64,000 nucleotides of DNA from Xanthomonas nasturtii (lineage in GTDB: Bacteria > Pseudomonadota > Gammaproteobacteria > Xanthomonadales > Xanthomonadaceae), in the NCBI RefSeq assembly GCF_001660815.1, contig NZ_LYMI01000002.1:62001-126000 (forward strand), given 5' to 3'. Shown one piece after another: positions 1-64,000 of this stretch. Made by a program: the position numbers and the translations under genes. Each line of letters opens with the position of its first letter. The stretch's first letter is position 1. The notes beneath the pieces are model-generated. The model saw only the letters and a program-made list of their open reading frames with translations. It did not search any database and was not told where the DNA came from.

Positions 1-1
1 G

Positions 2-442
2 AAGGAATTCGACTACGACTATCGTGATGCCGAACAGCAGCGCCGCATCATTCGGGAGCATTTCGAGACCGAAGGCTGGCGCGCCCCCGAGATGATCGCA
101 GAGGCGTTGCGTTCGCCCAATTTCTATTTCGACAAGTTCAGCCAGATAAGGATGTCTAGCTGGAGCAAGGGACGGGTTGCATTGGTCGGCGACGCCGCGT
201 ATTGCGCAACGCCTGCTGCCGGCATGGGCGGATCGTTGGCGATTGTCGGGGCCGCAGCCCTTGCCGATGCCTTCATGGAACACGAGGGACGGCACGAAGA
301 TGCTTTCCGCGACTACGACGCGCGCCTGCGTCCATTCATCGACGAGGTCCAGAAACAGGCGATCGACTTCGGGCTCGAGATGATTGCCCCCAGAACGCAG
401 GAAGCGATAGACCAACGGAATGCGCAGTTCGCGGCGGGTTAG
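2..442 (+). CDS. FAD-dependent monooxygenase, C-terminal fragment (5' end outside window)
   Basis: The reading frame is open from the first bases of the window, so the start lies upstream. The visible 146 residues contain RVALVGDAAYCATPAAGMGG, the second FAD-contacting GD motif of class A flavoprotein monooxygenases (PHBH/UbiH-like fold), followed by a helical C-terminus. The family hydroxylates small aromatic or polyketide-like substrates using NAD(P)H and O2 in the cytosol. The substrate-binding and GxGxxG parts are missing, so no substrate can be assigned. A hairpin terminator follows about 120 bases downstream. Confidence 0.8.
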   Translation, partial: KEFDYDYRDAEQQRRIIREHFETEGWRAPEMIAEALRSPNFYFDKFSQIRMSSWSKGRVALVGDAAYCATPAAGMGGSLAIVGAAALADAFMEHEGRHEDAFRDYDARLRPFIDEVQKQAIDFGLEMIAPRTQEAIDQRNAQFAAG

Positions 443-565
443 AGCGTCTGCGACCAGCATGCTTGAGCGTGTATGCGAAGCTGCGGCTTGCAACCCGCCA
501 CACGCGCACATGCACCAGTCGCCCCCGCGCGCTACGACGCAGCGCAGCGCAGCATAGCCACGACG

Positions 566-591
566 AAAAGCCCGCATCGCTGCGGGCTTTT
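566..591. terminator. Bidirectional rho-independent terminator
   Basis: AAAAGCCCGCA and TGCGGGCTTTT form a perfect 11-bp stem around a TCGC loop, with the A and T runs serving both strands. It lies between the convergent monooxygenase and TonB-like genes. Confidence 0.85.
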
Positions 592-621
592 GCTGTTTCT
601 ATGCTATCAACGCTCCAGGCA

Positions 622-1632
622 TCAACCGCCTGGATTGAACGACAGCGTACGCCGTGTCGTCACAGGTGCGGCAACCGGTTCGAAACGCCAACGCTTCACC
701 GCGTTGAGCGCTTCGCGATCGAACACGCGCGGCGGGTTGGCGCGCAGCACGCGCGAGGCGGTGATTGAGCCGTCGGTACCGACCGTGAGTTCCACCAGCA
801 CTTCGCCGGAGGTGCCGGCGCGCAGGGCTTCAGGGGGATAACGCGGCGCCGGGGTGCTGATCGGGCGCAGCGACTGTGCGGCCGGTGCAGCGGCCGTCGC
901 TGCCGCTGGTGCCGGACGCGGTGCTGCCGGCGCCGGCGTTTCGGCCTGACGGCGTGCAGCGGCTTGGCGCTCGGCTTCGGCGGTCTGCTGGCGGGCAGCT
1001 TCCTGCTGGGCGGCAATCTGCTGGGCAGCGGCGGCTTCGCGGGTCTGCTGCTCGGCCAGGCGCTTCTGCTCGGCGGCCTGCTTGGCCTTGTCCTCGACCA
1101 GCTTCTTGGCCTGCTCGGCATCCTGCTCGGAGCGGCTGGCGGCGGTCTTCATGCCGGTTTCCAGACCGGCCTTCAGACGCGGCAATGCCGGCGCCTTGGG
1201 GTCGACTTTTTCGATCAACGCAATCAACCGCTGCGCTTCCGGGAATTCTTCGCGGCTGATGCCTTGTTCGGCGGCGATCAGCGTGTATGGCAGCAGGTCG
1301 GTCAGCGCGCTGTTGACGGTGGCGTCCTGCGGCTGCTTCTCACGCAAGGCCAGGTAGTACTCCACCGCGTTATCGCCGGCCGGGGCGTACATGCGGTTGT
1401 CCTGCAGCGCCTTGGTGGCCGATGCGCGCAACTGGTCGGCAGCCATCGACTGCACCTGCGGCGAGACCGCCGTGGCCGGCGTCGGTGCGGTGGCCGTTGC
1501 GGCCGGCGTTGCGCCGGTGGCTGGCGTGGTGCTGGCGGCCTTGTCTTCCTGCTTGGAGCAGGCGGCCAGGCTCACCAGCAAAATGACCGGCGCGATCCGG
1601 CGTGCCATACGGCCCTGTGTCAGATCCAACAT
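622..1632 (-). CDS. TonB-family protein with a lipoprotein signal
   Basis: This 336-residue protein begins with a short leader ending in LLVSLAAC, a good lipobox, with Ser at +2, which in enteric bacteria favours outer-membrane sorting. A helical, TPR-like and coiled-coil segment follows (about residues 60-200), rich in Ala, Glu and Gln, then an Ala/Pro linker. The C-terminal 80 residues are a TonB_C domain (APRYPPEALRAG, GEVLVELTVGTDGS, AVKRWRFEP). Classical TonB keeps an uncleaved inner-membrane anchor, so the lipobox is odd. AAGGGGGA lies just before the first ATG; the ATG at 1608 would also keep the lipobox. Energy transduction is known for the domain, but this protein's partner is unknown. 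The gene is apparently monocistronic. Confidence 0.85.
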   Translation of the reverse strand: MLDLTQGRMARRIAPVILLVSLAACSKQEDKAASTTPATGATPAATATAPTPATAVSPQVQSMAADQLRASATKALQDNRMYAPAGDNAVEYYLALREKQPQDATVNSALTDLLPYTLIAAEQGISREEFPEAQRLIALIEKVDPKAPALPRLKAGLETGMKTAASRSEQDAEQAKKLVEDKAKQAAEQKRLAEQQTREAAAAQQIAAQQEAARQQTAEAERQAAARRQAETPAPAAPRPAPAAATAAAPAAQSLRPISTPAPRYPPEALRAGTSGEVLVELTVGTDGSITASRVLRANPPRVFDREALNAVKRWRFEPVAAPVTTRRTLSFNPGG

Positions 1633-1771
1633 GCGTCCCCCTTACCCCGAGTGCGAAAGATAACGTTGCTGCGGCGAGCGCCGGCCATTGTTCCCGCAAT
1701 GGACGGCAATGCCGCAATCTAGCATTGCCGGGGCGGTCTAAGCCAAGGGTTGCGCGGCGAACCGGCGAAAT

Positions 1772-3337
1772 TCATCCCGCCGGGGTCGCCATGGCTGCGG
1801 CGGCCGGCACGCGTGCCGCCGGTTCGGGCGGCGGCGGGGCGGGGCAGTAATGGCGCAGGAAGTCCGCGTGCGCGGGCAGCCGCCCCAGTGCCGTTTCCAC
1901 CCGGGTGCGGATGTTGTCCAGGAAATGACGAAGCTCGGCATCGCCCATCAGGTCGGCGACCGGGTGGTGCTGCTGCGGCACGATGCCCTGGCCCAGCATC
2001 ACCTGCACCCACGAGTTCTCCGCGAACAGCTCGTTGGTCTGGTGGAACACGCGCCCGCTCTGGCGGAACAGCTCCACCCGGTGACGCAGCGACTCGGGGA
2101 TGTCCATTGCCGCGCAGTCGCGCCAGAACGGCGTGTCGCGGCGATCGGTGGCGTGGTAATGCAGGATCACGAAATCGCGGATATGGGTGATCTCCTCGGC
2201 CGCCTGGCGGTTGTACTCGGCGATGTCCACCGCGTTGATGACCTGCGGAAAGGTCTGCAGCAGGCGGATGATGCCGCGCTGGATCAGGTGGATGTTGGTC
2301 GATTCCAGCGGTTCCAGGAACCCGCTCGCCAGGCCCAGCGCCACGCAGTTCTTTTCCCACACCCGGTGGCGCTGGTTGGGGGTGAAGCGCAGCGGCCGCG
2401 GCTCGGTGAGCGCGCGCCCGGTGAGGTTGCGTTCCAGCACCGCGCGGGCGCTGTCCTGGTCCATGTAGCGGCTGGAATACACGATGCCGTTGCCCACCCG
2501 GTGCTGCAGCGGAATGCGCCACATCCAGCCGGCCTGGTCGGCGCGCGAGCGGGTGTAGGTCACCGGCGGGCCCACCGATTCGGTCTGCACCGCCAGCGCG
2601 CTGTCGGCGAACAACCAGCGCGACCAATCGTCGCTGCCGACGCTCAGCGTCTTGCCGATCAGCAGGCCGGCAAAGCCGGTGCAATCCAGGAACAGGTCGC
2701 CTTCCACCCGCGTGCCGTCCTGCAGCGTCAGCGCGGTCAGAAAACCGCTTTCTGCATCAGTTTCCACCTGGCCGATGCGGCCTTCGATGCGCTGCACGCC
2801 GAAGCCTTCGCTGAAGCGGCGCAGGAAGCGCGCGTACAGCCCCGCATCCAGGTGATAGGCGTAATTCATGCCGCCGTTGGGCAGGTGCGCAAAGCGGCCT
2901 TCCTGCGCGGCGCGTAATTCCAGGCAGTAGTCGCCGAAGTCGCGCGCCACGCCGCGCTGCTGCCCCTTCAACCAGAAGTGCTGGAACCCGGCACTCCAGT
3001 GATCGGTACCGGCATGGCCGAAGGAGTGGATATAGTGCCGGTCCACATCGCGCCAGTGTTCGAAGGCGATGCCGAGCTTGATGGTGGCCTGGGTGGCGGC
3101 CATGAAGGCGGCCTCGTCGATCTCCAGCAACCGGTGGAAGGTGACCAGGCTGGGGATGGTGGCTTCGCCCACGCCCACCGTGCCGATCTCGTCCGATTCC
3201 ACCAGGGTGATCTGCAGGTGCCGGCCCAGCAGCTTGGACATCGCAGCGGCCGCCATCCAGCCGGCGGTGCCGCCACCGGCGATGACGACGCGGCGCACCG
3301 GGCGCTGTTGCGGGTCCAAAGGCGTGGTGTCGGGCAT
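1772..3337 (-). CDS. Flavin-dependent tryptophan-halogenase-family protein
   Basis: This 521-residue protein carries both signatures of the flavin-dependent halogenase family: an N-terminal dinucleotide motif GGGTAG (residues 21-26) and WMWRIP at 271-276, matching the WxWxIP motif that keeps the enzyme from acting as a monooxygenase. Lys87 (TIKLG) lies where the catalytic lysine is expected. FADH2 would come from a separate reductase, and none is encoded here. Last in a minus-strand run with cupin, SapC and a TonB-dependent receptor, it matches the TBDR-associated halogenase-like subgroup of Xanthomonas and Caulobacter. No free substrate has been assigned there, so halogenation is inferred from motifs only. 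Confidence 0.88.
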   Translation of the reverse strand: MPDTTPLDPQQRPVRRVVIAGGGTAGWMAAAAMSKLLGRHLQITLVESDEIGTVGVGEATIPSLVTFHRLLEIDEAAFMAATQATIKLGIAFEHWRDVDRHYIHSFGHAGTDHWSAGFQHFWLKGQQRGVARDFGDYCLELRAAQEGRFAHLPNGGMNYAYHLDAGLYARFLRRFSEGFGVQRIEGRIGQVETDAESGFLTALTLQDGTRVEGDLFLDCTGFAGLLIGKTLSVGSDDWSRWLFADSALAVQTESVGPPVTYTRSRADQAGWMWRIPLQHRVGNGIVYSSRYMDQDSARAVLERNLTGRALTEPRPLRFTPNQRHRVWEKNCVALGLASGFLEPLESTNIHLIQRGIIRLLQTFPQVINAVDIAEYNRQAAEEITHIRDFVILHYHATDRRDTPFWRDCAAMDIPESLRHRVELFRQSGRVFHQTNELFAENSWVQVMLGQGIVPQQHHPVADLMGDAELRHFLDNIRTRVETALGRLPAHADFLRHYCPAPPPPEPAARVPAAAAMATPAG

Positions 3338-3347
3338 GTCGAAATCC

Positions 3348-4361
3348 TCAGCGATTCAAACGTTGCAGCAGCCGCGCGCGCAGGCTGCGCGCGCGGGTCT
3401 CGTCCATCGGCGCCAGCACGCCGCGCGCCGCCTCGGGGATGTGCGCTGCGGTCTGCGCGTCGGCATCGAACACGTAATGGTCGAACACGTCCTGCCAGAT
3501 CGCGCGTTGTTCGGCTGGCAGGTCGCGGAGGGTGAGAAGCGCCAGCATCAGCGCGTTCATCGGCGAATCCATGTAGGCCGGGCTCTGCCGCCACCAGAAG
3601 TTCACCAGCACGTTGAAGCTTTCCAACGCCTCGACGTGATGCCACCACATGCTGGGGATGAACAACGCATCGCCTGGTTCCAGCTCGGCAACACATGCGT
3701 GTTCCAGCGCCTGTGCGTAACGCGGAAAGCGCTGCAAATCTGGCGCGGCGATATCCACCAGGCTGACCGGCTGCCCGGCTGGGGTGAGATCCAGCGGGCC
3801 GATATACAGATTGCCCAGTTGTTCTGGCGGAAACAGCGTAAAGCGGCGGCGACCGGCGACCACGCAGGCCAGGTTGTCCGGCAGGTCCTGATGCGCGGCG
3901 ATGCGGGTGCGGTTGCCGATCCAGATGCTGGCCAGCGGCTCGGCCTGCGGCAGCGCGATGGGATTGGCGGCGCGCAGGCCGGGCAGGTAGGTGTCCAGGG
4001 TGGTGGAGCCGACATAGATCGCCGGCGGCTGCGCGTTGTGCAGGTCGCGCAACAAGGTGTCCAGCACCACGGCCAGCGGCACGCGCTCGGGGCGGAAATT
4101 GAAGCCGCTCATATCCGCGTTGTAGAAGAAGCGCCCGCCGATGTCCGGCGGGCCGACCTGCGCCACCACCGCCTCGCCGCGATCGAAACCGCGTAAGTAC
4201 GTTGCCGCTGCCTGCGCAGATGACGCACCGGCCTGCGCCAGTGGCCAGTCGCGCACCAGCCCGCGCAGCAGCAGCGGCGTGGTGGAGCGAAGGATGGCCG
4301 GATCCAGCTGGCGTGCGTCCAGACCGTGGCGCTCTTCGATGGCGCGCGGCTCAGCCGGCAT
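3348..4361 (-). CDS. Cupin-like (JmjC/cupin_8) Fe(II)/2-oxoglutarate oxygenase-type protein
   Basis: This 337-residue protein has a cupin_8/JmjC core. HQD in RIAAHQDLPDN supplies the His and Asp ligands, and the distal histidine lies in FIPSMWWHHVEALE, a hallmark of JmjC-type hydroxylases. GRRRFTLFPPEQ between them fits the FIH-like group. Such enzymes oxidise protein side chains or small molecules using 2-oxoglutarate and O2. The gene overlaps the end of the SapC gene by 11 bases and precedes the halogenase gene by 10 bases, so the three are probably co-transcribed and translationally coupled. The substrate is unknown; a joint role with the receptor in glycan or peptide use is inferred from context. 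Confidence 0.85.
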   Translation of the reverse strand: MPAEPRAIEERHGLDARQLDPAILRSTTPLLLRGLVRDWPLAQAGASSAQAAATYLRGFDRGEAVVAQVGPPDIGGRFFYNADMSGFNFRPERVPLAVVLDTLLRDLHNAQPPAIYVGSTTLDTYLPGLRAANPIALPQAEPLASIWIGNRTRIAAHQDLPDNLACVVAGRRRFTLFPPEQLGNLYIGPLDLTPAGQPVSLVDIAAPDLQRFPRYAQALEHACVAELEPGDALFIPSMWWHHVEALESFNVLVNFWWRQSPAYMDSPMNALMLALLTLRDLPAEQRAIWQDVFDHYVFDADAQTAAHIPEAARGVLAPMDETRARSLRARLLQRLNR

Positions 4362-5052
4362 GACGGCGATTCATGCGTTCGAGCAGATGACGGAATTGCG
4401 CGATCGAGGCCACCGCCATGTACAGCGGTTCCAGATCGCCATGCCGGTGCAGTGCAAGCAGCGCGTCGTCGTCGAGCGCACGCAGGCGTTCTTCGTGCAC
4501 GGCATAGAGCCCGGCCAGGCGGCATTCCAGACCGTTGTTCAAGCTGGCTTCGAACGTGAACGGTTCGAGCAGGTCGTAACGCAGCAGGCGTTCGACAAAC
4601 GCCTCACTCGCGGCCAGCCCATCGTGCAGCGTGCGCAGCACCTGGCTGATGTGGTCGAGAAAGTCGGTAGTGCCGCCGTGTTCGCGAAACAGCAACTCGC
4701 CATCGCTGCTGCTGATGCGCGGGCTGTCCAGGTCCACGTGCACCATCGGCCCGTCGGGTTGTTCGCCGATCAGAAACGGTTGGCGCTGGATCGCCAGCGG
4801 CACATACGGCGCATCCCAGCGCGCGCCATCCAGAAACAGGTTTTCGCCCAGGCGTAATCCCAGCAACGCCAGCGGCTGAAAACTGCGCTCGCCGCTGCGA
4901 TGGAACACGATGGGGTATTGCGCCTGCAGCTGGCGGAATTCCTGCGGAAAGGTCGCAGCCGACATCACGTCGTCGCCGTAGGCGGCGCCGTGCGCGGTGA
5001 TCACGCGCAGCTCGCGGTGATCCAGATTATTCAACAACACGGCATTGGTCAT
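4351..5052 (-). CDS. SapC family protein
   Basis: This 233-residue protein begins MTNAVLLNNLDHRELRV and includes FPQEFRQLQAQYPIVF and GENLFLDGARWDAPYVPLAI, typical of the SapC family first named from a Campylobacter S-layer locus. There is no signal peptide. SapC genes in Xanthomonas and Caulobacter sit next to TonB-dependent receptors and halogenase-like genes, as here; their biochemical role is not established. A longer open frame to 5202 runs through the 5161-5199 hairpin and has no family-like sequence, so I chose the ATG at 5052. No clear Shine-Dalgarno is seen before it. Confidence 0.85.
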   Translation of the reverse strand: MTNAVLLNNLDHRELRVITAHGAAYGDDVMSAATFPQEFRQLQAQYPIVFHRSGERSFQPLALLGLRLGENLFLDGARWDAPYVPLAIQRQPFLIGEQPDGPMVHVDLDSPRISSSDGELLFREHGGTTDFLDHISQVLRTLHDGLAASEAFVERLLRYDLLEPFTFEASLNNGLECRLAGLYAVHEERLRALDDDALLALHRHGDLEPLYMAVASIAQFRHLLERMNRRHAG

Positions 5053-5160
5053 GGGGAGTGGTACAGCACGCGGGGCGCGTGGCCCATGCTTCAACGAATC
5101 GCCATTGCACGGCAAGCCCCGCACGCACCTACGTGCCGGGCCGGATGCAATAGCCGTGTA

Positions 5161-5199
5161 CGTCCCCCGGCAGCCTAGTAGCCTGGCTGCCGGGGGACG
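5161..5199. terminator. Strong hairpin between receptor and SapC genes
   Basis: CGTCCCCCGGCAGCC and GGCTGCCGGGGGACG form a perfect 15-bp stem with a 9-base loop. There is no T-run, so it may be an attenuator or an mRNA-stabilising element between the receptor and the downstream genes rather than a full terminator. Confidence 0.55.
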
Positions 5200-5249
5200 C
5201 ATGGAGTCACTGCAGCGATGCCATCAAACCTGCATCGCCACGGCGTGCA

Positions 5250-8200
5250 TCACCAGAACTTGTAGCGCACGCCCAACATGTAGCGCGGGCCGGTCTGGGT
5301 GGCGTAGACGATCTGGTTCTTCTGCCGGCCATGCTGGCGCTGCACCTCGTCGGTGAGGTTGATCGCCTCCAGGCTCAGCGACAGCTTCTCGGTCCACTGG
5401 TAGCCGATGCTCAGATCCAGCTGACCATAGGCTTCGGTATAGACCGGGTTGGGCTGGCTGCCGCCGTCGAAACGCGCAGCCAGGAACTCGTCGCGCCAGT
5501 TGTAGGCCGCACGCACCTGCCACTTGTCCTTGTCGTAGAAGCCGACGAAGTTGGCCGAATCGCTCAGACCTTCCAGCGCGAACTGCTCGCCGATCACCGC
5601 ATTGTTGTAGGTCAGCCCGGAGTCGACCATGGTGTAGTTGGCCGACACGCCGAAGCCGCTGGCGCCGAACATGTGCTGCAGATTGAATTCCCAACCGTCC
5701 AGCGAGGCCGAGCGCTGGTTGGCCGGCGCGGTGATGGCGAAGTTGGCCACCGGGTCACCCGGCTGCCCGCTGATCACGCCGGTGGCATTGCCGTTGGCAT
5801 CGTCCGCGCCACGCACCACGCCAGGCGCACCGCCGCGGTTGCGGAAGATGTAGTTGCGGATACAGGTCAGATCGGCCGAGGCGCAGCCGTTGCCCAGCGC
5901 TTCGTTCCAGTACGTTCCGCCAATCGGGGTATTCAAGCCCAGCGAGGTATCGTCGCGCGTGGTCACGCCGATGTAGTTGTCGATGTTCTTGCGGAAGAAG
6001 CCCACCGAGGCGTAGCTGGCATCGCTGTAGTACCACTCCAGCGACAGGTCGATATTGTGCGACAGCAGCGGCTTCAGGCCGGGGTTGCCTTCCTGGCCGG
6101 TGCCGCCCTCCAGGCGCGCGATCTGGTTGAGCGTCTGCCCGCCCTGGATGTCGCCCCAGCCCGGACGGCCGATGGTTTCGCCGTAGCTGCCACGCAGTAC
6201 CAGGTCTTCGGTGAGCTTGAAACTCAGGTCCAGGCTGGGCAGCCAGTACTCGTACTTGCCGCTGCCGCCGGCAAACGCCGAGTCGGCCAGGCGGATCGGC
6301 AACTCGTTGTTGGCAACCCAATCGATGCCGACTGCCACCGGCACCAGCGCCTGCGCGTCCACCTTGGTTTCTTCGTAACGCACGCCGGCAGCCAGGCTGA
6401 TCGGCACGCGCAGATCGTCCCAGCTGTTGTTCCACTGCAGATAGGCGTTCTTGGACTTTTCGGTCACGCGGCGGTCGGTATTGAACACCGGCGAGGTGCG
6501 GTACAGCGCCTCGTCGCCGGCTGCTTGCGCGGCGGCCTGGCGCGCGCGCTCGAAGTCGAACAGGAACAACTGATTGAACTGCGCCGGATTGCCGCTGCCG
6601 TCGATCGCATCGAAGTATTGCGCGAACGCGCTCGGAATCCACAAGTCGTCCGGATAATCGGCCGCGGTGCCGTTGCCACCCCAGGTGTCGCGCTGCACGT
6701 TGGAGAACGCCGAGCGGTTCTTGACCTCGGTGCTGCCGATGCCGAATTTCAGCTGCGAATAATTTTCGAAGGTAAAGTCGCCGTTGACCTGGGCCTGGTC
6801 GATTTCCGACTTCATGTAGCTGTTGCGGAATGCCGAGCCGGTGACCAGCGTGCGCGACGGATCCAGCCCGTTCAGCCCGAAGCCCAGCTGCTGCTGCAAT
6901 ACCGGGAAATCCTTGCTGAAATCCACCACCGAGGTGCCGCGGTAGAACCCGGACACGCCCAGCGAATTGCTCGAGCCGTACGGGCTGTCCGCGCCTGATT
7001 CGGCAGTGGAGCGGTGGATGTCGAAGTTGAGCTTGAACTGATCGTTCACCGCCCAATCCACGTTGAAGCCCAGCGACTTGTTCTGGTTGCGCGTGGCCGC
7101 GTTGGAGCCGGCGGTGGCCAGATCGCTGGTGGCCGGGTTGACGAATTCCGAGTAGGTGATCGGACCGGCCACCGGGCCGTTGGTCCAGGCGCTGGCCGAC
7201 GGGCCGTAATTGAACCACACCGACATTTCGTTGCGCTGCTGCTGGATCTTGTTTTCCGAGTACGTGTAATCCAGCGTGGTGGTGATGTTGTCCAGCGGCT
7301 TGTACTGCAGCACCAGCTGCCCGTTGGTGCGCTGGCGTTCGACCCCAACCACGCGGTAGTTGATGTTCTGCGGCACCGAATAGATATCGTTCGGGCCAGG
7401 ACGGTTGACGATGTTTTCCGAGCCAGGCGCACCTGGCTGCGGGATGGTGCCGTAGGCGGTGGAATCGCCACGGAACGAACGCCAGCCGTTGGGCACGCCG
7501 ACCTGGCTGTAGCCGAAGTCGCGTTCCTGGTAGCTGCCGCTCAGCGACACGCCGAAGCGCCCATCGGCCGAGGTGTTGCTGAAGATGCCGGAGATTTCCG
7601 GGGTCAGCGCATCGCCTTGCAAACGTCCGGGCAGATTCTCGTTGGACGGATCGTGCACGCCCTTCAGACCCACATTGGCATGCATGCCGGGGTTGTCCAG
7701 CGGCCGGGCGGTCTTGATGTTGATGGTGGCACCGATGCCGCCGGTGGGCGTGCTGGCGCGGCTGGTCTTGAACACCTCGATGCCGGAGATCGACTCGGAC
7801 GCCAGGTTGGCGAAGTCGAACGCACGCGAGTTGGAGGCGTTGGATTCTTCGATGCTGGCGCCGGGCATCTGCCGGCCGTTCAACAGCACCAGGTTGAAGT
7901 CCGGGCCGACGCCGCGCACGGTGACGCGCGAGCCTTCGCCCAGCGAGCGGTCGATCGACACACCGCTGATGCGCTGCAGCGACTCGGCCAGGTTGGTATC
8001 GGGGAACTTGCCGATGTCCTCGGCCACGATGCCGTCGACGATGCCTTGCGCATCGCGCTTGACGTTCATCGACGAGGTGAGGCTGCCACGGATACCGCTG
8101 ACCTGGACGGTATCGAGGGTGGCGGGGTCGGCCTGGCTGGAGCCCGGGACAGTGGATGCCGATTGCGGCGCCGGCGCGGTCTGTGCGGCCAGCGGCGTCG

Positions 8201-8264
8201 ACAATGCGAACAGCAGGGCAGACGTCAGGCGCCGCGTGCGCGGCAGGGTACGTGTCTCTCTCAC
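5250..8264 (-). CDS. TonB-dependent receptor
   Basis: From the GTG at 8264, preceded by GGGGAAG at good spacing, the protein has about 1004 residues. It has a signal peptide ending ALSTPLAAQ, a TonB-box-like TLDTVQVSG, a plug domain (LAESLQRISGVSIDR, VRGVGPDFNLVLLNGRQMPG) and a long 22-strand-type barrel ending in YKFW, the aromatic C-terminus recognised by the BAM machinery. It is the CirA/oar-like large type common in Xanthomonas for carbohydrate or other nutrient uptake. The open frame extends to 8375, but that stretch lacks signal-peptide features. It leads the SapC-cupin-halogenase cluster. The substrate is not evident; no N-terminal signalling domain is present. Confidence 0.92.
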   Translation of the reverse strand: MRETRTLPRTRRLTSALLFALSTPLAAQTAPAPQSASTVPGSSQADPATLDTVQVSGIRGSLTSSMNVKRDAQGIVDGIVAEDIGKFPDTNLAESLQRISGVSIDRSLGEGSRVTVRGVGPDFNLVLLNGRQMPGASIEESNASNSRAFDFANLASESISGIEVFKTSRASTPTGGIGATINIKTARPLDNPGMHANVGLKGVHDPSNENLPGRLQGDALTPEISGIFSNTSADGRFGVSLSGSYQERDFGYSQVGVPNGWRSFRGDSTAYGTIPQPGAPGSENIVNRPGPNDIYSVPQNINYRVVGVERQRTNGQLVLQYKPLDNITTTLDYTYSENKIQQQRNEMSVWFNYGPSASAWTNGPVAGPITYSEFVNPATSDLATAGSNAATRNQNKSLGFNVDWAVNDQFKLNFDIHRSTAESGADSPYGSSNSLGVSGFYRGTSVVDFSKDFPVLQQQLGFGLNGLDPSRTLVTGSAFRNSYMKSEIDQAQVNGDFTFENYSQLKFGIGSTEVKNRSAFSNVQRDTWGGNGTAADYPDDLWIPSAFAQYFDAIDGSGNPAQFNQLFLFDFERARQAAAQAAGDEALYRTSPVFNTDRRVTEKSKNAYLQWNNSWDDLRVPISLAAGVRYEETKVDAQALVPVAVGIDWVANNELPIRLADSAFAGGSGKYEYWLPSLDLSFKLTEDLVLRGSYGETIGRPGWGDIQGGQTLNQIARLEGGTGQEGNPGLKPLLSHNIDLSLEWYYSDASYASVGFFRKNIDNYIGVTTRDDTSLGLNTPIGGTYWNEALGNGCASADLTCIRNYIFRNRGGAPGVVRGADDANGNATGVISGQPGDPVANFAITAPANQRSASLDGWEFNLQHMFGASGFGVSANYTMVDSGLTYNNAVIGEQFALEGLSDSANFVGFYDKDKWQVRAAYNWRDEFLAARFDGGSQPNPVYTEAYGQLDLSIGYQWTEKLSLSLEAINLTDEVQRQHGRQKNQIVYATQTGPRYMLGVRYKFW

Positions 8265-8726
8265 GGTGATTGCTTCCCCAAACAAAAGATTAAGGCCGGC
8301 CCCGAGCGGGACAGGCAAAGGTCGATGGAACAATCGAGCATTTGTTAGTGCGGCCTTAACGAAGTCAATTTGCACTGCAGCATCGGCCGCGAGCCAATCG
8401 CGTCACACATCGTTCCAGCAGGGGCATCGCCCGGTGCACGCGCGGACGACAGCGGGGGTCGTAACATCGGGCGTCGATGGCATAGGTCAGGCGTCGGGAT
8501 CGTCGTTCGAGATTGGCCGACGCCTGTAGTACTCCTGATGTGTGTTCCGTCCCGAAGCAGCCTCACTGCGACCGCCAGGGCGGCCGTGCGGGCATCGGCG
8601 CACACAGGCGGCGTGCAGATTGTCCTGGCGACAGCGCGGTTGCCGATCGCTGACGCACGCCGGTGCACGCGGATGGAACTGCGGCGCCCTCACAGCCGCG
8701 CATCACCCTTACCTACCGGAGCACTC
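8265..8726. other. Divergent intergenic region
   Basis: This 462-base space lies between the divergent receptor and glutathione transferase genes. Open frames crossing it are extensions of the two genes without recognisable sequence. It must hold both promoters, but I could not identify a convincing -35/-10 pair or operator. Confidence 0.5.
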
Positions 8727-9416
8727 ATGATCGACCTGTACTACTGGCCCACCCCCAACGGCCACAAAGTCACCTTGTTCCTGGAAGAAGCCGGGCTGGA
8801 CTACACCATCAAGCCGGTCGACATCGGCAAGGGCGAGCAGTTCGCCCCGGCGTTTCTGCAGATTTCGCCCAACAACAAGATGCCGGCCATCGTCGACCAT
8901 GCACCCGCCGACGGTGGCGGCGCACAGAGCGTGTTCGAATCCGGCGCGATCCTGTTGTACCTGGCGGAAAAAACCAGCCGCTTCCTGCCGCGCGATGCAC
9001 GCGGGCGCATCGCCGCGCTGGAATGGCTGTTCTGGCAGATGGGCGGGCTGGGTCCGATGAGTGGCCAGATGGGCCACTTCACCGTCTACGCACCGGAAAA
9101 GATTCCTTACGCGATCGAGCGCTACAACACCGAGGTGCGCCGTCTGCATGGCGTGCTCGACAAGCGCCTGGCCGAGCATGCCTTCCTGGCCGGCGGCGAC
9201 TACAGCATTGCCGACATGGCCAGCTACCCGTGGATCGAAGTGTATGGCGACCTCAAGCCGGACTACACCGCGTTCCCGCATCTGAAGCGCTGGCATGACG
9301 CCATTGCCGCGCGCCCTGCCACGCAACGCGCGTATGCGCTGAAAGAGCAGGTCAACCCCAACGCCGGCAAGCCGCTCAGCGAGGAAGAACGCAAGCACTT
9401 GTTCGGTAAGCGCTGA
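8727..9416 (+). CDS. Glutathione S-transferase (YfcG/Nu-like)
   Basis: This 229-residue cytosolic protein starts MIDLYYWPTPNGHKVTLFLE and has SPNNKMPAIVD, the glutathione-binding cis-proline segment, and ESGAILLYLAEKT in the thioredoxin-like domain. An all-helical C-terminal domain follows (DYSIADMASYPWIEVY). The TPNGxK pattern in place of a catalytic Tyr/Ser/Cys matches YfcG-type Nu-class enzymes, which show disulfide-bond reductase activity with glutathione. The ATG at 8727 was chosen because the conserved N-terminus begins there; the open frame runs further upstream without family-like sequence. It stands alone, followed by a palindromic repeat cluster. Confidence 0.9.
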   Translation: MIDLYYWPTPNGHKVTLFLEEAGLDYTIKPVDIGKGEQFAPAFLQISPNNKMPAIVDHAPADGGGAQSVFESGAILLYLAEKTSRFLPRDARGRIAALEWLFWQMGGLGPMSGQMGHFTVYAPEKIPYAIERYNTEVRRLHGVLDKRLAEHAFLAGGDYSIADMASYPWIEVYGDLKPDYTAFPHLKRWHDAIAARPATQRAYALKEQVNPNAGKPLSEEERKHLFGKR

Positions 9417-9576
9417 GGCGTCTTGCTGAGGCAGAGCGCTGAGGCGCAGGGCTGCTGGGTATGAGCGCCGCAGGGGTTGCCTTGCATGGGGATGTCCTGG
9501 ATTGGATATCGCCGCGCGCAGTAGCGCGGTCAGACACGGCACTACACAGCGGTACCAATCGCAGGGCCGGGCTGCG

Positions 9577-9740
9577 CCCGACCCTCATCCGGCGCTACGC
9601 GCCACCTTCTCCCGGCGGGAGAAGGAAGCTAAGCCACTTTTTCTCCCGCTGGGAGAAGCAAGCCAGAGCCCTTCTCCCTCCCGTCGGGAGAAGCAAGCCA
9701 GAGCCCCTCTCCCTGCGGGAGAGGGGTTGGGGTGAGGGTA
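9577..9740. repeat. Cluster of GGGAGAAG palindromic repeats
   Basis: Four consecutive short hairpins based on CTTCTCCC/GGGAGAAG lie here: 9605-9625, 9641-9657, 9671-9693 and 9704-9726. They are linked by repeated GCAAGCCAGAGCCC spacers and flanked by GACCCTCATCCGGCG on the left and GGGGTGAGGGT on the right. This is a dispersed intergenic repeat type familiar in Xanthomonas and Stenotrophomonas. The last hairpin may also end the upstream transcript. The rest of 9417-9972 shows nothing else. Confidence 0.8.
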
Positions 9741-9870
9741 CGGATCTCGCATCACATCCGAAGCCACCATCACCCGAGCCACATCAAACCCGCGGTGGCC
9801 TCCATCCGCAGCGCGCCAACTTAGTCGGCACACTCGCTGGCCTGTGCGCGACATCCCTAATACAACCTAG

Positions 9871-12210
<2,340 letters not shown>

Positions 12211-12509
12211 GCGCGGCGCACGAAACGTAGCGAGCGATTGTCAGCTCGACATGCGCGGCGTCCAGGAACCGGAGCGTCCGCGCGTTGCGCACCGATTCCG
12301 CGCGAAGGCAGAGCGCAGGTGCATGCCACGTGCAGGCATGGCCATTGGGCCTATCAACCACGGACGTTCGCCGGCACTCGAGACGAGCCGGTCGATGTGT
12401 TGCCAGCCGCAGCATCGCTACCGTAGCCCTGCCTGCCATGACCAAAGGCAGATTGCCGCGGTTGCTGCAGATGGGTAGGGTCGCGCTACTCAACTTGCGG
12501 ATCCGCCTC

Positions 12510-14300
12510 ATGAAGCCACTCGTTCTCGCCGTTGCGCTGGCGCTCGGTTCCTCGTTGCCATTGCAGGCACAGACCAGCAAGGCAGCGCCGACCCAGCCCG
12601 CCAGCCCGGCCTGGGTACAGACCAGCAACGGCTACGCGCAGATCCTGCTCAACGCGCAGGCACCGTTCCAGCCCGAATACGCCAGTTTCTTCGGCGTGCC
12701 GGGCTATGACGATCAAGTCATCGATCTGGGCCCGGACAATGCCGCACGCTATCGCGATGCGATGCGCAAGGCGCGCGCTGCATTGCAGGCAAAGCTGGCC
12801 ACCGAGCGCGATGCCAACGTGCGCCAGGATCTGCAGATCATGATCGGTGCGGCCGAGCAGAACATCGAAGGCAGCGAGCTCAACGAGCGTTATTTGCTGC
12901 CGTGGAACGACGCCCCGGAGTTGGTCTTCAGTGGCCTCAATGGCTTGTTGTCCGACCAGACCGTGCCCGAGCGCCGCGCCAAGGCGCTGGACCGCCTCAA
13001 GCGTTACGTCGGCCTGGTGCCGGGCAGCACGCCCACCACTACACTGGCGCGCCAGCGCTACGAAGAACAGCTGGGCAACACCGCACTGTTGCAGCCCACC
13101 CAGCGCGAAGTGGAGCAGGCGCTGGCCAATGTGGACACCTATGTCGCCGGCATCGGCGAATTGTTCGCCAAGTACAAGATCGCCGGCGCCGACGAGGCGC
13201 TCAAGGCCATGTCCAGCCAGCTCAAGGACTACGCCGCCTGGACCCGCACCACCGTGCTGCCCAAGGCGCGCAAGGACACCCGCCTGCCGGAACCGCTGTA
13301 TGCGTATCAACTCAAGCAGGTGGGCATCGATATCGCCCCGCAGCAGCTGATCCAGCGCGCGCAACTGGAGTTCATGGAGACCCGCTCGGCCATGCGCCAG
13401 CTGGCCCCGCTGGTGGCCAAGGCCAAGGGGGTGCAGGGCAGCGATTACGTGCAGGTGATCCGTGCGCTCAAGGGCAACACCATCGCCGACGACCAGCTGG
13501 AAACCCACTACCGCGGCGTGATCGATCAGATCGACCCGATCATCCGCCAGCAGCGCATCGTCGATGTGCCCAACCGCCCGATGCAGATGCGCCTGGGCAG
13601 CGCCGCCGAAAGCGCCGCGCAACCGGCGCCGCATTTCCTCCCCGCACCGCTGATCGGCAACACCGGCCAGCAGGGCCAGTTCGTGCTGCCGCTGGGCAAC
13701 CCGACCGCCGATGGCGCCAAGAAAGAGCAATACGACGACTTCAACTTCGGCTCGGCGGCCTGGACGCTCAGCGCACATGAAGGCCGCCCCGGCCACGAAC
13801 TGCAGTTCACCGCCATGGTCGAACGCGGCGTCTCGCTGGCGCGCAGCCTGTTCGCGTTCAACTCGGTCAACGTCGAAGGCTGGGCGCTGTATGCCGAAGC
13901 CGAAATGGTGCCGTACGAACCGCTCGACGGCCAGCTGATCGCCCTGCAGTTCCGCCTGCTGCGCGCCGCCCGCGCCATGCTCGACCCGATGCTCAACCTA
14001 GGCCTGATCGACCGCGAACGCGCACGCCAGGTACTGGAAGACGACGTCGGCCTCTCGCCAGCGATGACCCGCCAGGAACTGGACCGCTACACCGTCCGCG
14101 CGCCTGGCCAGGCCGGCAGCTACTTTTACGGCTACACCCGCATCCTCGAGTTACGCATGCGCACCGAATTGGCACTAGGCAAGAAGTTTGATCGCCTGGC
14201 CTTCAACAACTTCCTGCTCGACCAGGGCCTGCTCCCGCCGGATCAGCTGGCCAAGGCGGTGGAAACCCAGTTCGTTCCTGCGCAGCGGAAGTCATTGTAG
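12510..14300 (+). CDS. Secreted DUF885 family protein, putative metallopeptidase
   Basis: This 596-residue protein has a signal peptide (MKPLVLAVALALGSSLPLQA). Its C-terminal half carries SAHEGRPGHELQF, the HEGxPGHxxQ motif of DUF885 proteins, followed by NVEGWALYAEAEM, the further glutamate-bearing segment. These resemble gluzincin metal sites, so a zinc carboxypeptidase-like activity is likely but unproven for most members. The open frame reaches 12285, but the leader peptide fixes the start at 12510. It follows the dipeptidyl peptidase gene by 299 bases with no obvious terminator between, so periplasmic peptide degradation is a plausible shared theme. Confidence 0.88.
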   Translation: MKPLVLAVALALGSSLPLQAQTSKAAPTQPASPAWVQTSNGYAQILLNAQAPFQPEYASFFGVPGYDDQVIDLGPDNAARYRDAMRKARAALQAKLATERDANVRQDLQIMIGAAEQNIEGSELNERYLLPWNDAPELVFSGLNGLLSDQTVPERRAKALDRLKRYVGLVPGSTPTTTLARQRYEEQLGNTALLQPTQREVEQALANVDTYVAGIGELFAKYKIAGADEALKAMSSQLKDYAAWTRTTVLPKARKDTRLPEPLYAYQLKQVGIDIAPQQLIQRAQLEFMETRSAMRQLAPLVAKAKGVQGSDYVQVIRALKGNTIADDQLETHYRGVIDQIDPIIRQQRIVDVPNRPMQMRLGSAAESAAQPAPHFLPAPLIGNTGQQGQFVLPLGNPTADGAKKEQYDDFNFGSAAWTLSAHEGRPGHELQFTAMVERGVSLARSLFAFNSVNVEGWALYAEAEMVPYEPLDGQLIALQFRLLRAARAMLDPMLNLGLIDRERARQVLEDDVGLSPAMTRQELDRYTVRAPGQAGSYFYGYTRILELRMRTELALGKKFDRLAFNNFLLDQGLLPPDQLAKAVETQFVPAQRKSL

Positions 14301-14400
14301 GAGCGCTGGTTGACTGGGATTTGCCGGCCGTTCAAATGCTAGGCTAAGGGCGCGGCTTCCGCAGCGCGCCAGGGCAATGATCCGACGTGGTTATTCCGGA

Positions 14401-14423
14401 AGCTGCATCCACTCGATGCAGCT
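14401..14423. terminator. Hairpin downstream of DUF885 gene
   Basis: AGCTGCATC and GATGCAGCT form a perfect 9-bp stem with a 5-base loop. No U-tract follows, so termination is tentative. It lies between two convergent genes. Confidence 0.4.
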
Positions 14424-14567
14424 CAATTCGAAATTGAACAATCGTGATCTGCTCTCTTAACTAGTAGAAGTGGACCTGATACAACGCCTGGCAGATCTTC
14501 AGTACAGCAAAGGTAGATCCGACGTGCATTGTCGACACCCTCGGCAGTAAACGCAGTTGAGTAGTGC

Positions 14568-14933
14568 TTAATGGTTGAACGGAACGTTTTCAGGCCGTTT
14601 TTGGCCTGTCCACTTACCTTGCTTACTAGCATCTGGGCAAATCGACTGGTATTGGGCGAGAGCGGCAATCGCTGTCGGTGTCCATGCCTGAAGACAGACT
14701 GGGCCCGCGCAGCAGGGCGACAGGCTCGGTACAAGGCAATAGCCAGGAGTCGCTACCCACGACCCGCTGATAGGATCGATAGGCAGCCAATTTTTATCGT
14801 TATCTTTGCAGCCTTGCGTGCAGAACACGAAAGGATCGTTGTCGCGGCAGACGAGCGGTTGGTAAGTGCCCTTGGCTTGAACTTCAGCTTGCCCAATAAA
14901 AAATAACGCCAATATCCATATCAAGTTCTTCAT
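14568..14933 (-). CDS. Small secreted cysteine-rich protein of unknown function
   Basis: This 121-residue protein begins with a clear signal peptide (MKNLIWILALFFIGQAEVQA). The mature part has about eight cysteines (CRDND, CTQGCKD, YCLVP, CCAGPVC, ICPDA), suggesting disulfides in the periplasm or outside the cell. I do not recognise the family. AAGGA lies six bases before the ATG; a GTG one codon upstream is an alternative. Base composition is lower in GC than the neighbours, which hints at acquisition or lineage specificity. Confidence 0.65.
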   Translation of the reverse strand: MKNLIWILALFFIGQAEVQAKGTYQPLVCRDNDPFVFCTQGCKDNDKNWLPIDPISGSWVATPGYCLVPSLSPCCAGPVCLQAWTPTAIAALAQYQSICPDASKQGKWTGQKRPENVPFNH

Positions 14934-15232
14934 CACTAATCCTTATGTTGAGGAGGTCAGTAAGGCGTTCGATAGAAAACGATGAATCGCAATGTGCGCT
15001 TTCGGGCGTCGTAGCGCATCGATTTGTCTGTAACCTAGCGCGTGACTGATGCAAACCGCTTTGTTCAGTAAGAGTACTGTATCCGGTTTGGGGTTTCATC
15101 AGGCATGGGCGCGACACAACATTGCACTTGACAATGCGTTAGTGCTAGTCCTGCTAACAACAAGCTCCATCGTGGATAGCTGAATTAGTATCTCTCCACG
15201 ATCAAGATATTTCGACGATGGAGACGTGTCTA

Positions 15233-15682
15233 TTACTGCCCCTGCCCCTGTGACCGCGTTGCATCTGCTGCACCCTTAGGCACCCAGATCGCCATCCCGG
15301 CCGCGCGCTTCTGCGTGGTCGGGATGCCGATGCCCAGGCCACCACCGACGCGTCCGCCGTAGCTGCCGCCGCCCACCGACAAGCCGCCGCCGGAGCGTTC
15401 CGAGCCTACGCCGACGATGACCACGCCGTTTGCGCCGAGCTTGGCGGCTTCGCGCTTGAGGCGTTGCACGGCGGCATCGGTCTGGCCCTGGGTGCCGAAG
15501 CCGGCGGCGCTGGTGGATTCGAGCTGGGCGATCTCCACCGAGCCGACCGGGGCGTTGGCATACACCTGCACCTGCGCCGGGTCGATCGGCGCGCGCGCCT
15601 GGCCCAGCATGACCTTGGAACTGCTGGCGCAGCCGGCCAGCAGCAATGCCAGCGTGGCGCCGATGACGATGTGCTTGTTCAT
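15233..15682 (-). CDS. Small glycine-rich lipoprotein
   Basis: This 149-residue protein has the leader MNKHIVIGATLALLLAGC with a canonical lipobox (LLAGC) followed by ASSSK, so outer-membrane lipidation is likely. The body contains AAVQRLKREAAKLGANGVVI, a pattern seen in small stress-type lipoproteins that carry a conserved A-x-LGANG helix-strand. A Gly/Ser-rich loop and a basic C-terminus follow. The function is unknown. It is transcribed alone; weak nested inverted repeats at about 15165-15223 lie just downstream. Confidence 0.75.
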   Translation of the reverse strand: MNKHIVIGATLALLLAGCASSSKVMLGQARAPIDPAQVQVYANAPVGSVEIAQLESTSAAGFGTQGQTDAAVQRLKREAAKLGANGVVIVGVGSERSGGGLSVGGGSYGGRVGGGLGIGIPTTQKRAAGMAIWVPKGAADATRSQGQGQ

Positions 15683-15924
15683 GATGGTGCCCCCCGTTGA
15701 ACGACAGTGCTCGCGATAATCCGGTGCCCGAACTGAAGAGTGGCTAACAAGACGGTGCGAGCAGTCGTGTTGCTGGCCGTTTGAAGTGCGCCGGACGTTG
15801 GCGCACCGTAGCCATGCCGATGTGAGGCTGCCGCCAAGCCGCCATTGGTCATGATGACCACTCGCCCACGGCGTGAAGACGGGTGCGCCGGTAAGCTCGT
15901 GCTTTCTTCAAGGCGAGGTGGCAC

Positions 15925-16173
15925 GTGGGATTGATCAGTCTGTTATGGGGCATCGTGGCGCTGCTGTGGATGGTGCTGGCCTTCATCCCGCTGCTGGGCT
16001 GGGGCAACTGGTTCCTGATTCCGTTCGCAGCGGTGGGCGCGCTGATCGCCGCGATCGCGCTGTTGTTTACCTCGGCCGGCAACCGCGGCCGCGCCAAGAC
16101 CGGCCTGCTGCTCAACGGCCTGGTGATCGTGGTCGGGGTGATCCGCCTGAGCCTGGGGGGCGGGGTGATCTAG
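15925..16173 (+). CDS. Small two- to three-helix membrane protein
   Basis: The ORF encodes 82 residues from a GTG (AAGGCGAGG lies upstream). It is almost entirely hydrophobic, with segments at residues 3-24, 28-48 and 60-78, and a short basic loop SAGNRGRAKTG. Such small inner-membrane proteins are common and uncharacterised. It precedes hemB by about 90 bases in the same direction, but functional linkage is not evident. Confidence 0.65.
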   Translation: MGLISLLWGIVALLWMVLAFIPLLGWGNWFLIPFAAVGALIAAIALLFTSAGNRGRAKTGLLLNGLVIVVGVIRLSLGGGVI

Positions 16174-16236
16174 CCGTTGCAGCGCTGCGACGCTGCGTCA
16201 CAGCGCGTCCTGCGCGGGATGGCGGGCGTAAACTGA

Positions 16237-17250
<1,014 letters not shown>

Positions 17251-17568
17251 GTGCGTCTGTCGGCGTTGCTTTGTAGGTGTTGTCATCGCGTCCTCCCAGG
17301 CATGCGGACGCACTTGCGTCTGATGCAGGAAGGGGAATTTGATCGTTTTGCCGGGTTCGTTTCCGCACGTAGGTAATGAACGACCAAAGGCTACCTGCAC
17401 TGCAGTGGCGTGACCTCGTTTCTTCGATCAGTCACTGGCCAAGCCGACAGATCACCCGCCAAGGCGCGCAAGCTGACAAGGCAGATGCGTGGTCCTGATA
17501 CAGAAGCGTCGTGCTCGGCCAGGTTTGCCTGAGGCAACGCAATTGCGACCGATCCCTCACGAAACTGC

Positions 17569-17587
17569 GATAACGATTCTCATCTAC
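17569..17587 (+). promoter_or_regulatory. Putative Fur box
   Basis: GATAACGATTCTCATCTAC matches the 19-base Fur consensus GATAATGATAATCATTATC at 13 positions, including both outer GATAA and TCAT cores. It ends one base before the first ATG of the PepSY-flavoprotein gene, so the transcript is either nearly leaderless or initiates translation at the downstream GTG (17622). The rest of 17251-17568 shows nothing further. Confidence 0.65.
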
Positions 17588-17588
17588 A

Positions 17589-20156
17589 ATGGCGAGCCCT
17601 GCTGCTTCAGGTTGTTCGCGCGTGCTCAAGACGGTTCTGTTCCAACTGCACTGGCTGCTTGGCATCACCGCCGGGCTGGTGCTGTCGGTGATGGGATTGA
17701 CCGGCGCATTGATGTCCTTCGAAAACGAGATCGTGCGCGTGGCCAACCCGGCCATCACGCAACTGGCGCAGCGGCACGCGGCAGGCGAACGGCCCTTGCC
17801 GGTGGATGTGCTGCTGCAACGGCTCGATCTGGCGCCGACCGATGCGGGGCAGAAGCAGGCGGTGACGCGCATATTGATCGACCCCACCGGCGCCCGCCCG
17901 TCCAACGCACGCCTGGCCGGCAAGGGTGGTGGCCGGGTGTACTTCGACCCCTACACGGGCGAGAACGTCGCGCCGCCGCGGCTGAGCGCTGCGTTTGCCT
18001 TCATCGAAGACCTGCACCGCAATCTCACCGCCGGCAAGCGCGGGCAGGCGGTCACCGGCGCGAGCGCCTTGATCCTGCTGTTCTTCTGCGCGTCGGGGCT
18101 GTATCTGCGTTGGCCGCGACGGTGGTGGAGCCCGCGCACCTGGTGGGTGGTGGAATGGCGGCGGCAGGGGCGCAGTTTTCTGTGGAGCCTGCACGCGGTG
18201 TTCGGCACCTGGTGCCTGCTGGTGTATCTGCTGGTCGCACTGACCGGCCTGACCTGGTCCTACACCTGGTACCGCGACGGCATGGCGGCCGTGCTCGGTG
18301 GCGAGCCCGTGGTGCGCGACGACCGGCGCGACCGGCGTCCGGCAACGGTGGATTTTGCGCGCGTGCAACGCACCCTGGATGGCATCCCGGCCACGCATCA
18401 CGCCGCGCTGGATCTGCGGATTCCCGCCCGTGCCGGGCAGGCCTTGAATGTGCGGTTTCTGCCCGATCACGCGGATCACGACCGCGCCTTGAACGCCCTG
18501 GACATCGATGCCGCCAGCGGCGCCGTGCTGCGCAGGCAGGACTACGCGGCAAGGCCGCGCGGGCAGCAGCTGATGGTCAGCATGTTTGCGCTGCATTCGG
18601 GCAGTTTCTTCGGGCTGCCGGGGCGCATCGTGGTGATGCTGGCCAGCCTCGGCATGTCGGTGTTTTTCGTTACCGGCTGGATGCTGTATCTGGATCGGCG
18701 CCGCAAGAAACGCGAGCTGCGTGCCGCACGCGTGCTGCTGCAAGGCGCGGCGCCGGCCTCGCAGGCTGCGCCATGGTTGATCGCCTTCGCCAGCCAGAGC
18801 GGGTTTGCCGCGCGATTGGCGTGGCAAGCCGCCGGGCACCTGCAGGCAGCCGGCTTGCCGGTGCAGGTGCGTTCGCTGGCGCAGCTGGACGCGCAGGAGC
18901 TGCAACGTACCCGGCATGCGCTGTTCGTGATCAGCACCTTCGGCGACGGCGAGCCACCGGATGCGGCACGCGGCTTCGAGCGCGAACTGCTGCGGCAACG
19001 CGTTGAATTACCGCAACTGGCCTACGCGGTGCTGGCGCTGGGCGACCGTCAGTACGCCCAGTTCTGCGGGTTCTCGCGGCGTATCGAACAGTGGCTGGAT
19101 GCGCAGGGCGCGCGCGCGCTGTTTCCTGCGGTGGAAATGGACAACGTCGATCCGCAGGCGCTGGCGCAATGGCATGCGCAGCTGGGCCAGATTGCCGGTG
19201 CGCCGGTGAGCGCTGCGCCACTGGCGCGGCCCACGCTGAGCGAGTGGACGTTGTCCTCGCGCATGCATCTGAACCCGGGTAGCGAAGGCGCGCCGATCTG
19301 GCGCATCGATCTGCAGCCGCCTGCCGAGTCACGCTGGCAGGCCGGCGATATCCTCGAAGTGCAGCCGGCGCACGCCGCAGCGCAGGTGCGTGCCTGTCTG
19401 GCTGCATGGGAGTTATCGCCCGATGCACTGGTGCACGTGGATGCGCAGTTGCTGCCGCTGCAGCAGGCCGCGGCCGAGCGCGTGCTGCCGGAGCCGCCCG
19501 CACTGCCACCGGCCCATCGTCCGGATCCGCAGACCTGGCTGGATGCCTGCGCCTGGTTGCCCACCCGCGACTATTCGTTGGCCAGCGTGCCGGCCGACGG
19601 TACCGCGATGGCGGTCGTGCGGCTGACTGCGCGCGCCGATGGCAGCCCCGGCCTGGGCTCGGGTTGGCTGATCTGCCATGCGGCCATCGGTACGTCGGTG
19701 CGCGCACGTTTGCGTACCAATCCCGGGTTTCATCGCGTCGAAAAAACGCCGCTGGTGTTGATCGGCAACGGCACCGGCATTGCCGGCTTGCGCGCACTGC
19801 TACGCGAGGCCGAGCTGGCTGGCGTGCATGGGCATTGGTTGTTGTTCGGCGAACGGCATGCCGCGCACGACCGTCTGTTCGCCGACGAGTTGCAGGCCTG
19901 GCAGGCGAGTGGACATCTGCAGCAACTGGAGTGGGTGTTCTCGCGCGATCAACCGCATAAGCGCTACGTGCAACATCAGTTGCGCGAAGCCGGCGACACG
20001 CTGCGGCATTGGATCGACCGCGGCGCAGTGATTTACGTCTGCGGCAGTCTGGACAGCATGGCGCGCGAAGTCGACGCAACCTTGCGAGAACTCCTGGGTG
20101 ATACGCGGCTGGAAGCGTTGACCGCGGCGGGCCGTTATCGGCGCGATGTGTATTGA
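17589..20156 (+). CDS. PepSY-flavodoxin-ferredoxin reductase-like fusion, likely iron-regulated membrane reductase
   Basis: This 855-residue inner-membrane protein has an N-terminal PepSY_TM region with four hydrophobic helices (FQLHWLLGITAGLVLSVMGL near the start, the last near residue 360). A flavodoxin domain follows (FASQSG, STFGDGEPPD, LALGDRQYAQFCG), then a sulfite-reductase-type FAD/NADPH reductase (RDYSLASVP, LIGNGTGIAGL). The layout suits transfer of cytosolic NADPH electrons across the membrane, as proposed for ferric-siderophore reductases. The Fur box at its start supports an iron role. The start is uncertain: ATG at 17589 abuts the Fur box, GTG at 17622 is an alternative. The substrate is inferred, not shown. 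Confidence 0.85.
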   Translation: MASPAASGCSRVLKTVLFQLHWLLGITAGLVLSVMGLTGALMSFENEIVRVANPAITQLAQRHAAGERPLPVDVLLQRLDLAPTDAGQKQAVTRILIDPTGARPSNARLAGKGGGRVYFDPYTGENVAPPRLSAAFAFIEDLHRNLTAGKRGQAVTGASALILLFFCASGLYLRWPRRWWSPRTWWVVEWRRQGRSFLWSLHAVFGTWCLLVYLLVALTGLTWSYTWYRDGMAAVLGGEPVVRDDRRDRRPATVDFARVQRTLDGIPATHHAALDLRIPARAGQALNVRFLPDHADHDRALNALDIDAASGAVLRRQDYAARPRGQQLMVSMFALHSGSFFGLPGRIVVMLASLGMSVFFVTGWMLYLDRRRKKRELRAARVLLQGAAPASQAAPWLIAFASQSGFAARLAWQAAGHLQAAGLPVQVRSLAQLDAQELQRTRHALFVISTFGDGEPPDAARGFERELLRQRVELPQLAYAVLALGDRQYAQFCGFSRRIEQWLDAQGARALFPAVEMDNVDPQALAQWHAQLGQIAGAPVSAAPLARPTLSEWTLSSRMHLNPGSEGAPIWRIDLQPPAESRWQAGDILEVQPAHAAAQVRACLAAWELSPDALVHVDAQLLPLQQAAAERVLPEPPALPPAHRPDPQTWLDACAWLPTRDYSLASVPADGTAMAVVRLTARADGSPGLGSGWLICHAAIGTSVRARLRTNPGFHRVEKTPLVLIGNGTGIAGLRALLREAELAGVHGHWLLFGERHAAHDRLFADELQAWQASGHLQQLEWVFSRDQPHKRYVQHQLREAGDTLRHWIDRGAVIYVCGSLDSMAREVDATLRELLGDTRLEALTAAGRYRRDVY

Positions 20157-20361
20157 GTGCGGTGACGACTGCTGTATCTGCGCCTCATATCGGCTAGCAA
20201 GCAAGGTGAGTGAGCGCTAAGCGCTTGCGCAAGCGCAGGATCGGGGCGTACGAATGGCACGCCAATGCCGAGCGTTGGCCGCTTGCCTTTTGCATGGCAT
20301 CCGCGCGCGGTCCGTTGAAGTTATCTTGGTGATGCAATCAAACGCCTGGTCGGTCGAGTGC

Positions 20362-20463
20362 GCGATGCCCTCACCGCTTGCGGGACACGCCGTGAATCCG
20401 TCCCTGGAGGCTCGGTGGCGGCATCCATGCCGCCAGCGGTCCCGCAATCGGTGAGGGCATCGC
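20362..20463. repeat. Nested inverted-repeat element (Xanthomonas-type intergenic palindrome)
   Basis: The arms GCGATGCCCTCACCG (20362-20376) and CGGTGAGGGCATCGC (20449-20463) are perfectly complementary and extend inward (CTTGCGGGA against TCCCGCAAT) with one mismatch. Inside lies a second palindrome built on GGCGGCATCCATGCCGCC. The whole can fold into a long two-part hairpin. The inner motif is a familiar dispersed repeat in Xanthomonas. Confidence 0.7.
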
Positions 20464-20523
20464 ACCAGACAGTTGGCTGGTGGTTTATTGAAGAACGAAT
20501 CAACGCACCAGACAGTTGGCTGG
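20461..20523. repeat. Direct repeat, two copies of a 20-mer
   Basis: CGCACCAGACAGTTGGCTGG occurs at 20461-20480 and again at 20504-20523. The first copy starts inside the right arm of the adjacent palindrome, so the two may form one element. Confidence 0.7.
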
Positions 20524-20712
20524 CTGTTTTATGGAAAGCTCTGCGCAACGACCAACTTGACTGGTCCTTGCCCGCCCACCGTCGCGGGACCTTGAGACGC
20601 ATGGATGCGGCGCCAGAGCTAGAGGAACGTACTTGCAGCGTGTCCCGCGATGGTGAGTGGGGAAGGGCCCTGCAACCAGGTTGCACATGCTGGTCAGCAG
20701 CCTGCATCCACC

Positions 20713-21594
20713 TCAACGGCAGCTCGCATCGCCACTCGCCGCCGGTGCCTTCATCCGGTAGATATCCAGTTGCCCGGCACGCGGCGCGCGGGCGCTGCCG
20801 GTCACCAGTAATTCGCCAGGCTTTGCCGCATCCACCACTGCGCCGAAGGTGCGCTCCTGCGGCCCGTTGAACGACAGCGGCAACGCCTGGCCCTGGGCGA
20901 AATGCCCGTCCTTGCAGGCGGCTACCAGCAGCTGGCTGGGGCCATCGGTTGTTCCGCGCGCCCACACCAGTGTGCGCCCGTCGCCGAGCCAGGCTGGGTC
21001 CAGTTCGTCGGCGGCGCTGTTGATGTCGACCAAGGCCACCGGCGCAATAAAGGCCTGCCCATTCCAGTGCGCCACGAATAGATCCATGCCGCCGGCGCCG
21101 CCATGCCCGTTGCTGGCGAACAGCAAACGCGTGCCGTCCAGCGATAGCGTCGGCGCGCGCTCATTGCCGTCGCTGTTGATCGCCGTCCCCAACGATTGCA
21201 CCGCACCCACTGCGCCTTGCGCATCCACTGGCGCGCGGTACAGGTCGCTGCCGCCCGCCCCGCCGGGCCGGTTGGAGGCGAACAGCAGCCAGCGGCCGTC
21301 GGCACTGAACAATGGGGTGGTCTCGTCCTGCGCGGTATTGACCGGCAGCGGTTGCGCGTCCTGCCAGCGCCCGCCGCGCAGCTGTGCCCGCCACAGATCC
21401 CAGCCGCCTGCGCCACCGGCGCGGTCGCTGGCCCAGACGATGCGCTGGCCATCCGGGCTGAGCGTGGCGCGCGCCTCGTTGGCCGGCGTGGAGACCACGC
21501 CCATGCCCTCGATGCCGAATTCGGCAAGCCCCGAAGCAGACGGGACGCAGAGTAAACTTGCCGCCAGCGTGAGCAGCGTCCATCGAGATTGCAT
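20713..21594 (-). CDS. Secreted PD40 (TolB-like) beta-propeller protein
   Basis: This 293-residue protein has a signal peptide (MQSRWTLLTLAASLLCVPSASG) and at least four PD40/WD40-like units, seen as repeated LSPDGQRIVWASDRAGGAGG, FSADGRWLLFASNRPGGAGG and LSLDGTRLLFASNGHGGAGG, each followed by a Asp-Leu-(Trp/Tyr/Phe) strand. It would form a periplasmic propeller, probably for protein interaction as in TolB. No OmpA or Pal-like domain follows. It diverges from aroE by 53 bases, so the two share a promoter region. Confidence 0.82.
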   Translation of the reverse strand: MQSRWTLLTLAASLLCVPSASGLAEFGIEGMGVVSTPANEARATLSPDGQRIVWASDRAGGAGGWDLWRAQLRGGRWQDAQPLPVNTAQDETTPLFSADGRWLLFASNRPGGAGGSDLYRAPVDAQGAVGAVQSLGTAINSDGNERAPTLSLDGTRLLFASNGHGGAGGMDLFVAHWNGQAFIAPVALVDINSAADELDPAWLGDGRTLVWARGTTDGPSQLLVAACKDGHFAQGQALPLSFNGPQERTFGAVVDAAKPGELLVTGSARAPRAGQLDIYRMKAPAASGDASCR

Positions 21595-21647
21595 GCGGTG
21601 TTCCTGCCTTCAGATCGCGCACAGTCTAGTCAACCAGAGAGCGTTTC

Positions 21648-22499
21648 ATGCCCGTATCCCGTTATGCCGTGTTCGGTCACCCCGTCGTCCATTCGCTGTC
21701 GCCGGCCATCCACGCCGACTTCGGGAAGCAGACCGGCATTGCGCTGGACTACACCGCCATCGACGCACCGCCGGAAGAGTTCACCGCCGCGCTGGAACGC
21801 TTTGCCGGTGACGGCGGCAAGGGCGCCAACGTCACCCTGCCGTTGAAGGAAGCGGCCTGCGCGCTGGCCAGCAGCCTGAGCGACCGTGCGCGCCTGGCCG
21901 GAGCGGTCAATACGCTGGTGCGTAACGATGGCCAGTGGCAGGGCGACAACACCGATGGCATCGGCCTGGTCCGCGATCTCACCGATCGGCATGGCCTGGA
22001 TCTGCGCGGTCGCCGCGTGCTGCTGCTGGGCGCCGGCGGTGCTGCGCGCGGCGTGGCGCCGGCACTGCTGGAGGCAGGCATCACCGAAATGGTGGTGGTG
22101 AACCGTTCGCCCGAGCGCGCCGATGCGTTGTGCGACGCGCTGGGCGAACCCGGGCGCGTGGTGTCGCGTTACATCGAAGACCTGCGTGATCTGGGCGACT
22201 TCGAACTGATCGTCAATGCCACCGCTGCCGGCCGCGACCGCGACGCCGGTGCGTTCGCGATGCCGCTGGGTCTGGTCAACAGCCTCACTGCCGCGGTTGA
22301 CCTCAACTATGGCGCCACCGCCATCGCGTTCCTGGCCTGGGCGCGTGCGGCGCAGTGCCGGTACGCCATCGACGGGCTGGGCATGCTGGTGGAGCAGGCC
22401 GCCGAGAGCTTCGCGCTATGGCATGGCGTGCGCCCGGACACCGACCCGGTCTACGCCGCGCTACGCGCGCGCGAGGCCGTGCTGATCAGTGCCGACTGA
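21648..22499 (+). CDS. aroE: Shikimate dehydrogenase (NADP+)
   Basis: This 283-residue enzyme reduces 3-dehydroshikimate to shikimate in aromatic amino acid synthesis. The shikimate-binding motif HSLSPAIH, the catalytic lysine in [10 protein letters not shown], and the NADP-binding loop GAGGAARGV followed by NRSPERA are all present and in order. The start [16 protein letters not shown] fits the family exactly. Its last bases overlap the GTG of the next small membrane gene by 11 bases, suggesting translational coupling. Confidence 0.97.
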
Positions 22500-22863
22500 G
22501 GTGGGCAGCGTCTCCGCCACCGATATCCTGCTGACCCTGGTCACCAGTCTGCTGTCGCGCGTGCCGATGCTGATCGCGTTGCTGCTCGGGCTGGTGCTGC
22601 TGTGGCGCGCGCCACACACCGCGTTGCGGCGCGCCGGGCTGGCTGCGCTCTGGTTGCTGCTGGGCTGCCTGTTTGCCGAGGTCGCCTTCCAGGCCATTCC
22701 GATGCTGTTGCTGCAGCAAGGCAACGTGCGTCAGATCAGCATGGTGGTCAGCATCGCCCACTTCGTATTGATGGCCATGCAAGGCGTGGGCATCGGCGTG
22801 CTGGTGTGGACGCTGGCAGGCAGCCTGCAACGGGTGCCGCCTACCGCTGGCCCGCGCCCATGA
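22489..22863 (+). CDS. Small membrane protein of unknown function
   Basis: This 124-residue protein starts at a GTG inside the end of aroE and has three hydrophobic helices (about residues 12-40, 45-75 and 82-110), with [11 protein letters not shown] as a basic loop. No family is recognised. Its TGA overlaps the ATG of the next, interrupted gene (ATGA), so aroE and the two membrane genes formed one operon. Confidence 0.7.
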
Positions 22864-23093
22864 TTCCGCTCTAGGCCATCGCGCTGGTGGTGGGGCTGCT
22901 CAGTGCCGGGCAGGGCGGGTGGACGCTGCTGCATCCGCAGGCGCTGGCGGCGGTCAATCGCGGCGGCCTGCTGTACGACCGCTTCGGGCCGAATGGCGTG
23001 GGCGTCGGCATGCTGCTGATGGGCCTGGCAATGGCGGCCATTGGCCGGGTGTGGGCGCGCCATGCGTGGCCGCCGCGGACACAAGGCCGCTGA
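22860..23093 (+). pseudogene. Small membrane protein gene with an early in-frame amber codon
   Basis: The frame starts at ATG 22860 in an ATGA overlap with the upstream stop. It reads Met-Ile-Pro-Leu, then TAG (22872-22874), then continues open for 72 codons as a hydrophobic protein (AIALVVGLLSAGQGGW, GVGMLLMGLAMAAIGRVW). A TGG-to-TAG change would explain it. Translation could restart at GTG 22887, giving a 68-residue product lacking part of the first helix. I treat it as a probable recent nonsense allele, though a short functional form cannot be excluded. Confidence 0.6.
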
Positions 23094-23343
23094 CATTGGA
23101 AGTGACGCTGCCTGCTCGTCAGGCAGCGCGGTTGCTTGGTGAGCCATTCAACCCGCGATTACCCGGGGCCGAGCGTGCCGCCAATGCTTGCCTGCGATGA
23201 GCGGATCCGAAACATGCGGCTGGCCGTGCAGCGTTCGCACCCGGCATCAGGTTGGCAGCACCGCCGACTCAGGCAGGCAAACGCGTTCAGCCGTTCGCCA
23301 CGCCGGTCGCAGGCACTGCGCCGGTCCGTGCGAAAATAGCCCG

Positions 23344-25479
23344 ATGAGTGAAGTTGCCCCACCGGCCGCGCCGTCGGCGCCCGTTCCCACCCAGCGAGTT
23401 CTGACCGACCCGATCAAGGCCGGCATCCGCGACGCCTACGCCAAGTTGCAGGCCAATACGGCGGGCTTTGCTACGCGGCGCGCGCAGAGCCAGATGATCG
23501 GCCTGGTCTCGCGCGCGCTGGCCACCTCCGGCGGCATCGGCATCGCCGAGGCGCCTACCGGCGTGGGCAAGAGTCTGGGCTATCTCACCGCCGGCGTGCC
23601 GATCGCGTTGGCCACCAAGAAAAAGCTGGTCATCAGCACCGGCACCGTGGCGTTGCAATCGCAGCTGGTAGAGCGCGATATCCCGGCCTTCCTCAAGGCC
23701 ACGGGGCTGGAAGCCACCGTGGCGCTGGCCAAGGGCCGTACCCGTTATCTGTGCACCCGCAACGCCGCCGAGCTGGAAGGCGACACCAGCCAGAACGCCA
23801 TGTTCGAAGACGAACAGGTGCTCTACGACCGCCCGCTCAGCCCGGTGGATGCCGATCTGGCCAAACGGCTGGCCAAGGCTTACGCCGCGCGCACCTGGAA
23901 CGGCGACCTGGACGACGCGCCCGAGCAGGTCTCGGTGTCGTTGCGCATGCGCATCACCACGCCGGCCTCCGGCTGTGCGGGCCGCCGTTGCAGTTATGCC
24001 GCGCAGTGCCCGGTGCTCAAGGCGCGTACCGACGTGCGCGAAGCGCAGATCGTGGTCACCAACCATGCCTTGCTGCTGTCCTCCTTTTCGCTGGGCGATG
24101 CCGAAAACGGCCAGCCGTTGATCGCGCCACCGTCGGACATGCTGCTGGTGCTCGACGAAGGCCACCATATCGCCGGTGTGGCCATCGACCAGGGCGCAGC
24201 CAATCTGCCGCTGGACGAAATGGCCAAGCGCACCGGCCGCATGCAGATCCTCATCGCCGCCGCCTATCGCGCGGTGGACAAGGACAAGCTCGGCAACCTG
24301 TTGCCCAATGAAGCCATCGAGGTGGCGGCGCGGGTATCCAAATTGCTCAAGGCCTTCCATGCCGAAGTCGAGCGCGTGTGGAAGCCCGAGCCCGGCGAGC
24401 GCGATCCGTTGTGGCGCGCGGCCAACGGCAAGCTGCCGCCGCAGTGGGGCCCGGCCATCGAAGAGCTCGGCGAAGAAACCCGCGCGCTGTTCAACTGGGT
24501 GCATGCCGCGCACAGCGCGATTGCCAAGGGAAAACAGGACGATTCTGCGCGCGAACGTTTGCAGCGCAGCCTGGGCCTGGCGCTGGAAATGGCCGAACAG
24601 CAGCACAATCTGTGGAGCGGCTGGCGCCGCGAAGACAAGGAAGGCCAGCCGCCGATGGCGCGCTGGATCACCCTCTCGCGCGATGGCGACCTGATCTGCC
24701 ATTGCTCGCCGGTCTCGGCTGCGCAGGTGCTGCGCACCATGATCTGGAACGAGGTGGATTCGGTGGTGATGACCTCGGCCACGCTCACCGGTGGCGGCGA
24801 TTTTCAATCCTTCGCCATCGACAATGGCGTGCCCGAGCACGCCGAAATGGCCTCGCTGGCTTCGCCGTTCGACCTGCCCAATCAGGCGGAATTGATCGTG
24901 CCCAATTTTCCGGTCACGCCCGACGACCGCGAGGGGCACCCCAAGGAAGTGGCCAAGTATCTGGTGCGCGAACTGGACTGGAACGCCAAGGGCAGCATCG
25001 TGTTGTTCACCTCGCGCTGGAAGATGGAAAAGGTCGCCGACCTGATGCCGCTGGTGCAACGCAACCGCGTGCTGGTGCAGGGCGAAGGCAACAAGTCGCA
25101 GCTGATCACCGAACACCTGCGCCGCATCGCTGCCGGCGAAGGCTCGGTGCTGTTCGGCTTGAACTCGTTCGGCGAAGGGTTGGATCTGCCCGGCGAAGCT
25201 TGCACCACCGTGGTCATCACCCAGGTGCCGTTCGCCGTGCCCACCGATCCGCAAACCTCCACCTTGAGCGAATGGCTGGAAAGCCGCGGCCATAACGCCT
25301 TCAACCTGATCGCCATCCCGCATGCGTTACGCACGCTCACGCAGTTTGCCGGCCGCTTGATTCGCAGCTCCAACGACCATGGCCGCGTAATCATCCTCGA
25401 CTCGCGCCTGCTTACCCGTCGCTACGGCAAACGCATCATCGATGCCTTGCCGCCATTCAAGCGGGTGATCGGGCGTTGA
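23344..25479 (+). CDS. dinG: ATP-dependent DNA helicase DinG-type (Rad3/XPD family)
   Basis: This 711-residue 5'-3' helicase has Walker A EAPTGVGKS, a DEGHH box (motif II), and motif VI QFAGRLIRSSNDHG. Cysteines in YLCTRN and in CAGRRCSYAAQC are placed to hold the iron-sulfur cluster of the XPD family. DinG unwinds R-loops, D-loops and G-quadruplex DNA after damage. The start MSEVAPPAAPSAP at 23344 precedes the family-like RVLTDPIKAGIRDAYAKL; the open frame upstream of it is Arg-rich noise. No LexA site was recognised upstream. Confidence 0.93.
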   Translation: MSEVAPPAAPSAPVPTQRVLTDPIKAGIRDAYAKLQANTAGFATRRAQSQMIGLVSRALATSGGIGIAEAPTGVGKSLGYLTAGVPIALATKKKLVISTGTVALQSQLVERDIPAFLKATGLEATVALAKGRTRYLCTRNAAELEGDTSQNAMFEDEQVLYDRPLSPVDADLAKRLAKAYAARTWNGDLDDAPEQVSVSLRMRITTPASGCAGRRCSYAAQCPVLKARTDVREAQIVVTNHALLLSSFSLGDAENGQPLIAPPSDMLLVLDEGHHIAGVAIDQGAANLPLDEMAKRTGRMQILIAAAYRAVDKDKLGNLLPNEAIEVAARVSKLLKAFHAEVERVWKPEPGERDPLWRAANGKLPPQWGPAIEELGEETRALFNWVHAAHSAIAKGKQDDSARERLQRSLGLALEMAEQQHNLWSGWRREDKEGQPPMARWITLSRDGDLICHCSPVSAAQVLRTMIWNEVDSVVMTSATLTGGGDFQSFAIDNGVPEHAEMASLASPFDLPNQAELIVPNFPVTPDDREGHPKEVAKYLVRELDWNAKGSIVLFTSRWKMEKVADLMPLVQRNRVLVQGEGNKSQLITEHLRRIAAGEGSVLFGLNSFGEGLDLPGEACTTVVITQVPFAVPTDPQTSTLSEWLESRGHNAFNLIAIPHALRTLTQFAGRLIRSSNDHGRVIILDSRLLTRRYGKRIIDALPPFKRVIGR

Positions 25480-26008
25480 CTATCGTTTGCCACTACGCAC
25501 GCCACCACTGACGCGTCGCGCATTGCGCGCGCGCTGGTGTGAGCTGACGCAACCGAGACGCGTGGGGCACGCCAATGCGGTTGTCGCGCGATGCACGCCA
25601 GCGCCGGAGTGTGCAGCAACAATCACGCGTTGTTAGTCGCTCCGCGCCGGCGCACTGCTAGCATTGATGACCTTACGCACTGCAGCTTTCCGCCAATGCA
25701 CGCTGCATGCGTGGCAAGAGCCGCATTGCGCGGCGCGCAATGACGACTCGTGAGATGACAGTGCGCACATCCTTGCAGCGCAGCATCCGCTGAGAGTGAT
25801 CGATCGTCAGGTCATGCAAGACGAAAGCGAATGACGCATGCAGTTGCTTCAAGTTGCGCCTATCTGTAACCCGCTGCGCGCGAGTTTGGCGATGTAAATC
25901 ACGCAACGCAGTCATCATCATGTTCGCCTATCGCAGCGATCATAACTAACGACTTCCCACGCTTCTGCCTGCTAGCGATGATTCAACTCCCTCAAACGAG
26001 CTGACGCC
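25480..26008. other. Intergenic region upstream of katB
   Basis: No gene is supported in these 529 bases; the longest minus-strand frame (25673-25921) lacks codon bias or family-like sequence. An imperfect OxyR-like pattern (CTAT-N7-ATCA) at about 25928-25942 was seen, but it is too weak to annotate as an operator. Confidence 0.4.
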
Positions 26009-27532
26009 ATGCGCCCTGGATCCCTCATGGTGCTAGCCCTGCTAGCCCCGACGTTGATCGCTCCGCCGGTCTTCGCCCAATCCGTTCTGACCCGCGACAA
26101 TGGCGCCAAGGTCGGCGATAACCAGAACTCGCAAACCGCCGGTGCCAATGGCCCGACGCTGTTGCAGGACGTGCAGCTGATCCAGAAGTTGCAGCGCTTC
26201 GATCGCGAGCGCATCCCCGAGCGCGTGGTGCATGCGCGTGGGACCGGCGTCAAAGGCGAGTTCACTGCCACCGCCGATCTGTCCAACCTGACCAAGGCCA
26301 AGGTGTTCAGCGCCGGCGAAAAGACCCCGGTGTTCGTGCGCTTCTCGTCCGTGGTCCACGGCAATCACTCGCCGGAAACGCTGCGCGACCCGCATGGGTT
26401 TGCGACCAAGTTCTACACCAGCGAAGGCAACTGGGATCTGGTCGGCAACAACTTCCCCACCTTCTTCATCCGCGATGCGATCAAGTTCCCCGACATGGTC
26501 CACGCCTTCAAGCCGGACCCGCGCACCAACCTGGACGACGATTCGCGTCGCTTCGATTTCTTCTCGCACGTGCCCGAAAGCACCCGCACCCTGACCCTGC
26601 TGTATTCCAATGAAGGCACGCCGGCCGGCTACCGCTTCATGGACGGCAACGGCGTGCACGCTTACAAGCTGGTCAACGCGCAGGGCGAAGTGCATTACGT
26701 CAAGTTCCACTGGAAGACGCTGCAGGGCATCAAGAACCTCGATCCCAAGCAGGTCGCCGCGGTGCAGTCCAGGGACTACAGTCACCTGACCAACGATCTG
26801 GTCGGTGCGATCAAGAAGGGCGACTACCCGAAGTGGGACCTGTACGTGCAGGTGCTCAAGCCGGAAGACTTGGCCAAGTTCGATTTCGACCCGCTCGATG
26901 CCACCAAGATCTGGCCGGACGTGCAGGAGCAGAAGGTCGGCCAGATGGTGTTGAACAAGAACGTCGACAACTTCTTCCAGGAAACCGAGCAGGTGGCGAT
27001 GGCGCCGGCCAATCTGGTGCCGGGGATCGAGCCGTCTGAAGACCGTCTGCTGCAGGGCCGTATCTTTTCCTATGCCGACACCCAGCTCTATCGCATCGGC
27101 ACCAATGGCCTGAGCCTGCCGGTCAACCGCCCGCGCGTGGCAGTCAACAACGGCAACCAGGATGGTGAAGCGAACACCGGGCACACCACTAGCGGCGTGA
27201 ACTACGAGCCGAGCCGTCTGGAGCCGCGTCCGCAGGATACCGCCGCGCGCTACAGCGAGTTGCCGCTGTCGGGCACCACCCAGCAGGCCAAGATCACCCG
27301 CGAGCAGAACTTCAAGCAGGCCGGTGAGTTGTATCGCTCCTACAGCAAGAAGGATCGTGCCGATCTTGTGCAAAGTTTTGGCGAGTCGCTGGCCACCACC
27401 GACACCGAGAGCAAGCACCTCATCCTGTCGTTCCTGTACAAGGCCGACCCCGAGTACGGTTCCGGTGTAGCCCGCGTTGCCAAGGGCGACCTGGCCCGCG
27501 TCAAGCAGCTGGCCTCCAGCCTGCAGGACTGA
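26009..27532 (+). CDS. katB: Periplasmic catalase KatB
   Basis: This 507-residue clade-type small-subunit haem catalase has a signal peptide ending ALLAPTLIAPPVFA, so it is exported. The distal catalytic His is in RIPERVVHARG, the Asn in NNFPTFFIRD, and the proximal haem-ligating Tyr in RIFSYADTQLYRIG. It breaks down H2O2 in the periplasm. It is followed by the ankyrin gene after 59 bases containing a hairpin, the same katB-ankB order known in Pseudomonas aeruginosa, where AnkB is needed for full KatB activity. Confidence 0.95.
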   Translation: MRPGSLMVLALLAPTLIAPPVFAQSVLTRDNGAKVGDNQNSQTAGANGPTLLQDVQLIQKLQRFDRERIPERVVHARGTGVKGEFTATADLSNLTKAKVFSAGEKTPVFVRFSSVVHGNHSPETLRDPHGFATKFYTSEGNWDLVGNNFPTFFIRDAIKFPDMVHAFKPDPRTNLDDDSRRFDFFSHVPESTRTLTLLYSNEGTPAGYRFMDGNGVHAYKLVNAQGEVHYVKFHWKTLQGIKNLDPKQVAAVQSRDYSHLTNDLVGAIKKGDYPKWDLYVQVLKPEDLAKFDFDPLDATKIWPDVQEQKVGQMVLNKNVDNFFQETEQVAMAPANLVPGIEPSEDRLLQGRIFSYADTQLYRIGTNGLSLPVNRPRVAVNNGNQDGEANTGHTTSGVNYEPSRLEPRPQDTAARYSELPLSGTTQQAKITREQNFKQAGELYRSYSKKDRADLVQSFGESLATTDTESKHLILSFLYKADPEYGSGVARVAKGDLARVKQLASSLQD

Positions 27533-27540
27533 TCCACCCC

Positions 27541-27571
27541 GACGGCATCGCGGCCACGCCGCGGTGCCGTC
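27541..27571 (+). promoter_or_regulatory. Intercistronic hairpin between katB and ankB
   Basis: GACGGCA and TGCCGTC, plus inner CGCGG and CCGCG, form a GC-rich stem without a T-run. It could lower ankB expression relative to katB or protect the upstream message. Confidence 0.5.
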
Positions 27572-27591
27572 CCCGTTTTCAGGAGAGCGAT

Positions 27592-28167
27592 ATGCGCACT
27601 CTGATGTTGGTTTTGCTGAGCGCGGTGTGTGCGCCGACCCTCGCTGCCTCGCCGTCAGCCCCTGCCGCCGCGTCCACCTCGGTGGCCGCCAATCCCGAAC
27701 AGGTCAAGCAGCAGTTGCGCGAGTACTTCTTCGATGCCGCGCGCGAAGGCCGCCAGGACATGCTGGCCGAGTTCATCCGCTCGCATTACGACCTCAACAC
27801 CCGCGACGAGAAGGGTTACACCGCGCTGATCCTGGCCGCGTACCACGGCCAACGCCCGGCAGTGGAACAATTGCTCGGCGCCGGCGCCGACCCCTGCGCG
27901 CAGGACAAGCGTGGCAACACCGCGCTGATGGGCGCCATCTTCAAGGGCGAGCTGGGCATCGCCAAGCGCCTGATGCAGGCCGATTGCGCGCCCGACCAGC
28001 GCAACAACGCCGGCCAGACCGCTGCGATGTACGCAGCACTGTTCCAGCGCACCGACGTGCTCAAGGACCTGGCTGCCAAGGGCGCGGACCTCAGCCTCAA
28101 GGACGGGCAGGGCAACGACGTGACCAAGCTACAACGCGGCGAGTTCGCCACCGCTCCGGCGCGCTGA
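27592..28167 (+). CDS. ankB: Exported ankyrin-repeat protein AnkB
   Basis: This 191-residue protein has a signal peptide (MRTLMLVLLSAVCAPTLA) and about four ankyrin repeats, visible as EKGYTALILAAYHGQ, KRGNTALMGAIFKGE and NAGQTAAMYAALFQR, each followed by a GA-D turn. It is the conserved partner of periplasmic catalase. In Pseudomonas, AnkB is thought to form an antioxidant scaffold supporting KatB; the same role is inferred here from gene order and export signal. AGGAGAG sits just before the ATG. Confidence 0.92.
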   Translation: MRTLMLVLLSAVCAPTLAASPSAPAAASTSVAANPEQVKQQLREYFFDAAREGRQDMLAEFIRSHYDLNTRDEKGYTALILAAYHGQRPAVEQLLGAGADPCAQDKRGNTALMGAIFKGELGIAKRLMQADCAPDQRNNAGQTAAMYAALFQRTDVLKDLAAKGADLSLKDGQGNDVTKLQRGEFATAPAR

Positions 28168-28897
28168 TACGCCGTTTTGTTTGTCGGTCAGGTGCGCGCG
28201 TTCCTGGTCTGCCCCCAATCGGACGCAAGGCGACCCACTTCGTTTCGCTTCGGAGTACCCGCGTAAGCAAGGGGGGGCGCATTTCTGGACGAAGGTCGCC
28301 GGGCGTCAGACAGTCGCTCAAGCGCTCTTCTTGCGACCTTCCTCAGTTCCGGGCGAAAGAGACCATGCCTGGTTTCTGACCGCTGTGCAGTGCCCGTGTG
28401 GGCACGTAACGCATTCCTGCCCGATGCTCGCCCTGCGTCAGGCAGGCGGCCGCTAAAACGCTTCTCGTGACATGCCTAAGCTCTAGGCGAAGGACGCCAC
28501 GCGTGGTGGTACACGCCCCTTCCGAGTTCCCGTTCGGTCGCTCCTCTGCACCCATCACCTCGGGTCGTCCTGCAACGCCACCGCCCGTATCGACCGGGAT
28601 GGGTGTCTGCAACGCAGCACTCCCGGAACCGCTGTTGGCAACGCCGAACCTCCCTGCGCAGCCCCGCCGGATTTCCGCCACAGCCGCGTTGGAACTCTGG
28701 CACAGGTGGTGATTTTTTCGCCAGTGCGTCAGGAATTTTCTGACGTGCAAACCTTTGTGCGCCAAGGCTTTGACAGAAAACTGAGTGCTCGCTGACTTGC
28801 TAAAAATTGTCTGCAGAAAAGCGCAGGAAACAGTTCAAGAAAGCGCCGGGAACGCCGATGCTGCAGCTATCGCATCGCACCTTGGAACCCCCCGACC
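28168..28897. other. Long non-coding stretch with inverted repeats
   Basis: These 730 bases hold no supported protein gene; the open frames are antisense-type and lack ribosome sites. CACCCATC (28549-28556) pairs with GATGGGTG (28598-28605), and near 28730 CGTCAG/CTGACG flank an AATTTT core. AT-rich sequence follows just ahead of the next small gene and may contain its promoter. A small RNA is possible but not demonstrable from sequence. Confidence 0.4.
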
Positions 28898-29122
28898 ATG
28901 AAGCTCGATCCTTCCATCCCTTTCTTGATGTCTCTGCTGGCCATGGTGCTGTGCACCGCCACCGCTGTCGTCGCGCTGGTGTTCGGCCAGGTGCACGTGT
29001 TGGCCAAGTCGTGGAGCTTCTACACGGTCATGGGCACCGCCCTGATCACGCTGGTCGCCTCGTACCACGCCCTCGGCAAGCCGCTGAGCGCCGAAGAGCG
29101 TGTAGGTTTCCGCAACCCGTAA
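28898..29122 (+). CDS. Small membrane protein
   Basis: This 74-residue protein, MKLDPSIPFLMSLLAMVLCT at its start, has two hydrophobic helices (about residues 8-31 and 40-58) and ends with a polar tail (SAEERVGFRNP). It is convergent with the NIPSNAP gene. No family is recognised; the even hydrophobic pattern and clean ATG support a real inner-membrane peptide. Confidence 0.6.
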   Translation: MKLDPSIPFLMSLLAMVLCTATAVVALVFGQVHVLAKSWSFYTVMGTALITLVASYHALGKPLSAEERVGFRNP

Positions 29123-29148
29123 GACTGGCTGGCGTCCGGGCGCAGTGG

Positions 29149-29454
29149 TTACTGCCGCACTGGACGCAGAAAGCTCCGCTCGTAACTGACGATGCAACGC
29201 GTTTGCTCCGCATAGGCGAACGCCGCCAGACACTGCGCATCCTGCAGCGATGCCTCCCGATACCGCTCGTACTCGGCGAGCGAGGGAAACGAAAACAGCG
29301 CCAGCGCAATGTTGTTCGCCCCTTCCGACGGTAGAAAGTAACCGTGATGCTGGCCGCCGAAGCGCGCCACCAGCGGGATCCACAACCGCGCGTAATGCTC
29401 GAATTCGGCCAGTTGATAGGGGTCGATGACGTAGCGCAGCGAACAGGTGATCAT
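29149..29454 (-). CDS. NIPSNAP family protein
   Basis: From the ATG at 29454 the product has 101 residues, beginning MITCSLRYVIDPYQLAEFEH and containing YARLWIPLVARFGGQHHGYF and ALFSFPSLAEYERYR, the ferredoxin-like NIPSNAP fold. Bacterial NIPSNAPs are small dimeric cytosolic proteins without an assigned reaction. The frame stays open far upstream (to 29694), across dusA's 5' region, but the family starts at MITC. It diverges from dusA and the two share the intervening promoter space. Confidence 0.8.
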   Translation of the reverse strand: MITCSLRYVIDPYQLAEFEHYARLWIPLVARFGGQHHGYFLPSEGANNIALALFSFPSLAEYERYREASLQDAQCLAAFAYAEQTRCIVSYERSFLRPVRQ

Positions 29455-29579
29455 GCAGCCGGGTCCAAAAGGCAGGGGCTTCAGCATGCCATGACGCACC
29501 GCCGCAGATTCATCGACGCCCGTGTAAGCTGTTGATCCTGCTTCGCATTCCAATGGCTGCCCAGTGCGGCCAACCGTCG

Positions 29580-30584
29580 ATGACCGCTTCCGCCGATCGC
29601 TACGCCGCCTCCCTGCGCCTGTCCGTCGCCCCGATGATGGACTGGACCGACCGCCATTGCCGGGTCTTTCATCGCCTGTTGGCGCCGTCCGCACGCCTGT
29701 ATACCGAAATGGTGCATGCCAACGCGGTGATCCATGGCGACCGCGCGCGGCTGATCGGCTTCGCTGCGGTCGAACATCCGCTGGCGCTGCAGCTTGGCGG
29801 CAGCGAGCCGGCCTTGCTCGCGCAGGCTGCCGCCATCGCCCGGGACTGGGGCTACGACGAGATCAACCTCAATTGCGGCTGCCCGTCCGATCGGGTGCAG
29901 GCCGGCCGCTTCGGTGCCTGCCTCATGCGCGAGCCGGCTTTGGTGGCCGACTGCGTTGCCGCCATGTGCGCGGCCACCCGCTTGCCGATCACGGTCAAAT
30001 GTCGCCTCGGCGTGGACGACGATGACGACTACGCTGTGTTCGCCAGCTTTGTCGACCAGGTGGTCGCCGCCGGCGCGGCCATGGTGGTGGTGCACGCCCG
30101 CAACGCCTGGCTCAAGGGCCTGTCGCCGAAGGAAAACCGCGAAGTGCCGCCGCTGCGGTACGACTGGGCTTACCGGCTAAAGCAGGAGCGGCCCGGCCTG
30201 GCGGTGGTACTCAACGGCGGCATCGCCGCCGTGGACACCGCACTGGCGCACCTGCAGCACACCGACGGCGTGATGCTCGGCCGTGCCGCTTACCATGACC
30301 CGTATGTCCTGCATCGCCTGGACGCAGCCTTGACCCAGCAGCCCGAGCAACCGCGCGACGCCTTGCTGCGCGCATTGCAGCCCTATGTGGAATCCCAGCT
30401 GGAGCAGGGCCTGGCCTTGAAGCACATGACCCGGCACGTCCTGGGACTGTTCCATGGTCAGCCCGGCGGGCGAGCGTTCCGACAGGTTCTGAGCGAAGGC
30501 GCGCATCGTCCGGGCGCCGGTTGGGAGCTGGTCGAGCAGGCCCTGCAGCGCACCGATTCGCGTTCCTGGCGGGTGGTCGCATAG
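29580..30584 (+). CDS. dusA: tRNA-dihydrouridine(20/20a) synthase
   Basis: This FMN enzyme of about 334 residues reduces U20/U20a in the tRNA D-loop. It starts near LRLSVAPMMDWTDRHCR, the FMN-binding segment typical of DusA. The catalytic Cys lies in NLNCGCPSDRVQAG, KCRLGVDD and VVHARNAWLKGLSPKENR follow, and LGRAAYHDPY closes the FMN-phosphate site. The exact start is unclear: ATG at 29580 fits homologues I recall, 29553 is possible, and neither has a strong ribosome site. Confidence 0.95.
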   Translation: MTASADRYAASLRLSVAPMMDWTDRHCRVFHRLLAPSARLYTEMVHANAVIHGDRARLIGFAAVEHPLALQLGGSEPALLAQAAAIARDWGYDEINLNCGCPSDRVQAGRFGACLMREPALVADCVAAMCAATRLPITVKCRLGVDDDDDYAVFASFVDQVVAAGAAMVVVHARNAWLKGLSPKENREVPPLRYDWAYRLKQERPGLAVVLNGGIAAVDTALAHLQHTDGVMLGRAAYHDPYVLHRLDAALTQQPEQPRDALLRALQPYVESQLEQGLALKHMTRHVLGLFHGQPGGRAFRQVLSEGAHRPGAGWELVEQALQRTDSRSWRVVA

Positions 30585-30865
30585 GGTTGGCCCACCGCTT
30601 GCATTCCTGAACGGGCTGCCGGGACATTGGACGTTTCGAGGTCGTTCGGGGCATGCGCGTTTGCAGCAGGGCCCGCCCCGCGGTGTTTTTGGACCCGATC
30701 GATATTCATTTCACTGAATGCCGTTAACACGAAGCTAAAAAGTTCAGATCGGATTCACCCCGAAAAATCAAGAATTTGGCTCGATTTCGGGGTCCGGCCA
30801 CATTGTGACGCGTGGCCGCTTTCACGAATTTTGAATGTTCCTGAACAACCCGCTAGGATCCGTTT

Positions 30866-31225
30866 GTGACCCAACTGCTCTGCCGCGCTCGCCAAGTCGC
30901 TCTGGTTGCCCTCTGGGTCGCCATGGCCGCGCCGTCGGCGTGGGGGCAGGGTTATCCGATGGTGGAGAGCGGGCGCGAGGGGCTACCCGCCTCGGCGCGT
31001 AGCAAGGGGCGCACACTGTCTGACACCATCCGGCACGTACAGCGGACAACCGGCGGAGAAATCCTTGGTGCCGAGCGCGTGCCGTTTGATGGCGGCAATC
31101 TCAATCGCGTCAAGTACATGAAAGACGGGCGCGTGCACACCGTGTATGAGCCGGAGCAGGCGCAGGCCATGCCGCCGCGCAACCCGGCACCGGCCGATGT
31201 GCCACCACGCGACGATAACCACTGA
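30866..31225 (+). CDS. Small exported PepSY-like protein upstream of phoPQ
   Basis: This 119-residue product starts at GTG 30866, with AGGA seven bases ahead, and has a signal peptide ending APSAWGQ. The remaining part (SDTIRHVQRTTGGEILGAER, then VPFDGGNLNRVKYMKDGRVH) resembles a single PepSY unit, a periplasmic inhibitor or sensor-type fold. The tail is Pro-rich and low in complexity. It lies 71 bases before phoP in the same direction. PepSY proteins next to PhoPQ-type systems are thought to tune the sensor; here that is inference. Confidence 0.72.
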   Translation: MTQLLCRARQVALVALWVAMAAPSAWGQGYPMVESGREGLPASARSKGRTLSDTIRHVQRTTGGEILGAERVPFDGGNLNRVKYMKDGRVHTVYEPEQAQAMPPRNPAPADVPPRDDNH

Positions 31226-31296
31226 ACGTAGATAGTTCTGCGTTCAGTCTCATTAATTCCCCGGCCGATGGCCGACAACGTAAGTAGGGAGAGTGC

Positions 31297-31980
31297 ATGC
31301 GTATCCTTTTGGTCGAAGACGAAGCTCCGCTGCGCGAAACCCTTGCGGCGCGTCTGAAGCGCGAAGGTTTTGCGGTCGACGCTGCACAGGATGGCGAAGA
31401 AGGCCTCTACATGGGCCGTGAGGTGCCGTTCGATGTCGGCATCATCGATCTTGGCTTGCCCAAGATGTCGGGCATGGAGCTGATCAAGGCCCTGCGCGAC
31501 GAAGGCAAGAAGTTTCCGGTGCTGATCCTGACAGCGCGTTCGAGCTGGCAGGACAAGGTCGAAGGCCTCAAGCAGGGCGCCGACGATTACCTGGTCAAGC
31601 CGTTCCATGTCGAAGAGTTGCTGGCGCGCGTCAATGCGCTGCTACGACGTGCGGCCGGCTGGAGCAAGCCCACGCTGGAATGCGGCCCGGTGGCGCTGGA
31701 TCTGGCTGCGCAGACCGTCAGCGTCAATGGCGCCAACGTCGATCTGACCAGCTATGAGTACAAGGTGCTTGAGTACCTGATGATGCATGCCGGCGAACTG
31801 GTCTCCAAGGCCGACCTTACCGAGCATATCTATCAGCAGGACTTCGACCGCGATTCGAACGTGCTGGAAGTGTTCATCGGTCGCCTGCGCAAGAAGCTCG
31901 ACCCCGATGGTGAGTTGAAGCCGATCGAGACCGTGCGCGGTCGTGGCTACCGTTTCGCCATTCCGCGTACCGAAGGCTGA
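31297..31980 (+). CDS. phoP: PhoP-like response regulator
   Basis: This 227-residue OmpR-family regulator has a receiver domain with phospho-accepting Asp51 (IIDLGLPKMSG), acidic pair VEDEAP, Thr79 and Lys101 (LVKPFHVEELLARV). A C-terminal winged helix carries SYEYKVLEYLMMHAGELVSK and ENVRGRGYRF-like ETVRGRGYRFAIP. In Xanthomonas this pair governs virulence, low-Mg2+ and antimicrobial-peptide responses. GTAGGGAGAG precedes the ATG. phoQ follows 30 bases later. Confidence 0.92.
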   Translation: MRILLVEDEAPLRETLAARLKREGFAVDAAQDGEEGLYMGREVPFDVGIIDLGLPKMSGMELIKALRDEGKKFPVLILTARSSWQDKVEGLKQGADDYLVKPFHVEELLARVNALLRRAAGWSKPTLECGPVALDLAAQTVSVNGANVDLTSYEYKVLEYLMMHAGELVSKADLTEHIYQQDFDRDSNVLEVFIGRLRKKLDPDGELKPIETVRGRGYRFAIPRTEG

Positions 31981-32010
31981 GTTCGCGCGTCGGCAAACAG
32001 GAAGACCTCG

Positions 32011-33426
32011 GTGTCGGTGCGCTCCAAGTGGTATAGACGCTGGCGGCCGCGCTCGTTGCAGGCCCGCCAGCTGCTGGCCGCCAGTCTCAGTCTGGTGGCC
32101 TTCCTGGCGCTGGCGGGCTACGCGCTGGATGTGGCATTTGCCGACACTGCCGAAAAGAATCTGCGCGAGCGGCTGAAGAACTACGCCTCTGCGTACGCCG
32201 CCAATATCGACTTCGTCCGCGACGGCTCGCTGTACATCGGTGGACAACCGCCCGACCCGCGCTTCGATGTACCCGGTGGCGGGTTGTACGTGGAAGTGGT
32301 GCGGCCGGACGAGAGCTGGACCTCGATGTCGGCCGAAGGCCCGAACATTCCACATGGCCGCATGCTGGAGCCGCGCCAGGAAGAATTCATCGGCCCGCTG
32401 GAGATGACCCAGATCGACGGCAGCCTGGGCCAGTTGTATCGCTACGGCCTGGGCGTGAGTTATGTCGAACGCGAACACGGCGGCGAGATTCCGTACACGA
32501 TCTACGTAATGGAAGACGCCCGCTCGATGGGCGCGCAGCTGCGCGTGTTCCGTGGTGCGGTGTGGTTCTACCTCGGCAGCGCCGGTGTGGTGTTGCTGGT
32601 GCTGCAAGCCTTCATTCTGCAATGGAGCCTGCGCCCGCTGCGGCGGGTGATCAACGAGCTGACCAAGGTGCAGCGCGGCGAAATCCAGCGCATGAGCGAA
32701 CAGCATCCGCGCGAACTGGAACCGTTGACCGACAGCATCAACGCCTTCATCGAAAGCGAGCGCGACAACCTGGAGCGGCAGCGCAATACGCTGGCCGATC
32801 TGGCGCATAGCCTCAAGACGCCGATCGCCGTCCTGCGGACGCAACTGGACAGTGGGCAGTCCGAGCGCGACCTGCACGAAGAAATGGATGTGCAGCTACG
32901 CCGCATGAACGACTTGGTGTCCTACCAATTGGCCCGTGCAGCCTCCAGCGGGCACAAGCTGTTCGCCGCGCCGTTGCCGATCGAGCCGACCGCCGAAGAA
33001 ATCGTGCGCGGGCTGGAGAAGGTGTATTCGGTCAAGGGCGTGTTGTGCGAATTCGATATTTCGCCGGAAGCGCGCTTTCATGGCGAGCCGGGAGATTTGC
33101 AGGAACTGCTCGGCAACCTGCTGGAAAACGGCTTCAAATGGGCGCGCAGCCGCGTGCTGCTGACCGCACAACCGGGACCCACCACCGGCAGCCGCCGTGC
33201 CGGCTTGATCCTGTCGGTGGAAGACGACGGCCCCGGCATTGCGCCGGAAGACGTGGCCAAGATTCTGCAGCGCGGTGTGCGTGGCGATGAGCGCGTGCAA
33301 GGGCATGGCATCGGCATGTCGATCGTGCAGGATCTGATCAAGGCCTACCGTGGCGAACTGCAGGTGGTGCGCTCGCAGGAGCTGGGCGGTGCCCGCTTCG
33401 ATGTGACGCTGCCGCCGGGATTGTGA
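32011..33426 (+). CDS. phoQ: PhoQ-like sensor histidine kinase
   Basis: This 471-residue inner-membrane kinase starts at a GTG. It has two membrane helices (about residues 24-46 and 190-212) bounding an acidic periplasmic sensor domain, then a HAMP-like segment and the H-box DLAHSLKTPIAVL with the phospho-accepting His near residue 265. The HATPase domain has NLLENGFKWARS, VEDDGPGI and GHGIGMSIVQDLI. PhoQ family members sense divalent cations, pH and cationic peptides. It partners PhoP encoded immediately upstream. Confidence 0.92.
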   Translation: MSVRSKWYRRWRPRSLQARQLLAASLSLVAFLALAGYALDVAFADTAEKNLRERLKNYASAYAANIDFVRDGSLYIGGQPPDPRFDVPGGGLYVEVVRPDESWTSMSAEGPNIPHGRMLEPRQEEFIGPLEMTQIDGSLGQLYRYGLGVSYVEREHGGEIPYTIYVMEDARSMGAQLRVFRGAVWFYLGSAGVVLLVLQAFILQWSLRPLRRVINELTKVQRGEIQRMSEQHPRELEPLTDSINAFIESERDNLERQRNTLADLAHSLKTPIAVLRTQLDSGQSERDLHEEMDVQLRRMNDLVSYQLARAASSGHKLFAAPLPIEPTAEEIVRGLEKVYSVKGVLCEFDISPEARFHGEPGDLQELLGNLLENGFKWARSRVLLTAQPGPTTGSRRAGLILSVEDDGPGIAPEDVAKILQRGVRGDERVQGHGIGMSIVQDLIKAYRGELQVVRSQELGGARFDVTLPPGL

Positions 33427-33546
33427 CCGTCGGCGTTGGCCCGATGAACCCGTGGCCAATGTCCGCAACCGTTCCGACAACCGTTTAACGCCTCGCGCGT
33501 TGGCTTGACCATACTGGCTTGGTAAGCCGTTGCGATGGAGGGCTGC

Positions 33547-35136
33547 ATGTTCGAGCAGGTTGACCAGGCAGTGTGCGTGAGCACGCGCGTGGCGCGCGCG
33601 CGGCAACTGCGTGGATGGCGCGTGCTGCCGCTGTTGGCCGGCAGCCTGTCTGCGCTCGCCTGCACCGCGGCCGAAGCGCCACTGACACCGTCGCAGACGC
33701 GCTGGCTGCAACGCGCCACCTACGGCGTGGATGCCAACAGCGCGACGCAATTGACACGGCTGGGGGCCAAGCGCTTCGGTGCGTTGTTGCTGCAGCCCAG
33801 CGATGACGCTGCGTTGCCGGCACCGGTGCGCGCACAGTTGCAGCGTTTCGATGCGTTGCACACCCCGCTGGTGGATCTGCTGACCCAGTACGAGGCCGAC
33901 AAGATCCGCCTGCAGCGCATGCCCGATGGCGATGACAAGGCTGCCTTGCGCAAGAACTGGCAGGCACGCGGTGGGCAGATGCTGGTGCAGGCGCGCCAGG
34001 CGCAATTGCTGCGCGCGGTGTACGCGCCGGACCAGCTGCGCGAACAACTGGTGTGGTTCTGGCTCAACCACTTCAGCGTGTATGCCGACAAGGCGCGGGT
34101 GAAATGGATGGCAGCCGATTACATGGAGAACGCGATCCGCCCGAATGCCACCGGCAAGTTCGCCGAGCTGGTGATGGCCACGCTGCAAAGCCCGGCGATG
34201 CTGGAATACCTGGACAACGCCAAGAATGCCAAGGGCAAGGTCAACGAGAACTACGCGCGCGAGTTGATGGAACTGCACACGCTGGGTGTGCACGGCGGCT
34301 ACAGCCAACAGGATGTGCAGCAGTTGGCGCTGATCCTCACCGGCGCAGGTTTGGTGCCGATCAAGGCAAACGGCGCACCGCCGTTGCCAGCTGCCGCACC
34401 CGGGCAGGCGCAGGTCGTACGCAAAGGTTTGTTCGAATTCAATCCGGCGCGTCATCAACCCGGCGACAAGATGCTGCTTGGTCAGCGCATCGCCGGTGGT
34501 GGCCTGGACGAGATCGAACGCGCGGTACAGCTGTTGGTGCGGCAACCGGCGTGCGCGCATTTCGTGTCGCAACGTCTGGCCGAATACTTCGTCAGCGACA
34601 CTCCGCCCACTGCGCTGGTTGCGCGCATGGCCGCCACCTTCCAGCGCAGCGATGGCGATATCGCCAAGGTGATGCAGACCATGCTGGCCTCGCCGGAGTT
34701 TGCACAGGCGCAACCGCGCAAGTTCAAGGACCCGAACCGGTATGTCGTCTCGGCGATGCGGTTGGCCTACGAGGAGCAGCCAGTGATCAATGCCGCCCCG
34801 ATGGCCAGTTGGGTGCAGCAGCTCGGCGAGCCGTTGTTCGGGCGCATCACCCCCGATGGGTGGTCGCTGCAGTCGCAGGCCTGGACCAGTTCCGGGCAAC
34901 TGGCGCGACGTTTCGAAGTGGCGCGTTCGATCGGCAGCGGGCCCAAGCAATTGTTTCGTCTGGACGGCGACAACGACACGCCGATTCCGGTGGTGACGCA
35001 AATCGACATGCGCCCTTCGTACCGCTGGCTGGCGCCGTCGCTGTCTGCCGGAACGCGGCAGGCGCTGGACCAGGCGCGCTCGCCTGCGGAATGGAATGGA
35101 TTTCTACTGTCGTCGCCTGACTTCAACTATCGCTGA
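33547..35136 (+). CDS. DUF1800 family protein
   Basis: This 529-residue protein begins at ATG 33547, chosen for GGAGG six bases upstream (another ATG at 33535 lies within that site). A weak export signal precedes PLTPSQTRWLQRATYGVD, and the core carries EQLVWFWLNHFSVYADK and NENYARELMELHTLGV, the diagnostic DUF1800 motifs. Members are large exported proteins of unknown activity, always paired with DUF1501 proteins, as here. No terminator separates it from the next gene. Confidence 0.88.
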   Translation: MFEQVDQAVCVSTRVARARQLRGWRVLPLLAGSLSALACTAAEAPLTPSQTRWLQRATYGVDANSATQLTRLGAKRFGALLLQPSDDAALPAPVRAQLQRFDALHTPLVDLLTQYEADKIRLQRMPDGDDKAALRKNWQARGGQMLVQARQAQLLRAVYAPDQLREQLVWFWLNHFSVYADKARVKWMAADYMENAIRPNATGKFAELVMATLQSPAMLEYLDNAKNAKGKVNENYARELMELHTLGVHGGYSQQDVQQLALILTGAGLVPIKANGAPPLPAAAPGQAQVVRKGLFEFNPARHQPGDKMLLGQRIAGGGLDEIERAVQLLVRQPACAHFVSQRLAEYFVSDTPPTALVARMAATFQRSDGDIAKVMQTMLASPEFAQAQPRKFKDPNRYVVSAMRLAYEEQPVINAAPMASWVQQLGEPLFGRITPDGWSLQSQAWTSSGQLARRFEVARSIGSGPKQLFRLDGDNDTPIPVVTQIDMRPSYRWLAPSLSAGTRQALDQARSPAEWNGFLLSSPDFNYR

Positions 35137-35275
35137 CGCAACGCTACTGACTCAACACCACTGTTTCAATGCTGCCGGCTCAACGCTCGCCAATGCAGAG
35201 AAGCTGATTCAACACCACCGATCCACGCCCACCGATACAACGAATGCCAAGCGGTCATCGCCGCGGGAGTGCGCC

Positions 35276-36460
35276 ATGCAACGACGTCAATTTCTGCTCG
35301 CCTCTGCAGCAGCTGCGAGTATGCCGTGGGCCGGGCGTCTGTTCGCTGCGCCACGCGACAGTGCGCGCATGCTGGTGGTGTTTTTGCGCGGTGGCTACGA
35401 CAGCAACAACCTGCTGGTGCCGCACGGCAGCGATTTTTATTACCAGTCGCGGCCGAGCCTGGCGATTGCGCGGCCGGATGCCGCCAATCCAAACAGCGCT
35501 GTGGCGCTGAACGCGCAGTGGGGTCTCAACCCGGTGATGCGCGATGCGCTGCTGCCGTTGTGGGAACGCAAGCAGGTGGCGTTCGTGCCGTTCGCCGGCA
35601 CCGACGATCTGTCGCGTAGCCATTTCGAAACCCAGGACGATATCGAATCCGGTCAGGCGGGCAGGCGTCGCGATTACCGCTCCGGGTTCATGGCGCGCCT
35701 GTCGGGCGTGCTGAGCGGGGTGCCGGCGATCGCGTTTACCGATTCGTTGCCGTTGACCTTTCAAGGCGGTGGCGATTTGCCCAACGTGTCGTTGCGGGGC
35801 ATCGGCAAGGGTGGGCTGGATGCGCGGCAGGCGCAGATCCTGTCGCAGATGTACGACAGCACGCCGCTGGCGGCAGCTGCGCGCGACGGTCTTGCCCTGC
35901 GTCAGCAGGTCACCGCGCAGTTGCGCGAAGAGATGGAGCAGGCCGGACGCGGCGCCGCCAGTGCACGCACCTTTGCCGATGAAACCCGGCGCATGGCGAC
36001 GCTGATGCGCGAGCGCTACCGCCTTGGATTCGTCGATGTCGGTGGTTGGGACACGCATGCCAATCAAGGCAGTGTGGAAGGGGGCCTGGCCAATAATCTG
36101 CGCAATCTCGGCGAAGGGCTGGCCGCTTACGCCGATGCGTTGGGTCCGGCCTGGAACGACACCGTGGTGGTGGTGATTTCCGAGTTCGGCCGTACGTTCC
36201 GCGAAAACGGCAGCAAGGGCACCGATCACGGGCACGGCACGACCTATTGGGTATTGGGCGGTGGCGTGCGCGGCGGCCGCATCGTCGGCGAACAGGTGGC
36301 GGTCGAACAGGCGCAGCTGCTGCAGAATCGCGATTACCCGGTCCTCAACAATTACCGCAGCTTGTTTGGCGGCTTGCTCAGTCGCTTGTGGGGCCTGTCG
36401 CCAGCGCAGTTGGAGCGGGTGTTTCCCGGCGCCGCGCCGCGCGATCTCGGGTTGGTGTGA
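35276..36460 (+). CDS. DUF1501 family exported protein
   Basis: This 394-residue protein has a twin-arginine-type leader (MQRRQFLLASAAAASMPWAG) and the DUF1501 core: VVFLRGGYDSNNLLVPHG, GFMARLSG, VDVGGWDTHANQG and VVVISEFGRTFRENG. The alkaline-phosphatase/sulfatase-like fold is predicted for the family, but the reaction is unknown. GGGAG lies six bases before the ATG; the longer open frame to 35096 overlaps the DUF1800 gene and lacks the leader. The pair probably acts together outside the cytoplasm. Confidence 0.9.
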   Translation: MQRRQFLLASAAAASMPWAGRLFAAPRDSARMLVVFLRGGYDSNNLLVPHGSDFYYQSRPSLAIARPDAANPNSAVALNAQWGLNPVMRDALLPLWERKQVAFVPFAGTDDLSRSHFETQDDIESGQAGRRRDYRSGFMARLSGVLSGVPAIAFTDSLPLTFQGGGDLPNVSLRGIGKGGLDARQAQILSQMYDSTPLAAAARDGLALRQQVTAQLREEMEQAGRGAASARTFADETRRMATLMRERYRLGFVDVGGWDTHANQGSVEGGLANNLRNLGEGLAAYADALGPAWNDTVVVVISEFGRTFRENGSKGTDHGHGTTYWVLGGGVRGGRIVGEQVAVEQAQLLQNRDYPVLNNYRSLFGGLLSRLWGLSPAQLERVFPGAAPRDLGLV

Positions 36461-36603
36461 GCGTTCAAATGGCGATCGATCATGCGTAAAACATGCGCAT
36501 GGCATCGGGTGCAGGTGCTGCAAGCGATGGCTGCGGTTCGCCGTTCGATCAGATGTTGCCGTCGAAAAAGGCGTCAACCATGCAGGTCAACCGGGCACCA
36601 CGC

Positions 36604-37401
36604 TCAAGGCTGCACTGACGCTGCGAACGGCGAGGGCCCGTAGAAACGTTCCAGGTGCAAAGCCACCTGCGGCATCGCACGCGCCAGCAGCTGCGGTGCG
36701 GAGAAGTGATATTCGCTGACCACCGCAAAGAATTCTTCCGGTGCTTCGGCTGCATACGCGTCGATCTCGGTGGCTTCGCCGGCATCGACGCGTTGGCAAA
36801 ACAGATCGTAGGCACGCTGGAAATCCCGCGCCCAGGCGCGTTGCGCATCGCGTGGCATTGGCGGTGTGCCGTCGAGCGCGCCATCCAGTGCATCGAGCTT
36901 GTGCGCCATCTCGTGCACGATCACGTTGAAGCCTGCCTGCGGATCGTCCAGGTCGGCCTGTACGTCTGCCCAGCTGACGATCAGCGGGCCTTGCTCCCAG
37001 GCTTCGCCGATCAGGGTGTCGTCCCACGCATGCATCACGCCGGCGGCATCCAGATGCGTGCGCTGCACGCGGAACGCATCCGGGTACACGATCAGCTGCG
37101 ACCAGCCGCGCCAACCGGCGGCGCCGATCTCCAGCAGCGGCAGGCAGCAGGTGGCCGCCAGCACGAGCTGGTCGTGCGGTTGCAACTGCAATCCGTCGAC
37201 AGGCGAAATGGTCTTCTGCTGCAGAAACTGCGCGGTCAACGCGCGCAGCCGTTGCTGGCGGGGCGGATCGAGCGCGGCAACCCATGCGCAACTGCGGCAC
37301 AGCCGCTGCCACGACGCATCAGCAATCTCGGGGGGCGGCCGGCGCAGCCAGCGCGTCAACCACTGGATCAGCGGAACATGCCCGGCAGGAAACTGTGCCA
37401 A
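36604..37401 (-). CDS. mtfA: MtfA-type zinc peptidase
   Basis: This 265-residue cytosolic protein contains FNVIVHEMAHKLDALDG, the HExxH zinc site, and EEFFAVVSEYHFSAP carrying the third ligand-type glutamate, as in MtfA of E. coli. MtfA binds the Mlc repressor in enteric bacteria and acts as an aminopeptidase. Its Xanthomonas target is unknown. The N-terminus overlaps the 3' end of a small secreted-protein gene by 34 bases. Confidence 0.93.
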   Translation of the reverse strand: MAQFPAGHVPLIQWLTRWLRRPPPEIADASWQRLCRSCAWVAALDPPRQQRLRALTAQFLQQKTISPVDGLQLQPHDQLVLAATCCLPLLEIGAAGWRGWSQLIVYPDAFRVQRTHLDAAGVMHAWDDTLIGEAWEQGPLIVSWADVQADLDDPQAGFNVIVHEMAHKLDALDGALDGTPPMPRDAQRAWARDFQRAYDLFCQRVDAGEATEIDAYAAEAPEEFFAVVSEYHFSAPQLLARAMPQVALHLERFYGPSPFAASVQP

Positions 37402-37640
37402 CGCGGCATCGTGCGCATGCGCGGGAACAACGAATCGCCATCGCTGCCACCGCCACCGGTGGACGGTGCGGCCTTGTGCGGAGCCGTGCGTACCGGTGCC
37501 GCCTCGGGGGGGGGTGTTCTGCCGCGTGCAGCCGAATTGGTGCTGACGCAGCTGTCATGATCGCCGTCGACCAGTTGGTCCGATGCCAGGGCGGCAAGCG
37601 GAGCCAACAACAGGAGCAGGCAAACCGTGAGTCGGCGCAT
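37368..37640 (-). CDS. Small secreted protein
   Basis: This 90-residue product starts MRRLTVCLLLLLAPLAALAS, a strong signal peptide. The rest is low complexity: a polar segment with one Cys (HDSCVSTNSAARG), a Pro/Ala linker, STGGGGSDG, and a basic end (FPRMRTMPRWHSFLPGMFR). It overlaps mtfA by 34 bases in another frame, suggesting coupling. The open frame extends to 37679 but without leader-like sequence. No family is recognised. Confidence 0.6.
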   Translation of the reverse strand: MRRLTVCLLLLLAPLAALASDQLVDGDHDSCVSTNSAARGRTPPPEAAPVRTAPHKAAPSTGGGGSDGDSLFPRMRTMPRWHSFLPGMFR

Positions 37641-38029
37641 CGTCCACATCCAGGGCAAGCGGCGTGAGTCGCCGATCATAACGCGCTTTTCACTCCCTCA
37701 CGCAAGCTGCGCTGGGCGCCCGGAAAGGCTTGGCGCATACTTTCACGGATGGATTCGGTACTTCGGGCGTGTGATGCACTTTGAGACGAGAGGCGCCGAT
37801 GGCCGGCGCTGCGACACGCGGGTTGCCAGGCGTGAGCTTGGCGCGCGCATTGGTCAGCCGCATGCAGTTTCGCTGCTGCCAGCCACCCCAAAGGCCGATG
37901 TCGTGTGGCACGCCGATGCCGCATTCTGCGCGTTGCCCGGGCGAGCAGCCTGGTGTGCAGCGCTCGCCGTGTCTGGGCATGCAAAAGCCCGCGCCATCGT
38001 CACCTCACCTCTTATCGTGCGTTGCAGCC
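37641..38029. other. Intergenic region before birA
   Basis: These 389 bases lie between divergent genes. Open frames cross it, but none shows a ribosome site or family-like sequence; the frame leading into birA is only a read-through extension. No operator recognised. Confidence 0.45.
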
Positions 38030-38995
38030 GTGGATGACCGCGCGTTGCTGGCCAGACTTGCCGGCGGCCGGCTGTCCGGCGATGCGCTGGCGCGCGATGC
38101 CGGTTTGACCCGCGCAGCGGTGTGGAAGCGCATCCAGAACCTGCGCGCGGCCGGTGTCGACATCGAAGGACGCGCCGGCGACGGGTATCGCCTGGCCACC
38201 CCGCTGGACCTGCTGGATGCGGCGCGCATCCGTGCCGGCATGGCGCCCGATGCAGTCGCTGGCCTGGCGGCGTTGGACGTGGCCTGGACGCTGGAATCCA
38301 CCAACACCACCTTGCTGGCGCAGCCGGCGCCCGAACAGGGCGTGGCGGTGCTGCTGGCCGAGCGCCAGACCGGCGGCCGTGGCCGGCGCGGCCGTCAATG
38401 GACCTCGCCGCTGGGCGCGCACATTTATCTGTCGGCGTCGCGCCGATTCAGTGGTGGGCTGGGCCAGCTGGCCGGGCTCAGCCTGGCCGTGGGCGTGGCG
38501 GTGGCCGAGGCCCTGCGCGGCTGCGGGTTCGCCGATGTCGGGCTGAAGTGGCCCAACGATCTGCTGGCGCGCGAGCGCAAGCTGGGCGGCCTGTTGATCG
38601 AAGGCGGCGGCGAGATGGCCGGCAACGCGCGTGCGGTGATCGGGCTAGGGTTGAACGTGCACATGCCGGCGGCGGCAGCGGCCGGCATTGACCAGCCGTG
38701 GGTCGATCTGGATACCCTGGCCGGCCGGCCGGTGTCGCGCGACCAGGTCACGGCAGCGGTACTGTCTGGACTGCTGCCGGCGCTGGACCTGTTCGAGGCA
38801 CAGGGCCTGGCGCCCTTCCTGGGGCGCTATGCGGCGCTGGATCTATTGAGCGGGCGGGCAGTGCAGGTCGAAGAGGCCGGCACCCGACATCATGGCGTCG
38901 CGCTCGGCCTGGCCGCCGACGGTGCATTGCGGGTGCAACTGGGCGACACGGTGCGCCTGTTCCACTCCGGAGAAGTGAGCGTGAGACCTGCATGA
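38030..38995 (+). CDS. birA: Biotin-protein ligase / biotin repressor
   Basis: This 321-residue bifunctional protein, from GTG 38030, has an N-terminal winged helix (LSGDALARDAGLTRAAVWKR) that can bind the biotin operator. The ligase domain has the biotinyl-AMP motif GGRGRRGRQWTS, KWPNDLLARERK and GLGLNVHMP, and there is a C-terminal SH3-like domain. It attaches biotin to carboxylase carrier proteins. Its stop overlaps the coaX start (ATGA), so the two cofactor genes are coupled. Confidence 0.95.
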   Translation: MDDRALLARLAGGRLSGDALARDAGLTRAAVWKRIQNLRAAGVDIEGRAGDGYRLATPLDLLDAARIRAGMAPDAVAGLAALDVAWTLESTNTTLLAQPAPEQGVAVLLAERQTGGRGRRGRQWTSPLGAHIYLSASRRFSGGLGQLAGLSLAVGVAVAEALRGCGFADVGLKWPNDLLARERKLGGLLIEGGGEMAGNARAVIGLGLNVHMPAAAAAGIDQPWVDLDTLAGRPVSRDQVTAAVLSGLLPALDLFEAQGLAPFLGRYAALDLLSGRAVQVEEAGTRHHGVALGLAADGALRVQLGDTVRLFHSGEVSVRPA

Positions 38996-39720
38996 GCGAG
39001 TGGTTGTTCGACCTGGGAAATTCGCGGTTCAAGTACGCGCCGCTGCACGGCGACCGGGCCGGCGAGGTGCAGGCATGGGCGCACGGCGCCGAGGCCATGG
39101 ATGCGGCCGCGCTGGCGGCGCTGCCGTCCGGGCGTATCGCGCATGTGGCCAGCGTGGCTGCACCGGCATTGACGCAACGCATGGTCGCATGCCTGCAGGA
39201 ACGCTTTGCGCAGGTGCGCATCGTGCGCACGGCCGCCGAATGCGCCGGCATCCGCATCGCCTATGCCGACCCGAGCCGCTTCGGTGTGGACCGGTTTCTG
39301 GCATTGCTGGGTGCGCGTGGCGACGCACCGGTGCTGGTGGCCGGGGTGGGCACTGCGCTGACCATCGATGTGCTCGGTGCCGATGGGCAGCACCACGGCG
39401 GGCGGATCGCCGCCTCGCCCACCACCATGCGCGAAGCGCTGCATGCGCGCGCGGCGCAGTTGCCAGCCAGCGGCGGCGACTATGTCGAGCTGGCCAACGA
39501 CACCGACGATGCCTTGACCTCCGGCTGCGATGGCGCGGCGGTGGCGCTGATCGAGCGCAGCCTGCAGCACGCGCAACGCAGCCTGGGCGTGCCGGTGCGG
39601 CTGCTGGTGCATGGCGGCGGCGCGCCGCCGTTGCTGCCGTTGCTGCCCGGTGCCACCTTCCGCGCGGCCCTGGTGCTGGATGGACTGGCGACCTGGGCGC
39701 TGCATTCGTCTTCGCTGTAA
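38992..39720 (+). CDS. coaX: Type III pantothenate kinase
   Basis: This 242-residue ASKHA-fold kinase phosphorylates pantothenate, the first step of coenzyme A synthesis. LFDLGNSRFKY carries the phosphate-1 Asp and the DxGNSxxK pattern, YADPSRFGVDRFLAL is the substrate region, and GVGTALTIDVLG is phosphate-2. Type III enzymes are insensitive to CoA feedback. Overlap with birA by four bases is the usual order in Xanthomonadaceae. Confidence 0.95.
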   Translation: MSEWLFDLGNSRFKYAPLHGDRAGEVQAWAHGAEAMDAAALAALPSGRIAHVASVAAPALTQRMVACLQERFAQVRIVRTAAECAGIRIAYADPSRFGVDRFLALLGARGDAPVLVAGVGTALTIDVLGADGQHHGGRIAASPTTMREALHARAAQLPASGGDYVELANDTDDALTSGCDGAAVALIERSLQHAQRSLGVPVRLLVHGGGAPPLLPLLPGATFRAALVLDGLATWALHSSSL

Positions 39721-39953
39721 AGCGTTGCCGTGTGCGGCTTGGGTGAGAAGCATGGGGCATCGGTAGCCGAGTGGCTGCCGGAGTTCTCGGCAGCAGGGTG
39801 CTTGGCACACCGGCGACATAGCTCCCGGGCAGAGCAGCTGGGGACACGCGTTGCCGCCGGCCGGTGGCGCACCGAGAGTGTGTTGCGCGCCTGGTCGAGC
39901 CGCGACCGCTTCGCACTCCCCCCAAGCCACATGACAGGCCCTAAAATCGTCGC

Positions 39954-40808
39954 ATGTCTGTACGCGCGCTCATCGTTGTCCTGATCATCCTCAATGCCGG
40001 GGTGGCGCTGTGGTGGGCGTTGCAACCACCACCGGCGCCGCCGGCCGCGCCGCCGCAACCGCCCGGGGTTGCTCGACTGGACCTGCTGCCGATGGTGCCG
40101 ACCAAGGCGACAGCCGCGGTGTCGCGTCCCGTCGTGGCGACAGCTGCAACGCCTGATGCCAGTGCAGTGGTTGCATCCAAGACGCCGGCTCCTGCGCCGA
40201 TGGCAGCGACGGCGTCTGTGCCCGAGCCTGTGCCAACGCCGGCAATGGCCGAGACGGCCCCGCGTCCAGTCGACGCTGCAGCGGCAGCGAACAGCGCTTC
40301 CAAAGCTGTTGACGAAAGCACCGCCGTCGCAAAGCCCGTGTCCGTGCCGACACCGCCGGAGCGCTGCGTCAGCGTCGGGCCGTACGCGGCACGTAGCGAC
40401 GCCGATGCCGCACTGGCGCGCGTTGGCGGCCAGGCCAGCCGCGCCAGCGTGCGCGCGGATACCGACGCCGGGGTCAGCACGTTCCGGGTGATGTTGCCCA
40501 ATGTGGGCGACCGCGCCGCGGCGCAGGCTCTGGTCAAGCGCATTACGGCTGCCGGCATCGGCGACTATTACGTGATTGCGCAGGGCGAGGACAACACCGT
40601 TGCGCTGGGGCAGTACCAAAGCCGCGAGCGCGCCGAGCGGCGCCAGGCCAGTCTGGTCAGCGCAGGCTTTCCCGCGCAGTTGGTGCCCAGTGGCAACGGT
40701 CAATCGCGCTGGTGGATCGATGTGCGCAGCACGGTGGCGGCCGCCACATTGCAGAGCGCTGCAGGTGCGACGCGTCAACGATCGCTAGATTGCTCCGCCC
40801 TGCGCTAG
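39954..40808 (+). CDS. SPOR domain membrane protein
   Basis: This 284-residue protein has one N-terminal membrane helix (VRALIVVLIILNAGVALWWAL), a long Pro/Ala-rich periplasmic linker, and a C-terminal SPOR domain (CVSVGPYAARSDADAALARV, YYVIAQGEDNTVALGQY). SPOR domains bind denuded septal peptidoglycan, so a cell-division or cell-wall role is likely. The stop TAG falls inside a TAGAAT hexamer that may be the -10 element of the following tRNA gene. Confidence 0.85.
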   Translation: MSVRALIVVLIILNAGVALWWALQPPPAPPAAPPQPPGVARLDLLPMVPTKATAAVSRPVVATAATPDASAVVASKTPAPAPMAATASVPEPVPTPAMAETAPRPVDAAAAANSASKAVDESTAVAKPVSVPTPPERCVSVGPYAARSDADAALARVGGQASRASVRADTDAGVSTFRVMLPNVGDRAAAQALVKRITAAGIGDYYVIAQGEDNTVALGQYQSRERAERRQASLVSAGFPAQLVPSGNGQSRWWIDVRSTVAAATLQSAAGATRQRSLDCSALR

Positions 40809-40840
40809 AATGCGCACCGGCGTGCAATGCGCCCACCAGT

Positions 40841-40916
40841 GCCGGCATAGCTCAGTTGGTAGAGCAACCGCCTTGTAAGCGGTAGGTCCCCAGTTCGAAT
40901 CCGGGTGCCGGCACCA
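40841..40916 (+). tRNA. tRNA-Thr (anticodon TGT)
   Basis: A complete 76-base cloverleaf: acceptor GCCGGCA pairs with TGCCGGC, the anticodon loop CTTGTAA holds TGT, the T-loop is TTCGAAT, and CCA is encoded. It reads ACN threonine codons. It marks the last clearly core feature; the sequence immediately downstream changes character, so it is the likely island attachment site, although I found no second copy of its 3' end within the window. Confidence 0.97.
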
Positions 40917-41003
40917 TAGTTGAGGCGTAAGTTTTTGATATGCAAGAGATTAAAAATCTCACTTACTCTAGCTTACTCACTTTTCTACTCACCTGGACTG
41001 TTT

Positions 41004-41780
41004 GTGGCTCGCAAGTCCATATCGCTTCCGTCAAAAAGGAATCCGTTGCTGGCGGAAGCGCAGAATGCGTTGAGCCCTGAAGAAGTCCAGGCACTGCCCA
41101 GGAGTAAAAGCTCTATTTTCCCTCCAAGTCTCGAGACCTGTCTGAGCGAGGCAGAGGCGCGATTGAAGATCCTTTTTTCATCGAGGATCCCTGAGCCTTA
41201 CGGCGAGCCCTGGCGCGACGCCTGGAGGCGGATGGAAGTTGCTGCGCGCACCAACCGCGAACGGGGGGAAGTCTACCGGCTCTCGTTGGAGAGATTCGAA
41301 ACCTTGTTGCAGAACACTCCAGAGAGGGCGCTGTGTGCACTGGCAAGCCTGGAGAGCTTGCTGAATGCTCGTTTGGCAATCAGTCAAGGGAACCCGGTCT
41401 CGGCATGGGTTGCACTGATTGACTGCAATTATGAGCTCGGCCGAGCTAGCAGCCAGATCACCGCCCAGGAGGGTGCTCAGAAGAATGGAGCAGGAAGTCA
41501 CCTAGAGGCAATCAGCGACTACACGTTGAGGTTGTTGAAAGAAATGCCTTCTAATTCTTTCAGGTCCAAGGTCGACATTTATCGAGCGCTTGAGTCGAAG
41601 CTTGAATCATTTTCTGATTTGGCGCTAGACAGAGATAGCGCAACACTCGCCCGATTCAAATCTGGTATCCCGAAGGATGTTCCAGAATTCCTAAAACGCC
41701 GGTCGTTGTCGGATCATGCACATAGCATCGAATACGAGCGAATTTTGCTCGCTGGGCGCCCAAGTAGAAAGAGGCGCTAA
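41004..41780 (+). CDS. Hypothetical island protein
   Basis: This product of about 258 residues begins at GTG 41004 (VARKSISLPSKRNPLLAEAQ) and is mainly alpha-helical, with no signal peptide or membrane segment and a basic tail (GRPSRKRR). I recognise no family. The open frame reaches back to 40920, three bases after the tRNA, but that part is AT-rich and low in complexity (repeated TTACTC), so I favour the internal start. It converges with the Gp2-like gene, overlapping by four bases, with a shared hairpin. Confidence 0.55.
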   Translation: MARKSISLPSKRNPLLAEAQNALSPEEVQALPRSKSSIFPPSLETCLSEAEARLKILFSSRIPEPYGEPWRDAWRRMEVAARTNRERGEVYRLSLERFETLLQNTPERALCALASLESLLNARLAISQGNPVSAWVALIDCNYELGRASSQITAQEGAQKNGAGSHLEAISDYTLRLLKEMPSNSFRSKVDIYRALESKLESFSDLALDRDSATLARFKSGIPKDVPEFLKRRSLSDHAHSIEYERILLAGRPSRKRR

Positions 41781-41790
41781 TGAGCGCCTC
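41771..41790. terminator. Hairpin between convergent island genes
   Basis: GAGGCGCT and AGCGCCTC pair perfectly around AATG; AAA precedes and CTTT follows shortly after. It overlaps both stop codons and probably ends both transcripts. Confidence 0.65.
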
Positions 41791-42819
41791 GTGGCTTTCT
41801 AGGCCGACCTCTGGTGCCCCTTTTGGGTTTCGGAATTTCCGACTTCCCAAAAGCCCTGCCTAGATTCTGGGCCAACTTGATCAAGCTGTCAGCCTTGGCA
41901 AGATACCCCGCAGCATATTGTAAATTTTCCCTCATTTCGGAATCATGATGCTCAATCATGCCCACTCCGAGCTTGCCTCTCTCCGCGTATTTTTTTTGTC
42001 CGCGTTGCAGTTCCAATAAGCACCCTCTCCATCTGTTATTTCTTTCCAAATTTCTCCAACCACCTTGGAAATGCGAATGTCCTTGCATACCTCATTGCCA
42101 TCCAGCAAAACCAGCAGATGAATGTGATAAGACTTGAAGGGTCCTTTCTCAAGCTTCCAGATATAGCCTACGAGATCTGGAAATCTTCGTCTTATCCGCC
42201 TAAGCAGCCGCCGCAAGTCGTCCTTCATGCGAAGGGGATCAACGTCCGCTTCTAGCGACTTCCGGAACTTAATGGACATTCCCAAATCTATTCTTGAAAC
42301 GAGCAGTCGGCTGCACAGTGAGAACAGCTTGTCTATGTACTGCCTTGCACTTCTTGAGTTCGCATTAGCCGTTCTTTCGGACTTGTGAATCGCAGCTTTG
42401 GTGCCATTCTCGCGGCCTTGTTGGCGAAGCTCCGCCACAAAAGCGTTCGCCTCATCTGCGGATGCATAGAGATCAAGAGCGCTGAAGCTGTGCCGTTCAA
42501 CGACTTTAATTAGGATCCCCAGGTAAGGATTTAGCTCTATGCCTCGGAACTCGTTCGCTATTGAAAGTATGCAGATCTTCGAAATATTTCGTAGGTCGCT
42601 ACCAACTTTGCAGGTTGGCTCTGAGACAAGGTATGTGCCACGACTTCCTTCGGTAAATAGAACATTTTTGCCCGTAACTACCTTTTGAACGACCTTTATG
42701 CACTCCAAGAGCTGCCTGGGGTATCGATCCGATGGAAGTAGGATTGTGCTCTCGTCCTCTCCGAACTTGTTCCACTGCTCCCAATGATGTAGAAAAGCCT
42801 CCTCGTCTTTGAATTTCAT
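41777..42819 (-). pseudogene. Inovirus-Gp2/YagK-YfjJ-type replication protein, split by a frameshift at an A8 run
   Basis: The first frame (42819 down to 41956) encodes 287 residues with KGPFKSYHIHLLVLLDG, an HxH-type core, and ends with GAYWNCNADKK then unrelated residues. The adjacent -1 frame continues with KKYAERGKLGVGMIEHHDSE and RENLQYAAGYLAKAD, finishing in a basic RGRPRKPRG tail. Together these match the full inovirus Gp2 / YfjJ family, thought to act in rolling-circle-type replication of phage-like elements. The join is eight A residues on the coding strand (41990-41997). One missing A, or -1 slippage, would restore the protein. The start MKFKDEEAFLHHWEQWNKFG is family-like. Confidence 0.75.
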
Positions 42820-42973
42820 ATATTTTTCTCTCTTGCCTTGCCTATGTCTGATGATTGCTGGCCGAGGATGCCATTGCCGCTCTTCGGTCGTTTCGGTCTC
42901 TTGATGAATTTATATTTGAGCTCATCGTCCAGCCTTGTTGGGTTGCACAAAGGAGTATCGATTCACGCGTAAT

Positions 42974-43005
42974 GAAATGAAATGAAATATAGAAAATATA
43001 GAAAA
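42974..43005. repeat. Short tandem repeats upstream of the Gp2-like gene
   Basis: GAAAT occurs three times in tandem from 42974, followed by two tandem copies of TATAGAAAA (42988-42996, 42997-43005). The AT-rich block lies between the Gp2-like and AlpA-like genes and could be a promoter or replication/regulatory region. Confidence 0.5.
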
Positions 43006-43092
43006 CATAAGTTCCGATAATAAGAGTGGATTGGGGGTTGGAATATGTGGGTATTTGTTATTGCTCTACTGCGCATGAGGTCCGTGCCGCAC

Positions 43093-43410
43093 TCAAATCG
43101 AGAGTGGTCCACTTAGCGACAAATTCTGGCTGTCCGGTTTGACGAAATCTCGCTCCGCAATGCGTTGGTCGACCCATGCATCCACTTCGTGTTCGATCCA
43201 CGCTACTCGACCCGGTCCCTGACGAATCGGTTTGGGAAAATATTGATCGTAGCGAGGGGATCCAAGCTTGATTTTTGCCCAGATTGTTGATTTGCCCATA
43301 GCTAGCTTTGTGGCAACATCCTCCACTGATAAAAGCTTGTAAGAGCAAATTTGTCGGGAGATGTTCAAGCTTCTAAACGATGTGGTCGGTCTGGCCGGGA
43401 CGCAGACCAT
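43093..43410 (-). CDS. AlpA-family HTH regulator / excisionase-like protein
   Basis: The 105-residue ORF contains KLLSVEDVATKLAMGKSTIW and FPKPIRQGPGRVAWIEHEVD followed by AWVDQRIAER, the small winged-helix AlpA/MerR-like fold of P4-type prophages and integrative elements. AlpA proteins switch on integrase expression or act as excisionases. It lies upstream of the Gp2-like gene on the same strand, an arrangement common in small satellite-like elements. The N-terminal 25 residues look poorly conserved, so the true start may be internal. Confidence 0.8.
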   Translation of the reverse strand: MVCVPARPTTSFRSLNISRQICSYKLLSVEDVATKLAMGKSTIWAKIKLGSPRYDQYFPKPIRQGPGRVAWIEHEVDAWVDQRIAERDFVKPDSQNLSLSGPLSI

Positions 43411-43994
43411 ACGACCGCTTGCAGAAGCGCGCTAGGCAAAAGCTTCTATCCCCCTTAATTTGGGCGATGTTGCTCGGTCACCTTGCCTCGCAGTCGAGAG
43501 CGAGCCGTCAGGAAGCGCAGCAAAAAAGCCGACGGCAAATGCCGACGGCTTTAAACGTCGATCCATGTAGATCTCCATCTCTATCGCCCGCAAGTGCGTC
43601 AGTCTTCGGAGGATCAATGCCCCTAGCAAAGCCGTTTCAGACGCCTGAGACCACCGGTGCGGCAAGCGGGACAAGGCGACCCCCGCAAACCTCAAGCTAT
43701 CAAGCAACCGGCGCCGGGCGAACCCCCATCAAGGGCAACATTCCCGCAACGGAAAGAGGGCTGTTCACCTGCCTAGATAGCATGACTACGAACGCACTCC
43801 CATCACGCCCCCACGGGGCGAGCCGATGCTCTGCACTTCCAGAGAAGCCCTAGAGGCAGGATGGGATGGCAGCAGGCAAAGCGTTGATGGCCCTAGCCAT
43901 AGAAGCGCGGACGCAGTCCATGCCTAGCCGGCGGCAAAGCAGGTAAGCTCATCACCGGATGAGGACGCAGCGCCAAGATGGCTAGGAGCAACGT
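43411..43994. other. Island intergenic region
   Basis: These 584 bases contain the hairpin at 43526-43553 but no supported gene. The plus-strand frame 43380-43853 lacks a ribosome site and family-like sequence. Confidence 0.45.
43526..43553. terminator. Terminator-like hairpin
   Basis: AAAGCCGACGGC and GCCGACGGCTTT pair with a single A-A mismatch around AAAT, preceded by extra A residues and followed by AAA. It can act on either strand. Confidence 0.6.
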
Positions 43995-44636
43995 ATGGTA
44001 AAGACAACCGAAGACAGACCCAAGCCAGGCGAGTTCTTCATCCTTGAACCCGATGCGCGCAGAGGCGGCCCCGGGCACGGTGTGGTTTTTGAGAACCGCA
44101 AAGCTCTGATCACTCCGCCTCGGCTCATCTTACGGCCAGAAGAGGGGGGCTTCCCGCCGCTTCAAGAGATTCCGCGCCTGGTACACCACCCCAAAGAGGG
44201 TGCTTTGCCCCAAGACTTAGAAGGCGGATTTAGCGGCTATTGGCTGGTGTCCGAAAGGCTCCGCAGGGTGATGGATTCTGTGGACCCCAATGCGTTCGTT
44301 TTTGTGGAAGCCGAATATCGACTTGCGGATGGCTCAGCGGGTCCGACGTTCTTCCTCTGCGATGTGGTGCGAACAGTAGATGCTCTCGACGAAGACGCTT
44401 CTCAGCTCAACATCATCATCAGCGATGAGTTTGTTGAGGGGAAGTATTACGACCTGACCGGTGATGTGCGCCTCGCTTTCAAGAAAGATGTTCTCGGTTC
44501 GGCTCATGTCTTCCGCTTGCCTTATCACGGCATGGTCTTCTGCGACCGGGTATTCAAGGATGCTGTCGAAGCTGCAGGCATCGGTGGCCAAAGCGGTTCC
44601 GATGGGCTTTGGTTTGATGACGTGGTGGATAGCTAA
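43995..44636 (+). CDS. Imm11 (DUF1629) family immunity protein
   Basis: This 213-residue cytosolic protein carries the DUF1629 pattern: SGYWLVSERLRRVMDSVDPN, FFLCDVVRTVDALDEDAS, and a C-terminal FRLPYHGMVFCDRVFKDAVE followed by GLWFDDV. This family was defined as Imm11, found beside polymorphic toxins. AGGAG lies six bases before the ATG. The AHH-nuclease-like gene starts 36 bases downstream, so the immunity gene is first in the operon and the pair is probably a cognate toxin-immunity set. Confidence 0.78.
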   Translation: MVKTTEDRPKPGEFFILEPDARRGGPGHGVVFENRKALITPPRLILRPEEGGFPPLQEIPRLVHHPKEGALPQDLEGGFSGYWLVSERLRRVMDSVDPNAFVFVEAEYRLADGSAGPTFFLCDVVRTVDALDEDASQLNIIISDEFVEGKYYDLTGDVRLAFKKDVLGSAHVFRLPYHGMVFCDRVFKDAVEAAGIGGQSGSDGLWFDDVVDS

Positions 44637-44672
44637 ATCCCGCAAAGAGACAAGGAAAATGGAATCCGAGCC

Positions 44673-47600
44673 ATGTCTAACTATCGGACACTGTTTCAAG
44701 ACCATCATGAGATCGAGCAGCAGACGCTGAAGAACAGCAAGCTGCTCGCGACATTGCAAGAAGCTGGAAAGTTCGACATCCATGCCTCCGAAAACCGTCT
44801 CTTTCTGCCGGCTGACCCCAGGCTTGCACAAGCCATGGGCATCACGCCGCACAGCGGCGGCCCTCTTGCTGAATACCAGAGAGGAATGCTTCGGAACCTT
44901 GACCAGATTGAGAAGACCCGCGACTACCGGTCCGCCTTGTCTGGCGATGCCGCCGCGCTTGATCGCGTGGTCCAAAAAGTTGAGCACCTGCGTGATACGG
45001 TCAAGGTTGGTTTGATCAATGGCGACTTGAATACCAATACGCCAATCGGCCAAACGGCTGCACAGACCTCGCAGAAAGTTCGAGATTTCTTTCATAACGT
45101 TTCGTCCTACAGTCAAGCCCACGCCCAGCAGCTACAGAACCTGAAAGGCTTCAGTGGCGTTGACCACGGCTGGGGTGCTGTCACGAACTCCGAGTCGCGC
45201 ATCGTCGTCGCACTCAACCAGATACAGGTCAACAACACCCCGCTAACTCGAGGCGGGAACACTGAACTTCAACGCAGCGGGCTATCCCTCGCCCTTTCCA
45301 ATGCCCATCAAGACGGGCGCGTGGCGTTGTCTGAGCAGGGCATCCTCAAGGTCGAGCAGGTTCTCGGTGAGGAAGCCGCACAGAACCTGCGCGTGCCCCG
45401 AGGCCAGCGCGGTGCCGCGTCCATGGAAGTGCTGCTTGGCAATGCGTCGGCGAGCACTTTGGTGCGCTCGGGAGGTTTGTTGGCGACCGGCGCGGATGCG
45501 GTGTTAACAGCTCGCCGTTCGGCGGAGCTACTGGAACAGGGCAATGCTACTGCCGCGCAATCGGAAGTTCAGCATGCCATTGCCCGCAATGCGGGCGGCT
45601 GGGCCGGTGGCGCGTCCACTGCCGCTGCGATTGGTGGCAGCGGTTTCGTGCCTGCTGCCCTAGTGGTGGGCGATGCGCTGTTGATGAGCAAGGCGTTCGA
45701 CAAAGGCGCCGATCTGCTGGACAACCGCGCCATCTACCACCAGACCGACAAGGCCGGCGTGGAGTGGCAGTTCAACGGGCGCAACTGGCAGCGCGAAGCG
45801 GCTATCGATCTCGCCCAGGATCGCCGCCGCACGTCAGGCGAGCAGCCCGTGGTCGCCAGCTACGAAAAGTCGCAGGAGCTGGGTGCGCTGGCCAATGCGA
45901 AAGCGGTGGAACTGGCGCTGGGCAAAGCGCCGCCGCCCCAGGATCCGTTCAACCTTCCGGCTCAAGCAAGCGACCAAGTGGGGTTGGACAACCAAAACTG
46001 GCGGCGCAATCCCGAAAGCCAAGCATGGGAACGCGAAGTCAAAACCTCCGTGTCAGGTGCCAACGACCGGGGCAGCTACGAACACCAAACCGCCTCCCCG
46101 GAACGCACGCAACAGCTCAACCAAGAAGCGCTAGGTCGCATCGAAAGCAACATCGCCACGGGGCGCGAAGCCATCGCCGTCGCCTACTTGGAAAACCATG
46201 CCGCGCAGCGTGCTCAGGCCTACGGAGTGGAAGTGCCGGCGGCCGTTCAAGCCGCCCAGGCCAAGCCCGGCGCGGTGCTCGGTTCGGACGCTCGGCTTTA
46301 CCAGCGCACCGAATTAGGACAGTGGGCCGGCAGGGATGGCGTCGCCAGTGGCAACCTGGCGGTGGAGCTGGAACTCACCAACCAGATGCGCCAGCCCTCG
46401 CTGGAACGGTCACAAGAAGCCCTGGCAGCGATCCAGGCGCTTCCCGCTCCCACGGCGGCGCAGATTGAGCACAACGAGTTGCTGCACCGTTACCGGGCGG
46501 CAGGCGTTGATTTGAACGTCAACCCAGATACTCAGCAGGCCGTGACGCTGGCTTCGCAGCGGACCATGGATGCCAACGGCATCACCGGGCCGACCATGCA
46601 GCAGTTGCAGCGCAATGAGTCAGGGCAATACGGCTACGACAGCCCCATTGCGCACCTCCAGCGCGGCAACGATGGGGTGACTCGCGTGGTGGCCGTGACC
46701 AGCAGCGAGGACATCCGGCAGGCGTTGGGTGAGGCGCGAGGTAATCGACAAGAGTCGGCAACCTTTGCTCGTGCGCCCGAAGCGACCGGAGAGGCGGACA
46801 CCTCGACCTCCGAATCGTCCAATCCGCAGCAAGTGCTGGATATGCAGGCACGCATGCAGGCTTCCGTCGCGGCGCAGGCGCGGCAAGAACGCGAACAGCA
46901 AGACCGTGTTGCGCAAGAGCAGCACGCCGCGCAGGTGCGCGAGCACCTTCAGCAACCACAGCCTGGGCGCGAAGATCGGGCGCAGAGCGAGCAGGCAGTC
47001 CAGGCGCACGCGGTGTTGGAAGGTCAACGCCAAGCAGAGCAGCAGCGTGAGCTAGAAGAGCGCCAGGTGCAGGAGCGCCAAGCGCAGACCAGCCAGCAAC
47101 GCGAGCTGCAGGAGCGTGGGGAGAGGGATGCCCAGCAACGGCAGGCGCAGGAACGCCAAGCTGACAATCAGCAGCGGGAGCAACAAGACCGGCAGGCTCA
47201 AGAAACCAGGCAGGTTGAGGCCCAGGAAGGTCAGGCTCGGCAAGCGCAGCAACAAGACCAACGCCAAGAAGCCTCGCAGCAACCGGACGCTCAGCTGCAC
47301 GCTACGGATGCGGCGCCGGTTCAACAAACGCCGCGGCCCGAGTTGCAGCAGACAGACGTCTACCAGCAGCTAGAGACGCATAACCAACAGGTAGGCGAAC
47401 GCGCGGCTCACACTACGCTTGACCCACGGACGCGGGCACCTGATCCAGGCGACGCGCAGCCGCAAGCACAAGAAGGAGCAAGCGCACTGGAAAGGCAGGC
47501 GTTGGAGAGTCGCGATACTGCGCACCTCCAAGTGTCTCCCTCTGGGGGCCGTGGATCCGGCGACCAACCCGTGCAAAGCGTGCAGACCGATGCGGTGTCC

Positions 47601-48656
47601 CCGGCGCTGTATCGCCATGTGCAAACGCAGCCGGCGGAGATGGAGCAAGCGCCGATCCGCCAGCAAGACGTGGCGCGTGAGCAGGAGGCAGAGCCGGTTC
47701 GGCCCATGGCCACAACAGTTCCTGAGACAGCAGAACCGTTGATTGCATCGCCTTCCACACCGTCTGCCACGCCTGAGCGAGAAGCCGAGACCGAACAGCC
47801 CCGTCCTTCAAACGCCTTGCTCGCTGATCATGGTGCGCCGGTGCTGCCCCCAGAACACTTCGCGCAAGCGCGTGAGCAGTCATTGGCAAGCAGTGCCGAC
47901 ACTCGCGTGCCGGTCGGGTCTTCTGACGCAGAAAACCAACGCACCCAATCGACACCGGCGCAGGATCGTAGCGCCGCAGACCCGGGTGGTGCTCTGTTCC
48001 TCGAAGAAACCATGCGCTCGCTACGCCAGCTGCAACGGGAGATTGAGCTGGCGGATCGGGAAGACGAACGCTTCCACCAGGAATGGAAGGAGTATCGCGA
48101 GCGCGGAGAACCTTATCCTTTCGTTCGCGACGGCGCGCGGGACCGGGAGAGCGGAAGCATGGATGCATTCAATGCGCACGAACAAGGCCACCGCTCTCCC
48201 AGTGAAGCTGCCGAGCAAACCGATGACTTTCCAGCTATGGCTCAGCACTTCGCCGGTCCAGGGGTAGGGGATGCGCCAACCGATTCGTCGCAGACTCAGC
48301 GAAAATCCATCACCGGCGACCCGGATGTGGACGAGGTGCTCTACGCGCTCGACAGCAAGAACGAGCTGGCGATTGAGCAGGCTCTAGATCGTGTCGCCAA
48401 TAGTGCAGCGACGCAGGCGCTGTTGAAGAAGGGCAACGATTTCCTGGAGGCGCAGGCTCAGCAGGAGGCCCAGGAGCTCGCCGCCACACGCCAGGCACTA
48501 GGGATGGATGTCTCAGCGGAGGTCAACACCAGCCGTGGGCCGGTGATGGTGCTGACGCTGCCGGAGTTCGCCAAGGGGCCGATGCAGAGCGGTCCCCAAG
48601 GGGACGGCGGTGGAGGTGGAGACGGTGGAGGCGGTGGTGGTGGGGGCGGCGGTTAG
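44673..48656 (+). CDS. Large AHH-nuclease-like polymorphic toxin with Gln-rich and Gly-rich C-terminus
   Basis: The 1327-residue protein opens with an AHH/HNH-type nuclease signature: DHH at 10-12, DIH at 35-37, NRLFLP at 41-46 and HSGGPLAEY at 60-68. A helical region follows, with a hydrophobic Ala/Gly stretch near 310-350 (GGWAGGASTAAAIGGSGFVP). Next are repeated short units around WQFNGRNWQREA, NQNWRRNPESQAWERE and RTELGQWAGRDG, then a Gln/Arg/Glu-rich coiled segment (about 730-890), a disordered Pro/Thr linker and a tail of glycines with two aspartates. It resembles toxins delivered by Xanthomonas T4SS, but the XVIPCD motifs were not found. Placing the nuclease at the N-terminus is unusual for polymorphic toxins. 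Delivery route is inferred. Confidence 0.7.
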   Translation: MSNYRTLFQDHHEIEQQTLKNSKLLATLQEAGKFDIHASENRLFLPADPRLAQAMGITPHSGGPLAEYQRGMLRNLDQIEKTRDYRSALSGDAAALDRVVQKVEHLRDTVKVGLINGDLNTNTPIGQTAAQTSQKVRDFFHNVSSYSQAHAQQLQNLKGFSGVDHGWGAVTNSESRIVVALNQIQVNNTPLTRGGNTELQRSGLSLALSNAHQDGRVALSEQGILKVEQVLGEEAAQNLRVPRGQRGAASMEVLLGNASASTLVRSGGLLATGADAVLTARRSAELLEQGNATAAQSEVQHAIARNAGGWAGGASTAAAIGGSGFVPAALVVGDALLMSKAFDKGADLLDNRAIYHQTDKAGVEWQFNGRNWQREAAIDLAQDRRRTSGEQPVVASYEKSQELGALANAKAVELALGKAPPPQDPFNLPAQASDQVGLDNQNWRRNPESQAWEREVKTSVSGANDRGSYEHQTASPERTQQLNQEALGRIESNIATGREAIAVAYLENHAAQRAQAYGVEVPAAVQAAQAKPGAVLGSDARLYQRTELGQWAGRDGVASGNLAVELELTNQMRQPSLERSQEALAAIQALPAPTAAQIEHNELLHRYRAAGVDLNVNPDTQQAVTLASQRTMDANGITGPTMQQLQRNESGQYGYDSPIAHLQRGNDGVTRVVAVTSSEDIRQALGEARGNRQESATFARAPEATGEADTSTSESSNPQQVLDMQARMQASVAAQARQEREQQDRVAQEQHAAQVREHLQQPQPGREDRAQSEQAVQAHAVLEGQRQAEQQRELEERQVQERQAQTSQQRELQERGERDAQQRQAQERQADNQQREQQDRQAQETRQVEAQEGQARQAQQQDQRQEASQQPDAQLHATDAAPVQQTPRPELQQTDVYQQLETHNQQVGERAAHTTLDPRTRAPDPGDAQPQAQEGASALERQALESRDTAHLQVSPSGGRGSGDQPVQSVQTDAVSPALYRHVQTQPAEMEQAPIRQQDVAREQEAEPVRPMATTVPETAEPLIASPSTPSATPEREAETEQPRPSNALLADHGAPVLPPEHFAQAREQSLASSADTRVPVGSSDAENQRTQSTPAQDRSAADPGGALFLEETMRSLRQLQREIELADREDERFHQEWKEYRERGEPYPFVRDGARDRESGSMDAFNAHEQGHRSPSEAAEQTDDFPAMAQHFAGPGVGDAPTDSSQTQRKSITGDPDVDEVLYALDSKNELAIEQALDRVANSAATQALLKKGNDFLEAQAQQEAQELAATRQALGMDVSAEVNTSRGPVMVLTLPEFAKGPMQSGPQGDGGGGGDGGGGGGGGGG

Positions 48657-48695
48657 TCAAAATCGCTTCTGTGACCAGACGCGTTAGGAGACCTC

Positions 48696-49346
48696 ATGGA
48701 CAGGCAAGACGCCGCCGCAATGGCGGAACTGACGGCGACGTTGAACGCGTCGAACGCATCATTGCAGGAGACGGTCAAAGTGCTGACAACGCTGGTGGCA
48801 TCCATGCAACAGCGAGAGCAACGGCTGCGCGATGTGGTCGCCGAGCAACTCCGGCTGCTCCAAAGCGCCGCTAGCAGCGCCGATGTCAAAGTCAATCGAG
48901 TACTGGAAAACGCACTCCCGCGGTTGACTCAGCTGACCCACCAGGCGCTGGCGCAAACCTTGGAGCCGGCAGTCAAGAAATTCAGCGACGAGATGGTCAA
49001 CGCTGACAAGACGCTTCAGAAGGCGACCCAGCGCTATACGCAAGCGCAACATTCGCTGGAGACCAGACTCACGCGCCGCATGGGCATGGCATCAATCACC
49101 ATGCTTGTAGCGGGCACCCTTGGCCTGGGTGCGGTGGTCTACTCGATGAGCATCATCGGCGAGAAGCGGAGCGAACTGGCGCAGCTGCGGGCCTCTGTCG
49201 ACTACTGGGAGCGCGTCGCCCGAGCGGACCTAGCTCCTTGTGGGGAAGGGCGGCTCTGTGCAACCTTCGAGAGAAACGGAACGCGTTACGGTGACCAGAA
49301 GCAATACCGTGCTATCAACTTACGAACTGCCCCGGCAACGCGGTAA
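48696..49346 (+). CDS. Coiled-coil membrane protein, mobilisation-protein-like
   Basis: This 216-residue protein has a long coiled coil (residues 5-125), one membrane helix (GMASITMLVAGTLGLGAVVY, about 130-150) and a C-terminal part YWERVARADLAPCGEGRLCA with RYGDQKQYRAINLR. The arrangement recalls relaxation/MobB-type proteins encoded next to relaxase genes on plasmids and ICEs; I am not certain of the family. GGAG lies five bases before the ATG, and the toxin gene ends 39 bases upstream, so they form one transcript. Confidence 0.55.
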   Translation: MDRQDAAAMAELTATLNASNASLQETVKVLTTLVASMQQREQRLRDVVAEQLRLLQSAASSADVKVNRVLENALPRLTQLTHQALAQTLEPAVKKFSDEMVNADKTLQKATQRYTQAQHSLETRLTRRMGMASITMLVAGTLGLGAVVYSMSIIGEKRSELAQLRASVDYWERVARADLAPCGEGRLCATFERNGTRYGDQKQYRAINLRTAPATR

Positions 49347-49747
49347 AGCTTGAAGATGCCAAAATGAAGTGCTTCATCCTGTCAAGTTGAGGGCGCACGG
49401 GCTTGCCTCTCGCCGAGAACATCAAGCTGCTCGATGCAATTCCTCGAAGCGAATACATCTCAAACCCTTAATACCTACCTGAGAGCCAGGACGTGTCTGG
49501 CCTTGCGTGGGGACGGTCCGTGCCGATCCGTCCATTGATCTGGTGATCTGATGAGGGATAAGTCTGAGTTCCTGTATTGCGTTTTGATCGTGGCGGCTTC
49601 CATCTTGGCAGCTGCCGCGCGCTGCTCTTTCGAGCCCGTCCAGCCGAAGTTTTTCCGTAACGACTGATCCATCATCCATTGGCACCGCACAAGGCCCGGC
49701 ATCGTCCGGGCCTTGTGCGTTTATGCCGCCGCATTTAGGAGAGACAC
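49347..49747. other. Intergenic region with a strong hairpin
   Basis: No gene is supported in these 401 bases. The hairpin at 49686-49719 followed by TTTATG sits just ahead of the DUF932 gene's ribosome site. Confidence 0.5.
49686..49722 (+). terminator. Perfect 14-bp hairpin upstream of DUF932
   Basis: CGCACAAGGCCCGG and CCGGGCCTTGTGCG pair perfectly around CATCGT and are followed by TTT. It may end the preceding transcript or regulate the DUF932 gene, whose GTG lies about 25 bases on. Confidence 0.7.
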
Positions 49748-50704
49748 GTGCATCTTGTTGAATCGATTGCATACAAGGGCCAGACACCTTGGCATGGCCT
49801 GGGTAACGAGCTGGGCAAGCACCAACCCATCGAAGTCTGGAGGCGCCAGGCTGGTATGGAATGGGAGATAAAAGAATCGGAGGTGCGTTACACCACGCAA
49901 GGCCGCGGCTCAGATGGTACCGGCACCTTTCCTGAGCAGAAGGTGCTCTATCGATCGGACACTCAGGCGCCGCTGGCGGTGGTGTCCAAGCGCTTCCAGG
50001 TTGTACAGCCTGGCGAGATCCTGGAGTTCTACCGCGATCTGACAGCACTTCACGGGTTCGAACTTGAAACCGCCGGCGTCCTGCGTGGCGGAAAGAAGTT
50101 CTGGGCCTTGGCCAGGACCGGACAGAGCACCGCATTGAAAGAGCGCGATAGAGTCGATGGATACCTGCTGCTAGCAACAGCGTGCGACGGGACGCTGGCA
50201 ACGACAGCGCAATTCACGTCTGTTCGCGTGGTATGCAATAACACGCTGCAGATCGCTGTGGATCAGAGTGCTGGGGCCATCAAGGTGCCACATCGCAGTC
50301 AGTTCCAGCCCGACGCTATCAAGCGGCAACTCGGCATCGTCGTTGGCGGGTGGGACGGCTTCGTGGATCGGATGAAGGTATTGTGCGATGTGCCCGTTCC
50401 TCCGGATTCTGTAGAGGGACTGCTGCGTCGTGTGTTGGTGTATGGAGGCTCGACGCCGGGCTCGGCGGTTGTCAATGAGCAGGCAGTGGCAAGGGTGCGC
50501 GCGCTATACGAGGGTGGTGGGCGTGGGTCAACCCTGTCCTCCAGTCGCGGGACTGCATGGGGTGTGCTCAACAGTCTCACCGAGTTCGTCGACCATCATC
50601 GGCGTGCGCATAGTGATGACAACCGCCGGGACGCCGCCTGGTTCGGGTTGGGGGCAGCAATCAAGCGACGTGCTTGGGAAGAGGTTCTGGAGCTGACCCC
50701 ATGA
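49748..50704 (+). CDS. DUF932 family plasmid/phage-type protein
   Basis: This 318-residue protein starts at GTG 49748 with AGGAG six bases ahead. HLVESIAYKGQTPWHGLG, VSKRFQVVQPGEILEFYRDL and FTSVRVVCNNTLQIA are hallmarks of the DUF932 family found on conjugative plasmids, ICEs and phages. Biochemical function is unknown. It overlaps radC by four bases, a widely conserved neighbour pair thought to act during establishment of incoming DNA. Confidence 0.9.
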   Translation: MHLVESIAYKGQTPWHGLGNELGKHQPIEVWRRQAGMEWEIKESEVRYTTQGRGSDGTGTFPEQKVLYRSDTQAPLAVVSKRFQVVQPGEILEFYRDLTALHGFELETAGVLRGGKKFWALARTGQSTALKERDRVDGYLLLATACDGTLATTAQFTSVRVVCNNTLQIAVDQSAGAIKVPHRSQFQPDAIKRQLGIVVGGWDGFVDRMKVLCDVPVPPDSVEGLLRRVLVYGGSTPGSAVVNEQAVARVRALYEGGGRGSTLSSSRGTAWGVLNSLTEFVDHHRRAHSDDNRRDAAWFGLGAAIKRRAWEEVLELTP

Positions 50705-51200
50705 TGGCGCTACCGCAACTCCTGGAAGGGTCTGGGATTGGCGCCATCGCTGCAGCAAGGGTTCGGGAGAACCGGACAATCACCCGCGCGCTCAAGATCA
50801 TCGAGCGGCGTGCGGCTGAGCGGGACCAACTGATGAGCAGCACTGACGCCTGTGGCAAATTCTTCCGGCTTCGGCTGGCAGACGAGCCACGGGAGCACTT
50901 TGAGGTTGCCTTCCTGGATGTCCGGCACCGGCTAATCCAGGCAGAGAGGCTGTTCTCTGGCTCAGTCGATCAGTCCATGGTGCATCCGCGCGTCGTGGTC
51001 CAGCGCGCTCTGTCGCTGAATGCGTCGGCAGTTTTGGTAGCCCACAACCATCCAAGTGGCGATCCAGAGCCATCGGCGGCTGATCAGGCTGTGACAAAGC
51101 GGCTTGGGGAAGCCCTGGCATTAGTGGATGTAGGCTGCTCGACCATTTCGTGTTGACCAATCGAGCGGCGCTGTCCATGGCTAACCGGGGCATGCTTTAG
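50701..51200 (+). pseudogene. radC: RadC-type JAB-domain protein, frameshifted near the 3' end
   Basis: From ATG 50701 (ATGA overlap) the frame encodes a JAMM core with VAHNHPSGDPEPSAAD, FEVAFLDVRHRLIQAERLFS and MVHPRVVVQRAL. After ALALVDV it shifts to a short unrelated end (GCSTISC, stop at 51156). The expected RLLDHFVLTNRAALSMANRG continues in another frame to TAG at 51198-51200. One base is missing around 51127-51132. The JAMM residues remain, so the 151-residue form might keep its fold, but the usual C-terminal strand is lost. RadC-like proteins are mobile-element accessories of unknown activity. Confidence 0.8.
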
Positions 51201-51310
51201 ACCCCGAGCTGGCGATAACTGGTGGAGCTATTTTCTGCCGGGCTGTCAAGCTTCAGTTGACGTCTTCAAAGTCAAGACGTGGCTGCCGATCTTGTTTTGA
51301 GTGTTATCAG

Positions 51311-51640
51311 CTAAGGCTTAAGCATTTCAAGAATAGCTTCTCGCTTCTTGCCGGAAAGCTTGCGAAAACGAATAAGCAGGGCTTCTTCTTCTTTCGTCGC
51401 CGCATGCAGGCTTGATTTTCCCATATCCGACAAAGCCGCTTCCCCGTCTAGCACAAGTGAGTCTAGGGACTGATTCAACGCTTGGCTGAGATCAGCCAGA
51501 GTGCGGAAACTCGGAGTTTCACGGTTGTTTTCCCAAGCTGACACGGAAGACTTAGTGACTCCGACGCTAAAGCCAAGCTGCTCTTGGGTCAGGCCGGCTG
51601 CAGTTCTGTACTTGCGGAGCCGATCACCAAAACTGTTCAT
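51311..51640 (-). CDS. XRE-family HTH transcriptional regulator
   Basis: This 109-residue repressor-like protein starts MNSFGDRLRKYRTAAGLTQE, with the Cro/CI-type helix-turn-helix QEQLGFSVGVTKSSVSAWEN. A short helical C-terminus ends in KKREAILEMLKP. The start at 51640 was chosen over 51667 because the HTH fold begins there. CACCAAAAGTATGGTG just upstream on the plus strand (51662-51677) is partly palindromic and could be its operator. It probably controls neighbouring island genes. Confidence 0.82.
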   Translation of the reverse strand: MNSFGDRLRKYRTAAGLTQEQLGFSVGVTKSSVSAWENNRETPSFRTLADLSQALNQSLDSLVLDGEAALSDMGKSSLHAATKEEEALLIRFRKLSGKKREAILEMLKP

Positions 51641-52038
51641 TGCCGATGCCCCCGTAGAGGACACCAAAAGTATGGTGAATCCGCACCTTTGTCGTGCGGC
51701 AGTGCTTGACTAGATGTGTTCGGAAATACAATACTTTGACAGTTCTGGAACCCCGGACGACCTAGTCAAATGGCACCTGCTGAGCAGGCGTTGTGACTTG
51801 ACGGCAATGCCACCGCGTCACCGAGTGGCAGTCTCTTCGTAGCAGGTGCTTCAGATAGTTCTATAGGGTCTCAACACTGGCGAGGACGGGAAGGCGCTAC
51901 CAAACTTGGAATTCAGACGGCTGAAGCATCACAAACCCCGCTATTACAGACGTAACGGCCATTTCGGCCAATTTCCTCTCAGAAATTTGACTTGATGAAG
52001 TCAGACCTCTCACCCGCTTTTCAAACCGTAAGGAATTT
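51641..52038. other. Intergenic region with possible promoter
   Basis: Within these 398 bases TTGACT (51706-51711) and TACAAT (51727-51732), 15 bases apart, resemble a plus-strand sigma-70 promoter, close to the imperfect palindrome at 51662-51677. No gene is supported. Confidence 0.4.
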
Positions 52039-53067
52039 ATGAGATTTAAAACTATTGCCGTTTTGGCGGCATGCGTGGTGCTTTTTGGTTGTGATCGCGG
52101 AGGAGCACCAAAAATTAGACTAGATGAGAATTTAACATGCGAAGCTCTTATTGAAGCACGCGTAATGAACGACGCTGCCACCTACGGCAACATCTGGAAG
52201 ATGCCTCTAAATGCAGCCGCCAGGGAATATGGAAACGACACAGAGATTGAGGCCTACTTCCAAAACTCTGTCCTCAGGGACTCAGCGTTGGTGGGTGATA
52301 TCCATCAGAAAATTTACCAGCAATGCGTCAATGATGCCGACACGTCCATGGCGAGTGCATTTCGAGAGTCGCTTGACCAGTCCTTTCAGGAGAACAAGGA
52401 TTCCGCGCGCTATGGGATTTGCATGGCATTCAATGAGGGGCGGATCGCGATTAAAACTGTCATGGCGATCATCATCGCCCGGGAGGGCAAGTTTGACACC
52501 ACGGTCGATCCTAACGATCCACGCATCCTAATCTTCCAGGATGCCCTGACCGAACGCTGCTCAGCTGACCCGAGCTCGCGGGTTTTGAAGCATATCGAGT
52601 CGGTAAGCTGGGAACTGCAAAAGAAAGAACAGGAGCAACGAGAGCAAGCACGCCTTCAAGCCGAAAAAGAAATGATTAGAGAGTCCTTAGCTCTAAGTGA
52701 GCGACTTAAATCAGAAGTGGGAGCCGGTCATGCATCTTCGTGCGCGGACATGCTTCGCCTGACGTCAGAACCCAGTAGTGAGATTGCCGAGGCGGTTAAT
52801 AACACGGTCAATATCGCCACCGAAGCAGCGCTAGCGAAGCTTTCTGTAGAGCAAGCCGCGTACACGCGGGACAACATTGATCGGGCAGCATTTGGTATTG
52901 ACTTCAAACGCTGCGCCGACTCGAATGGAAATATGGACAATGCTGTCGATCTGTATAACTGGAATAAATCTGAGGTTGCTGCTTGGGCCATCCTTAACCA
53001 AGGTCTGATTCAGCAGGAGGCAGACAAGCGCGATAAATTGAAGCTGCAAGACGCAGGGGGGGGATAA
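52039..53067 (+). CDS. Orphan island lipoprotein
   Basis: This 342-residue protein has a lipoprotein leader MRFKTIAVLAACVVLFGC (lipobox LFGC, then DRGG; Asp at +2 predicts inner-membrane retention). It is mainly helical and charged, with a coiled segment QKKEQEQREQARLQAEKEM. Six or more cysteines are spread along the chain. I recognise no family. AAGGA lies five bases before the ATG. It is placed next to a defence block, but no functional link is visible. Confidence 0.65.
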   Translation: MRFKTIAVLAACVVLFGCDRGGAPKIRLDENLTCEALIEARVMNDAATYGNIWKMPLNAAAREYGNDTEIEAYFQNSVLRDSALVGDIHQKIYQQCVNDADTSMASAFRESLDQSFQENKDSARYGICMAFNEGRIAIKTVMAIIIAREGKFDTTVDPNDPRILIFQDALTERCSADPSSRVLKHIESVSWELQKKEQEQREQARLQAEKEMIRESLALSERLKSEVGAGHASSCADMLRLTSEPSSEIAEAVNNTVNIATEAALAKLSVEQAAYTRDNIDRAAFGIDFKRCADSNGNMDNAVDLYNWNKSEVAAWAILNQGLIQQEADKRDKLKLQDAGGG

Positions 53068-53445
53068 CCGAAGAAAAGAAGCTTTAAGTCCAACGCGAGC
53101 AGATAGCCCGACTCGACACAGAGTTAGACCACATAGACAAAGAGTCGGGCTTTCACTGAATCCCGCAAGCCCTTGCTACATGTAAGTGACCCGGCGTCTT
53201 GCTGGGCTAACTCAACAACGACAACCGGAAACGGTGCAGAGGTGTCTGGCGGATGCGTTACTTTGAGCAGGCGCCAAAATGCCCGTACAATCTAATCGGG
53301 CTGGTCCCAGACTAGCCCGTTCAGTTACAGCAGGTGTCAGCGAAGGCACTAGGCATGGCGCCTACCTGGCGTGAAATGGATTCGACGTCTAAACGTGACT
53401 GCATGGTGCAGCAGCATGACGTTAAGCTAGCCAAAAATGGACTTA
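53068..53445. other. Intergenic region between convergent genes
   Basis: Apart from the inverted repeat at 53105-53151, these 378 bases show no gene. Confidence 0.45.
53105..53151 (+). terminator. Inverted repeat, possible terminator
   Basis: AGCCCGACTC pairs with GAGTCGGGCT across a 27-base loop, followed by TTCACT. It probably ends the lipoprotein transcript. Confidence 0.5.
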
Positions 53446-55782
53446 TTAGGGTCTACGCCGAGAGGCTTGGGATGTATTGAACAACCCAACAAGCTCGGCG
53501 ACCTCATTCTTCCGGGGAAGAAAAAAAGGATCGTTAGTTGCACCCAGCGCGGAAACGGCGTGAGCAATATCTGGCTTGACGCTGCGAAGCATTCGATCAA
53601 TGTGAACCTTGTTGTTTGAATAATTTCTAGTCGATTCGTACATATCTTCAAAAAAGGATCTAAGGTCATTGATCGACGAGGAGATGCGATATGATCTAGC
53701 ATGAAGCTGTGCGCGCACAAATGTCGCACTGTAGTACGTTGTGTTTTTAACATCACTATTTTCGGCTCTGACCTTTCCGGCCCATTGCTTACCGTCTAAA
53801 AAGTCAGTCTCGGACCGGCCAGAGATAAGTTGACTTTTGGCGCGCTGTATCCAATAGTGGCCGTCTTCTTCGAAGGGTTGCTGAATTAATTCATACACCT
53901 CCCGAATAAATGTGTTGACGCTGCCTCCGGCAAGTTCGTTAAGCTTGTCAAAGCTTATTAGATTGTTTGCGGTAGTGCGGAAGCCATCCTTCGCAAGAGC
54001 AACGATTATCTCAGCGATAATTGCAGAAATGCGATCTCGCTTAAACTCGTCCTTTACGACGCGTACAAGCCAAGAAGTTGAGTTGCATATAACCGCTCCG
54101 ATGGATGAGTTTGATTTACTCGAAATATGTTCTAAAAGTCGATCATTGCTGAGAATGAATTCATTGATAGCAAAGTTTGGTAAGATTGCTTTAATAAGTA
54201 TTCTTTCCGCTTTTCCAAATGCTGCTATGAGGATGAGCACTTTTAGCTCGTCGCTGTTGTACGCTCTTTCGAATAGCGCGTTAGGTGGAAGCTGGCTTTT
54301 GTAATTACTAAAATAGTGATACGCAAAGTTCAGTAAATTGTTTTTTGTGGAGTAATTTGCGAGCCCAAGGGAATTTAGAGACTTATTAAAATTTTCAGTC
54401 TCATCTTCAGTCAATTTGTTCGGTATCGCAATCTCAACGAATTGGATAGATCTGCTGCCAATTCTGAACCTAAAAAGATCTGCGTCACCTTGGCTGGCAC
54501 ACAGAATGATTTTATTGGACGGGTCCGTTTTAGCGGAAAGGATCGCATCCAAGGCCTGCGAGTCGAGAAAATTTGAATCGAAGAAGAATGCGTGGTTTCT
54601 TCTACTTGCGAGAATACTCAAAATCTCAGGACTAAAGGAATCGCTAGTAGAAAAAAATGATGTGCTATAGTCATGGATAGCTTCGATTGTTTGTAGTAGC
54701 AGCGTCGTTTTTCCGCTAAATCGGCGACCCACGACTAGCAAAAGCTGGGACGAACGAATGCTCTTTGTAATCGAGTCTACTTCTTGACGTCGTGGAAAAA
54801 TTGCAGGGCACAGCGCTATTCGCGAAAGCTCATCCGACTTCATCAGTGGACCGCCGTTCGCAATCAAATGCATTGCTTCCGCTGCCGTGATATCCGGCAT
54901 GTCTTCGACGGTTAGTTCGCGCTCAGGAGTGACGATTTTAGCGTCCTTGAGAACCGACACGAGCCATCGCGGAATTTCATCGTACTGGTCGAAGTATATG
55001 ACTCGATCAATGCCATACGAGCTTAGCTTAAGACCTTCCTCGAAATCGACCTTTCCTTTTTTCAAAAATATAGATTTGCTAAACGGCACTTTCTGAGCAA
55101 GACTCATTAGATCCAACTCGTTATCGAGCGAGCATCCTATAAAAATAAAGGAGGAGTCTATTGCTTGCTCTTGTATAAAAGAGAGCATGCTGTAATTTGT
55201 ATCGATACTGTTGACGTACTGCGCCCAAGTGAATACCGTGTTGCCTGTTGTATATGCACACAGTTCTTCTACATCGCCATGAATCTTGAAAAGGCATCTA
55301 TTTGAGGAGATGTACTCTTTCGCCACTTCTTTATTTGGCAAGAGCTTTTTGTATTTGCTGGCGACAGGCTCAATGGCGTCGTCTATATTGAAAGTGAAGA
55401 TGTGAGGCCATGTCAATTTGAGGAGATCACTTTTATAGGCTCCATTTAGTTTGACGTCGGAAAAAGTATTGCTTAAATATGTTCTTGCGCTTGCGGAATC
55501 AATATACTCATTCTTGAAAAGCAAATTAAAAGCGACTTTTAGATCCGTGATATTTCGCATTTGCTGCGCTATTTGAGGATCCTTGCAGCGCTCACTGGCC
55601 ATAGTGGTTATGTGCTTAGTCATAGAGGCTGCACTGGGCACGCGGCCTTTCCTCGCCTTCTCGTCCTTTGTAAATCCGCTCCCAAAAAACGGCAATAACC
55701 TTCCGCTTTCGTAAATGCGTCGAATTTCCGCGGATGCTGCTGGTTCCTTAAAGTGCTGCTGTTCCATATGTGAAAACTCCAT
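53446..55782 (-). CDS. SIR2-STAND antiviral defence protein (Avs5-like)
   Basis: The 778-residue protein has an N-terminal SIR2-like domain with FFGSGFT (32-38), TFNIDD (130-135), KIHGD with the catalytic His168, and FIGCSLDNELD (214-224). A STAND-type P-loop ATPase follows: Walker A GRRFSGKTT (352-360) and a Walker B-like HAFFFD (397-402), then a long helical C-terminus suited to sensing. This order defines SIR2-STAND systems such as AVAST type 5, where activated SIR2 depletes NAD+ and aborts infection. It sits beside a restriction-modification operon. AT-rich composition suggests transfer. GGAG before the second Met (55767) makes that start more likely. Defence function is inferred. Confidence 0.8.
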   Translation of the reverse strand: MEFSHMEQQHFKEPAASAEIRRIYESGRLLPFFGSGFTKDEKARKGRVPSAASMTKHITTMASERCKDPQIAQQMRNITDLKVAFNLLFKNEYIDSASARTYLSNTFSDVKLNGAYKSDLLKLTWPHIFTFNIDDAIEPVASKYKKLLPNKEVAKEYISSNRCLFKIHGDVEELCAYTTGNTVFTWAQYVNSIDTNYSMLSFIQEQAIDSSFIFIGCSLDNELDLMSLAQKVPFSKSIFLKKGKVDFEEGLKLSSYGIDRVIYFDQYDEIPRWLVSVLKDAKIVTPERELTVEDMPDITAAEAMHLIANGGPLMKSDELSRIALCPAIFPRRQEVDSITKSIRSSQLLLVVGRRFSGKTTLLLQTIEAIHDYSTSFFSTSDSFSPEILSILASRRNHAFFFDSNFLDSQALDAILSAKTDPSNKIILCASQGDADLFRFRIGSRSIQFVEIAIPNKLTEDETENFNKSLNSLGLANYSTKNNLLNFAYHYFSNYKSQLPPNALFERAYNSDELKVLILIAAFGKAERILIKAILPNFAINEFILSNDRLLEHISSKSNSSIGAVICNSTSWLVRVVKDEFKRDRISAIIAEIIVALAKDGFRTTANNLISFDKLNELAGGSVNTFIREVYELIQQPFEEDGHYWIQRAKSQLISGRSETDFLDGKQWAGKVRAENSDVKNTTYYSATFVRAQLHARSYRISSSINDLRSFFEDMYESTRNYSNNKVHIDRMLRSVKPDIAHAVSALGATNDPFFLPRKNEVAELVGLFNTSQASRRRP

Positions 55783-56241
55783 GACGTGACTTGCATCTTA
55801 GCAGTGGGCGAAGGCGTTTACAGGAGGGCGGTCTAGGGCGAGAGCTCAACTTGAGCAGTCATCTCGCGGTCGATGCCTCAGGTAGCGCGCTAAAGCTTGC
55901 TTTCACTTAACTAGTAAAAGCTGGCTACGGTTAGTCGTAGCCAGCTTCAGCGGTAATTGCTCTAAAGGATCTTTCCACTGGGTAGGGCGGGACGTTAGGG
56001 CGGTCGAGTTAGTGCCTACTTGACGAAACGGGTGCCGACTTAGTTCCCAAATCAAGTTGGCATTGCCAAACAGAAAGGCGAGGTGCGCGGCCCCGACCCT
56101 GTCAGGTGATGCGGAAAGCGCTCAGTGCTGTGACCAAGACTGAGCCCACTCTTGTAGTGCGCATTTGAAGATTTTAGTTCGATGAGCGCTTGGATTCGAT
56201 AGACACTCGTAGAGCATGGCTACAAAAGCATGTCTAGCAAT
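55783..56241. other. Intergenic region between defence genes
   Basis: These 459 bases hold a 12-bp hairpin (55918-55947) and otherwise no supported gene. Confidence 0.45.
55918..55947 (-). terminator. Hairpin downstream of the restriction operon
   Basis: AAGCTGGCTACG and CGTAGCCAGCTT pair perfectly around GTTAGT. On the minus strand it lies between the restriction gene and the SIR2-STAND gene. Confidence 0.55.
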
Positions 56242-57054
56242 TCAGATAAATGGCCGCCAGTCTTTTGAGTCGATTTCTTTCGCTGGTACAAGTTGGTAAT
56301 GCCGCTCTTCACGAATCTTGATTGTCGAGTCTTCAACCTTCAAGAGGAACATCGCAATTCGATCATCGTCCATGAATTGGACAGATATCGGGAGGCAAGC
56401 AAGTTCCGAGTATTTTGCCGCACAGAATTCCACGTCCTGAGTTGTCTGGACGACGCTAATTTGATCGTTTCCGCCTTTAGCCTGTACAGGCATTACGTGA
56501 TGACGACCCTCCTTGTCGATACCCACGTAGAGTTCGTCGATTTCGATTTGGCCTCGTCCTGAGACCGTGGTGCGTAGGTGGTTTTGCAGTGAGTACGTCG
56601 TCAACCCGAGAAAGATATCTATCAGGCGGTTGTATCGGACGATGGCTAGTAGGGCCTGCTCGTCCGTCTGGGCATATTGACGTATGATTTCAGGCGTAGA
56701 ATCGGGAATTTTGATCGCTTCAAAATCGGGATTGGGGCGAATTCGGCTGAGAGGCACTTGGCGGAATGCGTACAATCCGCGGCCCTTCATCTCAATAATC
56801 CATTCTTTTCCCGATTCAGCTGTTTCGCTAACTGCGATAGGAAGCGCATTGCGAAATCTAAATGAATAGAGGACGTCGCCCAAGTTCTTTGGCAGCTTGA
56901 TTTCAAGCTTCTTGGCAACAGCCTCGATCTCGTTTCGTTCGAATGTCAACTCTTTCATTCCACGCTTCCAGCGAGAAGTGAAAATATATTCGATGATCCG
57001 AGTATATCTGTTCGGCTTGCGCGAGATTTCCCTTCCTTCGATCTTGTCAGACAT
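56242..57054 (-). CDS. Putative type II restriction endonuclease
   Basis: This 270-residue cytosolic protein has a PD-(D/E)xK-like site: acidic EIDELYVGID (171-180) followed by PVQAKGGND with Gln191-Ala-Lys193. The rest is mixed alpha/beta without a family I can name. It ends a three-gene minus-strand operon, starting eight bases after the cytosine methyltransferase stop, exactly where the cognate endonuclease of a vsr-dcm system is expected. The recognition sequence cannot be read from sequence. Confidence 0.7.
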   Translation of the reverse strand: MSDKIEGREISRKPNRYTRIIEYIFTSRWKRGMKELTFERNEIEAVAKKLEIKLPKNLGDVLYSFRFRNALPIAVSETAESGKEWIIEMKGRGLYAFRQVPLSRIRPNPDFEAIKIPDSTPEIIRQYAQTDEQALLAIVRYNRLIDIFLGLTTYSLQNHLRTTVSGRGQIEIDELYVGIDKEGRHHVMPVQAKGGNDQISVVQTTQDVEFCAAKYSELACLPISVQFMDDDRIAMFLLKVEDSTIKIREERHYQLVPAKEIDSKDWRPFI

Positions 57055-57062
57055 GAAAGCTC

Positions 57063-58355
57063 CTACGGCCGAAGTTCGCTAGGTACGGCGGTAGCGTTAG
57101 CCAGAGATTCCTTACGCGTGCGTTGTGCAATTACGGTCCTCGCGACTTGGAAATGGGCGGCTGCCTCAGACATATCGAAATTAAGCAGCGATTCGTGGCC
57201 GGTCTCGATCTGTTTTACCGGCTTCTCTGGATTGTGCTTCAGGGCTTTGACGATTGCTGAGCCCACGGCACGTCCCAGGTGTGGCGGCACCGAGTTGCCG
57301 ATCTGTCGAAATCCGTGCCATTTGGTAACATGAAATCTGAACCAATCAGGATATGAGTGAAGGCGGGCAGCCTCTCGAACAGTGATCACGCGAGGGTGCA
57401 CTGGATGAATCGGACGCGGAGACGTGAAGGCTCCGCGCGCGCTGTCCGTCCCTGCTCGTAGCGTGTTGCAAACCCCATTCGGCGGGAGTTTGAAGAAACG
57501 GCTGATAGGCTCAGTCTTACCGCACTCGGTTGCTGCAAATCGCTCGCGCGATAAGTCGGTATGGCCGGTCCTGGCACTAGCTGTTAGAAGGTCTCGGTCA
57601 AATTTCCGCGGGTAAGAAAAGTCGCTCTGGTCTACTTCAAGGCCACGGAGCAGGCGCGCATAGCCGGACTCGGTCGAATATTTGGCTTTGACCGAGTCCG
57701 TATTGAGCAGAGTCTTGTACTTGTCAGCGTTTGGAAGATCGCTGATCGCTTCGCCTACGGTTGTCCTATGTGTCGGCTCGGGATAGGAAGGCATCTGGAG
57801 GCCTGCACGAGCTCCGAAGAGGAATAGACGCCGTCTGTCTTGGGGGACACCGTAATCGGCCGCGTTGAGCACCCGATAGTTCTCTTCGACCCTATAGCCC
57901 GCAGCCTTCAGCGCATCGATGATTTCCACAAGAAATCGACGGTGCTGGCCTAGTGTCAGTCCCTTCACATTCTCGAAAACGAAATACTTCGGACGGAGCT
58001 CCGAAATTAGCCGCACGTAGTGGAAGACGAGTCTGTTTCTTGGATCGTCCAGCGCACGCTTGCCGATCATAGAGAAGCCTTGGCAGGGGGCTCCGCCGAC
58101 GACGACGTCTACATCTCTCTCGCCGATGCCGGCTCGAGCGCGAATTTCGGTGCCGCTTAGGTCGGCGACGCTCGCACAGATCGCCGTCGAATAGGGGAAG
58201 TTGTACTCGTGCGCGGCGCAATGAATCGGATCGATTTCAACGGCGGCAGCAACGTCAAAGCCCGCTTGCTCGAAGCCGAGTGATAGGCCACCTACGCCTG
58301 CGAATAGGTCTATGACGATGGGTCGCTTACTTGTTTTCGCTTTCGAGGTACTCAT
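57063..58355 (-). CDS. dcm: DNA (cytosine-5)-methyltransferase
   Basis: This 430-residue C5 methyltransferase shows the ordered motifs: FAGVGGLSLGFEQAG (I), GAPCQGFS with the catalytic Cys91 (IV), ENVKG (VI), QDRRRLF (VIII), REAARLHSYPD (IX) and QIGNSVPP (X). The target recognition domain lies between VIII and IX. It transfers a methyl group from S-adenosylmethionine to C5 of cytosine, protecting host DNA from the endonuclease encoded next. It overlaps vsr by 29 bases. Confidence 0.95.
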   Translation of the reverse strand: MSTSKAKTSKRPIVIDLFAGVGGLSLGFEQAGFDVAAAVEIDPIHCAAHEYNFPYSTAICASVADLSGTEIRARAGIGERDVDVVVGGAPCQGFSMIGKRALDDPRNRLVFHYVRLISELRPKYFVFENVKGLTLGQHRRFLVEIIDALKAAGYRVEENYRVLNAADYGVPQDRRRLFLFGARAGLQMPSYPEPTHRTTVGEAISDLPNADKYKTLLNTDSVKAKYSTESGYARLLRGLEVDQSDFSYPRKFDRDLLTASARTGHTDLSRERFAATECGKTEPISRFFKLPPNGVCNTLRAGTDSARGAFTSPRPIHPVHPRVITVREAARLHSYPDWFRFHVTKWHGFRQIGNSVPPHLGRAVGSAIVKALKHNPEKPVKQIETGHESLLNFDMSEAAAHFQVARTVIAQRTRKESLANATAVPSELRP

Positions 58356-58743
58356 GGATCTTGACTGATATGGCTTCGGGATCTCTCAGCTGACACTGCC
58401 AGACCGTAAGGCTGGTCCAGCCGAGGGCGTCGAGTTCGGTGATGATACGCGCGTCCCGCTCACGGTTTGCGACAAGCTTTGCGAGCCAGAACTCGGCGTT
58501 CGTTTTAGGAGTTCTTGAGAGCCTACAGCCTTCATGGCCATGCCAGAAGCATCCATGTACAAAGATGGCCTTGTGGCGCGACGGAAAGACTAAATCGGGC
58601 TTGCCAGGCAGGCTTTTACCGTGTAGCCGATAGCGGTAGCCCATGCCAAAGACAAGGTGGCGAACCAACAGCTCGGGCTTTGTGTCCTTCGATTTCACGC
58701 GACTCATGAGCCAGCTGCGCCGCTCGGGTGTCAGACGGTCCAT
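58327..58743 (-). CDS. vsr: Very short patch repair endonuclease
   Basis: This 138-residue Vsr endonuclease starts MDRLTPERRSWLMSRVKSKD and has the family core PDLVFPSRHKAIFVHGCFWH with the metal-binding Asp and zinc-type Cys/His (CFWHGHEGC). It nicks at T:G mismatches produced by deamination of 5-methylcytosine, limiting mutations caused by the adjacent methyltransferase. First gene of the vsr-dcm-endonuclease operon. Confidence 0.95.
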   Translation of the reverse strand: MDRLTPERRSWLMSRVKSKDTKPELLVRHLVFGMGYRYRLHGKSLPGKPDLVFPSRHKAIFVHGCFWHGHEGCRLSRTPKTNAEFWLAKLVANRERDARIITELDALGWTSLTVWQCQLRDPEAISVKIHEYLESENK

Positions 58744-58936
58744 TCAGCTATGCCTATCTGCAACTACATTGATGATGACAAGTCGGAACGCGGATAGCTT
58801 GCCATGATTTGAAATCGGATGTTCCGGGGCCGCTTACACCGAGGAAAAGCTGCGACCTAATGAGGCTTCAGGAGCATAAACGGCGCGTCTGAACACGGCA
58901 CCTTGTGGCGCGAAACCGTGTCCCAGTCGTGGCCCG

Positions 58937-59411
58937 TCACCCGGAGCCAGCATAAAGTCGAAGATTACCCAGTCCCTCGTCGAGAGGGTGCCCCGGCCCG
59001 AATTGGGCAAGTCGACGCATGTCGTTCGCATACCAGCGCACCGACTTGGCTGTCGCCGTCGCACCCTCGATCTGCGCGTTGACCATCTCGGCCACCAGTG
59101 CGTACGGGAAGCTCGCGGGGTCTATCGGGATCTCGCGCATGCGAGCGCGCCGATGCCCTTGCCATGAGGCTTTCTCTCGCCCCTTCGGCCGCCTCGACGA
59201 CGTCGGCCTTCGGTTCTGCGCGCTGCGCGGTCGCCTTGGATTTCTCGGCTGCCCGAGCGAAGTGAGGTCGATGTTCCTGTTCGGCCGCGACCTGCTCCAT
59301 CCGCGCTACGAGCTTGCCTCGGGTCGCAAACGTCTTAGGAACCGCCGGCTTCTCTGCGACCCGGTTGTGCAGGTCCAGCAGTTCCTTGGTAGGCATGTGC
59401 TCTAGCTTCAT
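58937..59411 (-). pseudogene. Frameshifted hypothetical island gene
   Basis: From ATG 59411 the frame reads KLEHMPTKELLDLHNRVAEK and PKTFATRGKLVARMEQVAAE, then loses sense. The sense-like sequence REIPIDPASFPYALVAEMVN and GATATAKSVRWYANDMRRLA continues in a different frame to about 58937. A small indel near 59140-59190 explains this. The C-terminal part resembles DUF3489-like helix-rich domains that read T-x-KS-x-xYYA; the function is unknown. It diverges from the ParA gene. Confidence 0.55.
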
Positions 59412-59530
59412 AGCGTTTCCTACGCGTTTGTGGTCACGCAGGCACTGGGTCGCGGTTCCCTCGATCCGTGCGCCCCTTGACCAGCGCTGTGTACGTTGTA
59501 CACTGAATCTGTGAATGATGTTCACAGGGC

Positions 59531-60598
59531 ATGGGTGTGACTGAACAGACCGATGAATTGGTGGGAATAGGGGAGATCGCCGAGATAGCAGGGGTGTCGC
59601 GTCAAGCAGTCGCCAATTGGCGGGTGCGGGCGGCCGACTTTCCTGCTCCGGTTACGGAACTTGGTTCCGGCCCGATCTTCCGGCGATCACAAATTCGAAC
59701 TTGGCTGAGGCGAAACAAGAGGAATACTCCGATGGCGCATGTGATTTCTACGATCAACTTGAAGGGTGGTGTGGCGAAGACGACTACGTCCGTAGCCTTG
59801 GCACAAGTCTTCTCAGCAGAGATGCGGAAGAAGGTCTTGGTCATCGACCTCGACCCTCAGACCAATGCAACCATCATGTTGCTTGGGGAAGACAAGTGGC
59901 TTGAGCTGAACGACCGAGGACACACGCTCGCGCAGTTGTTCAAGGACGCAATGAATCCTGATGTAAAGAAGTTCGACCTTGACGCCACGCTTCAGAAGCG
60001 GGTAGGCGATGTCCATGAGGCCAGAACCATCGACCTACTGCCGTCGAGCCTGGACTTGATCGACGTGCAGGATCAACTCGCGTCAGCGCCATCGGGAAAG
60101 TTCTACGCCGTGAACCCTGTCGAACTTCTTTGGCGAGCTGTCAAATCAAGACTGGATGACTACGACATCGTCATTGTAGATTGCCCACCGAACTTGGGCA
60201 TCGTCACTCTGAATGGTCTACGCCTGTCGGACGCCTACATCATTCCGACTATTCCCGACCACCTTTCGACTTATGGTATCCCTCAGATCGTGACCCGCAT
60301 TGGTGAATTCGCACAGGCAATTGGTGAGGAGATTGATCCGTTGGGTATCGTCATCACCAAGTACCAAGCCAACTCGACGGTGCACAACACCGTACTGAAG
60401 CAACTCCAGACTGATGCAAACTTCCCCGATGTGTACGCGACGAAGATCAAGCAAACCAACACTGCGTCGGCAGCAGCGGAGTACACCGCGCATAAAAGAA
60501 CGCTTAGGCAGAAGTATGGCTCTGACCCAAATGGCCTGACCTCGACCTTCATCGAGTTGGCTAAGGAGATTTGGAGCGACCTGGAGGGAGAGTTGTGA
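59531..60598 (+). CDS. HTH-ParA fusion ATPase
   Basis: This 355-residue protein has an N-terminal MerR/phage-type helix-turn-helix (IGEIAEIAGVSRQAVANWRV, residues 13-32) and continues at residue 68 as a full ParA/MinD ATPase: deviant Walker A NLKGGVAKTT (77-85), LVIDLDPQTNAT, and IVDCPPNLGIVTLNGL. ParA ATPases position plasmids or islands along DNA. The fused HTH could bind its own promoter or a centromere-like site. ATG 59531 is used; the internal Met68 would give the bare ParA. It overlaps the next gene by four bases. Confidence 0.88.
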   Translation: MGVTEQTDELVGIGEIAEIAGVSRQAVANWRVRAADFPAPVTELGSGPIFRRSQIRTWLRRNKRNTPMAHVISTINLKGGVAKTTTSVALAQVFSAEMRKKVLVIDLDPQTNATIMLLGEDKWLELNDRGHTLAQLFKDAMNPDVKKFDLDATLQKRVGDVHEARTIDLLPSSLDLIDVQDQLASAPSGKFYAVNPVELLWRAVKSRLDDYDIVIVDCPPNLGIVTLNGLRLSDAYIIPTIPDHLSTYGIPQIVTRIGEFAQAIGEEIDPLGIVITKYQANSTVHNTVLKQLQTDANFPDVYATKIKQTNTASAAAEYTAHKRTLRQKYGSDPNGLTSTFIELAKEIWSDLEGEL

Positions 60599-61113
60599 GT
60601 CTTAAGAACACACTCAATCGCTTGATCCGTGTGGTGATCGAGGAGGCGGAGCGCAACCCTGACTTCGAGGCTGCACTTGCCGACGCCTTGGACTCGGCAC
60701 CAAGTAGGCGCAAGTTAACAACAGCGGAGAGCTCAAAACAAGTGGATGCGAACGAGGCAAAGCGCGGGAAGAATCGGCGCGCTCCTGCCGTGCTCGATCC
60801 TGTTCAACTCGCACGCGACAGCGAATCGGGTCTACGTAGCGCGCTCGAAAAGCTATCCTTAGATCAGCTTCGAGATATCGTTGCCGAGTATGGAATGGAT
60901 CATGGTCGGCTTGTGATGAAATGGAACACGCCGGAGCGCGTAATCGAGAGGATCGTCGAGATGTCAGTAGCGAGAGCGCACAAGGGCAACGCTTTTCGTA
61001 AGTCACCTGACGACCCCGCATCTCTGGCTACTGATGTAGATGAAACGCCAACCTCAGATGACCAAGTAGTTAGTAGTCCTCAAAAGGATCATGAAAAAAA
61101 GGGGGTGCCCTGA
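60595..61113 (+). CDS. ParA-partner protein, putative
   Basis: This 172-residue protein starts at GTG 60595 in a GTGA overlap with the ParA stop, with GGAGGGAGA just upstream. It is charged and helical (VSLKNTLNRLIRVVIEEAER, DQLRDIVAEYGMDHGRLVMK), with disordered linkers and no recognised ParB motif. Position and coupling suggest the DNA- or partner-binding half of a partition pair. Alternatively it is an unrelated plasmid accessory. Confidence 0.65.
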   Translation: MSLKNTLNRLIRVVIEEAERNPDFEAALADALDSAPSRRKLTTAESSKQVDANEAKRGKNRRAPAVLDPVQLARDSESGLRSALEKLSLDQLRDIVAEYGMDHGRLVMKWNTPERVIERIVEMSVARAHKGNAFRKSPDDPASLATDVDETPTSDDQVVSSPQKDHEKKGVP

Positions 61114-61161
61114 AGACTTCCTCTCGAAACACGGCCGAGTCACCATGTCTTCCGGGCACCC
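61103..61161 (-). terminator. Large hairpin with U-tract on the minus strand
   Basis: GGGTGCCCTGAAGAC (61103-61117) pairs with GTCTTCCGGGCACCC (61147-61161) at 14 of 15 positions. On the minus strand CCCCTTTTTTT follows, giving a good terminator for the decayed genes to its right. Confidence 0.65.
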
Positions 61162-61257
61162 TGGCCCGGCCGCGTTTGCTCGGTCATTCAGGGAGGAACG
61201 CGACGTGTGCCTGCGAGTCACCAACCGGTCGGCCCGGCGCCTGGTCTCGCGGTCCAC

Positions 61258-61442
61258 TTACAGGCCCAGTGGGCGGCGGTACGGCATCCCAGCTAGGCGC
61301 GTCGCGTCGTCGAGGTAGTCGGAGTACGGGCGACATACGCGACCTCGGCCCGTTCGGCCAGGGACGTGAGCAGTTCGCAGACAAGCTCGGCGAGCGTGAT
61401 CGGCACCGGGTGGTCCGCCGAGTAGTGGGCCAGCTTATTCAT
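61258..61442 (-). pseudogene. Decayed high-GC gene, actinobacterial-like
   Basis: ATG at 61442 begins MNKLAHYSADHPVPITLAEL and VCELLTSLAERAEVAYVAR, but the frame stops at 61293. Sense-like sequence DYLDDATRLAGMPYRRPLGL continues in another frame to TAA at 61258-61260, so an indel has broken it. The Arg/Ala/Leu-rich, GC-extreme codon use resembles Streptomyces-type genes more than the neighbours. Its ATG overlaps the end of the next remnant by eight bases, as in a former operon. Confidence 0.45.
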
Positions 61443-61920
61443 CGCCGCCCCCGATCAGTTCCTGGTTGATGTCCCGCTCGCGTATCGCGAGCGGGATCGA
61501 GCTGATGGGGTTGGCCTTGCCGGCGTTCCAGGTGTGGATGGTGACTAAGATGCCCCGGAGGCGCGCGTCGCCCAGCTTCACGTACTACTGGACCTTGAGG
61601 AAGTCGCACATGCGCATCGCGGTGGCCAGCTCCACTGGGCCGACCGGGCGGTTCTTGGATGGCATGCGGTCGATCAGGGACAGCACCGCCGAGGCTGGGC
61701 TCGCTTGCGCGTACCCGACGGCGACCTAGGCCATGTGGCCGAGCTCGGCAGGATCGGCGTACTGGAGCTGCTGGAGGTACTCGGTGCGCTTGGGGGCGCT
61801 CAGGGCTCGCGGGCCAGGATATTTCGCCGGGGAGTCGTACAACGGCTTTTGCGCGACGAGCTGCAAATGCGGGGCGCCCGTGGTCCTCCTGTCGCCTATC
61901 ACGAGCGCGCCCCCAGCCGC
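61435..61920 (-). pseudogene. Decayed high-GC gene with two in-frame amber codons
   Basis: One frame reads through LYDSPAKYPGPRALSAPKRT, EYLQQLQYADPAELGHMA, TAG (61726-61728), VAVGYAQASPASAVLSLIDR, MPSKNRPVGPVELATAMRM, TAG (61585-61587), YVKLGDARLRGILVTIHTWN and GKANPISSIPLAIRERDINQ, ending TAA at 61435-61437. Both stops are TAG and could each come from CAG by one transition. The family is unknown to me; the style suggests an actinobacterial plasmid or phage protein. The upstream side ends in the G21 tract. Confidence 0.45.
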
Positions 61921-61941
61921 GGGGGGGGGGGGGGGGGGGGG
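61921..61941. repeat. Homopolymer run of 21 G
   Basis: Twenty-one consecutive G residues on the plus strand, far longer than anything else in the window. It marks the sharp junction between the high-GC remnant and the following normal island sequence. It may be a true tract or an assembly artefact. Confidence 0.9.
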
Positions 61942-62184
61942 CTGCGCGCTAATGCGCTGACCGGATGCGTTCAATGTATCGGAAAGCGTGGGCGACGAAC
62001 GCAATCGTTCTCTGAGCTTGTTCCCTGGCGCTACCGCTGTCGCGGAGGCTGGCGGTTGATGGGCTTGGCGTCGCGCCGCTGCCCGATCAATTGTCAGAGG
62101 GAAAAAAACTTTCGCAGCATTTGCGACGCACTCATGGTTTTATTCGAAGGCATCAAGCCGATGCGCGCAGGGAGAAGCAAACCC

Positions 62185-62466
62185 ATGGCAAACAATCTGA
62201 TTGTGTCTTACGACCTATACAGCCCAGGACAGGATTATTCGAAGGTTATTGAAGCGATCAAGGCCCTAGGTTCGTGGGCGAAGGTCCATAAGTCCGTCTG
62301 GTACGTCAATTCTAGCTACACGGCTACTCAGGCTGCCGATAAAGTCTGGGAAGCGATGGACCGCAACGATTCCCTCTTCGTGGTCGATGCCACCAGCAAC
62401 AACGCAGCTTGGCAGAATCTGAGTGATGAGGTCTCGAATCACGTTAAAGATCAGTGGTTCAAGTAG
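62185..62466 (+). CDS. SinR-family / Cas2-like small protein
   Basis: The 93-residue product starts MANNLIVSYDLYSPGQDYSK and includes KALGSWAKVHKSVWYVNSSY and SLFVVDATSNNAAWQNLSDE. This matches the small ferredoxin-fold family annotated as SinR, related to Cas2 and VapD-type nucleases. No CRISPR array or cas1 is near, so it is an orphan. Whether it cuts nucleic acid is unknown. ATG 62185 is chosen from family length; GGGAGAAG lies upstream. Confidence 0.8.
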   Translation: MANNLIVSYDLYSPGQDYSKVIEAIKALGSWAKVHKSVWYVNSSYTATQAADKVWEAMDRNDSLFVVDATSNNAAWQNLSDEVSNHVKDQWFK

Positions 62467-62621
62467 GAGTGTGTCGCCCGGGCCACGTTGGCTTGGAGCA
62501 GCGTCCGATCAAGCTGCAGCCGAAGTCCAAAAAGATCGGTGCGAAGGGCGCTGACCACGGGGATAGCAGCTCCGGCTTACTTGAAGCACCATTTGGATAA
62601 AATTCACCTCGGACCGACAAA

Positions 62622-63323
62622 ATGCAAAAGCTTTCCAACTTTGGCGACATTCGGCAGACAGGGTTTTGCGTTCACTGCGGGGGGGCAGCGGAATCGCTGG
62701 ATCACGCACCTTCAAAAGTGTTCTTAGACATTCCATACCCTCCTACTCGGCCCACGCTGCCCAGTTGCACCGAATGTAACAACCAGCGGTCCTCCGATGA
62801 AGAGTACTTGGCTTGCTTTATTGAATGTGTCATTTGCGGAACAACTGAACCAGCATTGTTCGGACGCGAGAAGATCGCCAGAGCCTTACGGCGAAATAGC
62901 AAGCTTAGACAGTTGATCGAGACGTCCAAGATCCAGACGGAGTCTGGGGAGGGTGCACTACTAGTGTGGTTGCCTGATGAGGCCAGAGTCCGACAGGTCG
63001 TTTTGAAGTTGGCGCGGTGCCATGCGGCCTATGAACTCAACGAACCTCAATTGAGTGCTCCCAGCCACCTCTCGATCTTGCCTCTCCCGACTTTGTCGGA
63101 AGCTCAACGCGAACACTTTGAGACTCCGCCAGATAGTTCGGTATGGCCTGAGGTGGGAAGCAGAGCTACGCAACGCCTATTGACCGAAGACAAAGCGTAT
63201 TCAATGGGTTGGATCACCGTCCAAGAAGGCCGGTACAGATACATGGCCATTGGAGCAGAAGCCGTCATGATCCGAGGCGTCTTGAGCGAGTACTTAGGCT
63301 ATGAGGTGATCTGGGAGAACTGA
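62622..63323 (+). CDS. HNH-like zinc-binding protein
   Basis: This 233-residue cytosolic protein has a split zinc-binding core of the HNH/treble-clef type: CVHC (Cys16, Cys19), LDHAPSKVFLD with Asp27-His28, and SCTECNN (Cys49, Cys52). The rest is a helical and beta domain without recognised motifs (WITVQEGRYRYMAIGAEAVM near the end). Members are common on islands and often annotated as HNH endonucleases. Activity is not proven. Confidence 0.7.
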   Translation: MQKLSNFGDIRQTGFCVHCGGAAESLDHAPSKVFLDIPYPPTRPTLPSCTECNNQRSSDEEYLACFIECVICGTTEPALFGREKIARALRRNSKLRQLIETSKIQTESGEGALLVWLPDEARVRQVVLKLARCHAAYELNEPQLSAPSHLSILPLPTLSEAQREHFETPPDSSVWPEVGSRATQRLLTEDKAYSMGWITVQEGRYRYMAIGAEAVMIRGVLSEYLGYEVIWEN

Positions 63324-63338
63324 CGGTTCGCCCGAATT

Positions 63339-63414
63339 TGGTGCCGCTTGTCCGAATCGGACGGACGACCTACTGACTACAAATCAGTTGCTCTAACGAC
63401 TGAGCTAAGGCGGC
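63339..63414 (-). tRNA. Second, divergent tRNA-Thr (anticodon TGT)
   Basis: On the minus strand a 76-base cloverleaf folds: acceptor GCCGCCT against AAGCGGC (one C-A mismatch), anticodon stem ACTGA/TCAGT with loop TTTGTAG giving TGT, T-stem GTCCG/CGGAC, and encoded CCA. The T-loop is TCCGATT instead of the usual TTCGATT, so the conserved T55 is C. It is only loosely similar to the tRNA-Thr(TGT) at 40841-40916 and is probably carried by the mobile element; function may be impaired. Confidence 0.75.
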
Positions 63415-63583
63415 GATGTCGTACCTCTACTGCTCAAACCGGGTCCGGCTTGTACTTCAGTCTACGCGCTTGCGAGCCTACAGCCTCGCCGCGCCTAGCC
63501 TCCGGCCGGTCACGACAACAACCCGCGTCCGAGTGACAATATGTGTCGTCTCGCTTGATGGTGAGATTAAAGTCCTGCGGGGG

Positions 63584-64000
63584 TTACCCCCTGATCGCAC
63601 GCCGGATCTCTGCGACGTTTGACAAGCTTTGTGCTCGATCTAAGTAATCAGCCCACGCCTGCATCATCTTTCGTCGCTCTTCCATGTACTGAGCTCGGTT
63701 GTATGCGGCACGTACCTTGTTGCGCTCTACATGAGCTAGCTGACGCTCAATGACATCTGGCGCCCAGCCCAGCTCATTGAGTCTAGTAGAGGCCATGGCG
63801 CGAAATCCGTGGCTCACCATTGTGTTGCCATCGAATCCCATACGGCGCAGAGCAGCGTTCATCGTCCCGTCCGACATAGGACGATTGCGAAAACGCGATG
63901 GAAAGACGTAGCCCTCGCCATTTGAGAGAGGCATTGACTTCCTAAGCACCGCTAGCGCTTGCGTGGACAACGGTACAAGGTGCTCCTCTCGCATCTTCAT
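63584..64000 (-). CDS. P4-type tyrosine integrase, C-terminal part (5' end outside window)
   Basis: The visible 138 residues are the catalytic domain of a P4/CP4-like integrase: EEHLVPLSTQALAVLRK, VSHGFRAMASTRLNELGWAP (box II HGFR), LAHVERNKV with the second His, and AAYNRAQYMEERRKMMQAWA containing the catalytic Tyr. The N-terminal DUF4102 domain and box I Arg lie beyond the window. Such integrases recombine at tRNA genes. Transcription runs leftwards, so its att site is likely to the right, outside the window. Confidence 0.92.
   Translation of the reverse strand: MKMREEHLVPLSTQALAVLRKSMPLSNGEGYVFPSRFRNRPMSDGTMNAALRRMGFDGNTMVSHGFRAMASTRLNELGWAPDVIERQLAHVERNKVRAAYNRAQYMEERRKMMQAWADYLDRAQSLSNVAEIRRAIRG

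Follow-up and report, generated by a model that had tools for sequence, protein, structure and literature searches.

The locus lies in a 64,000-nt stretch of Xanthomonas nasturtii DNA (the window) and comprises four genes on the minus strand. The gene avs5 (53446..55782) encodes a 778-aa protein with a predicted SIR2-STAND-helical C-terminus arrangement, corresponding to NCBIfam NF041814, the PADLOC Avs5 model and PDB 9nah. Beside it are located the genes of a Type II restriction endonuclease (270 aa, 56242..57054; PADLOC REase_II PDLC03404, 398 bits), a C5-cytosine DNA methyltransferase (430 aa, 57063..58355; PF00145, 8.6e-70; TIGR00675, 205.8 bits, cut-off 100.65) and a Vsr mismatch endonuclease (138 aa, 58327..58743; PF03852, 4.4e-32; TIGR00632, 145.8 bits, cut-off 97.85). 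These three restriction-modification (R-M) genes are intact and share the strand of avs5, and the DNA_methylase and Vsr matches exceed their Pfam cut-offs; the complete three-gene set that an earlier, sequence-only reading of this DNA had placed next to a SIR2-STAND gene is thus confirmed in all its frames.

Vsr is a mismatch nuclease for deaminated 5-methylcytosine. The vsr and methyltransferase genes overlap by 29 nt and the methyltransferase and endonuclease genes are separated by 8 nt, a spacing that suggests co-transcription of all three as one operon. Pfam holds no family for the window endonuclease, whose core, E171-I-D173 ... A192-K193, is common to all three proteins aligned and looks PD-(D/E)XK-like on visual inspection. 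The closest C5 methyltransferase and endonuclease pair found resides on plasmids of Klebsiella and Salmonella (and a few other genera), where the best identities reach 66% for the methyltransferase and 61% for the endonuclease. The plasmids bearing endonuclease relatives measure 4.2-15.7 kb among the listed records, and 57 of the 65 endonuclease records are predicted to be mobilizable. Within the genus, the window endonuclease is present in one of 35 genomes, and relatives of the methyltransferase, down to a threshold of E 1e-60, in three of 35, counting the window's own genome. The XorII system of Xanthomonas oryzae has the specificity CGATCG. A methyltransferase, an endonuclease and a vsr homologue are ascribed to XorII in passages of one source (PMC4853030, including the title of its Choi & Leach 1994 reference), and the window set, with the same three components, is likened to it by description only. 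Going by their families, the window genes form a separate Type II R-M system, which should cut unmodified DNA. Two further loci, in genus genomes without Avs5 (L031, 2469-5287; L032, 537-2399), contain a Vsr-like gene, recognized by eye, and a C5 methyltransferase with 60% identity; next to them in L031 lies the gene of a 276-aa protein that shares 23% identity, and the E-I-D ... A-K core, with the endonuclease of the window.

Both avs5 and the R-M set ride on an integrative element inserted at a tRNA-Thr(TGT) gene (40841..40916, plus strand). The last 16 nt of this gene (40901-40916) constitute the left att site, from which the element extends (40917..64000) past the window end to window-equivalent position 65024, giving a size of 24.1 kb. 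The second, exact att copy occupies window-equivalent positions 65009-65024, just beyond a tyrosine integrase gene whose C-terminal part falls inside the window (63584..64000, minus strand; PF00589, PF13356 and PF22022 above cut-off) and which is complete in L003:10584-11843 (window-equivalent 63584-64843). The unoccupied site was searched for with a 294-nt query that joins the left flank (1-115) directly to the right flank (116-294) and omits the element. This query is matched unbroken along its full 294 nt in G031 (89%) and G015 (81%), and gives one match from position 1 to at least 45 nt beyond the junction in G001, G003, G016, G002 and G011. The empty site is hence present in seven of the 34 other genus genomes, a count that leaves out G004 (match 67 to 226). 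Most of the remaining genomes match the left flank only; in G032 the two flanks lie 3.8 kb apart, so that a different insertion may be present there. The genome of the window itself gives two separate matches to the query, with 24.1 kb between them. The element thus has exact borders, with direct repeats derived from the tRNA-Thr gene, an integrase and an unoccupied site in related genomes. The G+C content is 0.67-0.72 over the 3 kb that precede the element on its left, compared with 0.43-0.58 over avs5 and the R-M genes; one 4-kb segment of this element shows ~82% identity to Xanthomonas plasmids (19 of 78 matching records).

Besides having this precisely bounded mobile location, avs5 is rare. 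Only the window's own genome carries an Avs5 over the curated cut-off, whether among 35 genomes of the genus, 299 drawn from the order or 369 drawn from the class. The gene is therefore not a core gene, and the mobile, patchy island anticipated in the sequence-only reading agrees with the att repeats, the integrase, the empty site and this distribution. At E 0.001 the class search returned five of 369 genomes, in four of which the match spans 54-60 profile positions of the ATPase part and falls well short of the cut-off; the order search matched three of 299, two of them partially (128 positions of the SIR2 part and 76 of the ATPase part) and under the cut-off. Named full-length relatives occur in Superficieibacter and Roseateles, with two more in viral contigs and three distant ones in Clostridia metagenome-assembled genomes. 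An alignment query with the solved chain retrieved five loci, three of them distant at 22-26%, and plasmid records gave three distant matches at 23-24%, with none above 24% identity. There was no match to the Avs5 gene in a DNA search of E. coli genomes or to the protein in phage records, PHROGs contains no family for Avs5, and a single-sequence scan of named genomes produced 20 pattern matches and no relative.

A promoter scan finds five sites against a shuffle mean of 5.0 and is uninformative as to expression. That avs5 and the R-M genes are intact in sequence yet silent or non-functional in their host is unlikely, since four undisrupted frames whose catalytic residues are conserved would argue for recent selection.

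The two sets of genes are adjacent, on the same strand and on the same element, an arrangement that could also reflect a single coordinated system, in which Avs5 might, for instance, serve as a back-up on restriction failure. Such a coupling is very improbable. A 459-nt gap parts the Avs5 gene from the R-M endonuclease gene, and the endonuclease, methyltransferase and Vsr are found in none of seven related Avs5 loci; tblastn with these three proteins, the integrase and ParA returned nothing at E 1e-3 in the flanking sequence retrieved (at most 8 kb on each side, less in L010, with 5.8 kb in total, and in L014). Conversely, G014 and G023 contain related methyltransferase-vsr sets and no Avs5 match, and relatives of the methyltransferase-endonuclease pair are carried by enterobacterial plasmids. 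The full-length homologues illustrate the first point: those of Superficieibacter (L008, 46% identity), Roseateles puraquae (L009, 42%) and the viral contigs (L013, 43%; L014, 35%) have different surroundings, the viral ones lying between phage tail genes (L013) or slightly downstream of them (L014), and none of the four shows the window's R-M set. In L014 a D12-class adenine methyltransferase gene, unlike the C5 enzyme of the window, is located immediately upstream of Avs5. Because relatives of each are found without the other, the shared element is the sole link, and Avs5 and the R-M set look like independent cargo, co-carried and not coupled.

The assignment of the protein itself is clear from profile searches. 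Residues 6-766 match the Avs5 equivalog model NF041814 at 1223.7 bits (cut-off 1000) and residues 6-773 the PADLOC Avs5 model at 991.5 bits; the nearest solved relative, PDB 9nah/9nc9, aligns over residues 6-770 (E 8.6e-206). Both models support the AVAST type 5 assignment already proposed from the letters of the sequence, as well as the joining of a P-loop ATPase to the SIR2 part, and both run near full length. The SIR2 motifs recognized at that stage in the 778-aa ORF are present (FFGSGFT 32-38, TFNIDD 130-135 and KIHGD 166-170, in first-ATG numbering), and the N-terminal domain matches SIR2_2 (PF13289, 7.8e-10, 39.4 bits, cut-off 24.5) with intact GxGxS/T, TxNxD and H/N-G motifs. With a SIR2 match and an Avs5 match across the protein, the absence of a SIR2 or ATPase fold, named as one outcome that would speak against that reading, does not apply. 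The P-loop GRRFSGKT covers residues 352-359, of which G352, G357 and K358 of the Walker A motif are common to the window protein and 9nah (all in first-ATG numbering). The label "STAND" for the putative central ATPase rests on the Avs5 models, as the Pfam STAND models are all under cut-off (best match nSTAND_NTPase5, 6.7e-5, 23.2 bits, cut-off 34).

Translation probably begins at the second ATG (residue 6, window 55767), which would give a product of 773 aa, because this is where both Avs5 models begin and where the initial Met of 9nah, L008 and L013 falls in the alignment; the L009 and L014 proteins begin three residues before it. In the numbering from this second ATG, N127, D129, H163, G164, G352 and K353 are the same in the window protein and in all seven aligned relatives. 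These residues correspond to those described as essential in PaAvs5-1 of Pseudomonas aeruginosa, i.e., the Asn and Asp of TxNxD, the H/N-G motif position and the Gly and Lys of Walker A, in the sections of PMC12931631 that deal with them, a correspondence that supports the Avs5 reading. The catalytic motif is HG in the window protein and NG in PaAvs5-1 (same sections of PMC12931631).

A score over the curated cut-off, the SIR2 motifs, a Walker A NTPase and a homologous helical C-terminus are thus found together, and the protein is a full-length member of the Avs5 family with intact catalytic and Walker A residues. The gene very probably encodes an Avs5 (AVAST type 5) antiphage receptor, with its working parts predicted by homology to studied members. 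It is scarcely credible that the protein belongs to another SIR2 antiphage family (DSR1/DSR2, ThsA or SIR2-pAgo) and is merely Avs5-like: the weak matches to ThsA (PADLOC runner-up, 24.2 bits; PDB 8wc0, E 4e-5 with the A3 profile) are confined to the SIR2 part, whereas the Avs5 models reach 991 bits over residues 6-773 and 1224 bits over residues 6-766, no DSR-named family is among the six listed by PADLOC at E up to 1, no whole-length match to DSR2 or ThsA was found, and the gap in score and coverage speaks strongly against such a family. The Avs5 of the window is a good further example of an already described type and not a new kind of system.

The C-terminal part, which the sequence-only reading had considered unlike anything nameable, aligns with other Avs5 proteins and is 43% identical to 9nah over residues 461-773, so that, judged by alignment, it is an ordinary Avs5 C-terminal domain. 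The observation made in that reading was right, and its hint of novelty is not borne out. Identity to 9nah amounts to 50% over residues 1-280 and 40% over 281-460, and to 45% over the whole length with the C-terminal part included. Compared with the solved Avs5 (9nah/9nc9, "SIR2 family protein", 769 aa), the length and the order of the parts are alike, but ~55% of the residues differ; a literature search on the entry codes 9NAH and 9NC9 found no relevant paper. The C-terminus is more diverged than the SIR2 part when set against the more distant relatives: identities are 32-45% versus 42-50% in the four full-length relatives, and 17-19% versus 24-27% in the three Clostridia proteins. The arrangement of SIR2, STAND and C-terminal helical sensor is also shared with PaAvs5-1, -2 and -3, and Avs5 clades 1-4 are distinguished, in the parts of PMC12931631 devoted to classification.

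An AlphaFold2 model, built with an input of 8 sequences, is of moderate confidence (mean pLDDT 76.5, the best of five, with the others at 64.2-71.5; pTM 0.47). In this model strands and helices alternate over the first 450 residues (SIR2 and ATPase parts), a strand (342-346), the P-loop and a helix (353-363) follow one another at Walker A, and residues 564-770 are nearly all helical. The model fits the three expected parts, with a domain arrangement that is uncertain at this pTM; the predicted Avs5 fold rests on the sequence profiles and the solved homologue.

By homology, the C-terminal helical domain would recognize an early protein of the infecting phage. In its nucleotide-bound form, the central STAND ATPase domain would then drive assembly, presumably into filaments such as have been reported for Avs5, and the SIR2 domain at the N-terminus would be activated as an NADase, depleting NAD+ and halting phage production. 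Avs5 filaments are said to have been described by Wang et al. in 2025. NADase activity, assembly and protein sensing may be ascribed to the window Avs5 by analogy with studied members. According to the portions of the source concerned with mechanism, Pseudomonas Avs5 requires the SIR2 residues, the ATPase motifs and the C-terminus, and senses the early jumbo-phage protein JADA, upon which NAD+ is rapidly lost (PMC12931631). Filament formation appears to be necessary for Avs5 activity, as stated in part of another report (PMC12700824).

A tblastn search with the JADA orthologue of phiKZ (PHIKZ124) retrieved 68 records, all 68 from Pseudomonas phages. No JADA relative was visible to this search among the Xanthomonas phage records of the collection, where distant versions may escape, since few conserved residues are reported for JADA (in the relevant part of PMC12931631). 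No JADA-bearing phage was found for the host genus in the searched collection. It is a tentative but serious possibility that the Avs5 lineage of the window senses a phage protein other than JADA through its diverged C-terminal domain. The window Avs5 leaves the knowledge of how these receptors work unchanged. It provides an Avs5 with a complete, exactly bounded mobile carrier from a genus where the gene is rare (1/35 genomes). Xanthomonas jumbo phages are known and under study for biocontrol, as excerpts of PMC13340338 indicate, so a resident Avs5 could affect which phages work.

The element contains several other genes. In the region 43995-48656 (plus strand), with ~82% DNA identity to large Xanthomonas plasmids, a gene for an Imm11 immunity protein (PF07791, 1.6e-71) is followed by one whose 1327-aa product matches an AHH nuclease weakly, below cut-off; this pair, on the same element as avs5, looks like an interbacterial toxin and its immunity gene. 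A ParA-type ATPase (59531-60598, plus strand; PF13614, 3.7e-38), with a possible helix-turn-helix at its start (HTH_17, E 0.013, below cut-off), is followed by a small gene that overlaps it and belongs to no family, and the two are partition-like genes on an integrated element. A reading by eye of 62188-62466 as Cas2-like was dropped, having no Pfam support. The 233-aa protein encoded at 62622-63323 (plus strand) has no Pfam, NCBIfam or PHROG family; it contains CxxC pairs, appears HNH-like by eye and weakly matches PADLOC PDC-M01B (E 0.0063). A second, divergent tRNA-Thr(TGT) gene is situated within the element at 63339-63414 (minus strand), adjoining the integrase. Finally, the gap between the endonuclease gene and avs5 (55783-56241, 459 nt), with no listed ORF of at least 90 aa, folds better as minus-strand RNA than its shuffles (z -2.61, with 0 of 100 shuffles folding as well) and includes a perfect inverted repeat, identified by eye, with arms of 12 bp around a 6-nt loop.
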